NCBI GenBank assembly: GCA_024349765.1
Contig: AP026073.1
Coordinates: 3,782,001 to 3,846,000 of the forward strand
From: Streptomyces nigrescens
Lineage (GTDB): Bacteria; Actinomycetota; Actinomycetes; Streptomycetales; Streptomycetaceae
Direction: 5' to 3'
Length of the DNA stretch: 64,000 nt
The position numbers were made by a program, and so were the translations under genes. Shown here one piece after another: positions 1-64,000 of this stretch. How positions within the stretch are numbered: the stretch's first letter is position 1; every line of letters begins with the position of its first letter. The notes under the pieces are model-generated. The model saw only the letters and a list, made by a program, of their open reading frames with translations, was not told where the DNA came from and searched no databases.

Positions 1-809
1 CCGACTTCACCCGCCGGAGCATGGCCGTGGAGGGGGTGGAGAAGACGGTGTACGTGGCCGGGGCCGGGCCCGCGGTCGTGGTGCTGCCCGAGATGCCGGG
101 CATCAGTCCCGACGTCCTGCGGCTCGCGCGCTGGGTGCGGGACGCGGGCTTCACCGTCCATGTGCCCTCCCTGTTCGGGACGGACGGCGCCTTCCCCACG
201 GTCGAGGGCGGCCGGGAGGTCGTCCGCCGCGCTTGTGTCAGCGCGGAGTTCCGCGCCTTCGCCGGGGGCGGCACCAGCCCGGTGACGGTCTGGCTGCGCG
301 GCCTGGCGCGCCAGGCCCACACCGCGTGCGGTGGGCCGGGGGTGGGTGCGATCGGCCTGTGCTTCACCGGCAACTTCGCCCTCACCATGGCCCTGGAGCC
401 AGCGGTGATCGCGTCGGTGGTCAACCATCCGTCGCTGCCGCTCGACGACCCCGGGGGACTCGAACTCGACGCGGCGGACGCGCGCGCGGTGCGGGACCGG
501 CTCGACCGCGACGGACTCACCGTCCTCGCCTACCGCTTCGAGGGCGACCGCTGGTGCACGGGGCAGCGTTTCGCCGCCTACCGGGCGCTGCTCGGCGACG
601 CCTTCGACGGGCGCGTCCTCCCGGACAGCGCCGCCAACCCGGCCCCGCCGCCCTTCTTCGCCGACCTGGTCGGCACGCCGCACAGTGTCGTCACCGCTCA
701 CCTTGTCGACGAGGCCGGCCACCCCACGGTCCGCGCCCGCGACGAGATCCTCGCCTTCCTCACTGACCGCCTGAACCCGCATGGGAACCGACCGCTGCCC
801 GCCACCTGA
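1..809 (+). CDS. Dienelactone hydrolase family protein (5' end at window edge)
   Basis: Alpha/beta hydrolase of the dienelactone hydrolase type, expected to be a cytoplasmic enzyme that opens lactone or ester bonds. From the internal ATG at 21, residue numbers place Glu24 in LPEMPG (the family's active-site Glu), Cys114 in GLCFTGN at the nucleophile elbow, and a late His in EAGHP. The usual elbow is GxCxGG; here the second Gly pair is TG. The frame is open to the left edge and reads DFTRRS just before the ATG, which resembles the normal family N-terminus, so the true start is probably a few bases outside the window. It converges on the next gene with a gap of 13 bp. The family is clear; the substrate cannot be told. 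Confidence 0.85.
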   Translation, partial: DFTRRSMAVEGVEKTVYVAGAGPAVVVLPEMPGISPDVLRLARWVRDAGFTVHVPSLFGTDGAFPTVEGGREVVRRACVSAEFRAFAGGGTSPVTVWLRGLARQAHTACGGPGVGAIGLCFTGNFALTMALEPAVIASVVNHPSLPLDDPGGLELDAADARAVRDRLDRDGLTVLAYRFEGDRWCTGQRFAAYRALLGDAFDGRVLPDSAANPAPPPFFADLVGTPHSVVTAHLVDEAGHPTVRARDEILAFLTDRLNPHGNRPLPAT

Positions 810-822
810 CCGGGCCCAGAGG

Positions 823-1350
823 CTATGCCTGTCCCCGTGCCCGGAGCCGCTTCGCGTACGACCAGGTCACCGCGGTCATCAGGGCAGGGATGGCGATCAG
901 CGGGGCAAAAGCGCAGGCCCACACGGTGTATGCGGTATCGCTGGTCATGTACGTCCGGCTCTCGACGGTGAAAGCGACCCCGAGTTGCCACAGTGCCACC
1001 AGGACCAGGAGGCCCGAGGCGGTCCACGACAGGGTGGCGAGGGCCCGGGGGCGCAGTGGCTGCCACCGGTCGCTGACGAGCAACAGCGGGAACAGCGCGG
1101 CCAGTTCGGCGAGGACGGAGAGGCCGACGACGTAGGCGATGCCCCAGCCCGGGATGGCGAAGACGTCGCGCAGCACCTGCTCGCTGTAGCCCACGTAGAC
1201 ACCGGATGCCATGGCGATGCGCCACAGACCGGACGGGAGCGCGCACAGCGCGATGGCGTGGGCGGCGCGACGAGCCCAGGCAGGTGCGGGTGCGACGGAG
1301 GAGGGGTGGGCATTCGCTGTCGTCATGCCGTCCATGCTGGTCCTGGACAT
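823..1350 (-). CDS. Four-helix integral membrane protein, unknown function
   Basis: 175 residues with about four hydrophobic segments (roughly residues 30-48, 70-93, 103-127 and 140-162) and short hydrophilic ends, so it should sit in the cytoplasmic membrane. No catalytic or binding motif is visible and I do not recognise the family. Start is uncertain: ATG at 1350 is used here, but the ATG at 1335 has an AGGA at better spacing, and a third ATG lies at 1326. It is convergent with the hydrolase. High third-position GC and the clean hydrophobic pattern support a real gene. Confidence 0.75.
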   Translation of the reverse strand: MSRTSMDGMTTANAHPSSVAPAPAWARRAAHAIALCALPSGLWRIAMASGVYVGYSEQVLRDVFAIPGWGIAYVVGLSVLAELAALFPLLLVSDRWQPLRPRALATLSWTASGLLVLVALWQLGVAFTVESRTYMTSDTAYTVWACAFAPLIAIPALMTAVTWSYAKRLRARGQA

Positions 1351-1857
1351 GGCAACGGTGCGTCCTCCGCTACGACGGACCTCCTCCGTCGCTCGGGGGA
1401 GGGCGGCACCCCGGGGGAGGACCTCAGGAGGACCAAGCGCCTAGCAGGCCGGGCTGCCCCAGCTCCAGATCTCCACGGCGATCGAGGGGATGGTGACCAA
1501 CCCGGTGACCGGTGAACGTTCCCGGTCACGACACCGGACGAGTAGTTCCGAAGTACCCAGTGGTCGAAGGGGGTTGAGAGCAACGAGGCGTGCGTCGGCG
1601 TCGCCGGTCCGCCCCGGCCGGCCACCGACCGCCCGTGAACGCCCCTGCCCGACGACACCGGCTGGCTTCGAGCGGTACGCCACGACCCCGGCCGAAGGCG
1701 CCGCAGGCGTGGTTCGCTTCGGAGTCACACGGCATCACCTCGGGAAGGAAGACCCGGTGGGCCGGCGGCACCGCTGCCGGCCCACCGGCTTCGACTACCG
1801 CGCTCAACTCGCCGTGCCGCACGGTCGGTTCGGGGCGTCACCGGCCGGTGCGGCAGG
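1351..1857. other. Gene-poor interval with terminator
   Basis: About 500 bp with only overlapping shadow frames. The one item I could define is the hairpin listed separately at 1754-1788. A short minus-strand frame ending at 1441 has biased codons and finishes in EIWSWGSPAC, but has no clear start or partner gene. Confidence 0.5.
1754..1788 (-). terminator. Hairpin downstream of the epimerase gene
   Basis: A perfect 13-bp GC-rich stem (1754-1766 pairing with 1776-1788) with a 9-nt loop lies about 70 nt beyond the stop codon of the epimerase gene. It is typical of Streptomyces intrinsic terminators without a U-tract. Confidence 0.7.
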
Positions 1858-2814
1858 TCAGTTCCGCGCGCCGGCGATCAGCGTGCGGAACCAGCCGAGT
1901 GTGGCGTCGAGCGTCGCATCCAGCGGCGTCGGACGGAGGCCGAAGGACCGCTCGAATGCCGAGGAGTCCACGATCTGCGCCTCGGTGTGCTGGTAGAACA
2001 TCTCCGCGTACTCGTCCATGAAGGTCGCGTCGAACGGCCCGAAGGGACGGGGTTCGGTGAGCACCACCCGTCGCAGCGGGCCGCCCACCCGCTCCTCGAT
2101 CATCGAGTGGATCTCCCGGGTGGTACGGGCGGGCGCGGTGGGCAGATGCCACACCCGGCCGTCGCCTTCCGGGTCTTCGCCGAGGGCGGCCAGGCCCTTC
2201 GCCACGTCCTGGATGGCCGTGTAGCTGTGCGGGAGGTCGATGTCGCCCAGCGCCAGCACCTCGCCGCCGGTCAGTGCGGGCGGGAACACCGCGCCGCCGA
2301 GCGTCGAGTTGAGCACGCCGGGACCGACGAAGTCGGCCGACCGGCCGAGGACGACACGGACCCGCCCCGCGCGGTGAGCGGCGAGATATGCCTCGTCCAG
2401 CTGCGCCCGCATCACTCCCTTACGGCTTGTCGCCCGCCAGGGAGTGTCCTCCGTCATCACCTCGCCGTGCGTCGGGCCGTACGGGTACAGCGTGTCCAGG
2501 ACGACCAGCCGGGCCCCGGTGGCCTCGACGGCGTTCAGCACAGCCTGCTGGACCCGGGGCATGACCTCGGTCTGCTGGTGATAGGCGACGTTCACGCAGT
2601 GGTACACGACATCGGCGCCCTCGACGGCGGCCCGCGCTCCGTCGTGCGTGCTCACATCGGCGGCACGGCGCTGCACGCCGTCAGGGGCGCCGTCCGGCAT
2701 CGAGCGGCTCACCAGTCGTACGGCCTTGCCCTGGCGGGCGAGCTCGGCGGCGAGCGTGGTGCCGGCCGGGCCGGCACCCAGAACGGCGTGGAGGCGGCGT
2801 GCAGCAACAGACAT
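1858..2814 (-). CDS. NAD-dependent epimerase/dehydratase family protein
   Basis: About 318 residues. The N-terminus reads HAVLGAGPAGTTLAAELA, a Rossmann GxGxxG nucleotide-binding loop, as in extended short-chain dehydrogenases and NmrA/epimerase-like reductases. A YPYG segment about 110 residues in lies near where the catalytic Tyr region is expected, but the classic YxxxK is not obvious. The start at 2814 is chosen because AAGGA precedes it at good spacing; the longer frame upstream lacks coding character. It is divergent from a TetR gene across about 200 bp holding a nested palindrome, so it is the likely target of that regulator. Substrate unknown. Confidence 0.85.
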   Translation of the reverse strand: MSVAARRLHAVLGAGPAGTTLAAELARQGKAVRLVSRSMPDGAPDGVQRRAADVSTHDGARAAVEGADVVYHCVNVAYHQQTEVMPRVQQAVLNAVEATGARLVVLDTLYPYGPTHGEVMTEDTPWRATSRKGVMRAQLDEAYLAAHRAGRVRVVLGRSADFVGPGVLNSTLGGAVFPPALTGGEVLALGDIDLPHSYTAIQDVAKGLAALGEDPEGDGRVWHLPTAPARTTREIHSMIEERVGGPLRRVVLTEPRPFGPFDATFMDEYAEMFYQHTEAQIVDSSAFERSFGLRPTPLDATLDATLGWFRTLIAGARN

Positions 2815-2911
2815 GGCGATTCCTTCTTTCCGGGATGGCGGGTGGAGCGGATCAGCGGTGGGCGAGAGCGGTGGAGCGGAACACTGCTTCACGTCCTCAC
2901 GAATGTTAGAG

Positions 2912-2953
2912 ACCATAACTCTTGCGATCGGCCATCGCAACTGAAGTGATGGT
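2912..2953. promoter_or_regulatory. Nested palindromic operator candidate (TetR site)
   Basis: The inner repeat is perfect: TTGCGAT (2922-2928), 5-nt spacer, ATCGCAA (2934-2940). It is flanked by ACCATAACT (2912-2920) and AGTGATGGT (2945-2953), inverted with one mismatch. It sits midway between the divergent epimerase and TetR genes, the usual place for a TetR operator. Confidence 0.6.
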
Positions 2954-3013
2954 TACGATGAGCGAGGACCGCTCACACATGCCGTCCGCTGCCCCGCAAC
3001 GCAGGAGGAGACC

Positions 3014-3724
3014 ATGGCCGGCGAGGTACGAAGCCCCCGGGCGCGCTACCGCGAGCAGAACCGTGCGGAAATCAAGGCGGCCGCGCTGCAGCAGCTCGCC
3101 GAGGGCGGCGTCCAGGCCGTCGCGCTCACCCGGATCGCCAAGGACATGGGGCTGTCCGGGCCGGCCCTCTACCGCTACTTCGCGGGCCGGGACGACCTAC
3201 TGGGCGAGCTGATCCGGGACGCCTACGACGATGTGGCGCAGGCCATCGCACAGGCCGACAGTGGCCCCGCCGAGGACGCGCGGTCCACCCTGCACGCCCT
3301 CGCCGGCGCCTACCGGAGCTGGGCCGTCGCGCAGCCGCACCGCTATCTCCTGATCCAGGGAACGCCGCTCCCCGGTTACACGGCTCCGTCCGACACGCTC
3401 CAGCGCGCGCGGGCCGTCCTGGGGCCGTTCCTGAAGGTGTTCGCCGCCGGTGCGCCCGCCGAGGCGCTACGGCCGGCCGTCGCCGAGATGGACGCATGGG
3501 CACGCAAGGACGACGGCGTCGCCGACTGGGTGGCGCAGCACACCGGGCTGCCGCCGCACGGCAAGGCGACGGGCATCGCCCTCGCCGGTACGGTGCTGGC
3601 CTGGTCGCAGCTGCACGGCACGGTCGGCCTGGAGGTGTCCGGCCACTACGCCGGGATGGGGCACCAGGCATCGACCTTGCTCACCGCGCAGATCGACACC
3701 CTGGCCGACTCCTTCGGACTCTAG
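3014..3724 (+). CDS. TetR/AcrR family transcriptional regulator
   Basis: 236 residues. The N-terminal helix-turn-helix spans roughly residues 12-55 (segments LTRIAKDMGLSGPALYRYF and AGRDDLLGELI are typical). The remainder is an all-helical ligand-binding domain of the TetR C33-type. It should act as a repressor released by a small ligand. AGGAGG at 3003-3008 supports the ATG at 3014. It is divergent from the epimerase gene and the palindrome at 2912-2953 probably controls both. Its TAG stop abuts or overlaps the left end of a MITE-like element, so the insertion happened exactly at the gene end and left the protein intact. Confidence 0.9.
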   Translation: MAGEVRSPRARYREQNRAEIKAAALQQLAEGGVQAVALTRIAKDMGLSGPALYRYFAGRDDLLGELIRDAYDDVAQAIAQADSGPAEDARSTLHALAGAYRSWAVAQPHRYLLIQGTPLPGYTAPSDTLQRARAVLGPFLKVFAAGAPAEALRPAVAEMDAWARKDDGVADWVAQHTGLPPHGKATGIALAGTVLAWSQLHGTVGLEVSGHYAGMGHQASTLLTAQIDTLADSFGL

Positions 3725-3971
3725 GGTCTGTCCGATGGGTCATGGCCAGGCCCGCGACGCCCCGCCCAGCCAACGCTGGGAGGTGCCCCCAGTCACGGCA
3801 CCTCGGGCGTTGCCGGAGCGTCCCGACAGCTCCGCCATCGGGACGCTCCGGCGCCTTGTGATGCAGCTCGGCTGCCAAGCAACGAATGAGGGTGTCGAGA
3901 CGGAGTTCGCGCAGCGCACGCGGTGCACCAGACGCCGTGGCCGTTCCGACCCTGACCCATCGGACAGACCG
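3724..3971. mobile_element. MITE-like element with perfect 18-bp terminal inverted repeats
   Basis: The termini 3725-3742 and 3953-3970 are perfect 18-bp inverted copies beginning GGTCTGTCCGATGGGTCA. The element is about 246 bp, too short for a transposase, and holds an internal perfect 15-bp hairpin (3812-3826 with 3838-3852). Flanks share TA(G) on both sides, compatible with a short target duplication. The structure is that of a miniature inverted-repeat element mobilised by a full-length IS elsewhere; the IS family is inferred, not shown. Confidence 0.75.
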
Positions 3972-4001
3972 TAGTCCGCCCCGCCCGTCAGCCGCTCGCT
4001 G

Positions 4002-4373
4002 TCAGCGGAAGTGGAGGGAGCCTGGTCCGTCGCTCATGTGGGGGTGATTGCCGAAGTGGGGCTCCTTCTCGCCCGGTGCCAGGGAGAAGCGGGCGCCGTT
4101 GTATCCGGCGTGCTGGTAGAAGGTGACCGTGCGCTTGCCCGGGTTCGTGGCGGAGCCGCTGTGGTCCCAGCCGTCGGCCCTCAGATTTGCCATGCTGCGG
4201 GTGATGACCCCGTACCTACCCTTGAAGTTGGGCTGCTCGTAGAGCTTGACCTTCGCCTCGCGGGGCTTGAGCGTGCCGCCGGCCTCCTGGGAGCTGTCGG
4301 CGAAGGCCGGCAGGGAGCTGCCGAGCGCGAGTGCAGCGGCGACGGCGCCCGCGGCTAAGTGGCTGATACGCAT
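4002..4373 (-). CDS. Secreted crystallin-fold / peptidase inhibitor I36-like protein
   Basis: 123 residues with a Sec signal peptide ending near ALA-type SLPAFADS. The mature part carries Greek-key signatures of the beta/gamma-crystallin and SMPI (inhibitor I36) fold: LYEQPNFKGRYGVI and TFYQHAGYNGARFSLAPGE. Such proteins are small, secreted and stable; some inhibit metalloproteases. It is a paralogue of the gene at 5464-5844, with the C-terminal half nearly identical (YxGARFSLAPGEKEPHFG). No cysteines are seen in the mature part. Function as an inhibitor is inference from fold only. Confidence 0.85.
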   Translation of the reverse strand: MRISHLAAGAVAAALALGSSLPAFADSSQEAGGTLKPREAKVKLYEQPNFKGRYGVITRSMANLRADGWDHSGSATNPGKRTVTFYQHAGYNGARFSLAPGEKEPHFGNHPHMSDGPGSLHFR

Positions 4374-4475
4374 GATGTACCTCTTCCGGTGTCTGTCGTG
4401 CGAGGTTTTTCAGGTGGGTGATGGTGTGGGCCCGCGGGCGGCGGGGATGCCGCGGGCCGGACTTGGTTCCCTGCC

Positions 4476-5345
4476 TCAGCCGCCCTCACGCTTCAGGACG
4501 CGGCGGGCGGCTGCCAGCCAGCGGTCCTTGCGGGCCTTCGCCTCGTGCAGGCGGTCGGTGTGCTGCTGGATCAGGCGGTGTTGGATGCGGGTCTCGGCCG
4601 CTGCCCACACCGTCACCAGCTTCGCCGACTTCTGACAGGCCACGTCTCTGCGGGCGGTGGCGCGTTCGGTCGCTGTGGGCTCGGTCGTCTCCCAGCGCTC
4701 GCTGCCGGCGGCTGCAAAGGGGTCCGGGTAGTCGAAGCCCGCCTTCGCCATGCATGCGTGCCAGGCGCGCAGGGCGTCGCGTACTTCGGTGGTCCGCCGG
4801 GAGGTTTCCAGGGCGGTGCCGGTCAGTTGGTTGAAGGCGTGGTAGTCGGGTGGAGGGGTGTCGCCGACGAGTTGATGCCGGGCTGTCTTGAGGCAGCCGC
4901 CCTTGCCGGAGGTCCCGTAGGCGGCGCGCTGCACCTCGGCGGGGAGAGCCTCGCGCTCGTCCCAGGCCCGGTTGCGTCGTACCACCGACGGTGGGTCGGG
5001 GTGCGGGTGGTATCCGTAGCGGACGGCTTCCGCCTCGTCGGCTCCGTATCGTCGGACGTTCGGCGGCTCGCTGTCCTGGGCGTCCACCGAGGGCAGGGTC
5101 TTCCACTCCATGCCCTGGTCGTTCATGCACCGGCGCATGAGTAAGTCCTGTGCGTCTTCCACGGCGTGGGTCTCGGCCACGGTCGATGCATAGGCGTCCA
5201 GTGGCAGCCGGAGCTGCCTGGCCTGCCGGGACACGCGCAGTGGGTGCGAGGCGGGCATGGACTGGTGCTCCGTGGCGGTGCATGCGGTGGTGGCCAGGAG
5301 CAGCAGTGCGAGCGCGGTGGTGGCCCGGGCGCGGGAGGGCGACAT
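4476..5345 (-). CDS. Putative lipoprotein, unknown function
   Basis: 289 residues with a lipoprotein signal: positive start, hydrophobic run, then LATTAC lipobox, so a lipid-anchored protein at the outer face of the membrane. The mature part has four or more cysteines (in RRCMND, GGCLK, HACMAK and DVACQKS contexts) spread in pairs, suggesting disulfides, and is rich in Arg/Ala helices near the C-terminus. It lies between two crystallin-fold paralogues in the same orientation. I do not recognise the family beyond 'Streptomyces lipoprotein'. Confidence 0.8.
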   Translation of the reverse strand: MSPSRARATTALALLLLATTACTATEHQSMPASHPLRVSRQARQLRLPLDAYASTVAETHAVEDAQDLLMRRCMNDQGMEWKTLPSVDAQDSEPPNVRRYGADEAEAVRYGYHPHPDPPSVVRRNRAWDEREALPAEVQRAAYGTSGKGGCLKTARHQLVGDTPPPDYHAFNQLTGTALETSRRTTEVRDALRAWHACMAKAGFDYPDPFAAAGSERWETTEPTATERATARRDVACQKSAKLVTVWAAAETRIQHRLIQQHTDRLHEAKARKDRWLAAARRVLKREGG

Positions 5346-5401
5346 GGTTGCCTCTCGTCATGCGGTGCGCGTTGAGCGGGGTGTGGTGGGAGGTCGGGGG
5401 A

Positions 5402-5454
5402 GGGGTGCGGCCCCCGTAGCCGCACCCCACCCGTCAGCAGTTCGTTACTGACGG
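5402..5454 (-). terminator. Two tandem hairpins after the second crystallin gene
   Basis: A perfect 9-bp stem (5402-5410 with 5420-5428) and a perfect 7-bp stem (5431-5437 with 5448-5454) lie between the stop of the crystallin-like gene (5464) and the start of the lipoprotein gene (5345). They probably separate the two units. Confidence 0.55.
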
Positions 5455-5463
5455 AACCCGCTG

Positions 5464-5844
5464 TCAGCTGAACTTGATGGAGCTCGTCGCGTCGCTCATG
5501 TGGGGGTGGTCACCGAAGTGCGGCTCCTTCTCGCCCGGTGCCAGGGAGAAGCGGGCGCCCTCGTAGTTCTTGTGCTGGTAGAAGGTGACCGTGCGGTTGC
5601 CCTTGTTCTTGGCGGAGCTGATGGTGTCGTTCCAGCCGTCCTTCTTCAGGTTTCGCATGTTCTCGGTGAAGGTCGTGTTCCTGTTCTTGTACTTGGCGTC
5701 CTGGAAGATCTGGACCTTCCGCTTCGCGGCGGCCGCCTGGTCGGCGGCGACCGAGGCGTGACCGTCGGCGAAGGCCGGCAGAACGGCGCCGAGCGAGAGT
5801 GCGGTCGCGGCGGCACCCGCGGCGACGATGTGACGTATACGCAT
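5464..5844 (-). CDS. Secreted crystallin-fold / peptidase inhibitor I36-like protein (paralogue 2)
   Basis: 126 residues, Sec signal peptide ending AFADG, mature part with the same Greek-key motif as the 4002-4373 protein (TFYQHKNYEGARFSLAPGE). It differs in a Lys/Asn-rich middle (residues about 40-80), giving a more basic protein. The two genes flank a lipoprotein and probably arose by local duplication. It is divergent from the MerR gene, and the MerR operator at 5947-5967 lies in the shared 130-bp promoter region. Extracellular; role unknown. Confidence 0.85.
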   Translation of the reverse strand: MRIRHIVAAGAAATALSLGAVLPAFADGHASVAADQAAAAKRKVQIFQDAKYKNRNTTFTENMRNLKKDGWNDTISSAKNKGNRTVTFYQHKNYEGARFSLAPGEKEPHFGDHPHMSDATSSIKFS

Positions 5845-5946
5845 GAGATGTTCCCCTCTGGTCAGTTCTCAGGTGAGACACGTGAGTTGGGTGATCTTTT
5901 GGCCGGTTCTGTTGGCTCGTGCTCGACCGGCACTTCGTACGCTAAG

Positions 5947-5967
5947 ACCTCCCGTGCACTGGAGGTT
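5947..5967. promoter_or_regulatory. MerR-type operator containing the regulator's ribosome binding site
   Basis: ACCTCC (5948-5953) and GGAGGT (5961-5966) form an inverted repeat with an 8-nt centre, the pattern of MerR/SoxR operators that sit in over-long promoter spacers. The right arm is also the GGAGG that would serve the GTG start at 5977. Confidence 0.55.
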
Positions 5968-5976
5968 CAAGTAGCT

Positions 5977-6888
5977 GTGAGCGAGGACACATGGACCATT
6001 GGGCAACTGGCGGCCCGCACCGGGCTGCCGGTGAAGACGGTCCGGTACTACTCCGACGTGGGCCTGTTGCCCGTCGCTGAGCGAAGCGCTGGAGGCCACC
6101 GCCGCTACCGGCCGGAGGCGCTGGAACAACTGCACCTGGTCCAGCGGCTGCGCGCGCTGGACACCCCGATCTCCACCATCACCCAGCTGGCTTCCGGCGA
6201 ACGCAGCCTCGGCGACCTCATCGCCGACGAGATGGGCCTGGTGCGGAGCCGATTAACCGAACTCCACTGGCGCCAGGCCACCCTGGAGGCACTGGACGAC
6301 TGCTCCGCACAGGAGCGGCTCCGCCGTCTGGAGGTGCTGTCCCGCGTTCAGCGTCTGCCGGAATCCCAAGACCGGCTCGCAGGGGCATGGAGACAGACGC
6401 TTCCCGCCTCCGTGCCGGCGCGCCTTGTCGATGCCATCACCGCGCAGGCCGTTCCGGAACTTCCGGAGAACCCCACCGCGGAAGTGGTCCTGGCCTACGC
6501 CGAACTGCACACACTCATCAGGCACCAGGACTTCCCCGTCTACTGGGCCTGCCCCAGCGTGCGCGACAAGGCGTCGCTGTACTCAAAACTCCTCGATACC
6601 TGCGAGCTCGCCGCCGACGCGGTCGCCGACGGCCTGCCACCGCAGCCCGGAGAGGTGCTGGACTACTTCTCCCGAGCCTGCGCCCGCCTCCGTGGCGAGG
6701 ACGACACCCCCGGATTCCGCACCTTCATGGCTGCGCAGCTGCACGGCATCATCCCCCTCTTTCGACGGTATTGGCAGCACGTCGCCACGATCTCGGCCGC
6801 TCAGCGACCCAACCTGGGGATCACGCATTGCTGGCTTGTCGAATCCCTCACTTCGCGGGAACAAGCCGCGCCGGCACCAGCGCGCTGA
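5977..6888 (+). CDS. MerR family transcriptional regulator
   Basis: 303 residues from a GTG start. The winged helix-turn-helix is clear at the N-terminus (WTIGQLAARTGLPVKTVRYY then SAGGHRRYRPEALEQLH), followed by a dimerisation helix and a long C-terminal domain of about 200 residues without an evident ligand motif. MerR proteins twist an over-spaced promoter when they bind ligand. The longer frame upstream (back to 5500) is antisense to the crystallin gene and is not used. The operator overlaps its own translation start region, suggesting autoregulation, and could also act on the divergent crystallin gene. Confidence 0.9.
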   Translation: MSEDTWTIGQLAARTGLPVKTVRYYSDVGLLPVAERSAGGHRRYRPEALEQLHLVQRLRALDTPISTITQLASGERSLGDLIADEMGLVRSRLTELHWRQATLEALDDCSAQERLRRLEVLSRVQRLPESQDRLAGAWRQTLPASVPARLVDAITAQAVPELPENPTAEVVLAYAELHTLIRHQDFPVYWACPSVRDKASLYSKLLDTCELAADAVADGLPPQPGEVLDYFSRACARLRGEDDTPGFRTFMAAQLHGIIPLFRRYWQHVATISAAQRPNLGITHCWLVESLTSREQAAPAPAR

Positions 6889-7300
6889 CGCCGCCCACCG
6901 ACGGGCCCCAACGGGGAAGATCACGACTCCGATCCGTGGTGTTGCGCACTCCGACCGCATTCCTGGGGCTCACCGGCACGCACAGGGCAAGATCGGCATC
7001 TCTCTGACCTGCATGGACGCAGGATGACCGGGAAGCGCAGGTGCATCGGGCGACGGGGCGCGGAACTATCCTGGACCGTGTGGCGGGGGAGCGGCACTCG
7101 AAGCCGAAGGAACGGCCGCGAATGCAGCGGCGGAGGGCGTGCCCGCATGCGCTCCATACGGTTGTGCGTGGCTTCATGCGGCCGTGCGTAGCCTCGCGTG
7201 GCTGAGCGTGACGCCCTGCGGCCGTTGTGCGCGTGCGAGCGGGCGTGCTGTACGTGGCCCGAAGCGACAACGGCACACGTCCACAGGCGGTGAGGACACC
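6889..7300. other. Intergenic stretch, no gene seen
   Basis: About 410 bp. Frames here are shadows without coding bias. Bases 7139-7260 contain many TGCG/GCGTG steps, but I could not define an exact repeat unit. It should hold the promoter of the gene at 7301. Confidence 0.4.
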
Positions 7301-7981
7301 ATGTGGGATGCGATCAAGCGCAAACGGCGCACGCGCCATCCGGAACCGGAAGAAGTGGAAGAGGTAGCGGACATCGTCTGTGACCGCTGCAAGCGGCCCA
7401 TGCGCGGTGGGGGAGACGGATGGAACGCCGTCTTCGACGAGGGATACGCGATCGGGTATCTGTGCCCGGACTGCCAGACAGCGGAGGAGAACGCCGAGGC
7501 CGAGGTGCATGAGGCGACCCTCGACTGCAGCGCGGGCCATGTGGATGAGGACGGCCGCGTCCGGTGGCCGGTGAAGGGTGCCTGGAACGGCATCTCGACC
7601 GGAACCCACGGGGCGATGCGGGAGAACAAGGCCATTCACATGCTGGTCTCCCTGGAGCCCCCCGAGCTGCGCGTCGCCGTCGGGCCGCAGTCGGACGCAC
7701 GGCTGAGCGGGCTGTTCAGAACCGAGACGTGCAAGAAGGCCGTCCACGAGGCGATGTCGAGCAAGGGGGCACAGCCCGGGACCCGGGACCTCGCGTACCT
7801 GGTGGACAGTGACATGGACTCCACCGACGTCTGGGTGGTGGAGGACCAGGCGATGGCAGCCGGAGGGAACGACTCACACAAGCTTGTGGTCATCTACTCT
7901 CCGGACATCGACCCGCACCTCCTCGACGCGTTCGCGCCGGAGTACGCCGACTCGATGCGCGAGGCGATCCACGCGCAATGA
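7301..7981 (+). CDS. Protein with N-terminal zinc-ribbon-like CxxC pairs, unknown function
   Basis: About 226 residues. Near the N-terminus CDRC and CPDC pairs about 30 residues apart look like a small zinc ribbon. The rest is acidic, with no signal peptide or membrane segment, so probably cytoplasmic. The ATG at 7301 starts the conserved-looking part (MWDAIKRKRRT) and follows a GGTGAGG; the frame extending to 7139 is Arg/Cys/Ala-rich and looks non-coding. It stands alone, and converges on the gene at 8142 with a strong hairpin between. I do not recognise the family. Confidence 0.75.
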   Translation: MWDAIKRKRRTRHPEPEEVEEVADIVCDRCKRPMRGGGDGWNAVFDEGYAIGYLCPDCQTAEENAEAEVHEATLDCSAGHVDEDGRVRWPVKGAWNGISTGTHGAMRENKAIHMLVSLEPPELRVAVGPQSDARLSGLFRTETCKKAVHEAMSSKGAQPGTRDLAYLVDSDMDSTDVWVVEDQAMAAGGNDSHKLVVIYSPDIDPHLLDAFAPEYADSMREAIHAQ

Positions 7982-8094
7982 CGTCCAGGGCCGTGGTCAG
8001 GGTCGCGGCCTCGCCCAGTCCCTGGCCCTGATGCAAGTCCAGACGGCCGCGGAGCTGGTCCGCGAACGCGTGGTCGCGGAGCTCGTGGAGGCGG

Positions 8095-8129
8095 GGGCTG
8101 CCGCCGTCGGGCCGCGACGGCGGCAGCCC
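8095..8129. terminator. Bidirectional terminator between convergent genes
   Basis: A perfect 15-bp stem (8095-8109 with 8115-8129) and a 5-nt loop, placed just beyond the stop of the gene at 8142 (minus) and 114 nt past the stop of the gene ending 7981 (plus). Confidence 0.8.
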
Positions 8130-8141
8130 TCCTCACAGGTT

Positions 8142-8735
8142 TCAGCCCTTGCGGGGGTAGAAACCGCCGACCTCGTCGACGTCAGCCGTGCAGTCCGTGT
8201 CGCGGTAACGGTCGACGAAGGAGCCGGTGAGGCCGGTGAACGCGTCGTACGCGTGGTCCAGGGGCAGGTCTTTACCCACCCTGAACCGCAGCTGCGCGTG
8301 GACGGACTCGCGGGGCTTCAGCGTCTTCGGGGCGGGGATGGTGCCGCGGGCTTTCCCATCTGCCTGGCGCAGCGTCTTCCAGGCGCGCTGCGAGGTGTCC
8401 CAGTACTGCAGATCGCCGTACGGGCTCAGGTCGCGCTCGCCCTCGTTGTAGACATAACTGCCCAGCTTGGCGCTGAGTTCGAACGACTTCAGCTCCTTAG
8501 TCGAGGCGTTGGTGAGCGTGGCCGTGTAGGTCGTCCACTGAGTACCGAGAGCGATCGACTTGGGTATGCCGAACGAGCGGCCCACTAAGGTGTTGTGGTA
8601 CACCCCGGTGTCGAGGTCGGAGCACTTCGGGAGTTCCGCGGCAGGGGCCGCCTGGGAGGCGGGCGCGGCGGCCACCGCCACGGGGAGCAGGGCGGCCGTC
8701 GCGGCCGAGATCGACAGGGCGCGGCGCAGTTTCAT
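8142..8735 (-). CDS. Secreted protein with Ig-like domain, paralogue of the sortase substrate
   Basis: About 197 residues with a Sec signal (MKLRRALSISAATAALL... ending ASQAA). The mature part is a beta-rich domain (WTTYTATLTNASTKELKSF; LQYWDTSQRAWKTL; LRFRVGKDLPL) with two cysteines (LPKCSD and DTDCTA) that may pair. It matches the middle domain of the next gene (8846-9967) in order and spacing of motifs, but lacks the Pro/Gly-rich stalk and sorting signal, so it is likely a freely secreted version. The start at 8735 gives the signal peptide a normal length; the longer frame does not. Function unknown. Confidence 0.8.
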   Translation of the reverse strand: MKLRRALSISAATAALLPVAVAAAPASQAAPAAELPKCSDLDTGVYHNTLVGRSFGIPKSIALGTQWTTYTATLTNASTKELKSFELSAKLGSYVYNEGERDLSPYGDLQYWDTSQRAWKTLRQADGKARGTIPAPKTLKPRESVHAQLRFRVGKDLPLDHAYDAFTGLTGSFVDRYRDTDCTADVDEVGGFYPRKG

Positions 8736-8845
8736 GAAGATCTCTTTTCTGATTCTTCGGACCCTTGGAGCCTTTGTTTCCCGTGTCATTGGGTTCTGCG
8801 GCCGTGGATCCTTGGGTTAAAAGGTGCTTGGAGGAGTGGTGGGGC

Positions 8846-9967
8846 TTACGCGGTGACGTCCGTGGCGCCCGGACCGACCGCGCCCTTCCGGCGGCGCACG
8901 CCGATGACCGCACCCGCGCCGACCACCATCGCGGCTCCGCCGGCGAGCGCGATCGCCGGGAGCGCGGAGGAGGAGCCGGTCGCGGCGAGGTGGGCGCCGC
9001 CCTGCGGGCTGAGGCCACCGGTGGAGTCGGAACCGCCCGTACCGCCGCCGGGCGAGGCGCTCTGGCTGGGATCGGCCGTGCCACCCGGCTTGCCCGGCTC
9101 ACCCGGCTTGGTGGTCGAGGGCTGCGTCGGCTTCGCGCTTGCGGGGAGGATGGTGAAGTCGTACCAGGCTTCCTTGGCCGAGCCACAGGAGCCGTCGCGG
9201 TTGCGGTAGTCGCCGGCAGCGAGCGCGTACCCGGCGCCGGGCTTGGCGTCCTTGACCACGCGGGTGCGCAGTTGGAGCGTGATGGTGCTGCGCGGACCGA
9301 CGGCGAAGAAGCCGAACAGGTCGTCGGGCTCCGCGTCGTGGAAGGTCTTCCACCGCCCCGTCTTGGCGTCGCGGTACTCGGTCTCCAGCTCCCAGTACGG
9401 CCGGTCGACATCTTCGGCCGAGGACACGAGCAGGAAGGGCTGGACCTTTTCCAAAGGCTTGCCGGTGGTGTTGGTGAGCGTCATGGAGAAGGGGGTCCAG
9501 GCGCCGCCGGCAGTCAGCTTCGGCGGCAGCCCGTGGACGGCCGCGTGTAACTGGTCGGACTCGAACGCGCAGGACTGATCCGCACCTTCGGAATCACCGG
9601 CGTCCTTGCCTCCGCCGGTGGCACCACCCGCGCCGGTGGTCCCCTGAGAGGTCCCGGTGGCTTTCCGCGGTTTCCCTGGGGCGGGTCGGGCGGCCCCGTC
9701 ACGGTCCTGGGATGCCGAGCCACCGCCAGTGGCTTCGCCCGGGCTCCGCGGCTCGTCCGGTTTACTCGTTCCGCCGCCGCTCGTTGCGGAATCCGCTGGC
9801 CGGTCCGCCGGTGTTGCGGCATGGGGGGAGTCGGGAGAGGCGGGCGTGCGGGGACCGGCCTCGGACACCGGCTCCGATGCGAACGCTGCGGCGGGCGCGG
9901 CCAGTACGGTGGCGGGCCCTATCACGGCAGCCGCTGCGGCGGCCGTCAGGGCGCGGCGAATCTTCAT
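8846..9967 (-). CDS. Cell-wall-anchored protein with LAATG sortase signal
   Basis: 373 residues: signal peptide (1-30), a long Pro/Gly/Ser/Thr-rich spacer (about 30-125), a beta-rich domain (about 125-265) related to the 8142-8735 protein, a second low-complexity stalk, then LAATG near residue 320, a hydrophobic helix and an RRRKG tail. LAxTG is the motif used by class E sortases of Streptomyces, so the mature protein should be covalently linked to peptidoglycan and display its Ig-like domain on the surface. No sortase gene is in the window. It lies upstream of its paralogue in the same direction, about 110 bp apart. Confidence 0.85.
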   Translation of the reverse strand: MKIRRALTAAAAAAVIGPATVLAAPAAAFASEPVSEAGPRTPASPDSPHAATPADRPADSATSGGGTSKPDEPRSPGEATGGGSASQDRDGAARPAPGKPRKATGTSQGTTGAGGATGGGKDAGDSEGADQSCAFESDQLHAAVHGLPPKLTAGGAWTPFSMTLTNTTGKPLEKVQPFLLVSSAEDVDRPYWELETEYRDAKTGRWKTFHDAEPDDLFGFFAVGPRSTITLQLRTRVVKDAKPGAGYALAAGDYRNRDGSCGSAKEAWYDFTILPASAKPTQPSTTKPGEPGKPGGTADPSQSASPGGGTGGSDSTGGLSPQGGAHLAATGSSSALPAIALAGGAAMVVGAGAVIGVRRRKGAVGPGATDVTA

Positions 9968-10072
9968 CCAGCAGACCTTTCGTATCCCAAGTGCCGCCTG
10001 GGCGGCACAGGTTGATGTTCGTCAGGTTCAGGCCGTGCATGACTCATGGTGTGCGTGAGTCCGCATGCAGAT

Positions 10073-10088
10073 ATGCGTACATGCGTAC
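10073..10088. repeat. Tandem 8-bp direct repeat
   Basis: ATGCGTAC occurs twice back to back (10073-10080, 10081-10088) about 105 bp upstream of the sortase-substrate gene. It may belong to its promoter. Confidence 0.35.
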
Positions 10089-10230
10089 ACCTGCGCCTCA
10101 TATAGGAGGGATCGCACCGCGAAAGGGTTCCACGCTCAAGTCGCTGAAGTGGCGCATATGGTGGGAGGTATCCCGAGATTTCCGTCAGGTTCCGCCTTCG
10201 AAGATCATCGAGTGGGCGGATCGCGGTCGG

Positions 10231-10311
10231 TTGATTCATCGCCATGAACTCACTGACCACGAGGGAGAGTTGCTCGCCCCGCTGATACCGCTGGCCGTCA
10301 CCGGACGGCCT
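10231..10311 (+). pseudogene. N-terminal remnant of an IS5-type transposase
   Basis: Translation from about 10231 reads RHELTDHEGELLAPLIP then GRPRVADRRV, the first 30 residues typical of IS5-family (DUF4096) transposases. The next codons lose similarity and nothing of the catalytic DDE part remains. The rest of 9968-10458 holds no intact gene. Confidence 0.65.
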
Positions 10312-10432
10312 CGGGTGGCAGACCGCCGGGTGCGGCGACGCGGCATCGCCACCCGATGCGAGACGACCGCCACCTCCTACGAAGCAGCGGTCATGCTCGT
10401 ATCACTCCTGCTCCGGGCGAGATCCGCTTGAA

Positions 10433-10466
10433 GACGGACCCTAGTTCAATGACGGACCCTAGTTCA
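10433..10466. repeat. 16-bp direct repeat at a deletion scar
   Basis: GACGGACCCTAGTTCA is present at 10433-10448 and 10451-10466, separated by 2 bp. The second copy includes the stop codon of the pobA remnant. A CTAG core is a common IS insertion target, and a transposase remnant lies just to the left. Confidence 0.6.
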
Positions 10467-10780
10467 CGCCCGCGGTGAGCTCGCCGAACAGGCGCTTCGC
10501 CGTCGGCGAGGTGAACGCGCGCTCCAGTTCCGCTCGGGCGATCCGCCTGCGGAACTCCCCTTCGTAGGAGGCGTCTCCGGCGTTGTGCATCATCTCGGTG
10601 ATCCAGACCGCGAATGCCTGGTAGTTCCAGATGTGGCGCAGACAGGTCCGCGAGTACTCGTCGAGCAGGGTCGCATCGCTCTCCCGGATCCGACGGATGA
10701 CGGCGCGGGCGAACACGTGGGTGTCGTGGAGGGCGAGGTTGATCCCCTTCGCGCTCATCGGGGGGACGATGTGCGCCGCG
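10459..10780 (-). pseudogene. pobA: 4-hydroxybenzoate 3-monooxygenase, C-terminal fragment
   Basis: The last 105 or so residues match the FAD-binding GDxAHxVPPxGAKGxN region and helical C-terminus of PobA (AAHIVPPMSAKGINLALHD, then LDEYSRTCLRHIW). The NADPH- and FAD-binding N-terminal two thirds are missing. The frame upstream runs into a regulator fragment in a different frame. The enzyme normally makes protocatechuate from 4-hydroxybenzoate; this copy cannot work. Confidence 0.75.
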
Positions 10781-10979
10781 CGTCGGTTCGGCCGTGAAAG
10801 CGATGGGAGTGGTCGAATCCTGGCGGCGTCCACGTCACCCGGTTCGCCGGGGCGATCCAGGTCCCGCGTTCGGTCGTGGTGGTGAAGGCTCCGGCGGCGG
10901 CGTACACCAGCTGGCCGTGGGTGTGGGAGTGGGCGTCGAGGTGGTAGCCGTGCGGGAGCCAGGCCGCGGCACGAGGCAT
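10780..10979 (-). pseudogene. AraC family regulator, N-terminal cupin fragment
   Basis: Translation from ATG 10979 gives MPRAAAWLPHGYHLDAHSH, then GQLVYAAAGAF and WIAPANRVTWTPPGFDHSHRFHGRTD, the effector-binding cupin of a short AraC-type regulator. The two HTH motifs are absent: sequence switches at about 10780 to the pobA remnant. The junction shares GACGCG-like bases with both genes. Confidence 0.65.
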
Positions 10980-10987
10980 CTCCGCCG

Positions 10988-11767
10988 GTGGCGTCACGGG
11001 CGCTGCGGAGGGCGGGGAGGGTTGGCGGCTTTCCGGCATCGGCCGCCAGCGTACCGGCGGTCCGGCGCCTGCCCCCAGCCCCCCGGCGAACGTTCGGGTT
11101 CGTGGCCAATGCGCCAGCTGGAGCGGTGCTCATGGCCCACGGCGGCGGCAACCACAAGAAGCACCCGGCGATGTCCGGCCGCGCTCGCCTTCTCGTGACC
11201 GGCTGCGGCTTCCACGTCGCCGTCATCGACGCGCCCGGTCACGGCGACCGGCCGCGCACGGCGCATGACGAGGCCGAAATCGCCGAGCTGTTCCGGGCGA
11301 GGGCAGCGGGCGAGCCGGAAGGACCGATCGTCGTCCGCTACAACGACCACCTGGCGCAGCTCGCCGTGCCGGAGTACCAGGCGACCCTGGACGCCCTTCA
11401 GGAACTCCCCGAGATCGGCACCGACGGGCTGGTCGGCTTCTGGGGCCTCGACATGGGCACCGCGATCGGCGTGCCGTTCGTGGCGGTCGAACCGAGGGTC
11501 AGGGCCGCGGTCTTCGGTCAGCACTGGCCCGATGTCCTGGCCGAGCAGGCGAGGCAGATCACCATCCCGATCGAGTTCGACCTGCAGTGGGATGACGAGC
11601 ACATCTCACGCGAGGAGGGTCTCGCGCTGTTCGACGCCTTCGCCTCGAAGGAGAAGTCGTTGCACGTGAACTCGGGCAAGCACAAGCAGCTGCCCCGGTT
11701 CGAGGCCGACAGCGCGGTGCGGTTCTTCGCCCGGCACTTCGGCGAAACGCTCACCCCAGTGGCTTGA
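10988..11767 (+). CDS. Alpha/beta hydrolase with Asp at the nucleophile position
   Basis: About 259 residues as drawn; hydrolase similarity begins near residue 38. Visible are the oxyanion loop MAHGGG, DAPGHGDR, and the elbow GFWGLDMGTAIG, where the family normally has Ser (GxSxG); here it is Asp155. A late His lies in SGKHKQLPR. The N-terminal 35 residues are Pro/Arg-rich, unlike family members, and the region overlaps the AraC fragment on the other strand, so the 5' end may be rearranged and the start is uncertain. It could be a dehalogenase-like enzyme or a decayed esterase. It is followed by a strong hairpin. Confidence 0.7.
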   Translation: MASRALRRAGRVGGFPASAASVPAVRRLPPAPRRTFGFVANAPAGAVLMAHGGGNHKKHPAMSGRARLLVTGCGFHVAVIDAPGHGDRPRTAHDEAEIAELFRARAAGEPEGPIVVRYNDHLAQLAVPEYQATLDALQELPEIGTDGLVGFWGLDMGTAIGVPFVAVEPRVRAAVFGQHWPDVLAEQARQITIPIEFDLQWDDEHISREEGLALFDAFASKEKSLHVNSGKHKQLPRFEADSAVRFFARHFGETLTPVA

Positions 11768-11772
11768 CGTGA

Positions 11773-11823
11773 GCGGTTGCGGCGTCCGGCTAAGCCGCCG
11801 GCGCCGCAACCGCGGCCCCCATT
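11773..11823 (+). terminator. Hairpin after the hydrolase gene
   Basis: A perfect 12-bp stem (11773-11784 with 11812-11823) directly follows the stop at 11767. The loop has its own GC inverted bases. The rest of 11824-12106 shows no gene. Confidence 0.75.
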
Positions 11824-12106
11824 TGAGACTGCGTATCCAGATGGTGGACCGCTTAGCTGGAGCTCCGCCATGTAGCTCGCCCGGCGTCGTACGAGGGCTT
11901 CGGGTGGGCCTCGAACCAGCCGTTGCGCACTGAGCAGACCAGCGGTGCGGCCTCCCCCCCAGGGGAGAGTTCGGGGCAGTCGGCACGAGTATCCGATGCG
12001 GTGCAGGATGCCGGTGATGACGTTCCATGGGCGCGCCGTGCAACCATCTTCCCAGCTCACGAGTCTCCACGCCGTACGTCTTGCCCGCACAGTTTGAAAG
12101 GTTCCC

Positions 12107-13537
12107 GTGCACCAGAAGAGACTCGTTGCCGTCTGGACAGGTGGTGCCATGTCCGCCGTCGTCCTCGGCAGCCTGCTGCTCGCTGCCCCGCAGGCGGCAG
12201 CCGCCGATGTCACCTGCTCGACCAACGTCTACAAGCGGACGTTCTACAACAACACCTCGTTCTCCGGTTCTCCGGTGAGGACCGACTGCGACAGCGCCAT
12301 CAGCCAGAGCTGGTCCGGCAGCCCGGTCTCCGGCGTGTCGTCGAACAACTTCGGTGTCCGCTGGTCGGTGACCCGCGACTTCGGCTCCGGCGGCCCCTTC
12401 ATGTTCACCGTCTCCGCCACCGACGGCGTCCGCGTCTACGTGGACGGCGTCCGCCAGATCGATATGTGGCACGGCACCGGTGACACCGCCCGCTCCACGT
12501 TCCTCGGCTTCACCATTCCCTCCGGCAAGCACACCATCCGCGTCGACCACGTGAACTGGTCCGGTGCCGCGAAGGTCGCGTTCACGTACACGCCGCGGAC
12601 GTCGGCCACGTACGACCAGACGAAGCCGCTCGCGCCCACCGGCGTGACGACCGCCTACAACACCACGACCCGCAAGACGACCGTCTCCTGGTCCGCCAAC
12701 AAGGAGATGGACCTCGCGAGTTACTCCCTCTACCGGCGACCGGTCGGCTCCAGCACCTGGACGAAGGTCAGCACGACCACCGCCCGCAGCTACACCGACC
12801 CCCTCGTGAACCCCGACGACCGCACGCCCTACTACTACGAGGTGCGCGCCACGGACAAGGCGGGCAACACCTCGTCGGGCAGCACGGACACCATCGTCCG
12901 GCCGCTGCCGATCGTCACCTCTTTGACCGGGACCTACGACAAGGCGTCCGGCAAGGTCGCCTTGAACTGGCCGCAGAACACCGAGCCGCACTTCGACCAC
13001 TACACGGTCCTGAGCAACGACAAGGTGGATGGCTACTGGAAGTGGGTCCCGTTGGGAACCACCACCGGCAATACCTGGACCACCGCTCCGATCGTGGCCG
13101 ACGGCGAGGCCCGCCACTACCGTGTCCTCGTCACCAACGATGGCGGCACCACCACGTACAGCGGCGACGCCCTCAACGCCTACGCGACCAACGAGCTCTG
13201 GCTCAACATCCCCGACGGCATCGCCCCCGCCAATGCCCCCGAACTCCTCGTCGGCTCCTGCCAGGGCGGCATACGGGCAACCGCCAACGACTACACGCCT
13301 GCTCCGATCCGGGACTTCACCGGCTTCGAGATCGAGCGCCGCGAGGTGGGGACGGATGCCTGGTCCGTCGCCGCGCACCAGGGCTATGACCCGCGCCACG
13401 ACCCGGCCTACGTCACTGTCTGCGACCCGCTGCCCGCCGACGGGCGCACCTACGAGTACCGGGCCCGTACCTATGACGCGGCCGGGAACTACTCGCCGTC
13501 CAGCGAGGTCCGCGCCATGACCGTGCCTGCCGGCTGA
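12107..13537 (+). CDS. Secreted protein with PA14-like and fibronectin type III domains
   Basis: 476 residues from GTG 12107, preceded by GAAAGG. A signal peptide ends near AAAADV. Residues about 30-165 form a PA14/GLEYA-like sugar-binding barrel (FGVRWSVTRDF, DGVRVYVDGVRQID, HTIRVDHVNWSGAAKVAFTY). After this come fibronectin type III-like repeats (WSANKEMDLASYSLYRR, YYYEVRATDKAGN; WPQNTEPHFDHYTVL; then a last one ending YEYRARTYDAAGNYSPSS). No catalytic domain is seen, so it is likely an extracellular carbohydrate- or surface-binding protein. It stands alone and is followed by a clear terminator. Confidence 0.88.
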   Translation: MHQKRLVAVWTGGAMSAVVLGSLLLAAPQAAAADVTCSTNVYKRTFYNNTSFSGSPVRTDCDSAISQSWSGSPVSGVSSNNFGVRWSVTRDFGSGGPFMFTVSATDGVRVYVDGVRQIDMWHGTGDTARSTFLGFTIPSGKHTIRVDHVNWSGAAKVAFTYTPRTSATYDQTKPLAPTGVTTAYNTTTRKTTVSWSANKEMDLASYSLYRRPVGSSTWTKVSTTTARSYTDPLVNPDDRTPYYYEVRATDKAGNTSSGSTDTIVRPLPIVTSLTGTYDKASGKVALNWPQNTEPHFDHYTVLSNDKVDGYWKWVPLGTTTGNTWTTAPIVADGEARHYRVLVTNDGGTTTYSGDALNAYATNELWLNIPDGIAPANAPELLVGSCQGGIRATANDYTPAPIRDFTGFEIERREVGTDAWSVAAHQGYDPRHDPAYVTVCDPLPADGRTYEYRARTYDAAGNYSPSSEVRAMTVPAG

Positions 13538-13606
13538 CGGTCCTGGTGAGCACGCGACAGGGGCCCAGAGGCAAGAAGGACGCTGCTGGTTGATTCGGCC
13601 CCCGTT

Positions 13607-13641
13607 GCTTCGCCCCGTCGGCACAGCCGGCGGGGCGAAGC
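13607..13641. terminator. Terminator between convergent genes
   Basis: An 11-bp perfect stem (13607-13617 with 13631-13641), about 70 nt after the FnIII gene stop; the DUF1259 gene comes from the other side. The loop can pair further (CGG/CCG). Confidence 0.75.
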
Positions 13642-13803
13642 GCTGCTCACCGCCTGGGCACCTGCGGCACCCGGCGAGGAAAAGAGCTCATCGCTGTGAC
13701 GCATCCACGAACAGCTCAGCAATACGGCTATCGCGCCCGTCGTGTAGACGACGACAGACAGCCCCAGGCACGGTCCGCCGGGTCGAATCCTGCCTGTCGG
13801 GGG

Positions 13804-14805
13804 TCAGCCGGCCGGCACGACGTTGGTGGCGTCCACCGCGGCGCGTAGGCGCCGGGCGAGCCTGACGCCATCGCCGACGGCCCAAAAGTGGACGAAGAAC
13901 AAGCGAGGTTCGTCCGTCAGGCCGTGGTTGTGCAGCTCGACGAGCTCAGCCCCGGCACGCCGCAGAGCCACCAAGACGTGTTGGACTTCCTTGGCGATCA
14001 TGGCGCAGTCGCCACTGATCGCGGCTCGACCGCCGCCCAGCGGCTGGAAGTTGAACGCACTGGTCGATCCGAGGCCCGGGGGAAGTACCCGAATGCCGTC
14101 CGTGATGGTTTCGCGGCGGACGAAGATGCACTTGTAGATGCCGTCGTCAATGGAGCCCTTGGCGCCCAGCGCGGCATCGATGCCAGCGGTGTCAAGGTCG
14201 ACGCGCTGCCGCCGGGTCGACGGCAGCGGAGGCGGGGTATCAGTGCGCTTGAAGGCTGCTTGGAGACCGCGGGCCAGCGCCAGTGGGTGGTGACTGTGCG
14301 CATGAACATGGATCCACCAGATATGGGGACTCTGAGAAAGAAGATGCTTGTGGATCGCGGTGAGCCCGATCTGGTGCTCGTACAATGCATCGGTGAATGG
14401 CTGCAGTTCACGCTCGGTGACCACCACATCACCCATCACCATCGTGCTCTTGTCGGCGTAACGGACGAAGGACACGTGCGAGCCGAGGGCCAGCGCCGGT
14501 TTGACGACGACGTGACGCGACTTCACCCGCAGATCATGGCGCGGGAAGGCGGTGTGGTACATGATCTTGCGTTTCATGTCCCCTGCCCGGCCCAACGTCT
14601 TGGCCACGCTTTTCCAGTGCGAAAGGCCAGTGGAAACCGGCTCCATCCGGCCGCGGCTGTCCACCTCGGCCGCCCCGGTGGACAGGGCACGAGCAGGGGA
14701 CGGGGCGCCGGCCAGCACCGGAGCCAGGGCGGCTGCGGCAAGCACACTCCGCCGCGGCGCACCTTCGTGCGGGTAGCTGTCTTGTTGTCGGTCTTCGGCC
14801 ACCAT
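13804..14805 (-). CDS. DUF1259 (LppY/LpqO) family secreted protein
   Basis: About 333 residues. The N-terminus carries a twin-arginine-like signal (APRRSVLAAAALAPVLAG). Two DUF1259 units follow: one around residues 70-180 and one around 220-330, each with the signature of His-containing strands (HVHAHSHHP; VELHNHGLTDEPRLFFVHFWAVGD). In mycobacteria related proteins are the lipoproteins LppY and LpqO; no function is established. GGAGGTG upstream of ATG 14805 sets the start; the ATG at 14835 lacks one. The gene is solitary. Confidence 0.85.
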   Translation of the reverse strand: MVAEDRQQDSYPHEGAPRRSVLAAAALAPVLAGAPSPARALSTGAAEVDSRGRMEPVSTGLSHWKSVAKTLGRAGDMKRKIMYHTAFPRHDLRVKSRHVVVKPALALGSHVSFVRYADKSTMVMGDVVVTERELQPFTDALYEHQIGLTAIHKHLLSQSPHIWWIHVHAHSHHPLALARGLQAAFKRTDTPPPLPSTRRQRVDLDTAGIDAALGAKGSIDDGIYKCIFVRRETITDGIRVLPPGLGSTSAFNFQPLGGGRAAISGDCAMIAKEVQHVLVALRRAGAELVELHNHGLTDEPRLFFVHFWAVGDGVRLARRLRAAVDATNVVPAG

Positions 14806-15225
14806 GTGAACACCTCCGTGACGGCATGGAAGCACGCCGGTGCGGAGCAGATGCCATCACCGTCATGGCTTGGCGCCAAACGGACTAAGAATCCCCCCTC
14901 TCCGGTCGCCCCCGTGTCTCAGCGCCCCTACGAACGGCCTGATCGCCCTGCTGCTCTTCGTGATCTGGCACCTGTACCAGCCGGCGCCTGAAGAACCCAT
15001 CAGCTGCGTCTGACGCGTCTCACGCCATGAGTGGAGGATTCCTGAACGCCGCTTTCAACCCGCCGGAGTTAGGCATGCATGCAGTTGGGTGTTGGGAATT
15101 CGCGGCGTCGGGATCCCCCTCTGGTCTCGGTGCGACAGTGCGGGCGCGAGGGGGGTGTACGTACGGCGGCTTGGTGCCAGTCGGCGGGGGGCGCATGCTC
15201 TCGCTGCAGCCCAAGCTGCAAGAGA

Positions 15226-15253
15226 CTTGTTATTGCAATCCATATGCAACAAG
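15226..15253 (+). promoter_or_regulatory. AT-rich inverted repeat upstream of the MFS gene
   Basis: TTGCA (15233-15237) and TGCAA (15245-15249) with a 7-nt spacer, flanked by CTTG (15226-15229) and CAAG (15250-15253). It is 43 bp upstream of the ATG at 15296, a likely operator or promoter. The rest of 14806-15295 shows no gene. Confidence 0.5.
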
Positions 15254-15295
15254 CTGGTCCGGTCCGTACTGCCTGCCCTGGATGCGGAGCCAGTC

Positions 15296-16531
15296 ATGCC
15301 TCGCCTATTGCCAAATGCCGGACCACAGCGTGTCCTTGCGGCCTCGAACTTCGTCTACACCGTTGGCAGCGGCCTCTATCTGACTGCCGGGGTGCTGTAT
15401 TTCACCCAGGCGGTTCACCTCCCGGCAGACCAGGTGGGGCTCGGGCTCGGCATCGCCGGTCTTGTCGCGCTGGCCCTGGGCGTTGCGGTCGGCCACTTGG
15501 CGGATAGATACGGAGCGCGCGGTGTCTATGCGGCCACCCTTATGGTCCAGGCGCTGGCCACGGCCGGCTTCGTCCTGGCGGACAGCTTCTGGCCGTTCCT
15601 ATTCGTGGTCTGCGCGGCCGCTGGGGCGAAGGCGGCCGGAATAGCCGCCCGCAGCCCCCTCATCAGGCACTACGGAGGGGACCGGCCGCAGGAGTTCCGG
15701 GCCTATCTCCGCGCGGTGACCAACGTCGGCGTCTCCCTCGGTGCCGTGGGAGCGGGATGGGTCGTTCAAGTGGGCACCTCCACCGCCTACCGGCTCATGG
15801 TCATCGGCAACGCGATCGCCTTCGTGGTCTCCGCGGCGCTCCTGGTCTTCCTCCCGCGGGTCATGCCCGTCCCCGCCAGCGGCGGCCCTCGCTGGGGCGC
15901 CCTGCGAGACCGCCCCTACCTACTGCTCACCACACTCGACGGCATCATGGCCATCCAATTCAAGGTGCTCACGGTGGCCATCCCGCTCTGGCTGGTCGGT
16001 GCCACCACCGCCCCGCACTGGCTCATCTCGGGCACCATGCTCACTGGCACCGTCATCGTCATCGCATTCCAGGTACGGGCCAGCCGCAACGTCGTTTCCC
16101 CCGCAGCCGGCGGGAACGCCTACCGCCGGGCAGGCTTCGCCTTTCTCGTCTCGTGCTCGATGATCTCACTGTCCGCGGGGATACCGGCGTGGGCTGCCGC
16201 AACGCTGCTCATCGCCGGAGTGGTGATCCACACGGCCGGCGAGCTATGGCACTCCGCTGCTGGCTTTGAGGTGTCCTTCGCCCTTGCTCCGCGGCACGCG
16301 ACGGGCCAGTACCTAGGCGTGTTCGGCCTCGGCGCCGGACTGGCCGAGGCCGTTGGGCCAGGACTGCTCATCTCGCTCTGCATCACCTGGGGCCGCCCCG
16401 GGTGGTATGTCGTGGGGGCCGTTTTCGCGCTGACGGGCCTGGCGGCACCACTCGCCGTCCGCTGGGCACAAAACCAACGGAACGCTCGGCAGCCACACCT
16501 CCAAGCAGCCGAAAACGCAGCCGCCGCCTGA
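15296..16531 (+). CDS. MFS transporter
   Basis: 411 residues with about 12 hydrophobic segments. The loop between helices 2 and 3 reads GHLADRYGARGVY, matching the MFS signature GxLaDRxGrk. It belongs to the drug-efflux-like group of the family; the substrate is unknown. The ATG at 15296 begins just before the first helix; the frame extending to 15089 is non-hydrophobic and crosses the operator-like repeat. It is followed by a hairpin in the convergent gap to the SDR gene. Confidence 0.88.
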   Translation: MPRLLPNAGPQRVLAASNFVYTVGSGLYLTAGVLYFTQAVHLPADQVGLGLGIAGLVALALGVAVGHLADRYGARGVYAATLMVQALATAGFVLADSFWPFLFVVCAAAGAKAAGIAARSPLIRHYGGDRPQEFRAYLRAVTNVGVSLGAVGAGWVVQVGTSTAYRLMVIGNAIAFVVSAALLVFLPRVMPVPASGGPRWGALRDRPYLLLTTLDGIMAIQFKVLTVAIPLWLVGATTAPHWLISGTMLTGTVIVIAFQVRASRNVVSPAAGGNAYRRAGFAFLVSCSMISLSAGIPAWAAATLLIAGVVIHTAGELWHSAAGFEVSFALAPRHATGQYLGVFGLGAGLAEAVGPGLLISLCITWGRPGWYVVGAVFALTGLAAPLAVRWAQNQRNARQPHLQAAENAAAA

Positions 16532-16609
16532 CCTACCCCCCACTGTCCCCCTCCGGCCTCGACGGCATCAATCTCGCATTCTTCGGCGTGATCTCTCACC
16601 GTTGCCCCG

Positions 16610-16650
16610 GATTGATTGAGATGACTCGGGCACCGACATCTCAATCAATC
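16610..16650. terminator. Perfect 14-bp hairpin between convergent genes
   Basis: GATTGATTGAGATG (16610-16623) pairs perfectly with 16637-16650 around a 13-nt loop. It lies between the stops of the MFS gene and the SDR gene and may stop both. The stem is unusually AT-rich for this genome. Confidence 0.6.
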
Positions 16651-16693
16651 TGCGGCACTCCTGGTCAGGCCAGTTGGCTATGCGGTGTTGGGC

Positions 16694-17473
16694 TCAGTGA
16701 ACGGAGAGCCCGCCGTCGACGAAGATCGCCTGTCCGGTGACGTAGCTGGAGGCGCGGCTGGCCAGGAACACCGCTGCTCCGGCGAAGTCCTCGACCAGCC
16801 CGTTGCGCCCGACCATCGTGCGCGCGGCCAGCGCTGCAACCTTCTCCGGATCGGAGGACAACCGCTCATTGAGTGGGGTCATGACGAAGCCGGGCACCAG
16901 CGTGTTGCAGGTGACGCCGTGTGGTGACCACGCCTCGGCTTGAGAACGGGTCAGCGACTCCAGCGCCCCTTTGGAGACCCCGTAGGCGCCGCTCTGGACG
17001 AACGCTCGGTGCGCCTGTTGGGAGGTGATGTGGATGATCCGCCCGAAGCCCCGCTCGGCCATGCCAGGCCCGAACCGCTGGCCCAGCAAGTAGGGCGCCT
17101 CCAGGTTCACCGCCATCGTGGCGTCCCACACCTCCTCGCCCAGCTCGCCCATGGGCGGCCGCAGGTTGATCCCGGCGCTGTTGACGAGAATGTCGGGCTC
17201 GCCGAACACCTCGGCTGCCCGCTCCGCCGCCGCGCGCACCCCCGCGCGGCTGCCCAGGTCGGCGCTCACCCAGGCCGCCCGGCAGCCGTCCGCCGCCAAC
17301 TCGTCGGCGGTGGCGGCCAGTTCCGACTCGTTGCGGGCCACGATCACCACGCTCGACCCCGCTCGCGCGAGGGCCCCGGCGATGGCTCGGCCGATGCCGG
17401 AACTGCCGCCCGTCACCACGGCGACCCGGCCTTCCAGTGAGAACAGTTCGGAGAGGTAGCTTCGCGAGATCAT
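16694..17473 (-). CDS. Short-chain dehydrogenase/reductase
   Basis: 259 residues, classical SDR length. Cofactor loop TGGSSGIG (residues 21-28), NSAG (about 98-101), catalytic Ser151 (ITSQQ) and YxxxK (Tyr164, Lys168 in YGVSK), and a C-terminal GQAIFVDGG are all present, so it should be an active NAD(P)-dependent oxidoreductase, with a gluconate-5-dehydrogenase-like look. The start ATG at 17473 overlaps the stop of an upstream minus-strand frame (ATGA), suggesting it was once the second gene of a coupled pair. Confidence 0.92.
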   Translation of the reverse strand: MISRSYLSELFSLEGRVAVVTGGSSGIGRAIAGALARAGSSVVIVARNESELAATADELAADGCRAAWVSADLGSRAGVRAAAERAAEVFGEPDILVNSAGINLRPPMGELGEEVWDATMAVNLEAPYLLGQRFGPGMAERGFGRIIHITSQQAHRAFVQSGAYGVSKGALESLTRSQAEAWSPHGVTCNTLVPGFVMTPLNERLSSDPEKVAALAARTMVGRNGLVEDFAGAAVFLASRASSYVTGQAIFVDGGLSVH

Positions 17474-17835
17474 GCCCGCACCCTAAAGGCTGTCCCGCCT
17501 ATCGGGGCGCGGGCCGAACAGGCACGCGACGCGGCAAGGGCCGGCCCTGGGGCCTTCCACCGGAGGACCGCGTGCTCCTGGTCGGCGCCGACGATGAGTG
17601 GGAACGGAGAGAGCCGCTCATGCATCCACGCCGAGTCCGCTCCGAGGCGTACGGCCCAGTGCTCCATCCATTCTTGAGGTGCTCGTACGGCGAGGTGCTC
17701 GTGCGGTTTGTCCGGTACGCACGCGACGGCGCCTGGCAAGAAGGGCGGCTCGGTGGAGACCCGACAAAGGTGGTGCGGAGAATGTCGGGTGAGCGGGAGC
17801 AGTGCCGCCGCACGATGGGGGCATGGATGACACAA
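17470..17835 (-). pseudogene. Probable 5'-truncated gene coupled to the SDR gene
   Basis: The frame ends with TGA inside the ATGA that starts the SDR gene. Codons from about 17745 to 17480 have strong third-position GC and read as protein (FLPGAVACVPDKPHEHLAVR; EWMEHWAVRLGADSAWMHERL). The first 25 residues overlap the PhyH gene start and look non-coding, and no good start codon exists inside, so I think only a C-terminal fragment is left. Family not recognised. Confidence 0.4.
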
Positions 17836-18665
17836 CCTTGGTATCCCGCTTCCTCCGCGACGGCTTCGTGAAGTTGGAGGGTGCCGTTGCGCCGCGTGTG
17901 GCCGCGGACTGCGCGCGGTTGCTGTGGCGAGAGACGGGCTGCGACCCGGACGATCCGGCTACGTGGACGCAGCCCGTGCACTGGGTGGCCGGCATGGCGC
18001 AGGGGCCGTTCGCCGCCGCACCCAACTCCCCGTCCCTGCAGCGCGCGTACGACCTGCTCGTCGGCGCGGGACGCTGGGAGCCGCGCTACTCGCTGGGCAC
18101 GTTCCCGCTGCGCTTCCCGCACGAGGAGGAGCCGGACGACGCGGGCTGGCACATCGAGGGGAGCTATCTGCCGGAGGGCGAGAGCTGGTACTTCACCAAT
18201 CTGCGCTCCCGGGGCCGGGCGCTGCTGATGCTGTTCCTGTTCAGTGAGGTCGGCGAGGAGGACGCCCCGACCCGGATCCGGGTCGGCTCACACCTCGACG
18301 TGCCGAAGGTGCTGGAGAAGTACGGGGAGGAGGGGGCGAGCGGGCTGGCCCTTGCGCCCGATTTGGTGGCGGCGTCCGACCACCGGCCACTCGCCCTCGC
18401 CACCGGGTCCCCGGGTGACGTCTTCCTGTGCCATCCGTTCCTGGTGCACGCGGCGCAACCGCACCATGGGGTGCGGCCGCGCTTCATGGCCCAGCCGCCG
18501 CTGATGGCGGCCGCGCCGTACGAACTGGAGCGGCCCGACGGCGCGTACTCACCCGTGGAGATCGCGATCCGTCGGGGCCTGGGGCAGGACACCCCCGGTC
18601 CGGACGGCGACGGTCCGGGCGGCGACGATCTGGACGGCGACGGCGCCGACTGCAGTGCCGGGTAG
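17823..18665 (+). CDS. Phytanoyl-CoA dioxygenase (PhyH)-like oxygenase
   Basis: 280 residues. The pattern is that of non-haem Fe(II)/2-oxoglutarate oxygenases of the PhyH group: N-terminal VSRFLRDGFVKLEGAV, a metal-site candidate GWHIEGSY (HxE in place of the common HxD), the distal His in FLVHAAQPHHG and Arg in VRPRFMAQ for 2-oxoglutarate. The C-terminus ends in an acidic Gly/Asp tail of repeated GDG units (from about residue 262). The ATG at 17823 follows GGGGG; an ATG 21 bp upstream is possible. It converges on the IMP dehydrogenase gene 25 bp away. Substrate unknown. Confidence 0.8.
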   Translation: MDDTTLVSRFLRDGFVKLEGAVAPRVAADCARLLWRETGCDPDDPATWTQPVHWVAGMAQGPFAAAPNSPSLQRAYDLLVGAGRWEPRYSLGTFPLRFPHEEEPDDAGWHIEGSYLPEGESWYFTNLRSRGRALLMLFLFSEVGEEDAPTRIRVGSHLDVPKVLEKYGEEGASGLALAPDLVAASDHRPLALATGSPGDVFLCHPFLVHAAQPHHGVRPRFMAQPPLMAAAPYELERPDGAYSPVEIAIRRGLGQDTPGPDGDGPGGDDLDGDGADCSAG

Positions 18666-18690
18666 ACATGGCGCAGGACTCAGCAGCTTG

Positions 18691-20187
18691 TCAGGAGACC
18701 GTCGCCGGGGCGTCCCGCAGGGTGACGTTGGCGTGGCTCTCCTGGAAGCTCTGGTCTGATACGAGGGTCAGCCGGGCCGTGGACTGGAACTCCGGCAGGG
18801 TAGTGGAGCCGCAGGAGACCATCGTGGTCTTGAGCTTGGCGATGGTCAGGGCGAGCCCTTCGTTGAGGTCGCCTGCGTAGGGGACGTAGCCGTCCACGCC
18901 TTCCTCGAAGATCAGCCCCTGGCCTCCCTGGCCGTAGCGCTGCCAGTTGCGAGCCCGGTTCGAGCCCTCACCCCAGTACTCCTTCACGAAGCCGTCACGG
19001 GTGGGCAGCTTCGCGCCGGACGCCTGGTCGAAGCGTGCGAAGTAACGCCCCATCATGACGAAGTCGGCCCCCATCGCCAGCGCCAGGGCCACGTGGTAGT
19101 CGTGCACCAGCCCACCATCGGAGCAGATCGGCACGTACTCGCCGGTGCGTTCGCGGAAGGCATCCCGGGCCGCCGCGACGTCCAGCACCGCGCTGGCCTG
19201 GCCGCGGCCGATGCCCTTCTGGTCCCGAGTGATGCAGATGGAGCCGCCGCCCACCCCGACCTTGACGAAGTCCGCTCCCGCCTCGGCGAGAAAGGTGAAC
19301 GCCTCCCCGTCGACCACGTTGCCGCCGCCGACCGGGATCTCCGGATAGTGCTTCTTCACCCAGGACAGAGCCTGCGCCTGCCAGTCGCTGTAGCCGTCGG
19401 AGGAGTCGAAGCACAACGCGTCCACGCCTGCCTCCAGCAGGGCCGGGACGCGCTCCTCATAGTCGTGGGTGTTGATACCTGCGCCCACACGCAGACGCTT
19501 GGCGGCGTCCACGACCTGGTTCGGGAAGCGCTTGTGGTCCGCATAGTCGGAGCGGAACACCAGATGCTGCAGGTGCCCCTCGGTATCCAGCACCGGGAGG
19601 CAGTCCAGCCGTTCGTCCCACAGCCGCGCGTTGGCTTCGGAAAGCGTGATGTCGGGCCCGGCATGGGCCAGGTCGGAGATAGCGGTCATCCGGCCACTGA
19701 CCGGTCCGTCCAGATCATGACGCTGGGGATGGAAGTCCCGGGAGGTCACCAGGCCGAGCAGGCGGCCGGTGGCGGTCCCGTCGTGGGTGACCGCGGCGGT
19801 GCTGTGACCGGTGCGGCGCATGAGGTCGACGAGGAGGCTCAGGCTGTCGTCGGGGCGGATGTTGGTATCGCTGGTGACGAACCCCGCCTTGAAATTCTTC
19901 ACCTGGCGGACCGCTGCAGCCTGGTCCTGGATCGGCTGATTGTGGTGCAGGAAGCTGAAACCACCGTTTCGCGCGAGCGCGATCGCGAGAGCGGGTGTGC
20001 TGACGGCCTGCATGATCGCGGACGTGAACGGGGACTGCAGCTCGATCGCCGACGCCTCGCCCACGACGTGCCGCACCAGGGGCGTGCGCAAGTCAACCGT
20101 CGCGGCCGAGCAGTCGGTCCGAGTCCGGTTCGGCAAGAGCAGGAACTCGTTGAACGTCCGTGAGACTTCGGCGATGATCTGTGCCAC
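18691..20187 (-). CDS. guaB: IMP dehydrogenase
   Basis: 498 residues from GTG 20187, preceded by AGGAGGA. It oxidises IMP to XMP with NAD+, the committed step to GMP. A TIM barrel is split by a pair of CBS domains (about residues 100-215). The catalytic loop is GGGSICITRDQKGIG with Cys318, followed by ICSDGG and MGADFVMMGRYFA; the tail contains EEGVDGYVPYAG. This is the less common IMPDH type, differing from the usual GxGSICTTR. A long frame extending to 20928 is not coding. It stands alone, so it may be a second, non-housekeeping copy; none of its neighbours are purine genes. Confidence 0.92.
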   Translation of the reverse strand: MAQIIAEVSRTFNEFLLLPNRTRTDCSAATVDLRTPLVRHVVGEASAIELQSPFTSAIMQAVSTPALAIALARNGGFSFLHHNQPIQDQAAAVRQVKNFKAGFVTSDTNIRPDDSLSLLVDLMRRTGHSTAAVTHDGTATGRLLGLVTSRDFHPQRHDLDGPVSGRMTAISDLAHAGPDITLSEANARLWDERLDCLPVLDTEGHLQHLVFRSDYADHKRFPNQVVDAAKRLRVGAGINTHDYEERVPALLEAGVDALCFDSSDGYSDWQAQALSWVKKHYPEIPVGGGNVVDGEAFTFLAEAGADFVKVGVGGGSICITRDQKGIGRGQASAVLDVAAARDAFRERTGEYVPICSDGGLVHDYHVALALAMGADFVMMGRYFARFDQASGAKLPTRDGFVKEYWGEGSNRARNWQRYGQGGQGLIFEEGVDGYVPYAGDLNEGLALTIAKLKTTMVSCGSTTLPEFQSTARLTLVSDQSFQESHANVTLRDAPATVS

Positions 20188-20628
20188 TCGTTCCTCCTGA
20201 CCCGTCGCCGGGGCCCGACTGCCCCGCCGTGAGGATCGCCCCCGTATCCCAGGGCCCGGGCAGGCAGAGATCAGCATGGCAGCCGTGGAGGTGCCACCAA
20301 CTGCGGCAGAGCCCTGACCGGCCCGTGGAGCGAACGGGGTGCGGTCGTGGCCTGGCACCTTATCGATTAACTCAGCCGCTGCACGAATCGTGGCCGTCAC
20401 CGGCAGCCACCACCCCGGCGGTTGCTTCAAGTCCTCAGACCCGGGCGGCGAGGGAGGCTCGCGCCACGTTGCGCGCGGTGCGAGCCGGGATCGAGCTCGC
20501 CGGCAACTCCGAAGCGCTCGTTCTCCTTTGAGCTTTGTCTGCGACGGTTCGTCCTGCCGCAGCTCACACCACCGGACGACCTGCCGGCCCAGGTTTCCCG
20601 CTCGCCTGGCTCCGGCTTCCGCCGATGT

Positions 20629-20677
20629 CTGCGTTCGCAGCAGGTCCGGCAGTCGTCTACTGCGTTCGCAGCAGGTC
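20629..20677 (+). promoter_or_regulatory. Two palindromic direct repeats upstream of the P450 operon
   Basis: An 18-bp unit, CTGCGTTCGCAGCAGGTC, occurs at 20629-20646 and 20660-20677, a 31-bp period (about three helical turns). Each copy contains CTGCG-TT-CGCAG. They lie 100-150 bp upstream of the first gene of the operon and look like paired operator sites. The remainder of 20188-20779 has no gene that I can support. Confidence 0.55.
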
Positions 20678-20779
20678 AAGAGTCTGCGGACGGGCGACGA
20701 CAGCCGTGCCGCAGCACGGCACCGTAGGGAGTGCCCAAGCGGCCGAACGCACGCCGCATGTCGACGGGTTGGAGCAGTC

Positions 20780-21463
20780 ATGGATCCTGGCTCAGACCAT
20801 GAGGACGTCACCGGGGACGTGATCCGTCGTCGGCTGCGCGACACGGTGATCGATGTCGCGCCTGTCTTCGGCTTCACCATGGGCTTCGCCGTCACGCACC
20901 GGGTCGTCGTCGCCCTTGCGCTGGCCATCGGGGCCGGCCTGGGGGTCTGCGTCTACCGGTTGGTGCGTAGGGAAGCCGTACGGCGCGCTCTGGCCGCCCT
21001 TGGCCTGATCTGCGTCGGAGGAGCGCTGGCCGCCCGCAGCGGTCAGGCCACGGATTTCTTCCTCCCCGGCCTGGTGGTGCACTGCGCGATGGCTGTGGTG
21101 ACGCCGGTGCTGTTGCTGCTCGGTTGGCCGCCGATGGGACTGGTGGTCGGGCTGATCACGGGGGAGCGGACCAAGTGGCGGCGGTGTGCGGTGCGCCGGC
21201 GGGCCTTCGTCAAGGGCAACCTGGTGGTGCTCGTCGGGCATCTGGCGATGTTGGCGGTCCAGCTTCCGCTGTTCCTCTCCGGTCAGGTGGCCGCCCTTGG
21301 TTCGGTCGACGTCTTCGGCCCACCCGTTCTCGCACTCGGCGTACTGCTGGGGTGGCGTGTCTACCGCCGCTGTGTCGGAACGCACCGCTGCGAGGCCCCC
21401 GGCCCCTTGGGCATCGAGGTATCCCACCGTTCTCCCTGTTTGGAAAGGATCTCCCAGTCATGA
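20780..21463 (+). CDS. DUF3159-like membrane protein
   Basis: 227 residues with about six hydrophobic segments (for example VVVALALAIGAGLGVCVY, ALAALGLICVGGALAA, VVTPVLLLLGWPPMGLVVGL, GNLVVLVGHLAMLAVQLPLF). Length and layout fit the DUF3159 family of actinobacterial membrane proteins with no known function. The start at 20780 follows GGAG. Its TGA overlaps the ATG of the P450 (ATGA), so the two are translationally coupled and the membrane protein is part of the operon. Confidence 0.8.
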   Translation: MDPGSDHEDVTGDVIRRRLRDTVIDVAPVFGFTMGFAVTHRVVVALALAIGAGLGVCVYRLVRREAVRRALAALGLICVGGALAARSGQATDFFLPGLVVHCAMAVVTPVLLLLGWPPMGLVVGLITGERTKWRRCAVRRRAFVKGNLVVLVGHLAMLAVQLPLFLSGQVAALGSVDVFGPPVLALGVLLGWRVYRRCVGTHRCEAPGPLGIEVSHRSPCLERISQS

Positions 21464-22662
21464 CCGAAGCACAGCCTGTCACCACGACGCAGCCGATGGC
21501 GCGGACCTGTCCGTTCGATCCCCCGTCGGAGTACCGCACGCTACGGGAGCAGAGCCCGGTTGCGGAGGTGACCTTGCCCGATGGTCTGCGGGGTTGGCTG
21601 ATCACCGGGTACGAGGAGGCGAGGGCGGTGCTCGCCGATCCGCGGTTCAGTTCCCGCCGTCGCGGGCTGCGGACCGGTGGCGCTCCCGCGGGCGACGCTC
21701 CGGTGCCGCCGCCCGCCCCGGGGATGTTCATCCTGATGGACCCGCCGGACCACACCCGCCTCCGCCTGCTGCTCACCGGTCAGTTCACCGTGCGCCGGAT
21801 GCGGCAGCTGACCCCCGCGGTGGAGAAGATCGTCGCCGAGCACTTGGACGCGCTGGCCGCCACCGAAGGCCGCCCGGTCGACCTCCTCCAGGCCTTCGCG
21901 CTGCCGATCCCCTCGCTGGTGATCTGCGAACTGCTCGGCGTGCCCTACGCCGATCGTGTGGAGTTCCAACGCAACTCCGCCACGCTCATCAGGATCGACG
22001 CGACCCCCGAGGAACTCCAGCAGGCCCAGCAGGCGCTGAACCAGTTCATCGGCCAACTCGCGCTCGCCAAGCGGACCGAACCAGGTGATGACATCCTCAG
22101 CGGTCTGGTGCGGTCGGGCGAACTGACTGACGAGGAACTGGCCGGTGTCGGAGTGCTGTTGCTGCTGGCGGGGCACGAGACAACGGCCAACATGATCGCG
22201 TTGGCCACCATGTGCCTGCTGCAGAACCCCGGTCAGTGGGAGGCGTTGCGCGCTGATCCGTCCCTGATGGACGGCGCCGTCGAGGAGCTGCTGCGCTACC
22301 TCAGCGTCATCCAGTACGGCGTGCGCCGCACCGCGCTGGAGGACGTGGAGTTGGGTGGCCACCGGATCCAGGCAGGCTCCACGGTCGTGGCCTGTCTGCC
22401 CTCGGGGAACCGCGACACGGAGCACTTCAGCGGCGACCCCGAGCAGTTGGACGTGCACCGGCCCTACAGCCCGCACCTGGCGTTCGGGCACGGCATCCAC
22501 CAGTGCCTGGGGCAGCAACTGGCCCGGGTGGAGATGAAGGCCGCCCTGGCCGCCCTGATCGAGCGGTTCCCCACGCTGCGACTCGCCGTGCCGGTGGAGC
22601 AGGTGCCGATGCGCGACAACATGATCGTCTACGGCGTCCACGAACTGCCCGTGACCTGGTAG
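21460..22662 (+). CDS. Cytochrome P450
   Basis: 400 residues, usual bacterial class I length. The I-helix oxygen motif is AGHETT (237-242), the ExxR is EELLR (Glu276-Arg279), and the haem loop is FGHGIHQCLG with Cys349 as thiolate ligand. N-terminal PFDPPSEYRTLRE and GWLITGYEEARAVL are CYP105-like in feel. Start ATG 21460 overlaps the upstream stop and follows GGAAAGGA. It is followed by its own ferredoxin and ferredoxin reductase, so a whole redox chain is made together. Substrate unknown. Confidence 0.95.
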   Translation: MTEAQPVTTTQPMARTCPFDPPSEYRTLREQSPVAEVTLPDGLRGWLITGYEEARAVLADPRFSSRRRGLRTGGAPAGDAPVPPPAPGMFILMDPPDHTRLRLLLTGQFTVRRMRQLTPAVEKIVAEHLDALAATEGRPVDLLQAFALPIPSLVICELLGVPYADRVEFQRNSATLIRIDATPEELQQAQQALNQFIGQLALAKRTEPGDDILSGLVRSGELTDEELAGVGVLLLLAGHETTANMIALATMCLLQNPGQWEALRADPSLMDGAVEELLRYLSVIQYGVRRTALEDVELGGHRIQAGSTVVACLPSGNRDTEHFSGDPEQLDVHRPYSPHLAFGHGIHQCLGQQLARVEMKAALAALIERFPTLRLAVPVEQVPMRDNMIVYGVHELPVTW

Positions 22663-22705
22663 GCCCCGCCGAGTCGGCGAACGACACCGCAGAGGAAGAA
22701 TTCCC

Positions 22706-22900
22706 ATGAAGATCACCATTGACGAGGACAAGTGCGTGGGGGCCGGGCAGTGCGTGCTGGCCGCCGGCGAAGTCTTCGACCAGCGCGATGAGGACGGCAT
22801 CGTCGTCCTGCTCGCCCCCGCGCCGCCGCAGGAGCTGTGGGCCCAGGTCGAGGACGCCGCCGCCCGCTGCCCCGCGCTGGCCATCGAAGTGGAGAAGTAG
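22706..22900 (+). CDS. 3Fe-4S type ferredoxin
   Basis: 64 residues. Cysteines fit the small P450-partner ferredoxins: Cys10, Cys16 and the CP near residue 55, with Ala/Gly in place of the second Cys of a 4Fe-4S site (CVGAGQC), as in 3Fe-4S members. It should pass electrons from the reductase to the P450. The gap to the P450 is about 43 bp and its stop is directly followed by the reductase start. Confidence 0.93.
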   Translation: MKITIDEDKCVGAGQCVLAAGEVFDQRDEDGIVVLLAPAPPQELWAQVEDAAARCPALAIEVEK

Positions 22901-22908
22901 TGCCCACC

Positions 22909-24081
22909 ATGGACCGCATCGTCGTGGTGGGCGCGTCGGCCGCGGGCCTGACCGCGGCCGAGACCCTGCGCCGCCAGGGCTTCACCGGCACGCTCACCAT
23001 GGTCGGTGAGGAACTGCGGCCCCCCTACGACCGGCCACCGCTGTCCAAGCAGATCCTGGCCGGCGACTGGGAACCCCACAAGGCCACCTTGCGCCCGGAG
23101 GAGGCGCTCCAACCCCTGGGGCTGCACCTGAAGTTGGGCCGCCGGGCGACCGGGGTGGACCCGGTGGCTCGCACCGTGACCTTGGACGACGGGGACACGG
23201 CGGACTACGACGGCTTGATCATCTCCACCGGGCTACGCCCCCGCCGTCTGCCCTTCGGTCACGATCTGGCCGGGGTGCATGTGCTGCGCACCCTCGACGA
23301 CACGCTGACCCTGCGCGCCCAGCTGCTGGCCGGGCCCCGGGTGGTGGTGATCGGCGCCGGATTCCTCGGCAGTGAGATCGCCGCCACCGCACGTGGCCTC
23401 GACCTGGACGTCACCCTCGTCGACATCGAGCCCACCCCGTTGTTCCGGCAAGTGGGCTCTGAAGTAGGGGAGTTGGTGGCGCAGCTGCACCGCGACCACG
23501 GGGTGAGCATGCGCCTGCGCCGCCAGGTCGCCGGCATGAGCAGCCGCAACGGCCGGGTCACCGCGGTGGACCTCGATGACGGCACCCGGATACCCGCCGA
23601 TGTGGTCGTCGTCGCCATCGGCTCGGTACCGGCCACCGACTGGCTTTCCGACTCCGGGATCCCACTGGGCGACGGGGTGCTGTGCGATCCCACCTGCCAC
23701 GTCGTATCCGGCGTGTACGCGGCCGGGGACGTCGCCAACTGGCCGCACCCCACCGCCGGCGGCCGCATCCGACTGGAACAACGCACCAACGCCACCCAAC
23801 AAGCCATCACCGCCGCCACGAACCTCCTGGCCGGCCCGAACCGCGCACTGCCCTACGCCCCGGTCCCGTTCGGCTGGACCGACCATTACGACACCAAGAT
23901 CCAGATCCATGGCTGGTGCCCGCCCGGCGCCCACATCGAGGTCGTCGACGGCGACCTGCGCTCGCGCAGGTTCGTCGCCCTCTACCACGCAGACGGCCGG
24001 GTCGTCGGCGCGCTCGGCTGGAACAGCCCCCGCGCCCTGCTCCGGTACCGCGCCCGCCTCCCCGAGCCCACCGCCGCCTGA
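22909..24081 (+). CDS. FAD-dependent ferredoxin reductase
   Basis: 390 residues. FAD Rossmann loop VVVGASAAGLTAAETL at the N-terminus, NAD(P) loop VVIGAGFLGSEIAA at about 150, and the YAAGDVANWPHP segment that contacts FAD in rubredoxin/ferredoxin reductases. It takes electrons from NAD(P)H to the ferredoxin. The GTG at 22900 overlaps the ferredoxin stop, but GGAGAAG is better placed for ATG 22909, which I use. Third component of the P450 system. Confidence 0.94.
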   Translation: MDRIVVVGASAAGLTAAETLRRQGFTGTLTMVGEELRPPYDRPPLSKQILAGDWEPHKATLRPEEALQPLGLHLKLGRRATGVDPVARTVTLDDGDTADYDGLIISTGLRPRRLPFGHDLAGVHVLRTLDDTLTLRAQLLAGPRVVVIGAGFLGSEIAATARGLDLDVTLVDIEPTPLFRQVGSEVGELVAQLHRDHGVSMRLRRQVAGMSSRNGRVTAVDLDDGTRIPADVVVVAIGSVPATDWLSDSGIPLGDGVLCDPTCHVVSGVYAAGDVANWPHPTAGGRIRLEQRTNATQQAITAATNLLAGPNRALPYAPVPFGWTDHYDTKIQIHGWCPPGAHIEVVDGDLRSRRFVALYHADGRVVGALGWNSPRALLRYRARLPEPTAA

Positions 24082-24203
24082 TTCCCGCCTCCGGCCCCAA
24101 GCGCCGCACCGCCAGGCTCCGCACCCAGGCCTCTATCCGGGTGCGGAGCCCTCGGTGCGCAGATCCCGGACACCGGCGGGCTGCGTACGCTGAAGGAGTG
24201 CAC

Positions 24204-25415
24204 ATGATCGACCGGCCCATCGGGTGGCTGCGCGCCTGGCCGCGAGTGGCCGACCTGACAGTCACCCTCAGCTGCTTCGCCCTGTCCGCCCCGGTGGCGG
24301 CGGGCACCGCCTACCGGCACCAGAGCCCGATCGCGTGGTCCATCGGCGGCCTGGCGCTCGCCTGCGTGCCGCTGGTCGCCCGCACCCGCCGGCCGGTCCA
24401 GGTGGTCGCGGCGACCGTGGCCGTCAACATCGCCCAGATCCTCCTCATCTCCTTCCCCGGGGCCTCGCCGATCCCCACAGCGGTCGCGGTCCATGCCGTG
24501 GCCATGCGGTCCGCCCGGCGCTTCGCCCGACGCGTCGCCGCTTGCGTGGCGACGGTGCTCGTGGCCGCGTCGCTGATCCGCGAGCCGGGACTGGAAAGCC
24601 TCTGGCAGCATCTGGCCGTGATCGCCGGGATGTGCCTGGCAGTGGCCAGCGGCGACGCCGCCCGCAGCCGCCGCCAGCTCCTCGCCGGCGCCCTGGAACG
24701 AGCCGAACGGGCCGAACACACCCGGGAGGAGGAAGCCCGCCGACGCGTCACCGAAGAACGCCTGCGCATCGCCCGGGAACTCCATGACGTCGTCGCCCAC
24801 CACATCACCCTGGTCAACGCCCAGGCAGGCGTCGCCCACCACCTGATGCGCACCGACCCCGACCACGCCTACCAGGCCCTCGAACGCATCCGTGACACCA
24901 GCCGGGCGGCACTGGACGAGCTGCGCGCCACGGTGGGAGTCCTGCGCCACAGCGACGACCGGACCGCGCCGCGCGAGCCCGCGCCCGGCCTCGCCGGCCT
25001 CGGCAAGCTGCTTGACTCCTTCCGCCACAGCGGACTCGACATCACCCTCGAACGAGTCGGCCGGCACGCCGGGTTGCCGCTGTCGCCGCTCACCGACCTC
25101 GCCGCCTACCGGATCATCCAGGAAGCGCTGACCAACACCCGCAAGCACGCCGGCCCCGTTCCGGTGCGTGTCCAACTTGACCAACGGCCCGATGTCCTGC
25201 GGATCACCGTCGAGGACGACGGCCCCTGCGCACCGGAATTCGGCAATGACGACGCTGCCGGCCCGGGGTCAGGCACGGGCCACGGCATGATCGGGATGCG
25301 CGAGCGGGCCAAGGCCGCAGGCGGCACGCTCACCGTCGGCCCCGGCCCCACCGGAGGCTTCCGCATCCACACCGAACTGCCGCTGCGCGCCGACCGGAAG
25401 GCCCTGGCCTCATGA
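24204..25415 (+). CDS. Sensor histidine kinase (NarL-type partner)
   Basis: 403 residues. The N-terminal 150 residues hold about five hydrophobic helices and no large extracellular domain, so it may sense the membrane itself. A coiled region (AERAEHTREEEARRR) leads to the HisKA_3 box RELHDVVAHHI with the phospho-accepting His, then an HATPase_c domain with EALTN (N box) and GTGHGMIGMRERA (G box). ATG 24204 follows AAGGAG. The gene ends in ATGA overlap with the response regulator. It lies 120 bp after the reductase, so it may be co-transcribed with the P450 genes. Confidence 0.93.
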   Translation: MIDRPIGWLRAWPRVADLTVTLSCFALSAPVAAGTAYRHQSPIAWSIGGLALACVPLVARTRRPVQVVAATVAVNIAQILLISFPGASPIPTAVAVHAVAMRSARRFARRVAACVATVLVAASLIREPGLESLWQHLAVIAGMCLAVASGDAARSRRQLLAGALERAERAEHTREEEARRRVTEERLRIARELHDVVAHHITLVNAQAGVAHHLMRTDPDHAYQALERIRDTSRAALDELRATVGVLRHSDDRTAPREPAPGLAGLGKLLDSFRHSGLDITLERVGRHAGLPLSPLTDLAAYRIIQEALTNTRKHAGPVPVRVQLDQRPDVLRITVEDDGPCAPEFGNDDAAGPGSGTGHGMIGMRERAKAAGGTLTVGPGPTGGFRIHTELPLRADRKALAS

Positions 25416-26083
25416 CGATCCGCGTCCTGCTCGCCGATGACCAGGCCCTCCTGCGCGGTACCTTCCGCATGCTCATCGACTCCACCCCCGACATGGAAGT
25501 CGTCGCCGAAGCCGCAACGGGACGCGAGGCCGTCGCACTGGTCCGCAGTCACCACGTCGACCTGGTGCTGATGGACATCCGCATGCCCGACCTCGACGGC
25601 CTCGCCGCAACCCAACGCATCAGCGACGACGAGGACCTCGCCGGCGTGAAGATCCTCATCCTGACCACCTTCGAGAACGACGAATACGTGGCCGAGGCGC
25701 TCCGCGCCGGCGCCAGCGGCTTCCTCGGCAAGGGCATCAACCCCGACGAACTGCTCAACGCGATCCGGGTGGTGGCCGCGGGGGACTCCCTGCTGTCCCC
25801 GGTCGCCACCAAGGCCCTGATCGCCCGCTTCCTGGCCCAACCCGCCCCGCCCGGCCGGAACCCCCCGCCGCAACTGGCCACCCTCACCCCGCGGGAGCAC
25901 GAGGTGGTCACCCTGGTCGCAGCCGGCCTCTCGAACGACGAGATCGCCCAGCGGCTCTTCGTCACCCCCGTCACCGCCAAAACCCACGCCAACCGAGCGA
26001 TGACCAAACTCGGCGCCCGCGACCGGGCCCAACTCGTCGTCATCGCCTACCAGACCGGACTGGCCCGCCCCGAACCCATATGA
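25412..26083 (+). CDS. LuxR/NarL family response regulator
   Basis: 223 residues. Receiver domain with acidic pair in LLADDQ, phospho-Asp in VLMDIRMPD and Lys in FLGKG; C-terminal LuxR helix-turn-helix (LTPREHEVVTLVAAGLSNDEIAQRLFV). It should be phosphorylated by the overlapping histidine kinase and bind DNA as a dimer. The paired palindromic repeats at 20629-20677 are possible targets, which would make the operon self-regulated; this is inference. Confidence 0.95.
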   Translation: MTIRVLLADDQALLRGTFRMLIDSTPDMEVVAEAATGREAVALVRSHHVDLVLMDIRMPDLDGLAATQRISDDEDLAGVKILILTTFENDEYVAEALRAGASGFLGKGINPDELLNAIRVVAAGDSLLSPVATKALIARFLAQPAPPGRNPPPQLATLTPREHEVVTLVAAGLSNDEIAQRLFVTPVTAKTHANRAMTKLGARDRAQLVVIAYQTGLARPEPI

Positions 26084-26132
26084 CAAGCAGGGACACCGCG
26101 CTGCCACGAGCACGACGACTTCGGCGCAACGG

Positions 26133-26168
26133 AGCGAACCGACGAGCCGTGCAGCGAACCGACGAGCC
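26133..26168 (+). repeat. 20-bp period direct repeat
   Basis: AGCGAACCGACGAGCC occurs at 26133-26148 and 26153-26168. It lies just after the response regulator gene and before a regulator remnant. Confidence 0.5.
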
Positions 26169-26179
26169 ATTCAGTCTCC

Positions 26180-26413
26180 CGGCCGGATCTGCAGGCTGGG
26201 CCCGGAGACGGCGAGGCCACCCGCCGGTACCTCGCCGAGCTGTGCGACGCCCACCTCCTCGAAGAACATGCCCAGGGACACTACGCACGGTTGGAGATGA
26301 TGCGCCTCTACGCCGCGCAGCGCGTCGCGGCGGAGGAGCCCCGCTGGGCTCAGGACCAGGCGGTACGGCGACTGCTCGCCCACATGGCCCAGCGCCGGGT
26401 GCCCGTCGACTGA
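26180..26413 (+). pseudogene. Fragment of an NB-ARC (AfsR-type) regulator
   Basis: A frame without a start codon reads ATRRYLAELCDAHLLEEHAQ then RLEMMRLYAAQRVAAEE to a TGA at 26413. The LxxAHLLE...R...LLRxYAAxRA pattern is what follows the NB-ARC domain in SARP/AfsR-like regulators. Everything before and after is gone. Codon bias is still high. The remainder of 26084-26585 has no gene. Confidence 0.55.
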
Positions 26414-26585
26414 CGGCGCCCGGGCCGAACACGGCGTCTCCCACCCCGGCTCACAGCGGCCGGACGAGGACCTTCGCCAAAGGCGGTGTCGCATCCCATC
26501 GGCTCTGCCCCAGAAACCCAGCTGCCCCAGGACCCCACCTGCCCCAGGACCCCACAGTGTGGGCGACCGGTCTGCGGTCCGGGCT

Positions 26586-27302
26586 TCAGAGAGCGGCGGT
26601 CACGGGCGGGCAGGTGCGGTGTCGTACCCAGGCGGCACCGGCTGCCACCGTGCCGATCATTCCGGCCGGCGCGACCGGGGCGATGAAGAGGAGCTGGTAG
26701 TACCCGATCACGTATGCCCCGAAGACGCCGATCGCGCAGGCCACCAGGGTGGCGGCCAGGAGGATGAGCGGGAGGGCCTTGGTCAGGGCCCGCATGGTCG
26801 CGTCGCGTGCGGGGTCGCGCGGACGCTGGAGGCTCTCGTCCACGGCGCGTCGGACGAAGAAGAAGGCGGTGAGCAGGCATGCGACCCAGCCCAGCCACAT
26901 CAGGGGAACGCCGGGATCGGGGAACCTGCGCACCTCCCGCAGCACATGCCCGTCGAGCGTGGTGGTCAAGGATTCGCTGCTGGGGTCGAGGAGGTGGGAT
27001 GCGGATATCCACCAGAAGAGGAGCGCGGCGAAGGCGGGTATCGCGGCGCCCGTGGCCGCCGCGAAGGCGGTCTCCTTCAGACGCTGGTGCACCGGCAGCA
27101 GACCGCGCTCGACTGCCCATGAGGTGGCCAGAGCCTCGACGTCCCCGCCGAGGTAGTCGGTGACCGACCGGCCATCGGCAGCGGCGGCGGTCAGGTCCGC
27201 GGCCAGTTCCTCAGTCATCTCCTCGGTCGTGTCCTCGTCCACCCCGAGGCGGTTCCATGTCTCTACGGCCTGGTGTATCGCGTTCTCGACAGTCAACGTC
27301 AT
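26586..27302 (-). CDS. HAAS-domain membrane protein paired with PadR
   Basis: About 238 residues. The N-terminal 85 residues are helical and soluble (VENAIHQAVETWNRLGVDE..., TEELAADLTAA), the pattern of HAAS-type domains that accompany PadR regulators. Four hydrophobic segments follow (around residues 80-100, 135-155, 178-205, 210-228). It probably senses the membrane or works with the PadR partner. The ATG at 27302 overlaps the PadR stop (ATGA), so the two are coupled. Confidence 0.82.
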   Translation of the reverse strand: MTLTVENAIHQAVETWNRLGVDEDTTEEMTEELAADLTAAAADGRSVTDYLGGDVEALATSWAVERGLLPVHQRLKETAFAAATGAAIPAFAALLFWWISASHLLDPSSESLTTTLDGHVLREVRRFPDPGVPLMWLGWVACLLTAFFFVRRAVDESLQRPRDPARDATMRALTKALPLILLAATLVACAIGVFGAYVIGYYQLLFIAPVAPAGMIGTVAAGAAWVRHRTCPPVTAAL

Positions 27303-27646
27303 GATTCTTCCCGCGCGGTCTGGGTGATGATCGAGCCGACGCTCGTGGCGAATTGGCTCCAGTCGCGGCTCCACGACCGGAGCATCTGCATGCCTGCTTC
27401 GCTGGGCCTGTAGTAGGTCCGGGCAGGGCCTCCGCCCCCGCTGCGGCGTTCGGTCTCCACCAGCTGGCGCTTACGCAAGCGCGCAAGCGCCGGATAGATC
27501 GACCCGTCCGCGACGTCGAGCCCGGCCTTGGCAAGCCGGACGGTCATCTCGTATCCGTAGACCGGGGTTTCGGCCATCAGGGCCAGCAGACACATATCCA
27601 GCACCCCGCGTAGCCACTGGGCGCGTGGGGTGGATGTCTCCTCCAT
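27299..27646 (-). CDS. PadR family transcriptional regulator
   Basis: 115 residues. Winged HTH of the PadR type: WLRGVLDMCLLALMAETPVYGYEM, DVADGSIYPALARLRKRQLV, then TYYRPSEAGMQML. It is likely a repressor of its own operon. ATG 27646 starts near the conserved region; a start seven codons earlier is possible. Repeats of GTGCAAGGTAA lie upstream. Confidence 0.92.
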   Translation of the reverse strand: MEETSTPRAQWLRGVLDMCLLALMAETPVYGYEMTVRLAKAGLDVADGSIYPALARLRKRQLVETERRSGGGGPARTYYRPSEAGMQMLRSWSRDWSQFATSVGSIITQTAREES

Positions 27647-27649
27647 GGC

Positions 27650-27728
27650 CAGTACCTTACACAGCATGAGTCATGCAATACAAGCTAGTGCCGTGCAAGG
27701 TAAGCCGTGCAAGGTAATGCGGTGCAAG
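27650..27728. promoter_or_regulatory. Iterated GTGCAAGGTAA motifs upstream of PadR
   Basis: GTGCAAGGTAA is at 27693-27703 and 27707-27717, a shorter GTGCAAG follows at 27722, and an inverted relative (GTACCTTACAC) starts at about 27651. These flank the PadR promoter and are candidate operator sites. Confidence 0.5.
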
Positions 27729-27815
27729 TGCGGCCCTTCCCACGTCACGGCCAGCAACGGCCTCCGCTATCGCCCCTGAGGCGTAAGGCCGGCAAGGCCG
27801 GCCGGGGCCGCGGCT

Positions 27816-28307
27816 TCAGAGGGTGCCATCTGTGTTCCGGATCATCTGTTGGAGCACCCTCAGGGTGGTCACGTAGTCGGCGTCGTCAATGCCCCGGTGG
27901 ATGCCGTCGCGGATCGCCGGGACGTGCTGCCGGAATGCGGCGCGGGTCTCTTCTCCCTGCTCGGTGATCCGCAGCCGTCCCTCGTCGTCGTGGGTGAGCC
28001 AGCCGCGTTCCAAGAGGTCCGCCGCCTCGGCCTCCAAGTCGTCCTCGGGTCTGATGTACGTGCGCATGGCTTGCCGGAGTTCGGGGATGGTCATACCGCG
28101 GCCGTCGGGCGAGAGGTCGTTCTCCGACAGGTTGCGCAGCAGCCACAACTGGGGCTGAGAGTAACCGAGTTCGAGTATCCGGGCACGGGTGTACGCGAGG
28201 GTGGTCTCGTACGCCAGTCGAGTCCAGTAGGCGGCCGGCTGGGCGGCGAGTTCGGTGTCGGTGAGGTGCTGGGTCTGCGGCGACTGCTGCGTCTGCGGGC
28301 TGGTCAC
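27816..28307 (-). CDS. MarR-like transcriptional regulator
   Basis: 163 residues from GTG 28307 with GAAGGGA upstream. A helical N-terminus leads to a winged helix (YSQPQLWLLRNLSE; TIPELRQAMRTYIRPEDDLEAEAADLLERGWLTHDDEGRLRITEQGEETR) as in MarR-type proteins. It probably responds to a small molecule. The promoter region has an AT-rich palindrome. No obvious target gene is adjacent in the same unit. Confidence 0.85.
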   Translation of the reverse strand: MTSPQTQQSPQTQHLTDTELAAQPAAYWTRLAYETTLAYTRARILELGYSQPQLWLLRNLSENDLSPDGRGMTIPELRQAMRTYIRPEDDLEAEAADLLERGWLTHDDEGRLRITEQGEETRAAFRQHVPAIRDGIHRGIDDADYVTTLRVLQQMIRNTDGTL

Positions 28308-28354
28308 GTGCGGTCCCTTCTCGTGAGCGTTCGCTGGTGACTGGACCGTAAGAG

Positions 28355-28365
28355 CTCAAGTTGAG
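28355..28365. promoter_or_regulatory. Palindrome in the MarR-like promoter
   Basis: CTCAA-G-TTGAG (28355-28365), followed directly by another TTGAG (28366-28370), 50 bp upstream of the GTG. Likely operator or promoter element. Confidence 0.4.
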
Positions 28366-28431
28366 TTGAGGTCAAGGTCCGGTTCGGCGACACGCACGTG
28401 ACCGGACAGAACAACGCGGACCGGTCGGGGT

Positions 28432-30045
28432 TCACGGATCCGGTACGTCGTCCGGGTTGTCGTACAGCCCCCCGGCGTACCGCTCCAGTGCCGCACGGAG
28501 CCGTGTCGGGTCCACCTCCTGCGAATTTCCCTTCGTGGGGCCGTAGATGACGTGGCTGCCGTCCGCCCGTAGCTCGATGTCGTTCGCGGTCCGCCACTTC
28601 GCGGCGGGCCTACGCGAGGAGCGGAACCGGGCGACGAGCGCGGCCTTACTGCCGTCCTCCTCCACCGCGATCCCTTCGAGGGTGTCCCAGCGGACCGTGA
28701 CCTGGTTGCCCTTGTCGCGGGTGATGACGAGCTTCTCGCCGTCCACCGTGATGCTGTCGGGGGTGCCGAGGGAGCCGATCAGGCCGCCGAAAAACCCGCC
28801 CATGAGGGCTCCGATCACGGCGACCGCCATGATCTTCCCGCCCGTGGTCTCGCTCCCCGGGACACCCGAGATGATCTGGTCCGCGTTGCCGGTCACCGCG
28901 AAGAGCACGCCGAGCACGATGAAAGCCACGGAGAGGATCTGAGCACCGGTTCCCCCTGCGGTCTTGGTCCGGGACCACCTGCTGTTGGTGATCGTGGTAC
29001 CGCCGCCGGACGGAACTGTGGGCGACGCCGCATCCAGCTCCCACTCCTTCCGCCGTTCCTTGTCCTCCCGCTTCTCCCCATCCCCCGGCCTCGGGATCCC
29101 GTCCCGTCGCGACGGCCGTTCCGGCTCGTGTTCCCGCTCCTCCTCCAGTTCCAGCGTCGGCGCGACCGGGGAGTTCGCCTGCGGGACGGTGACGGAGGCG
29201 GGCAACGACGCCCGGGCAGAATGGTCGGCGACGGCCTGCAGGACCTCCCGTGCCCGGGCCGCCGTGGCAGGCCGTTCGGCCGGCGTCTTGGCCAGCAACT
29301 GCTGGAGCAGATCGTCGAGTTCGGAGGGAACGTCCGGGCGTACGTCGCGCACGTGGGACGGGGCGCTGTTGAGGTGCTGGTGCAGCAGTGCGGCGGCGGT
29401 CGGCCCGGGAAAGGGCGGCGAACCGGTCAGGAGGGTGTGCAGGGTGACGCCGAACGCGTACAGGTCGGTGGCCGCGGTGAGCTGCTCGCCGAGCCACTGT
29501 TCGGGGGCCATGAACGCGGGGGTGCCGAGCACGCTGCCCGTCGCGGTGAGGTGGGTGGTGGCCTCGGCGTAGCGCGCGATGCCGAAGTCGCAGATCTTCA
29601 CGCCGCCGCCAGGCAGGCGCATCAGGTTGGCGGGCTTCATGTCGCGGTGCACCACACCACGGCTGTGCGCATGGTCGAGCGCCTCGGCGACCTGGGCCAT
29701 CAGGTCCACCGCGAGGGCGAGGGGCACACCGTCGGGGTGCTCGGTCAGCAGGGCGTTGAAGTCCTGGCCGTCGAGCAGTTCCATCACGAAATAGGGGCGG
29801 CCGTCGTGCTCGCCGATGTCGTGCACCACGGTGATGCCCGGGTGCTGGAGTGCGGCGGCGGTGCGAGCCTCGCGCCGCAGCCGGACGATCAGGCCCGGGT
29901 CGGCTGCCAGGTCGGCGAGCACGATCTTGATCGCGACCGAGCGTCCCAGAGCGCTGTCCTCGGCGGCCCACACCTCGCCCATGCCCCCGCGTCCCAGGCG
30001 CCGGTCCAACCGGTACCGCCCACTGACCACCGCACCCGATTCCAC
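28432..30045 (-). CDS. Serine/threonine protein kinase with one transmembrane region
   Basis: About 537 residues. The N-terminal 270 residues form a PknB-type kinase: GRGGMGEVW (Gly loop), VAIKI (Lys), HRDMKPANL (catalytic loop), CDFGIA (DFG), GTPAFMAPEQW. Then a charged linker (Glu/Arg-rich, 320-375), hydrophobic segments around residues 390-440, and a C-terminal domain of about 100 residues (DSITVDGEKLVITRDKGN, VRWDTLEGIAV) that resembles a small beta sensor. The GTG at 30045 starts just before SGRYRLDRRLG; an ATG at 30162 is an alternative. It should signal across the membrane. Confidence 0.9.
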   Translation of the reverse strand: MESGAVVSGRYRLDRRLGRGGMGEVWAAEDSALGRSVAIKIVLADLAADPGLIVRLRREARTAAALQHPGITVVHDIGEHDGRPYFVMELLDGQDFNALLTEHPDGVPLALAVDLMAQVAEALDHAHSRGVVHRDMKPANLMRLPGGGVKICDFGIARYAEATTHLTATGSVLGTPAFMAPEQWLGEQLTAATDLYAFGVTLHTLLTGSPPFPGPTAAALLHQHLNSAPSHVRDVRPDVPSELDDLLQQLLAKTPAERPATAARAREVLQAVADHSARASLPASVTVPQANSPVAPTLELEEEREHEPERPSRRDGIPRPGDGEKREDKERRKEWELDAASPTVPSGGGTTITNSRWSRTKTAGGTGAQILSVAFIVLGVLFAVTGNADQIISGVPGSETTGGKIMAVAVIGALMGGFFGGLIGSLGTPDSITVDGEKLVITRDKGNQVTVRWDTLEGIAVEEDGSKAALVARFRSSRRPAAKWRTANDIELRADGSHVIYGPTKGNSQEVDPTRLRAALERYAGGLYDNPDDVPDP

Positions 30046-30480
30046 CTCGGTACGCCCCTTCTCCCGCGCCCTGCGGCCTGGTGGACCGGCCCACCCCGTA
30101 CCCGCGGCACCGCCCTGCGGACCCACCGCGCGTACGAGAGCGATCACGCCGGCCCGCGCCATGATGGTTGCAGGAAACCGGCGGGCGCCCAAGTCCCCCG
30201 GTCCTGGACGTGGTGTGTCATGGCGTGATCGTTCGTTGAGCCGTGCAGGACGGATCCTGCGGCGGGCCGGCGGCCCAGCGTGACGGCGTGGCTGGTTCCG
30301 GAGCGGTGATGGACTCTGTTCCGGAGGGTGGTCCCGCCGACGCAGGTCATACGCCCGCAGGGCGGCGGGTGACGGCGGCGGGGGCCAGGTGTCAGCGTGT
30401 CGTGGTGTCGACCCGTTGGCCGGTCAGGTGGCGGAGAACGACGTCGCCTCCACTGCGCGCGTCCGCCGCTGCCGAGGGAA
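30046..30480. other. Gene-poor interval
   Basis: Between the kinase and the GH27 gene (both minus) nothing convincing is seen. The bases from 30046 to 30192 could be the kinase N-terminus if it starts at 30162 or 30192. The rest should include the GH27 3' end region and kinase promoter. Confidence 0.4.
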
Positions 30481-32178
30481 TCACCGTGTGGTCCAGCGTT
30501 GGTTCGCAGTGCCGTTGCAGTTGTGGACCTCGACGGTGGTGCCGTCCTGGTTGTCTTGCGGAAGGTTGTCTCCCGTCACAGCGAGGCACAGGCCGCCCTG
30601 CGACACCGCCGTGATGGTGTCGTCGGGGTTGAGCCGCCACTTCTGGCCTGCGCTGCCGTCGCAGGGCTGGATCACCACCAAAGTGCCTGAGGACAGACTG
30701 CCGTTCATGGCGCCCAGGCACTGGGTGCCGTCGTAGGCACGCAGGTCGTCGTTGGAGGTGAAGGACCACCGCTGGTTGCCGCCGCCATTGCAGGACCAGA
30801 TCTCGATCTTGGTACCGGGGGAGGTCTGATTGTTCCAGGCGTCCAGGCAGCGACCGGACGACAGGGAGACGAGCTCATTCGCCGGCCCCGTGACGTGGGG
30901 CCGCGGGCTCACCCGGTAGAGCACGGTGCCGCCGGCCGGAACGGTGGCGCTGATGGTGCCGTCGGTGCTGACGTGGCTGGTGTGTGCCCACAAGTCGTTG
31001 AGGTTGTAACCGGCGCTGTTCGCCGGGAGGCCGGCGGCCGCCGCGGTGGTGGAGATGACGGCCTGGGAGGACGTCTCGTTGAACAGGGCCACGGCGACGT
31101 CGCCGTTGACCAGGGAGCGACGGAGCACGTTCAGGCCGTTCGCGGTGGTGACCGCCGTGCCCTGCTCGCCACGGCTGTCCTGATTGACGGCGATGACGTC
31201 CTTGTTGAGGTAGACGCTCAGGTCCTGGTCGCTGATGGGGAAGCCGGAACTGCCGGCGGCCGCGGGCGTACGCAGGTCGGCACCCGAGATCAGTGGGGCC
31301 GCGAGCACTGCGGCGACCGACAGCTCGGACTTCTCCTGGTCATACGTCAGGCGCTTGTTGGGGTCGTTGGAACCCGCCGCAAAGGCGTAGTTGCCGGTCC
31401 CCAGCATGTCGATGTCGTTCCATCCGCCGGGACCGGCCCACTTCGCCTTGTCCAAGTCGGTGTGGATGAGTCGTTTGAGGCCGTCGAAGGAGGCGTCCCG
31501 ATCCCCGTCGATGCGCCACATGTTGGCCACGCTCTTGCCCCACTCCCAGGGAGACTCGCCCTGGGCCGCGGGCTGGAGCGAGAGGCTGAAGACGATCGGC
31601 CGGCCGGTTCGCTTGAGGGCGTCGCGCATGAGGGAGTCCCGGGTCTCCAGCGGCAGCCTTTCGTCGCCGGGCCGCTGGGAAGGGTCGCTGGCCGTGCAGT
31701 TGTCGTACTTGAGGAAGTCCACGCCCCACGAGGCGAAGGTGTCCGCGTCCTGCTGCTCATGGCCAAGACTTCCGGGGAAGCCCTGGCACGTGTGGTAAGT
31801 CGGGCTCTCGTAGACGCCGAACTTGAGGCCCTTGCCATGAACATAGGTGGCGAGTTCCGCCAGGCCGTGGGGGTACTTCTGCGCATCAGGGACGAGACGG
31901 CCTCCGGAGTCGCGGGACCGTTCCATCCAGCAGTCATCGATGGTGAGGTACTGGTAGCCGGCGTCGCGCATGCCGCTGGATGCCATGAAGTCGGCCGTGT
32001 CCATGACGATTTGCTCGGTTGCGTTGCAGCCGAAGGTGTTCCAGCTGTTCCAGCCCATCGGTGGGGTCAGGGCCAGCTGATCGTCCAGGGCCTGGGCGGG
32101 GCCCGCGGTGAGCAGGGGGACGCCGAGCAGAGGGAGTATGAGGGATACGGCCAACAGCAGGCGGGAGAGCACACGCAT
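30481..32178 (-). CDS. Secreted alpha-galactosidase, GH27, with C-terminal ricin-B (CBM13) domain
   Basis: 565 residues. Signal peptide 1-30 (ends GPAQA). GH27 barrel from PPMGWNSWNTFGC (about 39-51), catalytic nucleophile Asp159 in FLKYDNC, acid/base Asp257 in GGWNDIDMLG (usual WNDPDM). A beta-sandwich follows, and the last 130 residues are a ricin-type beta-trefoil with repeated QxW motifs (GGGNQRWSF, AGQKWRL, ANQRWTT) that binds galactose or xylan chains. It should cut terminal alpha-1,6-galactose from plant polymers outside the cell. Likely own promoter; a hydrolase remnant lies upstream. Confidence 0.95.
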   Translation of the reverse strand: MRVLSRLLLAVSLILPLLGVPLLTAGPAQALDDQLALTPPMGWNSWNTFGCNATEQIVMDTADFMASSGMRDAGYQYLTIDDCWMERSRDSGGRLVPDAQKYPHGLAELATYVHGKGLKFGVYESPTYHTCQGFPGSLGHEQQDADTFASWGVDFLKYDNCTASDPSQRPGDERLPLETRDSLMRDALKRTGRPIVFSLSLQPAAQGESPWEWGKSVANMWRIDGDRDASFDGLKRLIHTDLDKAKWAGPGGWNDIDMLGTGNYAFAAGSNDPNKRLTYDQEKSELSVAAVLAAPLISGADLRTPAAAGSSGFPISDQDLSVYLNKDVIAVNQDSRGEQGTAVTTANGLNVLRRSLVNGDVAVALFNETSSQAVISTTAAAAGLPANSAGYNLNDLWAHTSHVSTDGTISATVPAGGTVLYRVSPRPHVTGPANELVSLSSGRCLDAWNNQTSPGTKIEIWSCNGGGNQRWSFTSNDDLRAYDGTQCLGAMNGSLSSGTLVVIQPCDGSAGQKWRLNPDDTITAVSQGGLCLAVTGDNLPQDNQDGTTVEVHNCNGTANQRWTTR

Positions 32179-32295
32179 GGGGGGCTCCAGCGGGGAGTCG
32201 AGGATCCGGGTGGATTCCGTCCGGTGAGCCGGGGGACCCGAGTGCGTGCGAGCGGCGGGAGCAGCACGGCCAAGAGATCCGCTCCGCAGCCGACC

Positions 32296-32460
32296 TCAGC
32301 TCTGTGCGAAGCCGATGCGGTTGGCTTCACCACGGGTTCCCGTGCTGTGAGGGCTGATGAACACGCTCATGTCCTGAGTGTCCGTCATCTTCGGCGGGGT
32401 GGCCGTGTCCACTTCGGCCCAGGTGCGTTCGTCGGTGGACTAGGCGGTGACGGCGGATCC
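32296..32460 (-). pseudogene. C-terminal fragment of a secreted hydrolase-like protein
   Basis: The frame ending with TGA at 32296 reads STDERTWAEVDTATPPKM, then TQDMSVFISPHSTGTRGEAN, which looks like the last strands of a jelly-roll domain attached to actinobacterial glycosidases. An in-frame TAG lies at 32440-32442 and no start is found. Bases 32490-32575 upstream are strikingly AT-rich for this genome. The remaining 32576-32769 has no gene. Confidence 0.5.
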
Positions 32461-32769
32461 GATATCTGATGCGGTGCGCGGGTAAGCGAACCAAAAACAA
32501 CATAAACAGTCAATGCCCGTGGGTAATCAAAACGCTGATTCGGCCAGGTCGCACACGTTGAAACAATTCTCAACCTCTGTGCTGCGGCGCCGGGTTCAGC
32601 CGCACCGTGCCGAAGGCGAGAGCACCGAACGCCACCACGAGACGCCCGGAGCCCATGGAGCCCACGAGGTCCTCGACCCGCCCCACGCCGGTGACCGGAG
32701 CCCATGCGGTGCTCCGTCCTCCGGGTGAAGCGGGTCCGAGGTGACCGGATTGCCCTTGGGCGGCGTCGG

Positions 32770-34674
32770 TCAGAGCTTGCGGCACAGCAGGGCGTCCGGG
32801 GTCCCGCCCTTGGCCCACGCGTGGGTGAAGGCGATTCCAGCCGCGAACTCGTCGGTTCGGCACTGGCCCTTATAGGTGCCCTGCGCGAACTCCCCGCCCG
32901 GGCCCCCGGCCGGGCGGTCGTCGCCTCGGTCGAACCAGACCGTACGGCCGTCCGTGCTGAGTGCCCTGCTCGACTCGGCGCACAGTACGCCCGAGACCGC
33001 CTGGCCGCGCACGCTGTAGCCGATCATGAACTGGCCGACCCCGCACTGGTACTTGGTGTAGCCACCCGCCCAGTCGCCCTGCTGGACATGGCGTTCGTCG
33101 TGCACGACGCTCAGCACCGGGTCGGTCCCGGCGAGCCCGGCGGCTCCGGCGTCGGTGCACAGGCCACGCCCGTCGCGGTGTGCCAGGCCGATGAGGCGCT
33201 GCCCGTCGGGGCAGACCCCCTTGCGTGCTCCCGGGTCCCAGTCCCCTCGCGTCCGTACCCGCGCCGACTGGACCGCGTCGGTGTGGTCGAGGTTCAGCAT
33301 GTCCCAGGCGTCGGAGACGGCGATCTGCCCCGTCTTCTGCGGCGCGGCCACCAGACGCTTCCAGTCGGCCGCGCGCCAGTCACCGCCGTCCAGGATGCCG
33401 GAACGCCGTCCGGCGGTGTCGAAGTCGATCATTGACCAGGTGCCGTGGCCGGCCCATCCGACCAGGGGCCAGAAGGCGAAGTCGGTGTCCTGGTCGATCA
33501 GATAGTCCACGAAATTGCCGAACCAGGCTCGCGCCTGCGGCTTCGTCTCATCCCTGCCGATGCCGAACTCGCTGATCCACAGAGGCGCGGTGTAGTGGCG
33601 TCCGGCCTCGGTGACGTAGAACGCCTGGCGCCGCAGGGTCGCGAACAGATCCTCGCGGGAGAGTTCCTGGTAGCGCGGATCGTGGGTCTCGCCCATTCCG
33701 GTCGCGCCCGTGTGGTTCGGTCCGGTGTAGCCGTAGAAATGCGCCGAGTACACCAGCTTGTTCGAGGCGACGAGAGTGTGCGACAGAGTGCGTACCGGTT
33801 CGAGCGTCGGCCGCCAGTGGAACAGCCCGTCCGCCGGGATCCCTTGCCAGTTGATGCCCTCGACGACCACCAGCAGATCGGGATTGGCCTCCGTGAGCAG
33901 ACGGTCGCCGAGGTGCTGGGAGGCGGCCCACCAGTCGTGGCTGTCGCCCCAGTTCCAGTTGGCGTCGTCCGTGACGGTCCGGCGGACCTCGTTGTAGAGG
34001 TCGGCTCCGACGACGCGCTTGTTGTCCTTGTAGCGGCGGGCGAGCGAGATCCAGTCGTCCTCCCACTGAGTGGTGGACTGACTGGTGTTCCACCGTTCGT
34101 TGCCGTCCAGACCGCAGCAGAAACGCGACGTGTTGGTGTGGTTGTTGAGCACCACCGCGAAGCCTTCCGAGGTGGTGGCGGCGACCACCGCGTCGAGGAC
34201 CTGGAGCGGGGTCTTGCCGCGCAGTTGCGGGTTGGCGGCGACCGATGAGTCCGGGACCGGGCGCTTGTCGTGCAGCATCTCGTTCGAGAACGGCAGCCGG
34301 ATGCTGTTGATGCCGAGTTCGTGGAATCCGGCGAGGATCTTCGGTATCGGAGCGCGGTCCAGGCCGAGCGGCATCTGGTCGGACTTCTCGCCGTCGTGGT
34401 GGTTCGCCGGGTCGGTGATGTCTCCGGATCCGTTCCAGGAGCCCTGGGCACCCTGCCAGTTGGCCGACTTGAGCTTGAAGCGATTGCCGTCAGCGTCGAC
34501 GATGTAGCGGCCCCGGGTGCTGAGCGGCGGACGCCACGAATCGATGAGGGCTTTCGGCTCGCCGACCGCCGGGGGTGCGGGGTGCGGGGCCGTCGACGCG
34601 GCTGCTCCGGGCGCGCCGAGCGCTCCGAGTAACAGCGCCCCGACGAGCATCGCCGGCAGCAGGGGTCTTCTCAT
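32770..34674 (-). CDS. Secreted GH5-family glycoside hydrolase with C-terminal domain
   Basis: 634 residues. Signal peptide 1-27. The catalytic domain (about 45-440) is GH5/cellulase-like: IRLPFSNEM, VVLNNHTNTS, acid/base Glu229 in LYNEV, HFYGYTG, nucleophile Glu369 in WISEFGIG, and FAFWPLVGWAG. The last 190 residues (from about 445) form a separate domain with four or more Cys (GVCPDGQRLIG, GLCTDAG, QCGVGQFMIGY, GQCRTDEFAAG) that repeats a C-x-x-x-F/Q-x-x-G theme and might bind carbohydrate. GGAGGGA precedes ATG 34674. It sits next to the nucleoside cluster but belongs to a separate unit. Confidence 0.92.
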   Translation of the reverse strand: MRRPLLPAMLVGALLLGALGAPGAAASTAPHPAPPAVGEPKALIDSWRPPLSTRGRYIVDADGNRFKLKSANWQGAQGSWNGSGDITDPANHHDGEKSDQMPLGLDRAPIPKILAGFHELGINSIRLPFSNEMLHDKRPVPDSSVAANPQLRGKTPLQVLDAVVAATTSEGFAVVLNNHTNTSRFCCGLDGNERWNTSQSTTQWEDDWISLARRYKDNKRVVGADLYNEVRRTVTDDANWNWGDSHDWWAASQHLGDRLLTEANPDLLVVVEGINWQGIPADGLFHWRPTLEPVRTLSHTLVASNKLVYSAHFYGYTGPNHTGATGMGETHDPRYQELSREDLFATLRRQAFYVTEAGRHYTAPLWISEFGIGRDETKPQARAWFGNFVDYLIDQDTDFAFWPLVGWAGHGTWSMIDFDTAGRRSGILDGGDWRAADWKRLVAAPQKTGQIAVSDAWDMLNLDHTDAVQSARVRTRGDWDPGARKGVCPDGQRLIGLAHRDGRGLCTDAGAAGLAGTDPVLSVVHDERHVQQGDWAGGYTKYQCGVGQFMIGYSVRGQAVSGVLCAESSRALSTDGRTVWFDRGDDRPAGGPGGEFAQGTYKGQCRTDEFAAGIAFTHAWAKGGTPDALLCRKL

Positions 34675-34880
34675 AGGGTCCCTCCGAGGTTCGTGGGCCG
34701 GAGCGCGGGCACGGACTCGCCGAACGCCGCGGGACTGAGGAGCACGGATCGGTCTTGGACATGGGGCATCCGCCCATGGTTTCCGTACCGCGTGAAGTCC
34801 GCCAGCCCTTGAGGGCCGTGGATCAGCCGCCACACAGAGTGATTCAACAGTGCTTCCCCGTCTCCGACACCGGCTCGGAC

Positions 34881-34937
34881 ACGGGCACGGTCGAGGACGG
34901 CCGGCTGCGGATCGTTCCCGCAACCGGCCGTGCCCGT
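34881..34937 (-). terminator. Large hairpin at the end of the nucleoside operon
   Basis: ACGGGCACGG (34881-34890) and CCGTGCCCGT (34928-34937) are perfect inverted copies; inner CGGCCGG/CCGGCCG can also pair. It lies 10-65 nt beyond the stop of the last cluster gene. Confidence 0.7.
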
Positions 34938-34947
34938 CAGAAGCACA

Positions 34948-35472
34948 TCAGGCGGCTGTTCGCAGCCGTTCCACCGCTCGGCGGATGGCCGCGTCGACCT
35001 CCGGCAGCGCGGCGGCGATGTCCGTGCAGCGGACGTATTCGACGGTCGCGACCGCGCGCAGGCCCCGCACGAGGAACCCGTACTCCTCGTCCTTGCCCTC
35101 TTCCAGCAGCAGGACTATCGGTTTGCCGAACGCGCTGGCCCAGCCCATTTCGATGTGGGTGCCGGGTGACGGTGGGATGCCGGGAATCGCGACGAACACA
35201 TCCGCCTTCTCGATCTCCTTCTGGTCGAGCGCCGTGCACTCGTCCGGCGGCATCACCTCCGCGCCCCAGGCTTCCCGGCGGTGGGCGTTGTAGACGTGCA
35301 GGCCCTGTCGCTCGAAGTGCTCGATCAGCACCGCGAACGGCAGACAGTCGCGGTCCGACATCCGGCCGGACTCGGAGTCGACGAGCCCCATGAAGGGCCC
35401 GCCGAGGAACACACTCGACACGTCGTAGCAGGCGGAGTCGGGGGTGCCGCCGCGAGGAGCAGTTGTTGTCAT
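34948..35472 (-). CDS. CMP N-glycosidase candidate (nucleoside 2-deoxyribosyltransferase family; BlsM/MilB-like)
   Basis: 174 residues. The NDT-family fold shows as VFLGGPFMG near the N-terminus, ALDQKEIEKADVFVAIPG, then GTHIEMGWASAFGKPIVLL, where the Glu of HIEMG is the family's active-site residue. In blasticidin S and mildiomycin pathways the relatives BlsM and MilB hydrolyse (hydroxymethyl-)CMP to free the base; that is what I infer here. AGGAGG precedes ATG 35472. It is the last gene of the minus-strand operon, 89 bp after the methyltransferase, before a strong hairpin. Assignment rests on family plus context. Confidence 0.85.
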   Translation of the reverse strand: MTTTAPRGGTPDSACYDVSSVFLGGPFMGLVDSESGRMSDRDCLPFAVLIEHFERQGLHVYNAHRREAWGAEVMPPDECTALDQKEIEKADVFVAIPGIPPSPGTHIEMGWASAFGKPIVLLLEEGKDEEYGFLVRGLRAVATVEYVRCTDIAAALPEVDAAIRRAVERLRTAA

Positions 35473-35560
35473 GGCATGACCTCCTGGAGGGAGCGGGACG
35501 AGAGGGACAGGAGCGGTGAACTGCGGTCGGGGAGTGGTGCGGCGTTCCGGCGCCGGGCCC

Positions 35561-36226
35561 TCAGTCCTTGAAGAAGCACTGGATGTAGGCGTTGCCGGTC
35601 GTGCCGTAGGCGTACTCGGTGGTGTCGTACGCCTGGTAGGTGTGCCGCTCGACATGGATCCTGCGGAAGTGGTCGACGTACTGCCAGCGCAGCTCCGGCC
35701 TGGTGCTGAAGAAGGGGATGAACACGCCCCCGGGGCGCAGTACCCGTACCACCTCGGTCATGGACGCGGACCACAGATCGGCGTCCTTCCAGACATCCAT
35801 GTCCAGGGCCGGATCGAAGAACATGCCGTCGATGCTCTCGGAGGGAAGTTCCCGGATCCGCTGGAAGAAGTCCCCTCGCTCGATGGAGAGCGTGGGCGGC
35901 AGCTCGGGGTGCCTGGCCCGGAACAACTCCTCGACCTCGTCGAAGACTTCGAGGACGGTGTGGCTGCGGGTCGCCGGGTTGGCGGCGATCCGCAGCGCGG
36001 AGAGGCCGAGTCCCAGGCCGACCTCGTAGAAGTCCTTACCGTGTTGGCACAGCAGATCGGCGCTGGCCCACATCAGGTCGCGCTCCCATGCCTGCATGGC
36101 CTGTTCGCCGCCGATGCTCAGCGTGACCTCGCCGTCGGTCTCGATCAGCTCGATCTCGGGGGTCTTCGCTCCTTCTGCGGCCGTTCGCTCGTCGTTGTCC
36201 TTGCCGGGGTGCAGGGAACTGGTCAT
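35561..36226 (-). CDS. SAM-dependent methyltransferase (guanidino N-methyltransferase candidate, BlsL-like)
   Basis: 221 residues. A class I methyltransferase: motif I FYEVGLGLGLSALRI, acidic VLEVFDEVEELF, then IDGMFFDPALD and LRPGGVFIPFF. The layout resembles guanidinoacetate methyltransferases. In blasticidin S assembly BlsL methylates the guanidino group of beta-arginine, a good fit with the aminomutase in this operon, but the acceptor is inferred. The start at 36226 is used because AGGAAGG lies 6 nt ahead; ATG 36232 is too close. Confidence 0.85.
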   Translation of the reverse strand: MTSSLHPGKDNDERTAAEGAKTPEIELIETDGEVTLSIGGEQAMQAWERDLMWASADLLCQHGKDFYEVGLGLGLSALRIAANPATRSHTVLEVFDEVEELFRARHPELPPTLSIERGDFFQRIRELPSESIDGMFFDPALDMDVWKDADLWSASMTEVVRVLRPGGVFIPFFSTRPELRWQYVDHFRRIHVERHTYQAYDTTEYAYGTTGNAYIQCFFKD

Positions 36227-36262
36227 GGTCATCCTTCCTGGGGGGAGCGGGGCGGAGGGGGG

Positions 36263-38134
36263 TCAGCCCCGACGGGGTACTACTCCGAAGTGCCGTCTGG
36301 CGGTGGACACCGCGAGGTCCTGGACCGCGAAAACGGTGAAGTAGTAAGCCTGCGGAGGGGTGTTGTCGGCGACGTGCACGCGGAAGGACACGTCCTGGGC
36401 GTGCCTGCCGGAACCCCTGACCTTGGTGGTGGACGGCTCCACGAGGGTGTCCTCGCGCATATAGGCGGGCACGAACAGCCCCAGACGCACCGGCCCCGGC
36501 CGGGCGGCGGTCAGGCGTGCCCGGATCTCCAGGACCCCGCCCACCGGCACCTCGTCCGGTGCGTACGCCAGCAGCTGCGGCGCGTCCGGTACCTGGAAGG
36601 TGACGTCACCACAGCGCAGACACACCACGCAGACGGTGTCCAGGACGTGGGGCAGCAGCCCTCGGCGGATGAATCGCTGGGCCGGGCGGCCGCAGTGGCA
36701 GATCACTTCCTCGACGTGCGGGTCCAGCCGGCTGCGGTCGCCGAAGTGGGCGGGGTAGTTCATCACCTCGGTTTCGGGGTTCTTGCCGATCTCCTGGGCC
36801 AGCACGTGGTCGAGTGACTGAAGGTCCGCCGTGAGCGAGGTGTGGAGCTCCTCGGGGGACTGCTCGGCCAGGTGCGTGGGCCGTGCCACCCACTGGTCCA
36901 CCTTGCGGGCGAGTTTGGCCAGCCGGGGCCGCAAGGGGTTGTTGTGGGGCAGCAGTTCACCGGTGAGGAGCGCGGTGAGGCGGGTGCCGACGGTCAGGAG
37001 AAGGTCGTCGGGGCTGTGGTCGGACGGTTCGGGTACCGCGTCGGCGGGACCGGCAGGCAGTCCGAACCGCATGAAGGCGGGGTAGGGGTGCGATCCCGCC
37101 AGGCTCGCGTTGAGCACGTCCACCGAATCCGCGTCGGCGGTCGCCGCGCGCATCCAGGCGGCGTTCTCCGGCCGGTCCGAGTCGTGCACGGAGACGGCCG
37201 ACACGACGGTACGGGCCGGGCCGTCGAGCGCATTGAGGAGGATCTGGTAGCGGGGGTCGTAGAGGACGAGGTCGGCGAGCGGTCCGCTGTTGCAGGCGCT
37301 GAGGACCACTTCGGCCGCCGCGACCCGGTTCAGCGGGACGAGTTTGTCCTCGGGCTTGTAGCAGGCAAAGCCATAGGCGCAGCGCGGGCCGAGGAGTTCC
37401 TCGTGGCGCGGGACCACCGGGTTGAGTCCGCAGATGGTGAACTCGCCCAGGTTGATGCTGTCGTCCTTGCCGTGCCCCTGGAAGACGACCTTCCGCCAGC
37501 GTTTGCCAAGGATCTCGGCCTGGATGTCGATGCGTTCGAAGTCACGGTCGTCATAGACCCGGACGGTGTCGTGGGGCGTCGGCCGGTCGGTGTCGGTGAA
37601 CAGTCCGAGCTCGTCCAGGGATTCGTACGGCCGGGCGTACTGCTTGGCCACGTTCCACAGGAGTGAGCGGGAGTCGCGACCGCTGAGGAACGTCACCCGG
37701 AATCCCTGGGTCCGATAGGTGCTGTTCAGCAGCTCTCTGACCGGATCGAGGCGGAGGCGGTCGTAGGTGCTCAGCACGAGCAGGGTCCCGTGCCCCTCCT
37801 GGCGCAGCCGGTCGAGGGAGTCCGCGGTCAGCCAGGTCCTGGCCAGTGGCCGGGCCAACTCTGCCAGTCCGGCGGGCAGTTCGTCGGGATCGTCGAGCAG
37901 CACGCCGTGATCCAACGGTGTGGGCAGTGTCGTGCCGGAATACAGCGTGGCGGCCAGCTCGACGCTGTCGGCCAGGTCGGGGCGGCCCTCCACGACCACC
38001 GGAATGCCGCCCTCCAGGGGGCTGCCCAGGAAATCCTTGACCGCCGCGGGGAGCTCCTCGTGGGCGACCGGGCGGAACGGAGCCTGGGGCCGTCGAGGGG
38101 GCCCGGCGTGCCCTTGCGAGTGGGTGGACTGCAT
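36263..38134 (-). CDS. CHAT-like (caspase-fold) protein with zinc ribbon and C-terminal beta domain
   Basis: 623 residues, no signal peptide. After a 190-residue N-terminal part comes a caspase-like core: strand plus catalytic His221 in VVFQGHGKDDSINLG and Cys281 in EVVLSACNSG, the His/Cys dyad arrangement of CHAT and related clan CD peptidases, followed by TVVSAVSVHDSD. Residues about 479-508 form a four- to five-Cys zinc ribbon (CHCGRP ... CVVCLRCG). The last 110 residues look like an Ig-like beta sandwich. Its place inside a nucleoside-antibiotic operon (37 bp before the methyltransferase, 79 bp after the MFS gene) is unexpected. It could process a protein, act in self-protection, or be a non-catalytic scaffold; none can be chosen from sequence. 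Confidence 0.8.
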   Translation of the reverse strand: MQSTHSQGHAGPPRRPQAPFRPVAHEELPAAVKDFLGSPLEGGIPVVVEGRPDLADSVELAATLYSGTTLPTPLDHGVLLDDPDELPAGLAELARPLARTWLTADSLDRLRQEGHGTLLVLSTYDRLRLDPVRELLNSTYRTQGFRVTFLSGRDSRSLLWNVAKQYARPYESLDELGLFTDTDRPTPHDTVRVYDDRDFERIDIQAEILGKRWRKVVFQGHGKDDSINLGEFTICGLNPVVPRHEELLGPRCAYGFACYKPEDKLVPLNRVAAAEVVLSACNSGPLADLVLYDPRYQILLNALDGPARTVVSAVSVHDSDRPENAAWMRAATADADSVDVLNASLAGSHPYPAFMRFGLPAGPADAVPEPSDHSPDDLLLTVGTRLTALLTGELLPHNNPLRPRLAKLARKVDQWVARPTHLAEQSPEELHTSLTADLQSLDHVLAQEIGKNPETEVMNYPAHFGDRSRLDPHVEEVICHCGRPAQRFIRRGLLPHVLDTVCVVCLRCGDVTFQVPDAPQLLAYAPDEVPVGGVLEIRARLTAARPGPVRLGLFVPAYMREDTLVEPSTTKVRGSGRHAQDVSFRVHVADNTPPQAYYFTVFAVQDLAVSTARRHFGVVPRRG

Positions 38135-38212
38135 GAGATGACCTCGTGTTCCTTCTTCAGTGCTGTGCCCGGAGCGGTCGTTGCGCGGGCCGTGGGATAC
38201 GCGGAGAGCGGG

Positions 38213-39481
38213 TCAGGCCGGAGCAGTTGCCTGCCTGGGCGCACCGGCGAACAGCCCGCGGAAGGCGAACGCCCCGGCCGAGGCGGCGAGCGACACGCCA
38301 ACCGCGACCGCGAACACCCCGCGCGCCGCCAGCGGTTCGACCAACAGGCCGCCGATCTGCTGACCCAGGGCGTCACCGATGACCGTGGCCAAGGATGCCC
38401 AGGTGAACGCCTCCGCCGCCTTGTCGCTGTCGGCCAGCCTGCTCACCAAGGACATCTCACTGGCCGACACGAGTGCGATCGGGACGCTTCCCACGGCCAG
38501 GGTCACGGCGAGTGTGACCTCGGAGACGGCCAGCAGCGGCAGCGCGGTCCCGCCCGCGTAGGCGAGCAGAAGCCAGGGGAAGCGACGGTGCACCGGCCGC
38601 TCCGACTGGGATCGCCCCAGCAGGAGGGCACCTACGGCGCTGCCGACGCCCCAGCAGGCGTACACCACCCCGGTGTGTCCGGGAGAGCCCTGCTCGTCGA
38701 CGAAGGCCGGAATGGCCAGTGTCATCAGCCCGATCGGGACGGAGGCGGCGGCCATCACCAGGAGGAGGGCCGGCATGCCGCTGTTGCGGATCGGCCCCAG
38801 GACACCGCGTGCGCCCTGGTTCCCGGTGTTCTCCGGCGGGGTACCGTCCTCCGCCGTGCCCGGCGAGGTTGCGCTGTCGTCGGCTGTCCGGGGCCGCAGC
38901 AGCCGTGCCGTCCCCAGGCCCACGGCTCCGACGCCGCCCACGACCGCCACCGCGGTGAGCGCCGTACTCGCCGATCCGGTGACCATCAGCACGGCGAATA
39001 TCAACGGTGCGCCCGTGATGAGCAGTTCGGCGAGCAGTGCCTCCCACAGGTAGGCCGTCTCCCGCTCCTCCTCCGCCAGCGGGATCCGGGCCCACAGGGA
39101 GCGCATGCACGCATTGCCCGGAGGCAGGGCGACACCCGCCATCAGTGCCAGAACGAGCTGCCCGGGTGTGGCCGGTTCCGTCCACCACACCAGCGCGGTG
39201 AGCGCCGACGGATACACCAGACCCGTGAGCAGCAGTGCGTCGCGCGGGTTGGTGCGGTCCATCCGGCGGGCGACGAACGGACCGCCCACCGCCATGCCCA
39301 CGGCGTAGAGCGCCGAGACCAGCCCCGCCTGGGGGTAGCTGCCGCCCTGCTCCCGCACCACCAGCACCAGGGCCAGCGACATGAGGTAGACGGGTAACCG
39401 GCATACCACGCTCCAGCCGGCGGCCCCGGCCACGTACGGCTGTTGGAGAAGGCGAAGGAACTGCCTGACCGTAGCGACCAT
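38213..39481 (-). CDS. MFS transporter (probable antibiotic exporter)
   Basis: 422 residues with about 12 hydrophobic helices; RRMDRTNPRDAL after helix 2 fits the MFS loop. Cluster-linked MFS proteins in nucleoside pathways usually export the product and give self-resistance, which is the inferred role. No deaminase, acetyltransferase or other resistance enzyme is found in the operon, so this may be the main protection. It lies between the ATP-grasp ligase and the CHAT-like gene. Confidence 0.88.
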   Translation of the reverse strand: MVATVRQFLRLLQQPYVAGAAGWSVVCRLPVYLMSLALVLVVREQGGSYPQAGLVSALYAVGMAVGGPFVARRMDRTNPRDALLLTGLVYPSALTALVWWTEPATPGQLVLALMAGVALPPGNACMRSLWARIPLAEEERETAYLWEALLAELLITGAPLIFAVLMVTGSASTALTAVAVVGGVGAVGLGTARLLRPRTADDSATSPGTAEDGTPPENTGNQGARGVLGPIRNSGMPALLLVMAAASVPIGLMTLAIPAFVDEQGSPGHTGVVYACWGVGSAVGALLLGRSQSERPVHRRFPWLLLAYAGGTALPLLAVSEVTLAVTLAVGSVPIALVSASEMSLVSRLADSDKAAEAFTWASLATVIGDALGQQIGGLLVEPLAARGVFAVAVGVSLAASAGAFAFRGLFAGAPRQATAPA

Positions 39482-39550
39482 CGAACCTGGCTCTCCGTTC
39501 TTTCCTGTGCTTGCCCTGCGCTCGGGTGTGCTGCCGTGCCGTGGACAGGG

Positions 39551-40783
39551 TCACGGAGAGGCCGTCGAGGGCTCGGGCACCGCTGCGATGTCGATGCGGA
39601 AGTGCTCCAGTACGTTCCGCATACGTTCCTCGACCTCCGCCACCGTGGCGCCTTCGACGTGCACGAATCCGGACGCGTTGTGCGAGGCGCGTCGGGCCGT
39701 GACCCGGTCTCCGGGCGCCATCCGTACGACGGCTTTGATGACCCCCGGCATGCGCAGCAGTTCCTCGGGCGAGGTGATCGCGAGCACCCGGCCGGAGTCC
39801 GGCAGCGGCAGCAGCAGATCGCCCACGCACCGCCGGACGCCGTAGTCCAGCCGGGGCCGGCGGCCGGTGTAGACATCGAGCGTGGCGCCGAAGACGTCGA
39901 AGCCGTAGGCGTGTCCATGGTTCGCGGTGATCTCGCAGCCCGCCAGCCGGACACCGACCTCGCCCGCGTAGACGGCGTCGTCGGTCTCGAAGAACTCCAT
40001 GTGCAGATAGCCGTGGTCGATGTCCATCCCGGTCACCACCTGCCGCACCAGGCCGGCCACGTCACAGCGCGGTCCCGGCCCCGAGCCGACGCTGATGTTG
40101 GCGTTCATCGCGCCCTCGACGATGTCCAGCGGCCGGCAGGGCATGGCGCTCGGCCAGACGTCCAGCACCTCGCCCCGGTGGATCAGGGCGCATGCCTCCC
40201 ACTCCGTGCCGCCCAGATGCTCCTCCACCATGAAGTGGCGCGCGGCGAGGTCCACCTGCCGCAGATCCGCGGGTCCGCGCAGCAGATAGGTGTCGAGGCA
40301 GGCGAAGGAGTCGACCGGCTTGAGGACGACCGGCCAGCCGTGTTCCGCGGCGAAGTCCGTGACGTCCTCGGCGACGGAGACCCTCCGGTACGCGGCCGTA
40401 CGCAGGCCCAGTGCGCGGAACTTGTCCTTCATCGCCGCTTTGTCCCGCACCCACCGCACCTGCTCGGTCGTCAGATGCGGCAGTCCCACCAGGCCCGCGA
40501 AGCGCTGGGCGATGTGCTGACGGGGCTCGGAGGGGTTGCAGAAGTGCACCGGCCGCACCGGCTGTCGCGCGATCCAGTCGCGGTAGCGGCGCGCCTCCTC
40601 GGTGAGCGGCACATCGCTGCGGACCCAGAACGCGGGCAGCTGAGCCGTGTCACGCAGATGCCCTGCCGGCAGGTCGTCGCGCGCCTCCTCGAAACGCAGC
40701 AGGACCAACTCCTCGGCCCGGTGCCGCACCGCGTACCTGGTGAACGAGTTGGGCCTGTCGTCCACCAGCAGCAAGCCGCTCAC
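39551..40783 (-). CDS. ATP-grasp ligase (amide-bond forming candidate, BlsI-like)
   Basis: 410 residues from GTG 40783, which overlaps the stop of the aminotransferase gene (GTGA). ATP-grasp hallmarks: WVRDKAAMKDKFRALG, WPVVLKPVDSFACLD (ATP Lys), MVEEHLGGTEWEACAL, and GYLHMEFFE ... EVGVRLAGCEI for Mg and carboxylate. The family couples a carboxylate to an amine with ATP. Here it should join the beta-amino acid to the aminosugar nucleoside. The tail (last 110 residues) has a beta domain like those of BacD/carboxylate-amine ligases. Confidence 0.88.
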   Translation of the reverse strand: MSGLLLVDDRPNSFTRYAVRHRAEELVLLRFEEARDDLPAGHLRDTAQLPAFWVRSDVPLTEEARRYRDWIARQPVRPVHFCNPSEPRQHIAQRFAGLVGLPHLTTEQVRWVRDKAAMKDKFRALGLRTAAYRRVSVAEDVTDFAAEHGWPVVLKPVDSFACLDTYLLRGPADLRQVDLAARHFMVEEHLGGTEWEACALIHRGEVLDVWPSAMPCRPLDIVEGAMNANISVGSGPGPRCDVAGLVRQVVTGMDIDHGYLHMEFFETDDAVYAGEVGVRLAGCEITANHGHAYGFDVFGATLDVYTGRRPRLDYGVRRCVGDLLLPLPDSGRVLAITSPEELLRMPGVIKAVVRMAPGDRVTARRASHNASGFVHVEGATVAEVEERMRNVLEHFRIDIAAVPEPSTASP

Positions 40784-41958
40784 ATCGTCTCCAGGGTCCG
40801 GCGCAGCAGCTTGGCCGCCGTGGCCTGCTCCTGCTCGCTCAGCTCCGGAGACAGCGGAACGCACAGGGTGCGGTCCAGGAGGGAGCGGGTGCGGGCGAAG
40901 CCATCGCGGGTGAGGGCGCGGGGCACGCTGTCGGCGAGGTTCCAGGGGAAGCCGTCCGCGTACAGCGAGCGCCGCCCCACGAGGACCGGGTGCTCGGGCA
41001 GGAAGTACTTGCCGAGCGTCCAGTTGGCGATGCCCTGCTCGGTGAGCCGGTCGACCGCGGTGTCGCGTAGTTCCCGGCTCGCGAGGCGCAGCCGCAGACT
41101 GATTTTGACATCGCCGGGCGACCGCGGAACCAGCTCGATGCCGGGCCGGTCGGGCACCTCCTGCGACGCGATCCGGTAGTGCCGCTCCAGGCCCGCGAGG
41201 ACCTCGTCGAGGTGGCGGAACTGCTGGAGCTGGATGGCGGCGACCTCTTCGCTGGTGACCAGGTTCTCGCCGTAGTAGGCGTCCTCGTGCCAGGTGGGGT
41301 AGCGGCCGGGCTTACGGGCCGAGCCGTGATCGTGGTAGCAGCGCATCTCCTCCCACGCCGCCCGGTCGTTGGTGACCAGCAGCCCGCCCTCGCCGGAGGT
41401 GAGGACCTTGTTGTGGTGGAAGCTGAAGGCGCCCGCGTACCCGCGGGTGCCGACGCGGCCGCCGTCCGGGAAGGACGCTCCCAGCGCCTGGGCGGCGTCC
41501 TCGATGACGAAGGGCACCGTGGTCGGCAGAGGTGCGACGGCGCCCTCCATGTGGGCGACGATCACCCGGCGCGCGTCGGAGGGCAGCAGCGAGGTGTCCA
41601 GGGCCAGCGTCTCGTCGACGTCGACCGGCACCGGGACCAGTCCCGTGGACAGCACGGCCCCGGCCACCGCGACGAAGGTGACCGCGGGGATGTACACGAC
41701 GTCACCCACTGTCGGCCGGGTGGAGACCAGGGCGAGGCGCAGCGCCTCGGTGCAGTTGTGGACCGCGAGCACGTGCTCGGCGCCCAGCCGCTCACCCACC
41801 GTGCGCTCCAGCCGGCTCGCCATGCTCTCCGACTCGGTCTGATAGCGGAACAGCACGCTCTGCTCGATGACCTGCCGCAACTCGTGCATGTCGGACCAGT
41901 TGAGGTAGTTGGCGCCGTAGGGCAGAAAACGCTGGCCCAGTCGTTTCTGGAGGGTCAT
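40780..41958 (-). CDS. DegT/DnrJ/EryC1/StrS PLP-dependent aminotransferase (BlsH-like)
   Basis: 392 residues. PLP-binding Lys184 in FSFHHNKVLTSGEGG, VIEDAAQALG (Asp contacts the pyridine ring), HNCTEALRLAL phosphate loop. The family aminates or dehydrates keto-sugars. In the blasticidin route a homologous enzyme modifies the decarboxylated pentopyranose at C-3/C-4; I infer that here. It overlaps both neighbours by 4 bp, so translation of aminomutase, aminotransferase and ligase is coupled. Confidence 0.92.
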   Translation of the reverse strand: MTLQKRLGQRFLPYGANYLNWSDMHELRQVIEQSVLFRYQTESESMASRLERTVGERLGAEHVLAVHNCTEALRLALVSTRPTVGDVVYIPAVTFVAVAGAVLSTGLVPVPVDVDETLALDTSLLPSDARRVIVAHMEGAVAPLPTTVPFVIEDAAQALGASFPDGGRVGTRGYAGAFSFHHNKVLTSGEGGLLVTNDRAAWEEMRCYHDHGSARKPGRYPTWHEDAYYGENLVTSEEVAAIQLQQFRHLDEVLAGLERHYRIASQEVPDRPGIELVPRSPGDVKISLRLRLASRELRDTAVDRLTEQGIANWTLGKYFLPEHPVLVGRRSLYADGFPWNLADSVPRALTRDGFARTRSLLDRTLCVPLSPELSEQEQATAAKLLRRTLETM

Positions 41959-43139
41959 CGGCCGCCGTCCCCGTTGTCCGCCGACGGCTCCGTGACCGGA
42001 TACACGTCCTGGTCCACGACCATTTCCTGGCCCTTGTAGTTACGCAGCAGCAGGCCTGCGGGAACCTGCTCGTAGGCGGGCCTGGCCATGGGGATCTTGC
42101 CGAGCCGGGTGGTGAGCACGTACTGCGGCACGCCGAAGCCGGTGATGTACCCCTGCAGGCCGTCCATGATCTCCCAGCCCTTCTCGACGGAGGTCATGAA
42201 GTGCGCGACGCCGGTCACGTTGTCGCAGTGGTAGAGGTAGTACGGGCGTACGCGAATGCGCAGAAGCTCCGTCATGAGCTTGCGCATGGTGTGCACCTCG
42301 TCGTTGACGCCGCGCAGCAGCACTGTCTGGTTGCCCACCGGGATCCCGTGGCGCAGCAGCAGGTCGACGGCCCGCTCGGACTCCGGGGTGATTTCCTTGG
42401 GGTGGTTGAAATGGGTGTTCAGCCACACCGGGTGGTAGCGGGCGAGCATCTCGCACAGCTCCGTGGTGATGCGCTGCGGCAGCAGCACCGGGAACCGGCT
42501 GCCGATGCGGATGATCTCCACGCTCGGTATCGCGCGCAGGCCGGAGATGATCTCTTCCAGCTTGCCGTCCCGGTAGGAGAGCGGGTCGCCGCCGGTCAGC
42601 AGTACATCGCGGATCTCGGGGTGGTCGGCGATGTACTGGAGATCTTCGGTGAAGTCCTCGCCCTCGTTCTTCTCGAAGTAGGTTCCGTCCACGTCGGTGG
42701 TGTGGAACTTGCGCGTGCAGTGCCGGCAGTAGACCGGGCATGCCTCGGTGATGAGCATGATCACCCGGTCCGGGTACTTGTGCACCACGCGGTTGGTCTT
42801 CCGGAAGAACATGTCGCCCACCGGATCGACGTCCGTACCGTGGAACTCCATCAGCTCACCGAGCGACGGCACCGCCTGCTGCCGGACCGGGCACTCCGGA
42901 TCGTCGGGATCCATCAGCGAGGCGTAGTAAGGCGTCAGTGACCAGCGGTACTTGCCGGCCGATTCGGCGATCGCCTTCTCCTCGGCGGGAGTCGTGCGGA
43001 TCCACTGCTGTGCCTTCTCGACGGTGTTGATGCGCTTGCGCATATGCCACCGCCAGTCGTTCCACTGGTCCTCGGGGAAGTCGGCGGCAGTGGTGAGGGG
43101 AAGGGGGGCGGGTTGGGGCTCTGAGGGTATGGCGGGCAT
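41955..43139 (-). CDS. KamA family radical SAM 2,3-aminomutase (arginine or lysine; BlsG-like)
   Basis: 394 residues. Radical SAM cluster CxxxCxxC at Cys134, Cys138, Cys141 (CPVYCRHC); GGDP loop; PLP Lys347 in LGKIPM, in place of GGGGK of lysine 2,3-aminomutase. Of the two Asp that grip the side chain of lysine in that enzyme, the first appears kept (Asp305, HCDNVTG) and the second is Thr. It should turn an alpha-amino acid into its beta-isomer; with the methyltransferase next to it, arginine to beta-arginine is the best guess. ATGA overlap with the aminotransferase. Confidence 0.92.
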   Translation of the reverse strand: MPAIPSEPQPAPLPLTTAADFPEDQWNDWRWHMRKRINTVEKAQQWIRTTPAEEKAIAESAGKYRWSLTPYYASLMDPDDPECPVRQQAVPSLGELMEFHGTDVDPVGDMFFRKTNRVVHKYPDRVIMLITEACPVYCRHCTRKFHTTDVDGTYFEKNEGEDFTEDLQYIADHPEIRDVLLTGGDPLSYRDGKLEEIISGLRAIPSVEIIRIGSRFPVLLPQRITTELCEMLARYHPVWLNTHFNHPKEITPESERAVDLLLRHGIPVGNQTVLLRGVNDEVHTMRKLMTELLRIRVRPYYLYHCDNVTGVAHFMTSVEKGWEIMDGLQGYITGFGVPQYVLTTRLGKIPMARPAYEQVPAGLLLRNYKGQEMVVDQDVYPVTEPSADNGDGGR

Positions 43140-43199
43140 CAGACATCTCCCATCTGGCGGAAAACCGGGGTCGTGTCGATAGGGGAAGCGCTTGTTACG

Positions 43200-44114
43200 T
43201 CAGAACACCGTGGGTACGAGGGCGAGTTGGCGGATGCGACGGGCAATGCGCTGTGCTTCGCGCCGCGCGTCGTCATCGCCCCCCAGGGACGACCAGGGGC
43301 CCGGGTGCGGAGTCCACACGGCGGGTCGCCGGGCGTCCTCCGCCACCTCGATCGGCACCAGCCGTCGCAGCCGGTCGGCCAGATCGCGCTGGTCCGGGCC
43401 GAGCGGCGGCAACAGGGTCAGGGGGGCGTTGCGGGCCCATGCCAGCGATACGGCGGTCAGTGTCGGGGAGGCGAGGAACGTCTCCGCGGCGGCGTGCAGT
43501 GCGTCGAAATCCACGTCTGCGGCCCGGTGCACGCGAACGCCGGCGACCGGGCCGAGTGCCTTCCGTACGGCCGTGAACCCGGTGTCGCACACCACGTCGC
43601 AATGGCCGGCGCGGCGCACCGCCTCCGCTGCGGCCGGCCGCAGGAAGGTGTCGGTGAAATCGGCACGTTCCGCGTCGTCGGCCCCATACGCCGAGACGAG
43701 CATCAGGCACCCGGAACGCGAGCGGTTGCGCGTCAGCCGACGGGGTGCCAACAACTGCACGGGAGCCAGGGGGCCCTGACCCGCCGGCGGCGCCTCCGAG
43801 AGCCAATCGGGTCGTTGCACAAGGCGGGTGACGGCGGACACGGCCGGAATCTCCGTCGCCCGGTGGCGGCAGTGCAGATACACCACCGGTACGCCTTGTT
43901 CGGAGAGCCGCGCCGCGGCCTCCGGCGCGTCACAGACGAGCGCCACGTCAGGAGTGGACGGGGCCGTCGGGTACGACACGTCCAGTTCCGTCAGATGGCC
44001 GGCGATGCGGCGCCGTGCGGTCGATGCGTCGAGCAGTCGCGGCTCGTCCACCAGCAGGACATGCCCCCGGGCCGGGGTGCCCGGGTCCTCGGTACACCGG
44101 TTCAGTACTGCCAT
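43200..44114 (-). CDS. Conserved cluster protein of unknown function (BlsF-position; CGA-synthase-related)
   Basis: 304 residues, no membrane segment, few motifs. It alternates Ala/Leu-rich strands and helices (GHVLLVDEP; DVALVCDAPEAAARL; GCLMLVSAYGADD; DVVCDTGFTAVRKALG; LTAVSLAWARNAPLTLLPPLG), suggestive of a two-lobed GT-B-like fold, though shorter than real glycosyltransferases. Its start overlaps the end of the radical SAM gene by about 13 bp, so it is coupled to it. I recall a protein at this place in related clusters described only as related to cytosylglucuronate synthase; it may assist that enzyme. Function not known. Confidence 0.75.
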   Translation of the reverse strand: MAVLNRCTEDPGTPARGHVLLVDEPRLLDASTARRRIAGHLTELDVSYPTAPSTPDVALVCDAPEAAARLSEQGVPVVYLHCRHRATEIPAVSAVTRLVQRPDWLSEAPPAGQGPLAPVQLLAPRRLTRNRSRSGCLMLVSAYGADDAERADFTDTFLRPAAAEAVRRAGHCDVVCDTGFTAVRKALGPVAGVRVHRAADVDFDALHAAAETFLASPTLTAVSLAWARNAPLTLLPPLGPDQRDLADRLRRLVPIEVAEDARRPAVWTPHPGPWSSLGGDDDARREAQRIARRIRQLALVPTVF

Positions 44115-45118
44115 GGCGGTACGCTCCCCAGCCGGGCCACATCGTCGCTGTACCCGGCGGCTGTGGTGGAACAGCCGTTGCAGATCCGTGGTCCCTGCTC
44201 ACGGAAGAAGTCCACCTGGGACCGGAAGGCCGGTGTGTCGAGCCGGATCACCCCGTCCTGACGCCAGGACGCGCCGTTGGGGTCCGAACTTTCGCGGTGC
44301 GGCAGGCAACTGCACGCATAGGCCCGCTCGTACTTGCCGTCCAGGTAGATCACGTCGTCCACGACATGGCACAGCGGCTCGCTCGCCCGGGGTGTGGTCG
44401 AGTCGGTGAAGTAGCGGTCCTGCTCCTCGGGCGTGTCGCCGTAGAAGCGCTTGCCGAGCGGGACCAGGTGGGTGTGCGGGTCGGCCTCGTAGACCGGATC
44501 GCAGACGGACCGTACATGCTCCGGGTCCGGGTAGCGGATGCTGCGGTCCAGCTTGATGGCGGACAGCTCCCACTGGCGCACGCCCGCTTCCGTGAGGGTC
44601 TTCTGGAGCTGCGGCATCTCGGTGTAGTTGTGCGGTCCCACCACGGTGTTCACCCGCGGGAGCACCCCGAGTTCGGCCGCTCTGCGCAGGCCGGTCAGCC
44701 CGTTGTCGAACATGCCGGGGGAGCGGCGGTAGACATCGTGTGTCTTCGCCGAGCCGCCGTCGAGACTCACGATGACCTGGGCGAGCCCCGCGTCGGCGAG
44801 CTCCTCGATGCGCCGGGGCAGCATCATCCCGTTGGTGATGAGTGACATCCGCATCCCGGCGCCGGCGCCCCGGCGCACCAACTCGGCGACGTCCGGGTGC
44901 ATCAGCGGTTCGCCGCCGGTGAACCGGACGTAGCCCACTCCTGCCTCGGCTGCCCGCGGCAGCAACTCGTCGAAGTCGTCCAGCGGGAACCGGTAGGTGT
45001 CGCGGGACAGCGCGAACTCACACATGAAGCAGTCGGCGTTGCAGGCTTCGAGGATGCGGATGAACAGATACTTCTGACGTGCGCTCGTGCGGGGCCCCGC
45101 ACCTGTCGGTCCAGCCAT
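44102..45118 (-). CDS. Radical SAM enzyme, cytosylglucuronate decarboxylase candidate (BlsE/MilG-like)
   Basis: 338 residues. CxxxCxxC at Cys26, Cys30, Cys33 (CNADCFMC), TGGEP at the SAM site, VSLDGGSAKTHD, and extra Cys in the C-terminal part (PLCHVVDD, YACSCLP, RICNGCS) that could hold a second cluster as in SPASM-like enzymes. In blasticidin S and mildiomycin pathways the equivalents decarboxylate (hydroxymethyl-)cytosylglucuronic acid; I infer the same. GAAAGG sits well for ATG 45118, so I do not use the GTG at 45151. It is 45 bp after the glycosyltransferase. Confidence 0.9.
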   Translation of the reverse strand: MAGPTGAGPRTSARQKYLFIRILEACNADCFMCEFALSRDTYRFPLDDFDELLPRAAEAGVGYVRFTGGEPLMHPDVAELVRRGAGAGMRMSLITNGMMLPRRIEELADAGLAQVIVSLDGGSAKTHDVYRRSPGMFDNGLTGLRRAAELGVLPRVNTVVGPHNYTEMPQLQKTLTEAGVRQWELSAIKLDRSIRYPDPEHVRSVCDPVYEADPHTHLVPLGKRFYGDTPEEQDRYFTDSTTPRASEPLCHVVDDVIYLDGKYERAYACSCLPHRESSDPNGASWRQDGVIRLDTPAFRSQVDFFREQGPRICNGCSTTAAGYSDDVARLGSVPPWQY

Positions 45119-45163
45119 GCGCAAGCCTTTCTGTGACGAGTAGTTGGGCACTGCGGGTGGTGA

Positions 45164-46423
45164 TCAGCCGGAGACCGCACCAGATGTCGGCAGCGCGAGC
45201 GCCAGCACATGGCCGGCGACCTGGCGGGCTCCGCCTCCGCCGACGCCGCGAGCCAGGCCCGACCAGTCGGCGCCGGCCTGTGCCCGCTCCAGGGCCGCCA
45301 GCACCCCGGCCCCTACCGCGGTCTCCGCTCGGTCCGGGCTCTTGGCCGCGGCGGAGATACCGCCGTAGATCAGGCGCAGCACCGCCTCCTCGGAGGCGGT
45401 GCGGTCCCGCAGCACCGTCTCCTCGGAGAAGACGTCGTCCGGCCAGCGGACCCTGGTGTCGGCCCCGACGGCTCTGCTGTGGAAGCGGCCGTTGAAGATC
45501 TGGCTCAGGTTCTGGGGCGGCAGACACACCACCGGTGTGGACCGTGCGCCCGCCTCCAGGAGTGTGGTGAGACCGGGCGAGGCGAGCAGCACGTCCGCTT
45601 CCGACACATGGCGGAGGAATTCCGCGTGGGGCAGTGGCCCGTAGGTGACCTTCATGGACGCCCCGTCCATCGGATGCGATGCACGCACCGACTCCCAGGG
45701 AAATTCCCGCGGAAGATTGCCGGCCACATGGACCGCGCTGAATCCTGCCCTTTCCAGAGCGTTCAGCGTCGCGGGAAGGACGACGCGTGGATAGCTGGTC
45801 CAGTCCGTGAGCGTCGGAGACCGCAGTCCGCCGAAGCTGACCAGTGCCCGCTGAAAAGGGGCTGCGGTGGGCGACGAATTGCTGGTTTCCGCGCCCTGCG
45901 TTCCGGTGTTCTCCAGGACGACGGCTTCCACCCATTGCAGATTGCTGACGGCGGCGAGGAGGTCCCGGCTGTGCGGCTCCAGTTCGATGCAGCGCTGAGC
46001 GCAGTAGACGGAGGCATCGAGCGGAAGCGAGGGGAGATCGCTTCGAGTCCACAGGAACGGCAGGCTGTCCACGAACACCGTCGGGACGCCGACCGCTTCC
46101 AGCGACGAGGCCGCCGGACCCTCCAGGACCACGAGACCGGCGGCAACATTCTCGTGGCGCGCGACCTCCGCGACGGCCTCGCGGTCGTCGGTTGCCACGT
46201 CGTACCACTGGTCGACCCCGTGTGCGGCGAGCAAGGTACGGCTGAGCCGGGAAGCAAGCCCGATGAAACGCAGGGGCACGGGCGCGGATCGACGGAGCTC
46301 GGCCATCACCGCACACAGTTTTCCGGTGCTTCCCCACCCGAATTCGGCCCCGGCGACGGCGATCGTCAGTCCTGAATTCGATGGTCCGCCGGGAGAATTC
46401 TCCGCTGTGAATACATCGGTCAT
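45164..46423 (-). CDS. Cytosylglucuronate synthase-like glycosyltransferase (BlsD/MilC-like)
   Basis: 419 residues. N-terminal LTIAVAGAEFGWGSTGKLCAV forms a Gly-rich loop, and the C-terminal domain has ADVLLASPGLTTLLEAGARSTPVVCLPPQ, a GT-B nucleotide-sugar site (cf. PGxTT...P). The reaction expected is cytosine plus UDP-glucuronic acid to cytosylglucuronic acid. ATG 46423 follows GAGGAGA. It is the first biosynthetic gene of the operon, downstream of the heptamer array at 46505-46544. Assignment is from resemblance to the BlsD/MilC group and from context. Confidence 0.85.
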   Translation of the reverse strand: MTDVFTAENSPGGPSNSGLTIAVAGAEFGWGSTGKLCAVMAELRRSAPVPLRFIGLASRLSRTLLAAHGVDQWYDVATDDREAVAEVARHENVAAGLVVLEGPAASSLEAVGVPTVFVDSLPFLWTRSDLPSLPLDASVYCAQRCIELEPHSRDLLAAVSNLQWVEAVVLENTGTQGAETSNSSPTAAPFQRALVSFGGLRSPTLTDWTSYPRVVLPATLNALERAGFSAVHVAGNLPREFPWESVRASHPMDGASMKVTYGPLPHAEFLRHVSEADVLLASPGLTTLLEAGARSTPVVCLPPQNLSQIFNGRFHSRAVGADTRVRWPDDVFSEETVLRDRTASEEAVLRLIYGGISAAAKSPDRAETAVGAGVLAALERAQAGADWSGLARGVGGGGARQVAGHVLALALPTSGAVSG

Positions 46424-46504
46424 GGGTCTCCTCAGGTGGGGTCCGTCGCGGCGGAGATCCGGGACGGGACTGAAGATCTTGACGAGCACAACTCATCACG
46501 CGAA

Positions 46505-46544
46505 CCTGGCAACTGCCTGGCAGGCACCTGATACCGGCCTGATG
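46505..46544. promoter_or_regulatory. Four heptamers at 11-bp period (OmpR/SARP-type operator)
   Basis: CCTGGCA (46505), CCTGGCA (46516), CCTGATA (46527) and CCTGATG (46538) start exactly 11 bp apart, about 80-120 bp upstream of the glycosyltransferase start. Such helically phased heptamers are the classic binding sites of OmpR-fold activators. The OmpR-type regulator encoded directly upstream is the natural partner. Confidence 0.75.
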
Positions 46545-46579
46545 TGATGCAGGTCACACGGTGGGGCGGCTGTCGCGCT

Positions 46580-47326
46580 CTACTGGCTCCCGACCCCATC
46601 CACGGGGCCGAGCCAGTAGCCGAATCCCTTACGGGTGTGGATCAAGGGGGGAGCCTCCCGGTCGACCTTGCGCCGGAGGCGGGAGATGAGCGACTCGATG
46701 GTGTTGTCGGTGCGGGCCCGTTCCTCACCCCACACATGCCGACTGATCTGCTCCTTGGACAGGACCTGCCCCGGGTGGACCAAGAGGCAGCGCAGCAGCC
46801 GGTACTCCGAGGGTGACAGGCCGAGCTCTCGCGGTCCGCGCCACACCTGGCACGTTGCGTCGTTCAGGACGAGGTCGCCCATGATGAGGTCGGAATGGTG
46901 CGGCGCGTGTTCCGGCCGTCCGGCATCCCGGTCGTGCAGCAACACCCGTGTTCTCGCCACGATTTCCGGCACGCGCAGCGGTTTGAGGACGTAGTCGGCG
47001 GTGCCGAGACTGAGCCGTGGGCGCAGGCTGTCCAATGACGTGGGCTCGGTCAGGAACAGCACCGGGGCGCTGCCATCGGCCAGGCACCGATATCCCGCCA
47101 GGCCGTGCGCGTCGGGCATCAGGGTGTCGAGGATCACCAGGTCGAACGGCTGGGCGGCCAGCAGCGCCAGCGCCCCGGCTCTGGTGCTGGCCCGGATGGC
47201 CTGATACCCCGCCAGCTGCAGACTCTCCAACACCACTTCGCATGTTGCCGCCGGGGCGAGGACGATTAAGACCGCTTGCCGATCGCCACTGACCGGAGAG
47301 CACTTCTCATGGGAAGTCAGGTGCAT
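46580..47326 (-). CDS. Atypical OmpR-type response regulator, cluster-situated activator candidate
   Basis: 248 residues from ATG 47326 (AAGGA ahead); starts at 47386 or 47404 are possible. Receiver domain keeps Asp67 (VILDTLMPD) and Lys115 (YVLKPLR), but the acidic pair after strand 1 is replaced: VLIVLAPAA instead of VLxVDDD. The C-terminal winged helix is standard (GLSPSEYRLLRCLLVHPGQV, RTDNTIESLISRLRRKVD, TRKGFGYWL). No kinase is adjacent. Loss of the Mg-binding acids suggests control without phosphorylation, as in ligand-sensing atypical regulators of antibiotic clusters. Probably binds the phased heptamers. Confidence 0.9.
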   Translation of the reverse strand: MHLTSHEKCSPVSGDRQAVLIVLAPAATCEVVLESLQLAGYQAIRASTRAGALALLAAQPFDLVILDTLMPDAHGLAGYRCLADGSAPVLFLTEPTSLDSLRPRLSLGTADYVLKPLRVPEIVARTRVLLHDRDAGRPEHAPHHSDLIMGDLVLNDATCQVWRGPRELGLSPSEYRLLRCLLVHPGQVLSKEQISRHVWGEERARTDNTIESLISRLRRKVDREAPPLIHTRKGFGYWLGPVDGVGSQ

Positions 47327-47904
47327 GGAGTTCTGTTCCTTCTGCGTGGGCTCGTCATTGGGGGGTTCGTGAGCCGTGTGGCTCATCGGCCTGTTTCTCT
47401 CCATGGGTGATGCTGTTGTGGTTGACGCGCGGGTAGCGACGCCGGCGCAGGATGCGCGCGTCGCTGACCAGGGTCAGAACATCGGTAATTCCACGACGAT
47501 CGCCGGTGCCGTGTGCAGGCGGTGCCCACGACGGCGACGGGGTGCTGGTCCGCGGGAGATGCGGGGGATGGGGGGTGGGGGATATGGGGGACGTGGTGCT
47601 GGGTGGGTCGGGAAACTGATTGCGTGGCGCGCTCCCGTACCTGTGCCCGGCCTCGGCCGTGGAGGAAGCCCGGGGCGTCGGTCTCGGTTCGGAGGTGCAC
47701 CGCCGGCCGTTGAAGCGGGCGAGCCAAGGTGGTTGGGCTCGGTGAGCTCTCGACGAAGGTGAGCGTGGCCGCCTCGCCCGCCATGCCGGCATCAGGGCTC
47801 TGAGCGCCTCACCGAGCACATCTCAAGGGCTGGTCGAAGGTCGTCGGCTGATGAAACGGTGTCCAGGGCGGGTGGAGGGACGGAACCCGATCGGCGAAGC
47901 CCGA
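47327..47904. other. Right border of the nucleoside cluster, no gene seen
   Basis: About 500 bp with overlapping frames lacking coding bias and G-rich runs around 47560-47600. It should contain the promoter of the OmpR-type regulator. Confidence 0.4.
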
Positions 47905-48057
47905 TCAGACGAAGAAGGCGTGCATGCCGTCGACATCGGACAGATGGGTCGTCATGCGGGCGGGAGCGGATTGCGTCCCAGTCACCTTTGCTGAGCGCGG
48001 TGGGAAGGTCGCGCCCACACGCTGCCTGTCGCGGTGATCGGTCAGGTGCCCGGTCAT
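47905..48057 (-). CDS. Short ORF (50 residues) with good ribosome binding site
   Basis: Starts at ATG 48057 behind GAGGAG and reads MTGHLTDHRDRQRVGATF ... DVDGMHAFFV. The ATG overlaps a TGA (ATGA) of an upstream frame that has strong codon bias (LHDVLHGQLLREGAERF, then RLDEQFTNLRTSC), so it may be coupled to a degraded gene. No cysteine, no known precursor motif. It may be a small protein or the leftover start of a longer gene. Confidence 0.35.
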   Translation of the reverse strand: MTGHLTDHRDRQRVGATFPPRSAKVTGTQSAPARMTTHLSDVDGMHAFFV

Positions 48058-48067
48058 GGGGTGCTCC

Positions 48068-48481
48068 TCAGCGTCGAGTTGCAGCTTGTTCGTAGGTTCG
48101 TGAACTGTTCGTCCAGCCGCCGGAACCGCTCGGCACCTTCCCGCAGCAGCTGACCGTGGAGGACGTCGTGGAGCCAACGTCCCGATGCATCACACCTGGC
48201 TGGTGGGCGCTGCCGATATTGCGGTCCGAGCTGGAGCCCTGGAGCATCAGGGCGGTTTCCCCGATGCGGCTGAACCGGCCGTCAGCTGCCAGGTCGGCGC
48301 ATACGTACCACTCCGTGTGCACGCTCGCGCCGTCCTTCTTCGCGAGGTGGGCGGTGTGCAGGTTCGCGAGGCGGGCGGTGTGCCGGTCGGCGTACCTGCT
48401 GCCGTCGGCTGCCTCCTGCGGGGTGAGATCCCCGTTGAAGACCAGGTCGGTCAGGGCGGCCTCGATACCAGTGGGGGTCAT
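48068..48481 (-). pseudogene. Degenerate SnoaL/NTF2-like protein
   Basis: Start ATG 48481 with GAGAGGAAA ahead: MTPTGIEAALTDLVFNGDLTPQEAA, then DGSRYADRH, a duplicated HTAxLA segment, KKDGASVHTEWYVCADLAADGRF and RIGETALMLQGSSSDRNIGSA. These are the first and last parts of a SnoaL-like NTF2 domain; about 50-60 central residues are missing and the frame reads through beyond the usual end. A roughly 20-bp direct repeat around 48340-48390 underlies the duplicated segment. Divergent from the MarR gene, so formerly its target. Confidence 0.5.
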
Positions 48482-48508
48482 GGTATTTCCTCTCCAACAG
48501 CACCCTGG

Positions 48509-48568
48509 ATACGTGCAGCGAACACGTATCTCCTGGACTGTAGCACCAAATGCGTGCGCGGCGCACGC
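48509..48568. promoter_or_regulatory. Two palindromes between SnoaL-like and MarR genes
   Basis: ATACGTG-7nt-CACGTAT (48509-48529) and GCGTGCGC-G-GCGCACGC (48552-48568) are both perfect. They fill the 100-bp divergent promoter region and are good MarR operator candidates. Confidence 0.6.
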
Positions 48569-48580
48569 TATCCTGTGGGG

Positions 48581-49024
48581 GTGGACAACGAAGCAGGGCA
48601 CGGGATCGCGGACGCGCTGGGCATCCTGTTGCGGCGCACCACCCGCACGAAGCTGCACAGGAAGTTGACCGAAGGCATGGGCCCGGCGTTGGACGAGCTG
48701 ACCTATCCCGTCCTCAGCGGGCTCGCCCGAACCGGCCCCTGCAGTGCGGCCGACCTCGCGCCGGAGGTGGGACTCGACCGCTCCGGCGTCACGCGCCGGG
48801 CTTCCCGGCTGGAGGATGCCGGCCTCATCCGGCGCGAACCGGACCCCGCAGACCGGCGCGCGTATCTGCTCGTCCTCACCGAGCAGGGCCAGCTCACCGT
48901 CGCCGAGCTGCGGGCACGGCTGGCCAACCACATCATGGCGAGTCTGTCCTCGTGGCCACCGGGCGAGGTCGAGGCATTCGCCCGCTACCTGCGCCGTTTC
49001 ACGTTCGACGGCCCGTTCGCCTGA
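48581..49024 (+). CDS. MarR family transcriptional regulator
   Basis: 147 residues from GTG 48581. Winged HTH: LTYPVLSGLARTGPCSAADLAPEVGLDRSGVTRRASRLEDAGLI, then DPADRRAYLLVLTEQG, the MarR D-x-R-D/R wing. Helical dimer parts flank it. It should repress the divergent SnoaL-like gene and itself through the palindromes upstream. Its 3' end overlaps the tail of the minus-strand transpeptidase-like gene by 40 bp. Confidence 0.92.
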   Translation: MDNEAGHGIADALGILLRRTTRTKLHRKLTEGMGPALDELTYPVLSGLARTGPCSAADLAPEVGLDRSGVTRRASRLEDAGLIRREPDPADRRAYLLVLTEQGQLTVAELRARLANHIMASLSSWPPGEVEAFARYLRRFTFDGPFA

Positions 49025-49734
49025 CAGCGGACGGAGCTGCCCCTCAGCGCGGCCGTCTCGCGCGTGAGCGATCCTTCTTTCCGGTCGGCCTGCGAGCGGT
49101 TTCGGTATAAGTGGTCGCGGTTGATCGGCTGTCGGTCGAAGCATGCGGAGTGGGAGGCCGTACTCGCGGCCTGCCGGCCCTTGATCTCCACGCGAGCCCC
49201 GGGCCTGATGAGGTCGTACACCTGCTTCCCGTCTGCGGGCGCGAGGGCGATGGAGCCGGCGGGGGCGTCGTGGCCGATGCTGGCGAGACCGGCGGCGGGG
49301 TCCAGCGCCCACATCAGCAGCCGCTGGTCGTGACGGTGGTCGGTGAAGGTGACCGCCCACTGCCTGATGTCCGCGTACTTGGTGATCGCGAGGGGGCGCA
49401 AGGTAAGCGTGGGGTACTTGGCGGTGACCGTGACCGTCGTCTCGCCGATCGGGCAGTCTTTCTGCGGCGCGCTGATGGGGAAGCTCCTGCCCTCGATGGT
49501 CAGTGTGTGGTCGTCCAGGTCGACCGTCACCTGCTGGACGGGCGCCGGGGGCGGGTGGGGCGCGGCCGTCGCGGCCGTCGAGGCGGAGGCCCGGGCCTCC
49601 GGTGTACTGGCGGCCACCCGAACGCCGGCACCCGCGTCCGTCGAGCAGCCCACGGCCGAAAGCCGAGCGGTACAGGCCGTGCCGGCGGCGCCGAGAGGGC
49701 CGGCGGTCCGACCGGCCGAACGGTCCAAGTGCAT
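48985..49734 (-). CDS. L,D-transpeptidase-like protein lacking the catalytic Cys
   Basis: About 249 residues. A Pro/Ala-rich N-terminal part with a weak lipobox-like SAVGC, then a domain (about 65-185) with VTVDLDDHTLTIEGRSFPIS and IGHDAPAGSIALAPADGKQVYDLI, the pattern of YkuD domains, in which SHGCIRLxxxDxxxLYD is expected. Cys is Ser here and His-Gly is altered. The last 60 residues are Arg-rich and overlap the MarR gene, suggesting loss of the original stop. Likely inactive or altered in function. The start is not certain. Confidence 0.6.
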   Translation of the reverse strand: MHLDRSAGRTAGPLGAAGTACTARLSAVGCSTDAGAGVRVAASTPEARASASTAATAAPHPPPAPVQQVTVDLDDHTLTIEGRSFPISAPQKDCPIGETTVTVTAKYPTLTLRPLAITKYADIRQWAVTFTDHRHDQRLLMWALDPAAGLASIGHDAPAGSIALAPADGKQVYDLIRPGARVEIKGRQAASTASHSACFDRQPINRDHLYRNRSQADRKEGSLTRETAALRGSSVRCQANGPSNVKRRR

Positions 49735-49901
49735 AAGTCTCCCCACGTGTGAGGTGCGGTTAGCCTCCTATACGCACGGGCTCGGCGCCGGGTTGCTTCG
49801 GATCGCAAATTCTTCGGTGGTGGGGCAGGAGAACCGGATGACCGGCGGATCCGCGCCCCCAATGGCGAGCGGCAGCGCCGCCAGGGGGGGCAGGCGGCCA
49901 G

Positions 49902-50055
49902 TCAGAAGAGGCCCGCTCGTTGGTGGTTGGCCAGCACGCGCATGGCGCCGACCACCGCAGCGAAGAGCGTTGGGTGGTTGTAGAGGCTGACGGAGGAGAA
50001 CAGCAGTTCCGCCGCCCCCTGCACCACGCCGCGACCTCCCTCTGCGCCTTGCCGA
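49902..50055 (-). pseudogene. C-terminal fragment of an unknown gene
   Basis: A frame with strong third-position GC ends at 49902 and reads GVVQGAAELLFSSVSLYNHP then LFAAVVGAMRVLANHQRAGLF. No start codon with a ribosome site is present. Family unknown. The rest of 49735-50315 shows no gene. Confidence 0.3.
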
Positions 50056-50315
50056 TCAGCGTCGGTACAGCAGCGGTGTGACGAGCACGGCGGCTGATCG
50101 GTGTGGGAGTGCTTCGTAGGCTGTTCGGGACCGCGTGCGGCGCCAGATCCACGGTGAGGAACTCCAGGCGCCCGCGACTCCGGGCCACCCGTTCGCGCGG
50201 CGTGATTGCCGGACGTGAGTGAGACGTTACCGGAACGTCAGTGGCCCCGGGAAAAGTGGTGTCCACACCGCGGGAACGGCCAAAAACTCCCGCACGAAAC
50301 AGGGGGAACCCGATC

Positions 50316-50960
50316 ATGCGTACTTCCCGGATTCGTACCGCCACCCTGGCCGGCGTCACCGCCGCGCTGGCGCTGGGCCTGACCGCCTGCGGCGGCGCCG
50401 ACGGCAGCTCGAAGGCGGCGGACGGCGACAACGCCGCCGGTACCGCGCAGAGCCGGTCCGCGTCCAACGGGGGCGGCAACGAGGGCGCGCGCTCGAAGAC
50501 CGCTCCGGGCGAGGTGGCGAGCAAGGGCACATCGACCGGAGCCCAGCAGTGCCGCGGCGACGAGATGCTGCTCACCGCGGTGCACCGGTTCGCCGGGCAG
50601 CAGGGTGACCACCTGCTGGTCACCGCGTCGAACAAGGGCACCAAGCCATGCTGGGTCACCTCGTACCCGGCCGTGAAGCTCGACGGCCGTGGCACCGCAC
50701 TGCCGCACTCGAAGAAGGACAACCCCGGCGGCAACACGCACATCACGCTCCAGCCCGGCGGCAAGGCATACAGCGCGGTGAACCTCTTCGACTACGGCTC
50801 GAAGAACCACACGGCGCAGTCCTTCGCCATCGCGCTGCGAGGCGCGGACGGTCACGTCGGCCCCTTCTACTCCGTCGCCATCAAGGGCGAGAAGCCGCAG
50901 TTCAGCTGGAACGAGGCCGACGCGCTGAACTGGAGCACCAAGAAGCCGTACGACTTCTGA
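50316..50960 (+). CDS. DUF4232-type lipoprotein
   Basis: 214 residues. Lipobox LTACGG after a hydrophobic run; a Ser/Gly/Ala-rich linker to about residue 70; then a DUF4232-like beta domain with CRGDEML (first Cys), KPCWVTSYPAVKL, HITLQPGGKAYSAVNLFDYG and WNEADALNWST. The two Cys probably pair. AGGGGG precedes ATG 50316. Such lipoproteins are abundant in Streptomyces with no assigned role. Stands alone. Confidence 0.88.
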   Translation: MRTSRIRTATLAGVTAALALGLTACGGADGSSKAADGDNAAGTAQSRSASNGGGNEGARSKTAPGEVASKGTSTGAQQCRGDEMLLTAVHRFAGQQGDHLLVTASNKGTKPCWVTSYPAVKLDGRGTALPHSKKDNPGGNTHITLQPGGKAYSAVNLFDYGSKNHTAQSFAIALRGADGHVGPFYSVAIKGEKPQFSWNEADALNWSTKKPYDF

Positions 50961-51062
50961 CGGCCCGTCGGACAGTGACGCGTCAGTTCGGTCCGGCCCT
51001 GTCCCGCGTCCCGAACTCCGTCGGCACGGCTTCGATGTGCCGGCGATAGTGTCCGGCTGGAT

Positions 51063-51197
51063 GTGGGAGGGGACGCCGAGCCTCCCGACGCTGAGTGGGA
51101 GCAGGCGGATCGGGCGGCGGGCGCGAGGCGGCGCAACGCCGTGGTGGACGCGCTCGACTCGGTGCTGAAGGGGGCCAGGGACGTCGCCGGTCTGTGA
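51063..51197 (+). CDS. Short biased frame, possible small gene or fragment
   Basis: 44 residues from GTG 51063, reading EWEQADRAAGARRRNAVVDA then LDSVLKGARDVAGL. Codon bias is high, but no clear ribosome site is seen, and the frame stays open upstream. The rest of 50961-51798 has no gene that I can support. Confidence 0.25.
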   Translation: MGGDAEPPDAEWEQADRAAGARRRNAVVDALDSVLKGARDVAGL

Positions 51198-51798
51198 CTG
51201 GTCGAAGCGTCCGTCATGGCCCGGCGCACGGCTCAGACACAGCTTTGTCCGCGGGGGCTGCTGGGCGGCTGAGGCGATTGGCGGAGTGCCGGAGCCGGTG
51301 GCAACGATCCTGCGTTGGATGCTGCTGGTGACTGCCGGCGCGCCGTCCGGTGACAACCATCGCATGGGCTCCTTGGGCCGCAGGGCTCGGGCAGGATTGG
51401 CATCGACTGCGTCGTGCACAACGCGTCGTGCGCTGCACGTGACTTGAGCCGGGCGATACCGATCTGGTGACCTGAGTCAGAGATTCGTCTCGCCCGCCTC
51501 ACCGACCGGCTCGGCAAGGGCCTGGGCTCCGCACCCCGCGATGCCCTCCTCGTCGACGGCGTCTTGATGACGGCCTGGCCGTGCGCGGCTGAAGCGTCCG
51601 GCACATCGAGTCCAGTCCGCTGTCGGGTCGGTTCATCTGCCCGTCCAGACGATCCTCGGCTGGTTCGGTCCTGCCTGCTCCCGGCATTTCACCCCGGCTT
51701 GCGGCCCCCCGAAGCCCGGCTTGCTGCCGCCGAGGACTAGCGTCCTGCTGTGGACCCGAGTCGGCTCTTCCGCACGGAGCCGAAGGAGGACGATCTGC

Positions 51799-52827
51799 AT
51801 GGACGGTCACGTGGTGACCCACATGTCGGGCGGTCAGCTCCCGGAGCTGACCACAGGACGCCTACTGTCCACGTGGCAGCTGGACGTCCCCGCGCTGCTG
51901 CTGGTCGTCGCCCTGGGCGCGCTCTACGGCTACGGCATTGTGCGGCTCCGGCAGCGCGGTGAGACCTGGCCGCCCGCCCGTGTGGCCGCCTTCGCGCTGC
52001 TCGGCCTCGGGGCACTGGTGGTGGCCACGATGTCTGCCCTCGCCGTCTACGACCACGTGCTGTTCTGGCCGGCCGCCGTGCAGAACGTCCTCCTCGATCT
52101 CGTCGCACCCCTGGGGCTGGCCCTCGGCGACCCGCTGCGGCTCGCGGTCGAGGCACTGCCGGAGGGCGCCGCCGGGCGGGTCCGCCGGGCCATGGCGAGC
52201 CGTCTGGTGCGGGTGCTGACGTTCCCCCTGGTCAGTACGGCCCTGGTGCTGGCCACTGAGCTGACGGTGTACTTCACGCCGTACTTCGAGACCGCTCTGC
52301 GCGTGGGCTGGCTGCACGAGCTGATGTATCTGCACCTGCTCGCGGCCGGCTCCCTGTTCGTCATCCCCGTGCTGACCCACGAGGAAGCGCTGCCCACCTG
52401 GTGCAAGCATCCGGTGCGGGCGGGGCTGGTGTTCCTGGACGGCATCGTCGACGCGGTCCCCGGCATCGTCGTCATGACGCACGGCACGCTGATCGCGGGC
52501 GCCTGGTATCTGCACCACGCGCCGACCTGGTCCCCGGACGTACAGCACGACCAGCAGATCGGCGGCGGCGCCATGCTCAGCATCGCCGAACTCGTCGCCC
52601 TTCCGTTCCTGCTCGCGCTCCTGTTCCAGTGGGCGCGCACGGAGCGGGTCCAGACCGTGGCCCTGGACCAGCACCTCGACGCGGAACTCGCCCTCGCCAC
52701 AGCCAAGCCCACCGCCTCGGTTTCGGACCGTGGCCAGGCACCGTCTTCCGAACGGGTACGCCCCTGGTGGGAAACCGAAGAGAACGAGGTCGCTGCCAGG
52801 ATCCGACGCCAGCACCGGGATACCTGA
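51799..52827 (+). CDS. Cytochrome c oxidase assembly factor CtaG-like membrane protein
   Basis: 342 residues with about seven hydrophobic helices. Family features: VYDHVLFWPAAVQNVLLDLVAPLGLALGDP, YFETALRVGWLHELMYLHLLAAGSLF, and GIVDAVPGIVVMTHGTLIAGAWY, with His residues that in CtaG-like proteins are thought to handle copper. It would help assemble cytochrome oxidase or act in copper handling. AAGGAGGA at 51783-51790 fixes ATG 51799. Soluble C-terminal tail from about 285. No oxidase gene is near. Confidence 0.88.
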   Translation: MDGHVVTHMSGGQLPELTTGRLLSTWQLDVPALLLVVALGALYGYGIVRLRQRGETWPPARVAAFALLGLGALVVATMSALAVYDHVLFWPAAVQNVLLDLVAPLGLALGDPLRLAVEALPEGAAGRVRRAMASRLVRVLTFPLVSTALVLATELTVYFTPYFETALRVGWLHELMYLHLLAAGSLFVIPVLTHEEALPTWCKHPVRAGLVFLDGIVDAVPGIVVMTHGTLIAGAWYLHHAPTWSPDVQHDQQIGGGAMLSIAELVALPFLLALLFQWARTERVQTVALDQHLDAELALATAKPTASVSDRGQAPSSERVRPWWETEENEVAARIRRQHRDT

Positions 52828-53529
52828 CCTGCGCCGGCCTCCAGCGTTGCGGGAGCAGCCTCGTCGCCCCTATGGCCTTCCGCCGGCTTTGGCCTCTGCG
52901 AGACCCGGGCCGGGCGCTCTTGCGGACAGCGACCTGACCGACCTTCCCGATTTGGCCGACGCGATCTTCGACCTCCACAGCGGTTCGCAGCAGACAGCCG
53001 AGATCCGTCGCTGATTGCGAGCGGAGCCGTCCGTCTGCGTCGTCCAGGAGGCGAGAGCGGTCAGCCGCTCGCTGCAGGCCGCTCGGAGTACGTGCCGCAG
53101 TCGAACCCCGCGAGCGCGCTGTACAGCAGGGTGGGACGGGGCGGGGCGGGGGCGGCCGGGCAGCCGGATGTCACCGTGACGGAAACCGGCACTTGAATCG
53201 CGCCGTATAGCACTGGTCGAATACCGCGCGGCCGGGCTGCCAGTCGGCGATGTGCACGGTCACGTACAGACCCTCGGGCGCACCCCCATTTCCGGTCGGA
53301 GTTGCAGCCGCACCACCGAAGGCACCGTCGAGCGCCGAACAACCGCGTCCGAGGGGCCCGTTGAGCGTCTGCTCCCCGTCGCGTTATTCGACGAGCGCGG
53401 GGTCGGCCGCCGGGGCCGGGGCGGCGCGGTTGGTGGTGGTGCGGGCTCCCCGCACCACCACCGGCCGATTCGTCTCAGTGCGCCGCGGAGTCCCAGCTGG
53501 GGTCGTCGTGGGCTGTCAGGGTGATGGCC
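52828..53529. other. Gene-poor interval
   Basis: About 700 bp. A frame tail at about 52905-53014 (plus, DLTDLPDLADAIFDLHSG) and one at 53061-53240 (minus) show some codon bias, but have no starts or recognised families. No clear repeat or terminator was found. Confidence 0.35.
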
Positions 53530-54738
53530 TCACCGCGACGGCCCACGACGATGAGGTCGGCGCAGCAGGGCGGCCGTGGCCAGGATCGGGGTGGTCGCGG
53601 CGGTGGCAGCGGCACCGAGTCTGGTTTCGGTGGCCAGGATCCAGCGGACTTTTTTCATGGCCAGGGTGAGGATCTCGCTGCCGCGCTGGCGCATACCTGC
53701 CTCGAACCGGCTGACGGCCACGGTGAGAGTGCTGGCACCGTCGGCGGCTTCGCTCAACCGCATGAGCAGGCTGGCGGCGTCGCGGATGGCCGCGCTGGCG
53801 CCCATTCCGGCGGTTGGTGGTGTCGCGTGGACGGCGTCGCCGAGTGCGGTGATCCGGCCTGCGGGCCACGGTGCGAGGTCGGATGCCCGGGTCGAGGCGG
53901 CGTTGAAGCGGAATGCGGCCACGCTGTGCGGGTCGGCGCGGGCAATGACCTCGAGCGCGTGCTCGGCCCAGCCCCGCGCACGGAACCGGTCCAGCAGCGC
54001 GGCCTGCAACTCGCCGTCACGCAGACCACGCAGGGCGTCGGTGGCGGCGGATTCGGGGAACATGCCGCCCCAGACGTAGGTGGGTCCGGTGGTGACGGAC
54101 ATCCGCAGCTCGGGCGCATCGAGCACGGCGTTGCCGACCGGGTCGCGATAGCCGACGTAGAGCGCCGCGCCCCGAGGGCCTATTGCCAGCCCCGATCGTG
54201 GTCCGAGCCGCTGCTGTTCACCAAGGCTCAGGTCTCCGAGGGAGGTGCGGCCGGAGAACCCGATGATGCCCGCCGGTCGGTTGGTCGGGCCTCCAGCCAG
54301 GTGCCGGGCGACGAGGGAGTGGGTACCGTCCGCGCCCACCACCAGATCAGCCGTGACGGGTGCGGCATCGGTGAACCGCACCTGGGGTGTGCCGTCTTCG
54401 CCGTGGCCGATGCCGGACACGGTCCGCCCCAGGTGCAGGTCATCGCCGACCGCCTCGGCCAGCAGCGTGCGCAGGGTGATGCGGTCGATGTCGACGCCGG
54501 CATCATTGCTGAGGTCCGGCCCGTGGCCGAGGAGCCGGCCTCGCCGGTCCCAGAACGCATCGCGGTCGCGCAGCCGCAGCGCCGAGGCCGATGCCAGCAG
54601 ACGCTCCATGATCTCCGGCGCCACCAGCTCCCGCAGCGCCGACTGCGCCCGCTCGTCCAGGGTGATGTGGTAGCCGCTCGTCGCCGCGACCTCGGTGTCG
54701 CGGTCGAACGCCGCCACCTCGAAACCCCGACGACGCAA
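53530..54738 (-). CDS. FAD-dependent monooxygenase, 5' end damaged
   Basis: 402 residues as an open frame. PheA/TetX-type FAD monooxygenase parts are present: VVGADGTHSLVAR (the DG motif), GRITALGDAVHATPPTAGMGASAAIRDAASL (GD motif). The protein begins LRRRGFEVAAFDRD, i.e. after the place where the first beta strand and GxGxxG loop belong. Just upstream, EGGKNAS can be read in another frame where GGGIAGL would be expected, so a small deletion has shifted the frame. Without the FAD loop it is probably inactive. Confidence 0.7.
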   Translation of the reverse strand: MRRRGFEVAAFDRDTEVAATSGYHITLDERAQSALRELVAPEIMERLLASASALRLRDRDAFWDRRGRLLGHGPDLSNDAGVDIDRITLRTLLAEAVGDDLHLGRTVSGIGHGEDGTPQVRFTDAAPVTADLVVGADGTHSLVARHLAGGPTNRPAGIIGFSGRTSLGDLSLGEQQRLGPRSGLAIGPRGAALYVGYRDPVGNAVLDAPELRMSVTTGPTYVWGGMFPESAATDALRGLRDGELQAALLDRFRARGWAEHALEVIARADPHSVAAFRFNAASTRASDLAPWPAGRITALGDAVHATPPTAGMGASAAIRDAASLLMRLSEAADGASTLTVAVSRFEAGMRQRGSEILTLAMKKVRWILATETRLGAAATAATTPILATAALLRRPHRRGPSR

Positions 54739-54786
54739 CCCCGCCGCCAGGGATCGCTGGCATTCTTGCCACCTTCGATGCCGAAC

Positions 54787-55317
54787 TCACTGACGTTCGC
54801 CCGCTCGAACTCGTCCAGGCCGGTCGACGCCTCGCGCACCGATGGGCCACCATGACAGAGACCGGCGACAGCAACAGCCCAACCCGCTCCTCATGAACGG
54901 TCCATCCAGGCCGAGTTCCTTGCCCGGCACGATCGCTTGTCCGGGCGTGGCGAAAACGAAGTGGCTGGTGTAGTCGGAGTCCTTGAGGCGCGCGAACGCG
55001 GCCAGGTGAAACCGGCGCGTGTCGTCGCCGGGGTCGGAATCGACATGGCCGATGAACTCCGCGATCGCCACGCGGTCGAGGTACTCGTTCGACTGGTGCT
55101 CGGTCGGCTGGGTCACCTGATGCCGTTGGGGCGAATGCCAGGCGACCGTGGCATACATACCGGACGACCAGCCTCGCGGGCCCACTGCGAGATGGCTCCC
55201 CGCGACCAATGCCAGACTCCGCTGGAACGGGGAATTTCCAGGCAGTGGCCACGGCTGGATGTGAGTGTCCGAACGGTGGCTGCGGCAACTCCGAGAGGAA
55301 CAGGGCAGTGTCGCCAT
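54787..55317 (-). CDS. Unrecognised frame with strong codon bias
   Basis: 176 residues from ATG 55317 with GAAGGTG ahead. The middle looks like real protein (SNEYLDRVAIAEFIGHVDSD; RRFHLAAFARLKDSDYTSHF; FATPGQAIVPGKELGLDG). The last 30 residues have weaker bias, while another frame over the same bases (GLDEFERANVSEFGIEGGK) has better bias, so a frameshift is likely. Family unknown. It is divergent from the kinase gene at 55369. Confidence 0.35.
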   Translation of the reverse strand: MATLPCSSRSCRSHRSDTHIQPWPLPGNSPFQRSLALVAGSHLAVGPRGWSSGMYATVAWHSPQRHQVTQPTEHQSNEYLDRVAIAEFIGHVDSDPGDDTRRFHLAAFARLKDSDYTSHFVFATPGQAIVPGKELGLDGPFMRSGLGCCCRRSLSWWPIGARGVDRPGRVRAGERQ

Positions 55318-55368
55318 CACCTTCAAGGAAAACCTCTTGTGCGTGCCGCCGTCCGATGTTGAGGTGGC

Positions 55369-56334
55369 ATGGTGACCAACCACGATGAGGTGGCGGCTGT
55401 CCGACCGTTGACCCTGGCTTGGGTGAGCAGGCATCTGGAGGTCGGCGAACGGATCGTCAGGACCGAGGCGCTGCACGGCGGCATCACTGCCGAAATGCGG
55501 AGGCTGACCATCGGTGCGCGGGACGGAGGCACCCGTCACCTGGTGCTGCGGAGTTTCGTCGACCCGTTCTACGTGGGGCACGCCGAGGACCTGCTGAACA
55601 GGGAGACCGGCGCCCTGACCCTGCTCGCGGGGACCGGCGTGCCGGCTCCTGGACTGATCGCGGTTGATCCGACCGCCGCGCACTGCGAGTATCCATCGCT
55701 CCTGATGACACATCTGGCGGGCCGGACGGTCCTCGACGATGAGGGATTGGAGACACGCGTCCCTCTGCTGGCCCACCAACTCGTCGCGATCCACGCGTTG
55801 CGACCTGTCGAGCGGCCCCGGGAGTATGTGGCGTTGACGACCGCCGACACCGTCGTGACTCCAAAGGGCGCCGACGCGGCGGTATGGGCCGCGGCGATCG
55901 ACGTGATCCGCAAGCCCGCGCCCCCCTATGAAGGACGGTTCCTGCACCGGGACTTCCAACCCGGCAACGTGCTGTTCGACGTGTCGCCCCCAGGGTCGGC
56001 AGATGCCCGGATCTCCGGCGTCGTCGACTGGGCACAGACCTCCTGGGGCCCGGCGGATCTCGACGTGGCGCACTGCTCGACCAATCTCGCGCTGCTGCAC
56101 GGCCCGGCCTGGGGTCTGCGGTTCGCCGAGGCGTATGAGGAGGCCGGCGGGGTGCTGGCCGCGGACGCGAGCGCGCGGCTGTACTGGCTGGTGCGGAGCG
56201 GGCTGGCCTTCTCAGAAGAAGTGCAGCAGGTGGCGCAGCCATGGCGGGAGGCTGGGAGAACAGAGCTGACGACGCGGGCTGTGGAGGAGCGGCTGGATGC
56301 CTATGTCACCGCCCTGATGGACACGCTGGGCTGA
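55369..56334 (+). CDS. Aminoglycoside phosphotransferase (APH)-family kinase
   Basis: 321 residues. Small-molecule kinase fold: N-lobe HLVLRSFVDPF (ATP Lys region altered to Arg), C-lobe catalytic loop FLHRDFQPGNVLFD and metal-binding VVDWAQTSWGPADLDVAH. Family members phosphorylate antibiotics, homoserine-like compounds or other small alcohols; the substrate cannot be told. It might give resistance to an aminoglycoside or macrolide, but nothing nearby supports this. Start 55369 begins just ahead of the first conserved strand. Confidence 0.88.
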   Translation: MVTNHDEVAAVRPLTLAWVSRHLEVGERIVRTEALHGGITAEMRRLTIGARDGGTRHLVLRSFVDPFYVGHAEDLLNRETGALTLLAGTGVPAPGLIAVDPTAAHCEYPSLLMTHLAGRTVLDDEGLETRVPLLAHQLVAIHALRPVERPREYVALTTADTVVTPKGADAAVWAAAIDVIRKPAPPYEGRFLHRDFQPGNVLFDVSPPGSADARISGVVDWAQTSWGPADLDVAHCSTNLALLHGPAWGLRFAEAYEEAGGVLAADASARLYWLVRSGLAFSEEVQQVAQPWREAGRTELTTRAVEERLDAYVTALMDTLG

Positions 56335-56482
56335 GCCGAAGCAGCCCGAGGTGCGGGCCGGCGGTGTGCGCCAGGTCCGGCTGCGATCACGTCTTGGTTG
56401 GTCGATTGGCTCGTGAGTGGCAGTGATCACAGCCGATGTGTTCGCTTCCAGACCGAGCTCATCGAGACGGCGAGGGTAGCGA

Positions 56483-57058
56483 TCACTCCGCTGATCTGGG
56501 TTTTTTGCGCTGGTTGGCATTGAAGCGCGCTTTCTTCTGACGATTCCCGCACGTGTTCATGTCACACCATTTGCGGGTGCGACTTTGGCTGGCGTCGAAG
56601 AAGGCGGCTTGGCAGGTGGGTGATGCACACAAGGCCAATTTTCCGTCTCGTTCGCCTGCGATGATGCTGATCGCGTCGGCGGCGATCACGCTGAGGGCAT
56701 CTTCCACGCAGGAAGCCGAGCTGAGTCGCCATCGCCGCTCACCCTCGGGCGTCAGGATCGCTGCGGCCCGACCCTGAGCGCTGCAGTCATTGATGACTTG
56801 GACAGCAGACGCCGGGAGAGCCTCCTGGGTCGCGGCCGCTGTCGCGGCGGCGTGAATCGACTCCCTCAGTTCCCGGGCGAGGTCGAGCTGGGCAGTGGTG
56901 CAGGAGTCCACGGGGAGGCCGTTCACCGTCAGCCAGTCGACGAGTCGCTGCGGCGTGGGGATGCGCTCCACGGCGTCGCCATGACGCTCGGACAGAGTCC
57001 CCGTGAAGCTGGTCGCCAGCACAGTACCGAGGCGGAAGTCAGGGAATCCAGCACGCAT
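56483..57058 (-). CDS. CGNR zinc-finger (ABATE domain) regulator
   Basis: 191 residues. N-terminal ABATE-like helical domain (RLVDWLTVNGLPV; LARELRESIHAAATAA), C-terminal CGNR finger: CASPTCQAAFFDASQSRTRKWC ... CGNRQKKARF. CGNR proteins bind DNA and often repress a neighbouring metabolic gene. It is divergent from an epoxide hydrolase gene over 100 bp with three phased TAGCCGGTT repeats. Confidence 0.9.
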   Translation of the reverse strand: MRAGFPDFRLGTVLATSFTGTLSERHGDAVERIPTPQRLVDWLTVNGLPVDSCTTAQLDLARELRESIHAAATAAATQEALPASAVQVINDCSAQGRAAAILTPEGERRWRLSSASCVEDALSVIAADAISIIAGERDGKLALCASPTCQAAFFDASQSRTRKWCDMNTCGNRQKKARFNANQRKKPRSAE

Positions 57059-57067
57059 GGAACCACC

Positions 57068-57140
57068 TTAGCCGGTTGCAGCGTGGCTCGGGGAACTGCT
57101 AGAACCGTCTTAGCCGGTTCGCGACAGGTCGTAGCCGGTT
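57068..57140. promoter_or_regulatory. Phased TAGCCGGTT repeats (CGNR operator candidate)
   Basis: TAGCCGGTT begins at 57069, 57111 and 57132: spacings of 42 and 21 bp, i.e. two helical turns or multiples. All lie between the divergent CGNR regulator and epoxide hydrolase genes. Confidence 0.65.
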
Positions 57141-57161
57141 CCGCGATGGCCAGGAGGTCTC

Positions 57162-58334
57162 ATGCCCCGTCCAACCAGCGACGTGCAAGTATGTGAAGCC
57201 CACGCAACCGACGCTGACCTCGACGATCTGCGCGCGCGACTGGCCGCGGCGCGACTACCGGAGGCTGAGACGGTCTATCGCGCCGCGCCCGGCCCTCGCC
57301 GATGGGAACAGGGCGTCCCTCTCGCCGACCTCGTCGATGTCGTGAACTACTGGCGCACCGGGTACGACTGGCGGTCGTTCGAAGAGCGTCTTAACCGGAT
57401 CGGCCAGTTCCGCACGACCATTGATGATCTGGGAATCCATTTCCTGCACCGCCGATCCGCGCGCGCGGATGCCACCCCTCTGATCTTGACGCACGGCTGG
57501 CCAGACAGCATTGCTCGGTTCATCGATGTTGTGGACGAGCTGGCAGATCCGAAGGACGCAGGCGCCCCGGCGTTCCACGTAGTGGTCCCGTCGCTTCCAG
57601 GCTTTGGTTACAGCGACAGGCCGGCCACCACCGGATGGGGAACCGAAAAGATCGCGGCCGCATGGGTGGAACTGATGGGAAGGCTCGGCTACAGCAAGTT
57701 CGCAGCCCACGGCGGCGACTGGGGAGGCAATATCACCACGGTTCTCGGCGGCAGGTTCCCGGCGCACGTTCTCGGCATCCACACAACGTTCGCGGAGGGC
57801 CCGCCCGGGTTGACAATGGACGGGCTGACGGCGGTCGAGCGCAAGTGGGCCGAGGAGACCCGCTATTTCTGGCGCCACCGCGCGGCGTACGCGAAGCAGC
57901 AGGCGACCCGACCGCAGACCATCGGCTACTCGCTCGTCGACTCACCGGTCGGGCTTCTTGCCTGGATCCTCGACAAGTTCGCCGAGTGGTCCGACACCGA
58001 AGACAGCCCGTTCGAGACGATTTCCAGAGACCGCATTCTCGACGACGTCACCCTGTATTGGCTGACCCGGACCGGCGCATCGGCGGCCCGCATTTACTAC
58101 GAAAGCCACAACTCGCTCGATCCCGAACTTCGGGTCGACGTCCCGTCAGCGATCACTATGTATCCCCGCGACGTCGAGAAGTGTCCGCGTGCCTGGGCGC
58201 AGGAGCGGTACCGGCAGATCGTCCGATGGAGGGAGCCCGAAAGCGGGGGACATTTCCCGTCGCTGGAGGTTCCCGAGTATTTCGTCAAGGATCTGCAAGA
58301 GGGCCTCGCGGCAGTGCTGGCCGCTCATCGGTGA
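57162..58334 (+). CDS. Epoxide hydrolase (EHN-domain alpha/beta hydrolase)
   Basis: 390 residues. N-terminal EHN domain (LDDLRARLAAARLPEAE; YDWRSFEERLNRIGQF), oxyanion HGWPD at 111-115, nucleophile Asp186 in GGDWGGN, cap region, and the catalytic His364 in GGHFPSLE. It should hydrolyse an epoxide to a diol through a covalent Asp ester, as in microsomal-type enzymes. Divergent from the CGNR regulator, with the phased repeats in between, so expression is probably induced by its substrate or a related signal. Confidence 0.93.
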   Translation: MPRPTSDVQVCEAHATDADLDDLRARLAAARLPEAETVYRAAPGPRRWEQGVPLADLVDVVNYWRTGYDWRSFEERLNRIGQFRTTIDDLGIHFLHRRSARADATPLILTHGWPDSIARFIDVVDELADPKDAGAPAFHVVVPSLPGFGYSDRPATTGWGTEKIAAAWVELMGRLGYSKFAAHGGDWGGNITTVLGGRFPAHVLGIHTTFAEGPPGLTMDGLTAVERKWAEETRYFWRHRAAYAKQQATRPQTIGYSLVDSPVGLLAWILDKFAEWSDTEDSPFETISRDRILDDVTLYWLTRTGASAARIYYESHNSLDPELRVDVPSAITMYPRDVEKCPRAWAQERYRQIVRWREPESGGHFPSLEVPEYFVKDLQEGLAAVLAAHR

Positions 58335-58358
58335 ACGCGGATGGGTGCCGGCACTCGA

Positions 58359-58533
58359 TCACCGCCTGATCCGGCTCAAGGCGTTGCCCGACGGCTTCCG
58401 GACCGAGTTCATCGAGACCAAGCCCTCTGCGCCCTCGCGCAGACCCGCACCCTGACGGAACGCTGTGGCCGCAGCCGCGGTCAGCAAGGCCCCGAACACT
58501 GCCACGGTGTCGAAGGAGTAGTTCGCGGGGGGG
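58359..58533 (-). pseudogene. Gene fragment next to the IS110 element
   Basis: A frame ending at 58359 reads YSFDTVAVFGALLTAAAATAF then RQGAGLREGAEGLVSM, with high codon bias and a hydrophobic helix, but has no start: it is cut close to the IS110 boundary. A run of nine G at about 58528-58536 marks the edge. Its other part is not found on the far side of the element. Confidence 0.4.
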
Positions 58534-58552
58534 GGTGCCTCTATGTCTTTGG

Positions 58553-59755
58553 TCAAGCGAGGCGTGGGGTTCTGGGTTCGTAGAAGGTGCCGTCGCGGAG
58601 CATCGCGAACAGCACATTGATCCGCTGGCGGGCCAGGCGGAGAAGTGCCTGGGTGTGGGTTTTCCCTCGGGCCCGGCATTTGTCGTAGTAGGTGCGGGAG
58701 GCGGGATCGTGCAGGGCGGCGAACGCGGACAGGAACATCGCGCGTTTGAGCTGTCGGTTGCCGCCTCTGGGTGCGTGTTCGCCATGGATCGAGGTCCCCG
58801 ACGATCTGGTGGCCGGGGCGAGGCCGGCGTAGGAGGCGAGATGGGCGGCGGTGGGGAAGCTGGTGCCGTCGCCGACGGTGACCAGCAAAGTAGCGGCGGT
58901 CCTGACCGCGACCCCCGGCATCGAGGTCAGGACCTGGGAAAGAGGGTGTGCCTCCAGCAGGGCAGCGATCTGGGCTTCCAGAGCCCGACGTTGCTCGTGC
59001 ACGGCTGCGAGCGAGCGGGCCAGGGAGGGGATCACGACGTCGAGGGTGCCGGTCCCGGGAACGACGACGGTCTGCTCGTCGAGCGCGTTGAAGACCTCCT
59101 CGATCAGTCGCTGGGCCATGCGCGGGGCTTTGGGTCTGATCACCTCGACGAGTCTGCGGCGTCCGGCTTTGCGCAGCGCGGCCGGGGATCCGTAGCGTTC
59201 CAGCAGCCAGGTGACGGCCTGGTGGTCCAGGCGGGGGCCCAGGACGCGTTCCAAGCTGGGGTGGAACTGGGTGAGCAGGCCGCGTATGCGGTTGGAGGTG
59301 CGGGTGGCCTCGGCCGCGAGGTCCTGGTCGAAGCCGACCAGAACGGTCAGCTCGGCGGTGATCTCGTCGGTCAGTTCCAGCGAGCGCAGGGTGTGCGGCA
59401 TGGTGCGGGCAGCATCCGCGATCACGGCCGCGTCCTTCGCGTCGGTTTTCGCCTCGCCGGGATACAGGTCGGCGATCCGCCGCATGGCAAGTCCCGGCAG
59501 ATAGGCGACCTTGCAGCCGGCGTCCCGGGCGACCGTCAGGGGCAGGGCGCCGATCGAGGCGGGCTGGTCCACGATCACCAGTACGGTGCCGAACTTCGCG
59601 GCCAGCTTGTCGAAGACGGCCCGCAGCTTCGGCTCGCTGTTGGGAAGCTGCTTATCGAAGACCTTCTTGCCGGCCGGGGTCAGCCCGTGCCCGTGATGGG
59701 CACTCTTGCCGACGTCCAAGCCTAGGAAGACGCCCACGTCGCCGGTGTCGAACAT
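58553..59755 (-). mobile_element. IS110-family transposase (intact)
   Basis: 400 residues from ATG 59755. N-terminal DEDD RuvC-like domain (LGLDVGKSAHH with Asp14; VIVDQPAS; GEAKTDAKDAAVIAD) and C-terminal transposase_20 domain with SMPGVAVRTAATLL and LASYAGLAPATRSSGTS then RGGNRQLKRAMF, containing the conserved Ser. Length is normal, so it looks active. IS110 elements lack terminal repeats and use a structured non-coding RNA from the end region. Left and right ends cannot be fixed by sequence alone. Confidence 0.93.
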
Positions 59756-59960
59756 CGTGCTCCCCACTACTTCGGTGCAGTGCCGGCCAGGGCGATGGTG
59801 CCGTACTCGCGCATCCACGTTATGCAGACCTGCCGCCCGCACGGTGCCGGGCATTGCGCCAGGCCAGGCGGTGGTCGGACCTCTCATCAGCGTCTCCAAC
59901 GGCACCCCACGGACCCGGTGACACCACCCCCCAGGTCATGCGCTCGACAGGGGGACACAG
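59756..59960 (-). ncRNA. Candidate IS110 bridge RNA region
   Basis: About 200 non-coding bases directly upstream of the transposase start, the place where IS110-type elements carry the bridge RNA that pairs with donor and target. Several short GC-rich inverted segments are visible, but I did not derive a full fold. The rest up to 60154 holds nothing definable. Confidence 0.3.
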
Positions 59961-60154
59961 TCATGCCGGGCCCGCAGGCCAGCGGTCCTCTTGCAGGACC
60001 GCGAAGAACATAACGGGGAGGAGCAGGGCGGCCGGGGCCGGTCCGCGGCCGCGGGCGGCGACGGTGTGGCGCAGCGCGCCCCCTACTTCACCGGCCGCCA
60101 ACACGACGACGGTCCGCCCTCCTGGGGAGGGACGGACCGTTCGAGGTACCTGGA

Positions 60155-60403
60155 TCAGCGGAGCAACAGGTACAGGTGGAACCGGCTGGTCGAAGTCCAG
60201 TCGCAGCGCCACCGTATGACGTTGGTGCTGCTGTCCTTCCACGACTGACCGCCGCGGTCGCACGCGGCCTTCTTGTTGTATGTCTCTCCGGTGTCGTACC
60301 AGGACGATGAGATTGTTGACGGGGCAGCTGTCGCCGTCGCCGGCACGGCTACAGCGGCGGTAGCACCCAGAACAGCCGCCGCGACGGCCAAGCGCATCCT
60401 CAT
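60155..60403 (-). CDS. Small secreted protein
   Basis: 82 residues. Signal peptide (MRMRLAVAAAVLGATAAVAV... ending ATAAP), mature part of about 54 residues with two cysteines (KKAACDRGG and RWRCDWTS) that could form a disulfide, rich in Ser, Thr, Trp. Typical of small Streptomyces secreted proteins with unknown role. Stands alone. Confidence 0.75.
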   Translation of the reverse strand: MRMRLAVAAAVLGATAAVAVPATATAAPSTISSSWYDTGETYNKKAACDRGGQSWKDSSTNVIRWRCDWTSTSRFHLYLLLR

Positions 60404-60518
60404 AGGTGAACTCCACTTGTGATGACGGGCGTTGGACGGGTCACCAGTGCTCCGGATTTCCCGTCGGTCGGACAGTCCAACCTTGCTCCCCTGAGTCTCG
60501 GGATGTCAGCGCACAAGG

Positions 60519-60541
60519 CTGTCCGGGACTGTCCGGGACAG
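60519..60541. repeat. Tandem CTGTCCGGGA repeats with palindrome
   Basis: CTGTCCGGGA occurs at 60519 and 60529; the second copy with the next bases makes CTGTCC-G-GGACAG (60529-60541). It lies about 120 bp upstream of the small secreted protein gene. The rest of 60404-60731 shows no gene. Confidence 0.4.
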
Positions 60542-60731
60542 GTCCACGATGTGTCCGGGCTGATCAGCGGGCTGGTGCCGCGGTCTGGCCTCGGTCTCGC
60601 CACGGCAGTCGGGCTCGACGGACCGGTCGCCACGGCGGTGCCGGGCTGAGCGGAGTGCCCGCGACGGGTCCGGCCACTACGCGGCAGCTGCTGCTCCCCG
60701 TCGGTCTCTCCGGGCGTTGTGGTTCGCGGTC

Positions 60732-61952
60732 TCAGCTTGCGGTGAAGGCGAATTCCTGGCTGGAGGCTCCGGTGCAGTTGGCCTGCACGGCTTCGGCGCC
60801 GTCTGTGACCGGGGGCAGGAATCCCACGCACAGGCCGCTGTGCAGTGGCCGGAGTCGAAGGCCGCTGCCGGAGGCCTCCAGGCGGAACTTCTGGCTGCTG
60901 CTGTCCTCGCAGTCCCGGGGGGCGAGCAGCGCTCCGGGGGCGGTCGAGGCTCCGTCGACGGCCAGGCAGCCTATGCCCTTGCTCGGGTCGGGGTTGTGCC
61001 ACTGGATGCGGTAGGTCTGCCCAGTCAGCTTTTCGAGGTAGACGCGGGGCAGCGGGGCGTCCGCGCACGAGTGCTGAACGGCGATTTCCCGATCGGTGCG
61101 ACCGTTGCGTTCGCGTCCCTCGGTGAGACAGAGGGAGGGGGAGGATGCCGGGTGAATGCGGGTCCAGCCGGAAGCCGGCATCCGAGCGGAGGCCCGCGTG
61201 GGGCTGTGGCTGGGACGGGGAGCGGCCGTCTTGTCCTGTTCGTCCCGCGAGACAGTGGGGGAGACTGAGGGCCTGGCGTCGCTCGTTCGGTGCTCGGTGG
61301 GCGAAGAAGTCGGCTGCTTGGAACGTGTGCTGGGCGAGGCCTTACCGTGCGGGGTGCTCGTGGGTGCGCCGCCGGCACCGTCGTCCGAACCGTCATTGGA
61401 CGGCAACAGTGCCAGCGCCAGTATCCCCACGACGGTGCACGCGGCGATAGCGACCAGCGGTCCCTGACGACGCCAATTCGACTGAGCGCTTGCAGGATCG
61501 GTGGTGCCATCGGCCGGGTCGCCGGAGGTCGGTTCGTCGGCCGGGTCGGTGTCCGGGTTGTGCTCTTGGGCGGCTGCTCCCACGGGAACCGGCACCGTTT
61601 TGTGCGGCGCGGCGTCGTCTTCCTGGGCAGCGGTCTGCGCTGCGTCCTCGCCGGCGGACTCTGGTGCGGCGCTGCCGGAGATGGACAGGCGCCGTCGGGC
61701 GTCGAGCCATGCGGCCACCGTGTCGTCGTCGCCGCCGCACGCCCGAACGTAGGCAGCCAGGAGTTCGGCGCGGGGCAGCTCGTCGCGGCTCAGGGCGGCG
61801 GAGAGGGTCGCGCGCGGCAGGACGTCGCCGGCGTCGGTGGCGTTGCGTTCCAGCTGCCGGTAACTCAGGTCCGCCCAGCGGCGTAACTGCCGCATCAGCT
61901 CCATGAACTGTGCAGGGCGCTCTGCCACTGCCGGGTCGGGCCCTTGTCCCAT
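60732..61952 (-). CDS. HTH / transmembrane / ricin-like protein
   Basis: 406 residues from ATG 61952 (GGGAG ahead). N-terminal XRE-like helix-turn-helix of the Streptomyces type (FMELMRQLRRWADLSYRQLE; LPRATLSAALSRDELPRAELLAAYVRACGG), an acidic linker, one transmembrane helix (LVAIAACTVVGILALALLP), a Ser/Thr/Pro-rich outer linker, and a C-terminal beta-trefoil-like domain (SLCLTEGRE; IGCLAVDG; SSQKFRLEAS; GLCVGFL; SSQEFAF) with Cys pairs. It spans the membrane with a DNA-binding-like inner part and a sugar-binding-like outer part. Confidence 0.85.
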   Translation of the reverse strand: MGQGPDPAVAERPAQFMELMRQLRRWADLSYRQLERNATDAGDVLPRATLSAALSRDELPRAELLAAYVRACGGDDDTVAAWLDARRRLSISGSAAPESAGEDAAQTAAQEDDAAPHKTVPVPVGAAAQEHNPDTDPADEPTSGDPADGTTDPASAQSNWRRQGPLVAIAACTVVGILALALLPSNDGSDDGAGGAPTSTPHGKASPSTRSKQPTSSPTEHRTSDARPSVSPTVSRDEQDKTAAPRPSHSPTRASARMPASGWTRIHPASSPSLCLTEGRERNGRTDREIAVQHSCADAPLPRVYLEKLTGQTYRIQWHNPDPSKGIGCLAVDGASTAPGALLAPRDCEDSSSQKFRLEASGSGLRLRPLHSGLCVGFLPPVTDGAEAVQANCTGASSQEFAFTAS

Positions 61953-62099
61953 CACCACTCCCTTCTCTTGTGAGTACCAAGGGAGCCTAAAGGGAGTTGA
62001 TCGGTAGATGAGCGCTCTTTCCAGCATCTGTCTGCCACCTTCGAACATCCGGGGTTGGCTGCTGTCCGGGACCGGCCATCCGCACTGATTGCGGATCGT

Positions 62100-63050
62100 T
62101 CACTGGTTTATGTGGCGGTATGCGACCACGTGGGCGAGGTCCGGGAGAGGCGCGACGGTGACCACGGTGCCGGGCCGGGGGGCGTGGATGACCTGGCCGT
62201 CACCGATGTACAGCCCGACGTGCCCGCCGCCGTAGGACAGGACGAGGTCACCGGGCACCAGTCGGCTTCGGGTGGTGGCGGTCCCGGCGTGGATCTGCCC
62301 CCACGTGGTGCGGGGCAACGTCACCCCAGCCGCCTGCCAGGCCCGCATCACCAGGCCGGAGCAGTCGAAGCCGCGAGGCCCGGCACCGCCCCACACGTAG
62401 GGCTTGCCCAACTGCGCTCGGGCATAGGCCACGGCGCCCGCCGCGGACCTGGTCGGCTTGGCGGGCCTGGCGGTGGGCGTCGTGGCCGGCTGCCGGCCCG
62501 GCGCAGGCGCGGTCACCGACGGTGTGGTCGCCGCCGGCCGGGTGGAGGTGGAGGCGTCCGGCTTCACGGGAACGCGCAGCGACTGCCCGGCGTAGATCAG
62601 GGTCGACGATCCCAGATCGTTGAGCCGCTGCAACTGCTTCACGGTCGTGCCGTGCGTGCGCGCCAGCTCCCACAGCGTGGCACCGGGCAGCAGCACGATC
62701 TTTTTGACCTTGGCGGGCTTGGCCTTGGCCGAGTCCGGCTCGGCGGGCTTGGCCGGGTGCGCCTTGGCGGGCTTGGGCACTGCCGGTGCTTCCGGCCGCA
62801 GCGTGAGTGACGGTTCGCCGGCCGCGGAGGAGTCCGACGGGCCGTGCACGGCCAGCAGCACGCCCGCCAGCACCGAGAGCACGAACCCCACAGCCAGTCC
62901 TGCCACTGCGGCCATGCCGTTGCGGATCTTCTTCGCGCCCACGCCGGGGGTGCGCGGCCTGCGGTGCGACACCGGCACCGACCGGAGCCCCTTCCTCGCG
63001 GTCTGCTTCTTCGGCGCCTGCCGCCGAGGCAGGAGTGTGTGCTGTCCCAT
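62100..63050 (-). CDS. LysM and NlpC/P60 cell wall hydrolase
   Basis: 316 residues. A basic N-terminus and one hydrophobic helix (GMAAVAGLAVGFVLSVLAGVLLAV) anchor it; then a Lys/Pro/Ala-rich linker, a LysM (LLPGATLWELARTHGTTVKQL ... LIYAGQSLRVP), a second linker and NlpC/P60 domain: GKPYVWGGAGPRGFDCSGLV (catalytic Cys), GHVGLYIGDGQVIHAP (His), with a further polar residue. It should cut D-Glu-DAP bonds in peptidoglycan outside the membrane. AGGAGG precedes ATG 63050. Confidence 0.93.
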   Translation of the reverse strand: MGQHTLLPRRQAPKKQTARKGLRSVPVSHRRPRTPGVGAKKIRNGMAAVAGLAVGFVLSVLAGVLLAVHGPSDSSAAGEPSLTLRPEAPAVPKPAKAHPAKPAEPDSAKAKPAKVKKIVLLPGATLWELARTHGTTVKQLQRLNDLGSSTLIYAGQSLRVPVKPDASTSTRPAATTPSVTAPAPGRQPATTPTARPAKPTRSAAGAVAYARAQLGKPYVWGGAGPRGFDCSGLVMRAWQAAGVTLPRTTWGQIHAGTATTRSRLVPGDLVLSYGGGHVGLYIGDGQVIHAPRPGTVVTVAPLPDLAHVVAYRHINQ

Positions 63051-63468
63051 GACGACCTCCTCGAAAAGACCGCGTAGTTCGCGGCCCGGCAAGGAGGTTG
63101 ATTCGTCTCAAAGGTGTCCCGCTAGATCTTCGCCCGTCCGGGACAGTCCCGGTCCGTCCAGTGCTGGCAGCCCCCTGACAACGGTGGGCCGCGTAGGCGC
63201 GGACGGTGCCGCTGACCTGCACAGACAATGCTGGACTGTCCCGTCCGCCATGACGTGTTGCCCCGCGCTGACCTGCCCGGCACGCTCTTGCCATCGACCG
63301 GCCCACCCGGACCGCGCCAGACGTCGACGGCGCCTCCGGGTCCGCCGCATCCACTCTCGCCATCTGCCGGTGTCGACGACCGGGGCGAGCAGTCGTCCAC
63401 ACGGCCCACCCCTCAGCGTCCGCGCAGGGGTGGCTACCTCACCGACTCGTTCCTCGAAGGAGATCCGC
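63051..63468. other. Promoter interval between divergent genes
   Basis: About 420 bp between the NlpC/P60 gene and the last gene. Frames here lack coding bias. It contains the palindrome at 63138-63152. I saw no riboswitch-like long structure. Confidence 0.4.
63138..63152. promoter_or_regulatory. Palindrome CCGGGAC-A-GTCCCGG
   Basis: Perfect 7-bp arms, about 90 bp upstream of the NlpC/P60 gene. The GTCCGGGAC core also appears in the repeats at 60519-60541. Confidence 0.4.
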
Positions 63469-64000
63469 ATGTCTGCTGTCACACACCGCAAGACCCGACC
63501 GCTGATCATCGCTGTGCTCGCCAGCGGTCTGGTCGCGGGCGTTGTCGCCGGCACTTCGGTCACCGATGTGTTCACCGCCGACTCGGGCCAGGGCGGCACC
63601 TCGGGCCAGGTTGCCCTCGCCGGTAGCAAGGTGCAGCAGGGCGGCGACGTTTGCCAGCCCGTCGACCGCGTGACGCCCATCCTGATCCGCGAGGGCTGGG
63701 ACAGCCGTCCCGAGAAGATCACCTGGCGTAACGGCGCCTCCACCGAGCAGAAGCACCAGTTCACCTTCACCCACACCTACTCTGCCCGCGGCATGCTCAC
63801 CGGCGACCTGCCCTCCCTGCCCAGCATGCAGGGCAAGGCGAGGGCGAAGATCAACAAGAAGAACAAGCAGCAGGGCACCGCCATGTTGGGCTTCGAGCTG
63901 GAGCTGTCCGCCGACATCAGCAACGGCGAGACCATCGAGTACACCGTCCCCGCCAGCAGCATGTTCATCGCCAAGCGCGGTATCTGGAAGCAGACCTGGG
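63469..64000 (+). CDS. Secreted protein, 3' end beyond the window
   Basis: At least 177 residues from ATG 63469 (GAAGGAG ahead), open to the right edge. An N-terminal hydrophobic segment (PLIIAVLASGLVAGVVAG) serves as signal or anchor. The mature part has one Cys so far, a Lys/Gln-rich stretch (KARAKINKKNKQQG) and beta-like segments (GFELELSADISNGETIEYTV). Codon bias is very strong. I do not recognise the family. Confidence 0.7.
   Translation, partial: MSAVTHRKTRPLIIAVLASGLVAGVVAGTSVTDVFTADSGQGGTSGQVALAGSKVQQGGDVCQPVDRVTPILIREGWDSRPEKITWRNGASTEQKHQFTFTHTYSARGMLTGDLPSLPSMQGKARAKINKKNKQQGTAMLGFELELSADISNGETIEYTVPASSMFIAKRGIWKQTW

Follow-up and report, generated by a model that had tools for sequence, protein, structure and literature searches.

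Blasticidin S is a known antifungal antibiotic. Its cytosylglucuronate (CGA) core is also common to arginomycin, and the functions of the CGA synthase (gene D) and the CGA decarboxylase (gene E) are known from homologues (PMC3715490). BlsK is, according to the title of the paper describing it, a [3Fe-4S], tRNA-dependent aminoacyltransferase, and the methyltransferase BlsL is known, from the homologue, to act only after prior leucylation (PMC5572114). Leucylblasticidin S is matured by PepN, a standalone enzyme encoded outside the cluster, and the blasticidin deaminase and acetyltransferase genes are resistance genes reported in non-producers (PMC4664946). The mildiomycin (mil) cluster shares with the locus reported here a CMP hydrolase, a CGA synthase, a CGA decarboxylase, a DegT enzyme, a putative tRNA-dependent aminoacyltransferase, and an atypical orphan regulator; it differs in having a CMP hydroxymethylase, a putative arginine oxidase, a LuxR-type regulator (MilO), and serine in the product (PMC11784345). 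This comparison with mil was made by description, and only the CMP hydrolases in PDB were compared by sequence.

We analyzed a window of 64,000 nucleotides from Streptomyces nigrescens (AP026073.1), in which a block of eleven genes is, with a probability of about 0.85 as judged from sequence comparison, a complete bls-type cluster whose expected product is leucylblasticidin S, trimmed to blasticidin S. The gene set appears to serve the synthesis of blasticidin S, or else of a compound closely related to it, an already known antibiotic type, and the block very likely adds a blasticidin-type producer to those known.

Extent and gene content of the cluster

The coding block spans 34948-47404 and, as the first-pass annotation had described, consists of eleven genes running in one direction on the minus strand, all of which are intact with open frames (internal stops, 0 in 11/11). 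The right edge proposed there was retained, while its left edge, 34881, falls past the last gene in a hairpin region (34860-34947, minus strand; MFE -49.8 kcal/mol, z -3.69, 0/200 shuffles), which is a candidate transcription end. This hairpin is absent from the list of our terminator scan, which requires a T-run; the consensus scans yielded 0 promoters, and the 4 terminator-like sites that they listed, where 3.2 would be expected, were plus-strand in every case. The 4-bp overlaps that had been noticed between genes lie at G/H and H/I, a further overlap of 13 bp lies at E/F, and the remaining seven intergenic gaps are 12-90 bp. The starts of genes I (GTG 40783) and M (ATG 35472, with a GGAGG ending 7 bases upstream) were each set inside a longer mechanical ORF. 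The GC profile is flat at 67-71%.

As reference we used a locus (L032) whose M protein is identical to PDB BlsM over 158/158 aligned residues, and which we therefore take as the bls locus of S. griseochromogenes. Four proteins of the cluster exceed curated equivalog cut-offs, viz., the BlsD-type CGA synthase (45164-46489, minus strand like all that follow; TIGR04467, 426 bits, cut-off 300; 63% identity to L032), the BlsE-type radical SAM cytosylglucuronate decarboxylase (44102-45151; TIGR04466, 638.6 bits, cut-off 400; 82%), the BlsF-type CGA synthase-related protein (43200-44114; TIGR04469, 262 bits, cut-off 150; 48%), and the BlsG-type arginine 2,3-aminomutase, a radical SAM protein of the KamA family (41955-43139; TIGR04468, 650.5 bits, cut-off 600; 85%). 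The BlsE-type protein carries the CxxxCxxC motif (CNADCFMC) and GGEP, and the BlsG-type protein carries CPVYCRHC and scores under the cut-offs for lysine and glutamate aminomutases. The radical SAM part is common, and all 392 of 392 genomes of the genus match TIGR04466 at E <= 0.001; hence, only the 13 genomes exceeding the cut-off were counted.

The other genes encode a BlsH-type DegT/StrS PLP enzyme (40780-41958; Pfam DegT, 168 bits; 82% to L032), a BlsI-type ATP-grasp-like ligase (39551-40783; LAL_C2, E 6e-14; 73%), a predicted BlsJ-type MFS exporter (38213-39481; MFS_1, 74.7 bits; 64%; one TTA codon, codon 29), a BlsL-type guanidine N-methyltransferase of the methyltransferase family (35561-36232; 85%), a BlsM-type CMP hydrolase of 174 aa (34948-35472; PDB 5vto, Blasticidin M, E 1.6e-71; 68%), and genes for a leucyltransferase candidate and a regulator treated below. 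The ExGxGxGx motif described for BlsL (PMC5572114) reads EVGLGLGL in the BlsL-type protein. The glycosyltransferase, radical SAM, and NDT-like proteins, which would have had to fall in unrelated families to contradict the initial reading, instead matched TIGR04467, TIGR04466, and PDB 5vto. Since four equivalog cut-offs are passed, M matches PDB 5vto, and a delimited homologous block is present in a sister genome, the cluster is not a chance assemblage.

Collinearity with the bls locus and other relatives

Ten genes, D to M, are shared with L032 in the same order and on the same strand, with protein identities of 48-85%; for F, D, and J these reach only 48-64%. Together with the equivalog matches of D, E, F, and G, this collinearity, which had been suggested as a check, strongly supports the initial call of a blasticidin S-like cluster. 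The two loci differ in that the ten genes of the window are immediately preceded by a gene for an OmpR-type regulator, which L032 lacks, and the DNA match is confined to 34967-46366 of the window. In the BlsE tree, the window, L041, and L032 form one group (98/95); as 14/27 inner branches are unresolved and several are long, only this group was used. All ten genes D-M are present in 8/12 same-genus loci, and D-L are in order in 16/26 named loci examined, among at least 80 loci returned (the two sets overlap). The gene order is constant across Streptomyces, Kitasatospora, and Embleya, and this comparative set outlines the core of the pathway.

Probable leucyl transfer and maturation

The first-pass annotation saw no leucyl-transfer gene and left the gene at 36263-38134 (minus strand; 623 aa) unnamed. 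This gene sits in the BlsK position, and its product is 75% identical over the full length to that of the L032 gene between the MFS and methyltransferase genes; by position, homology, and the title of the BlsK paper, it very probably is the leucyl-transfer gene, encoding a putative BlsK-type tRNA-dependent leucyltransferase (K). It has no Pfam or NCBIfam match at E 0.001 and no PDB or PHROGs match at E 1. That it could be a new gene with CHAT-like motifs replacing BlsK was ruled out, as the same gene is found in L032 and, among the matches listed, is in order in 16/26 named loci.

A different product had also been considered because neither a processing peptidase nor a deaminase or acetyltransferase was seen in the cluster. 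We dropped this argument: as PepN acts standalone, no peptidase would be expected among the cluster genes, and missing resistance genes give no hint of another product because such genes are reported in non-producers (PMC4664946). Three PepN genes over the cut-off were found elsewhere in the genome. The alternative that survives best, though unlikely, is a blasticidin congener in which K transfers another amino acid or trimming is absent, so that what the cell releases is altered at the beta-amine. The amino acid substrate of K is not readable from sequence, and the putative tRNA-dependent aminoacyltransferase MilH belongs to the serine-carrying mildiomycin (PMC11784345); against this stand the full-length identity of K to its L032 counterpart and, for an untrimmed congener, the three PepN genes.

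Proposed pathway

Gene content, order, and homology suggest the following route to blasticidin S. M would, by family assignment, release cytosine from CMP, D would couple it with UDP-glucuronic acid to give CGA, and E would decarboxylate CGA to cytosylarabinopyranose, which H, with further partners, may convert into the amino dideoxy sugar. G is predicted to convert arginine to beta-arginine, again by family assignment, and I would presumably ligate it to the aminonucleoside, yielding demethylblasticidin S. K, as the paper title implies, would transfer leucine from leucyl-tRNA to the beta-amine, masking toxicity; once leucylated, the intermediate would be open to guanidine methylation by L, which yields leucylblasticidin S. 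J probably exports this compound, and chromosomal PepN would strip its leucine to leave blasticidin S, the final product that we infer. The OmpR-type regulator, with its incomplete receiver, probably activates the block.

Regulation and conservation in a sister genome

The OmpR-type regulator (46580-47404, minus strand; Response_reg 44.8 bits, Trans_reg_C 79.9 bits) has a receiver, a winged helix, and one TTA codon (codon 46). Its Response_reg alignment begins only at profile position 9, and the protein appears to lack the acidic pair of the receiver: VLAPAA/VLGPAA stands at what we take, from the receiver consensus, to be the acidic-pair site, and the Asp, Thr, and Lys positions are kept. A homologue (79%) occurs in 1/12 relative loci, L041, and among the matches listed for the 26 named loci only one distant match (30%, L053) was found. 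As the regulator has no counterpart in L032, expression of the cluster may differ from that of the L032 locus.

The absence of this upstream regulator from the S. griseochromogenes locus could be read as a sign that the cluster is silent or decayed. This is improbable given the open frames in all eleven genes and their 90.7-96.7% DNA identity to the sister genome (G064), which is as deep as that of rpoB (96.6%), gyrB (95.2%), and a gyrB-family paralogue (91.8%). A recent horizontal transfer between the two genomes was likewise ruled out, the cluster identity being within the range of these three housekeeping-type genes. The homologous block in G064 corresponds to 34898-47554 of the window; the only other match (at least 150 bp, E <= 1e-10, 40 kb compared) is 55342-56375, and the compared flanks differ.

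The arginine branch compared with arginomycin

Arginomycin, or another CGA-derived relative with an altered arginine side chain, would share the CGA core (PMC3715490), and a plasmid locus of Streptomyces sp. NBC_00467 (L165), which we labeled arginomycin-type from its beta-methylarginine genes, has annotated CGA synthase, BlsE, BlsF, DegT, and ATP-grasp genes, together with MFS and BlsK-like genes (K homologue, 49%). L165 differs from the window, however, in its gene order and its beta-methylarginine genes, neither of which was found in the window. By tblastn (E <= 1e-8), 2-ketoarginine methyltransferase and beta-methylarginine aminotransferase were found in 1/41 sequences, L165 itself, and TIGR04543, searched for the methyltransferase, had no match over the cut-off in the whole genome. 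The absence of the methyltransferase argues against arginomycin, and BlsE groups with L032 rather than L165, so that such a product is highly improbable.

Relatives of BlsK

The motifs QGHG and LSACNSG of K resemble the His and Cys motifs of CHAT domains, and the local profile score of K against 23 CHAT domains, 29.5, is above the maximum of 60 column-permuted controls (27.3) and above 18 control comparisons (13.0-21.0), in a test picked after the motif had been noticed. HHalign probabilities were low, at 5-8% for local alignment and 0.1% for global alignment; the His-Cys spacing is 60 in K vs 40-48 in 16/23 CHAT domains (one has 102, and six have no motif match); the CHAT-like His is Asn in 4/8 distant relatives; and none of 11 K members had a CHAT match. 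Gene position and homology favor BlsK, and a protease of the CHAT/caspase type, with a role in processing or protection, is the least probable of the readings, a very unlikely account of this gene. Searches with the 11 members returned chance-level matches to Peptidase_S41_N (2/11, best E 0.09) and to one PADLOC family (1/11, E 0.022), as did PDB (six sequences, E 0.71-1.9).

Taking K as BlsK, we tentatively suggest that BlsK might belong, as a single branch, to a larger family of Fe-S acyltransferases that depend on aminoacyl-tRNA and cap amines in several unrelated actinomycete antibiotic pathways, with a CHAT/caspase-like fold as a possible ancestor, the [3Fe-4S] cluster held by Cys 235, 252, and 258, and four more cysteines near 479-508 forming a second site. 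Cysteines 235, 252, and 258 are kept in every aligned member, and the alignment of distant members leaves a shorter list of possible Fe-S ligands. Capping that depends on tRNA may be a self-protection step that different pathways can reuse. A phylum-wide search found K only in the window genome among 396 sampled genomes; a homologue is nonetheless present in Paractinoplanes (L060). Genomes with no BlsE over the cut-off can carry BlsK-like genes too, and there these adjoin NRPS/ATP-grasp genes and genes for LysW-type carriers.

A Complete Blasticidin-Type Gene Cluster

The 9.33 Mb Streptomyces nigrescens genome carries a complete blasticidin-type cluster, whose eleven genes lie throughout on the minus strand at positions 34948-47404, with internal stops in none of them. 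Genes overlap by 4 bp at G/H and at H/I and by 13 bp at E/F, and the remaining intergenic gaps span 12-90 bp. The eleven-gene minus-strand block proposed in the first-pass annotation is borne out by the 11/11 open frames and the two 4-bp overlaps; its gene set stands, but its left edge (34881) does not, being 67 bases past the last stop codon. A strong hairpin follows the last gene (z -3.69, reached by 0 of 200 shuffles), and this hairpin was absent from the list of the terminator scan. The regulator and exporter genes each hold one TTA codon. Outside the conserved block, two glycoside hydrolase genes follow on the same strand (30481-34923), encoding an alpha-galactosidase with a ricin-type lectin domain and a member of the GH5 cellulase family.

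Genes D, E, F, and G exceed the NCBIfam equivalog cut-offs of TIGR04467, TIGR04466, TIGR04469, and TIGR04468 (arginine 2,3-aminomutase), respectively, and G scored under the cut-offs of the lysine and glutamate aminomutase models. H belongs to the DegT/StrS family, J is an MFS protein, L is of a methyltransferase family, and M matches the solved BlsM (PDB 5vto; E 1.6e-71). Gene I has an L-amino-acid-ligase C-terminal domain, and its reading as an ATP-grasp ligase is consistent with weak matches to ATP-grasp enzymes. Genes D, E, L, and M are lettered after papers or database records and F after the annotation of the arginomycin-like locus L165; the letters of G, H, I, and J we assumed from gene order.

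We took locus L032 (genome G388) as the bls locus of S. griseochromogenes because its M is identical to PDB 5vto ‘Blasticidin M’ at 158/158 aligned residues, a protein presumably from that species. All ten genes D-M have counterparts in L032, alike in order and strand, with protein identities of 63% (D), 82% (E), 48% (F), 85% (G), 82% (H), 73% (I), 64% (J), 75% (K), 85% (L), and 68% (M). These ten collinear homologues, at 48-85%, sustain the earlier blasticidin-type reading.

Leucylation and the Predicted Product

The leucyl-transfer gene, which the first-pass annotation had not seen, is very probably gene 36263-38134 (minus strand, 623 aa), as its L032 counterpart (75% identity) occupies the K position between the MFS and methyltransferase genes. 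Comparing its protein with Pfam, NCBIfam, PHROGs, PADLOC, and PDB sequences brought up nothing significant. BlsK is, by the title of a PNAS 2021 paper cited in PMC10691278, a [3Fe-4S], tRNA-dependent aminoacyltransferase. The position of K beside L is fitting because BlsL requires an acylated substrate, according to an excerpt of PMC5572114. Judged from gene content, the product is most likely leucylblasticidin S, which the standalone peptidase PepN would then trim to blasticidin S (excerpt of PMC4664946). The genome holds three genes that exceed the TIGR02412 cut-off for PepN, of which two are separated by about 6 kb.

Arginomycin was considered as the product and judged very unlikely, as the beta-methylarginine genes were not found in the window. 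The arginomycin-like L165 (NZ_CP107895.1, Streptomyces sp. NBC_00467), on a 396 kb linear plasmid, encodes a 2-ketoarginine methyltransferase and a beta-methylarginine aminotransferase, both over NCBIfam cut-offs; homologues of either were found in neither the window nor the 39 other loci searched (E 1e-8), and for the methyltransferase the model TIGR04543 had no match over cut-off genome-wide. L165 also carries a BlsK-like gene, 49% identical to the window's K.

Distribution of Related Loci

TIGR04466 was found over cut-off in 13 of the 392 genomes of the genus, this one among them, and up to 20 kb around the locus was compared in the other 12. The ten-gene set is complete in eight of these (L032, L034, L036, L039-L043). 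In L033 the sequence piece stops before L is complete, so that M is missing as well; L045, on a contig of matching length, has all ten genes D-M. L035, a 6 kb contig, holds D and E alone. L037 and L038 differ in type, with G and L unmatched and another gene order. In Streptomyces sp. uw30 (G063; L038/L064), a fragment resembling K (E 6.5e-35) and interrupted by two in-frame stops adjoins a diverged CGA-type cluster.

A BlsE scan, in which 26 of the best 80 loci were examined (a set overlapping the same-genus loci), found D-L in order in 16 of the 26, in Streptomyces, Kitasatospora, and Embleya; M is present in 13 of these, L050 holding a short piece of it. The remaining ten comprise two short contigs and eight loci of other types, including Paractinoplanes, Plantactinospora, a Catenulispora MAG, and a Lysobacterales MAG. 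The last, proteobacterial (L065), has a BlsE-like gene at 49%, whose neighbours distantly resemble DegT and CGA synthase genes (30%). A BlsE tree was built from 30 rows, and 14 of its 27 inner branches lack resolution; in it the window groups with L041 (100/99) and then L032 (98/95), and L165 is placed away from this group. A region of S. olivoreticuli is listed as ‘Blasticidin S’ at 32% in a table of PMC12472026.

Boundaries of the Cluster and Its Regulator

At the DNA level, the window is homologous to the sister genome G064 over 34898-47554 (93-94%); beyond this block, the sole match of at least 150 bp in 40 kb of G064 is the inverted stretch 55342-56375 (91%), which contains an APH-family phosphotransferase gene. 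Homology to L032 spans 34967-46366, leaving the regulator outside. The cluster seems to date back at least to the divergence of the window genome and G064, because its gene identities between them (90.7-96.7%) are similar to those of rpoB/gyrB-type genes, a small yardstick of three (part of rpoB 96.6%, gyrB 95.2%, a gyrB-family paralogue 91.8%).

In both sister genomes, the OmpR-type regulator seemingly lacks the receiver's acidic pair and keeps the Asp, Thr, and Lys positions. It is atypical, as is the mildiomycin regulator MilO, described in an excerpt of PMC11784345 as an atypical orphan response regulator. By this analogy, our guess is that it may answer a small molecule and not phosphorylation.

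BlsK-Like Proteins Elsewhere

The cluster is of an ordinary kind, and its useful part is the BlsK lead. A 14-member profile run against the 392 genomes found K-like proteins in 24, some as fragments or weak matches only. Eight full-length proteins come from genomes without BlsE over cut-off. The genes for four of them (L205, L209, L210, L211) adjoin an MFS gene and an ATP-grasp gene that shares 47-49% identity with gene I; TauD and NRPS adenylation genes accompany them at three of these loci, and the remaining locus is a contig of 6.5 kb. Their K-like proteins, with that of L164 (one plasmid with L205), are 39-41% identical to the window's K, and these loci possibly represent another use of tRNA-dependent capping. 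L206, L207, and L208 have K-like genes (46-47%) near a DegT gene, the L206 set comprising LysW-type carrier, aminoadipate-kinase-like, transketolase, DegT, and APS-kinase genes.

Cys 235, 252, 258, 281, 479, 505, and 508 are conserved in all nine proteins (the window's and the eight full-length), and Cys502 is lost in 8/8 relatives. Kinship with CHAT proteases is a possible fold ancestry for K, with a weak likeness (local profile score 29.5 against at most 27.3 for 60 permuted controls and 13.0-21.0 for 18 control comparisons; HHalign probability 6.6%). However, the probability falls to 0.1% in HHalign global mode, the His-Cys spacing is unlike that of CHAT, and His221 is not conserved, being Asn in 4/8 full-length relatives. 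Apparent BlsK-like remnants, in several short frames, also occur on a plasmid of Bombilactobacillus folatiphilus (L163:6101-7543; source Tetragonula carbonaria).
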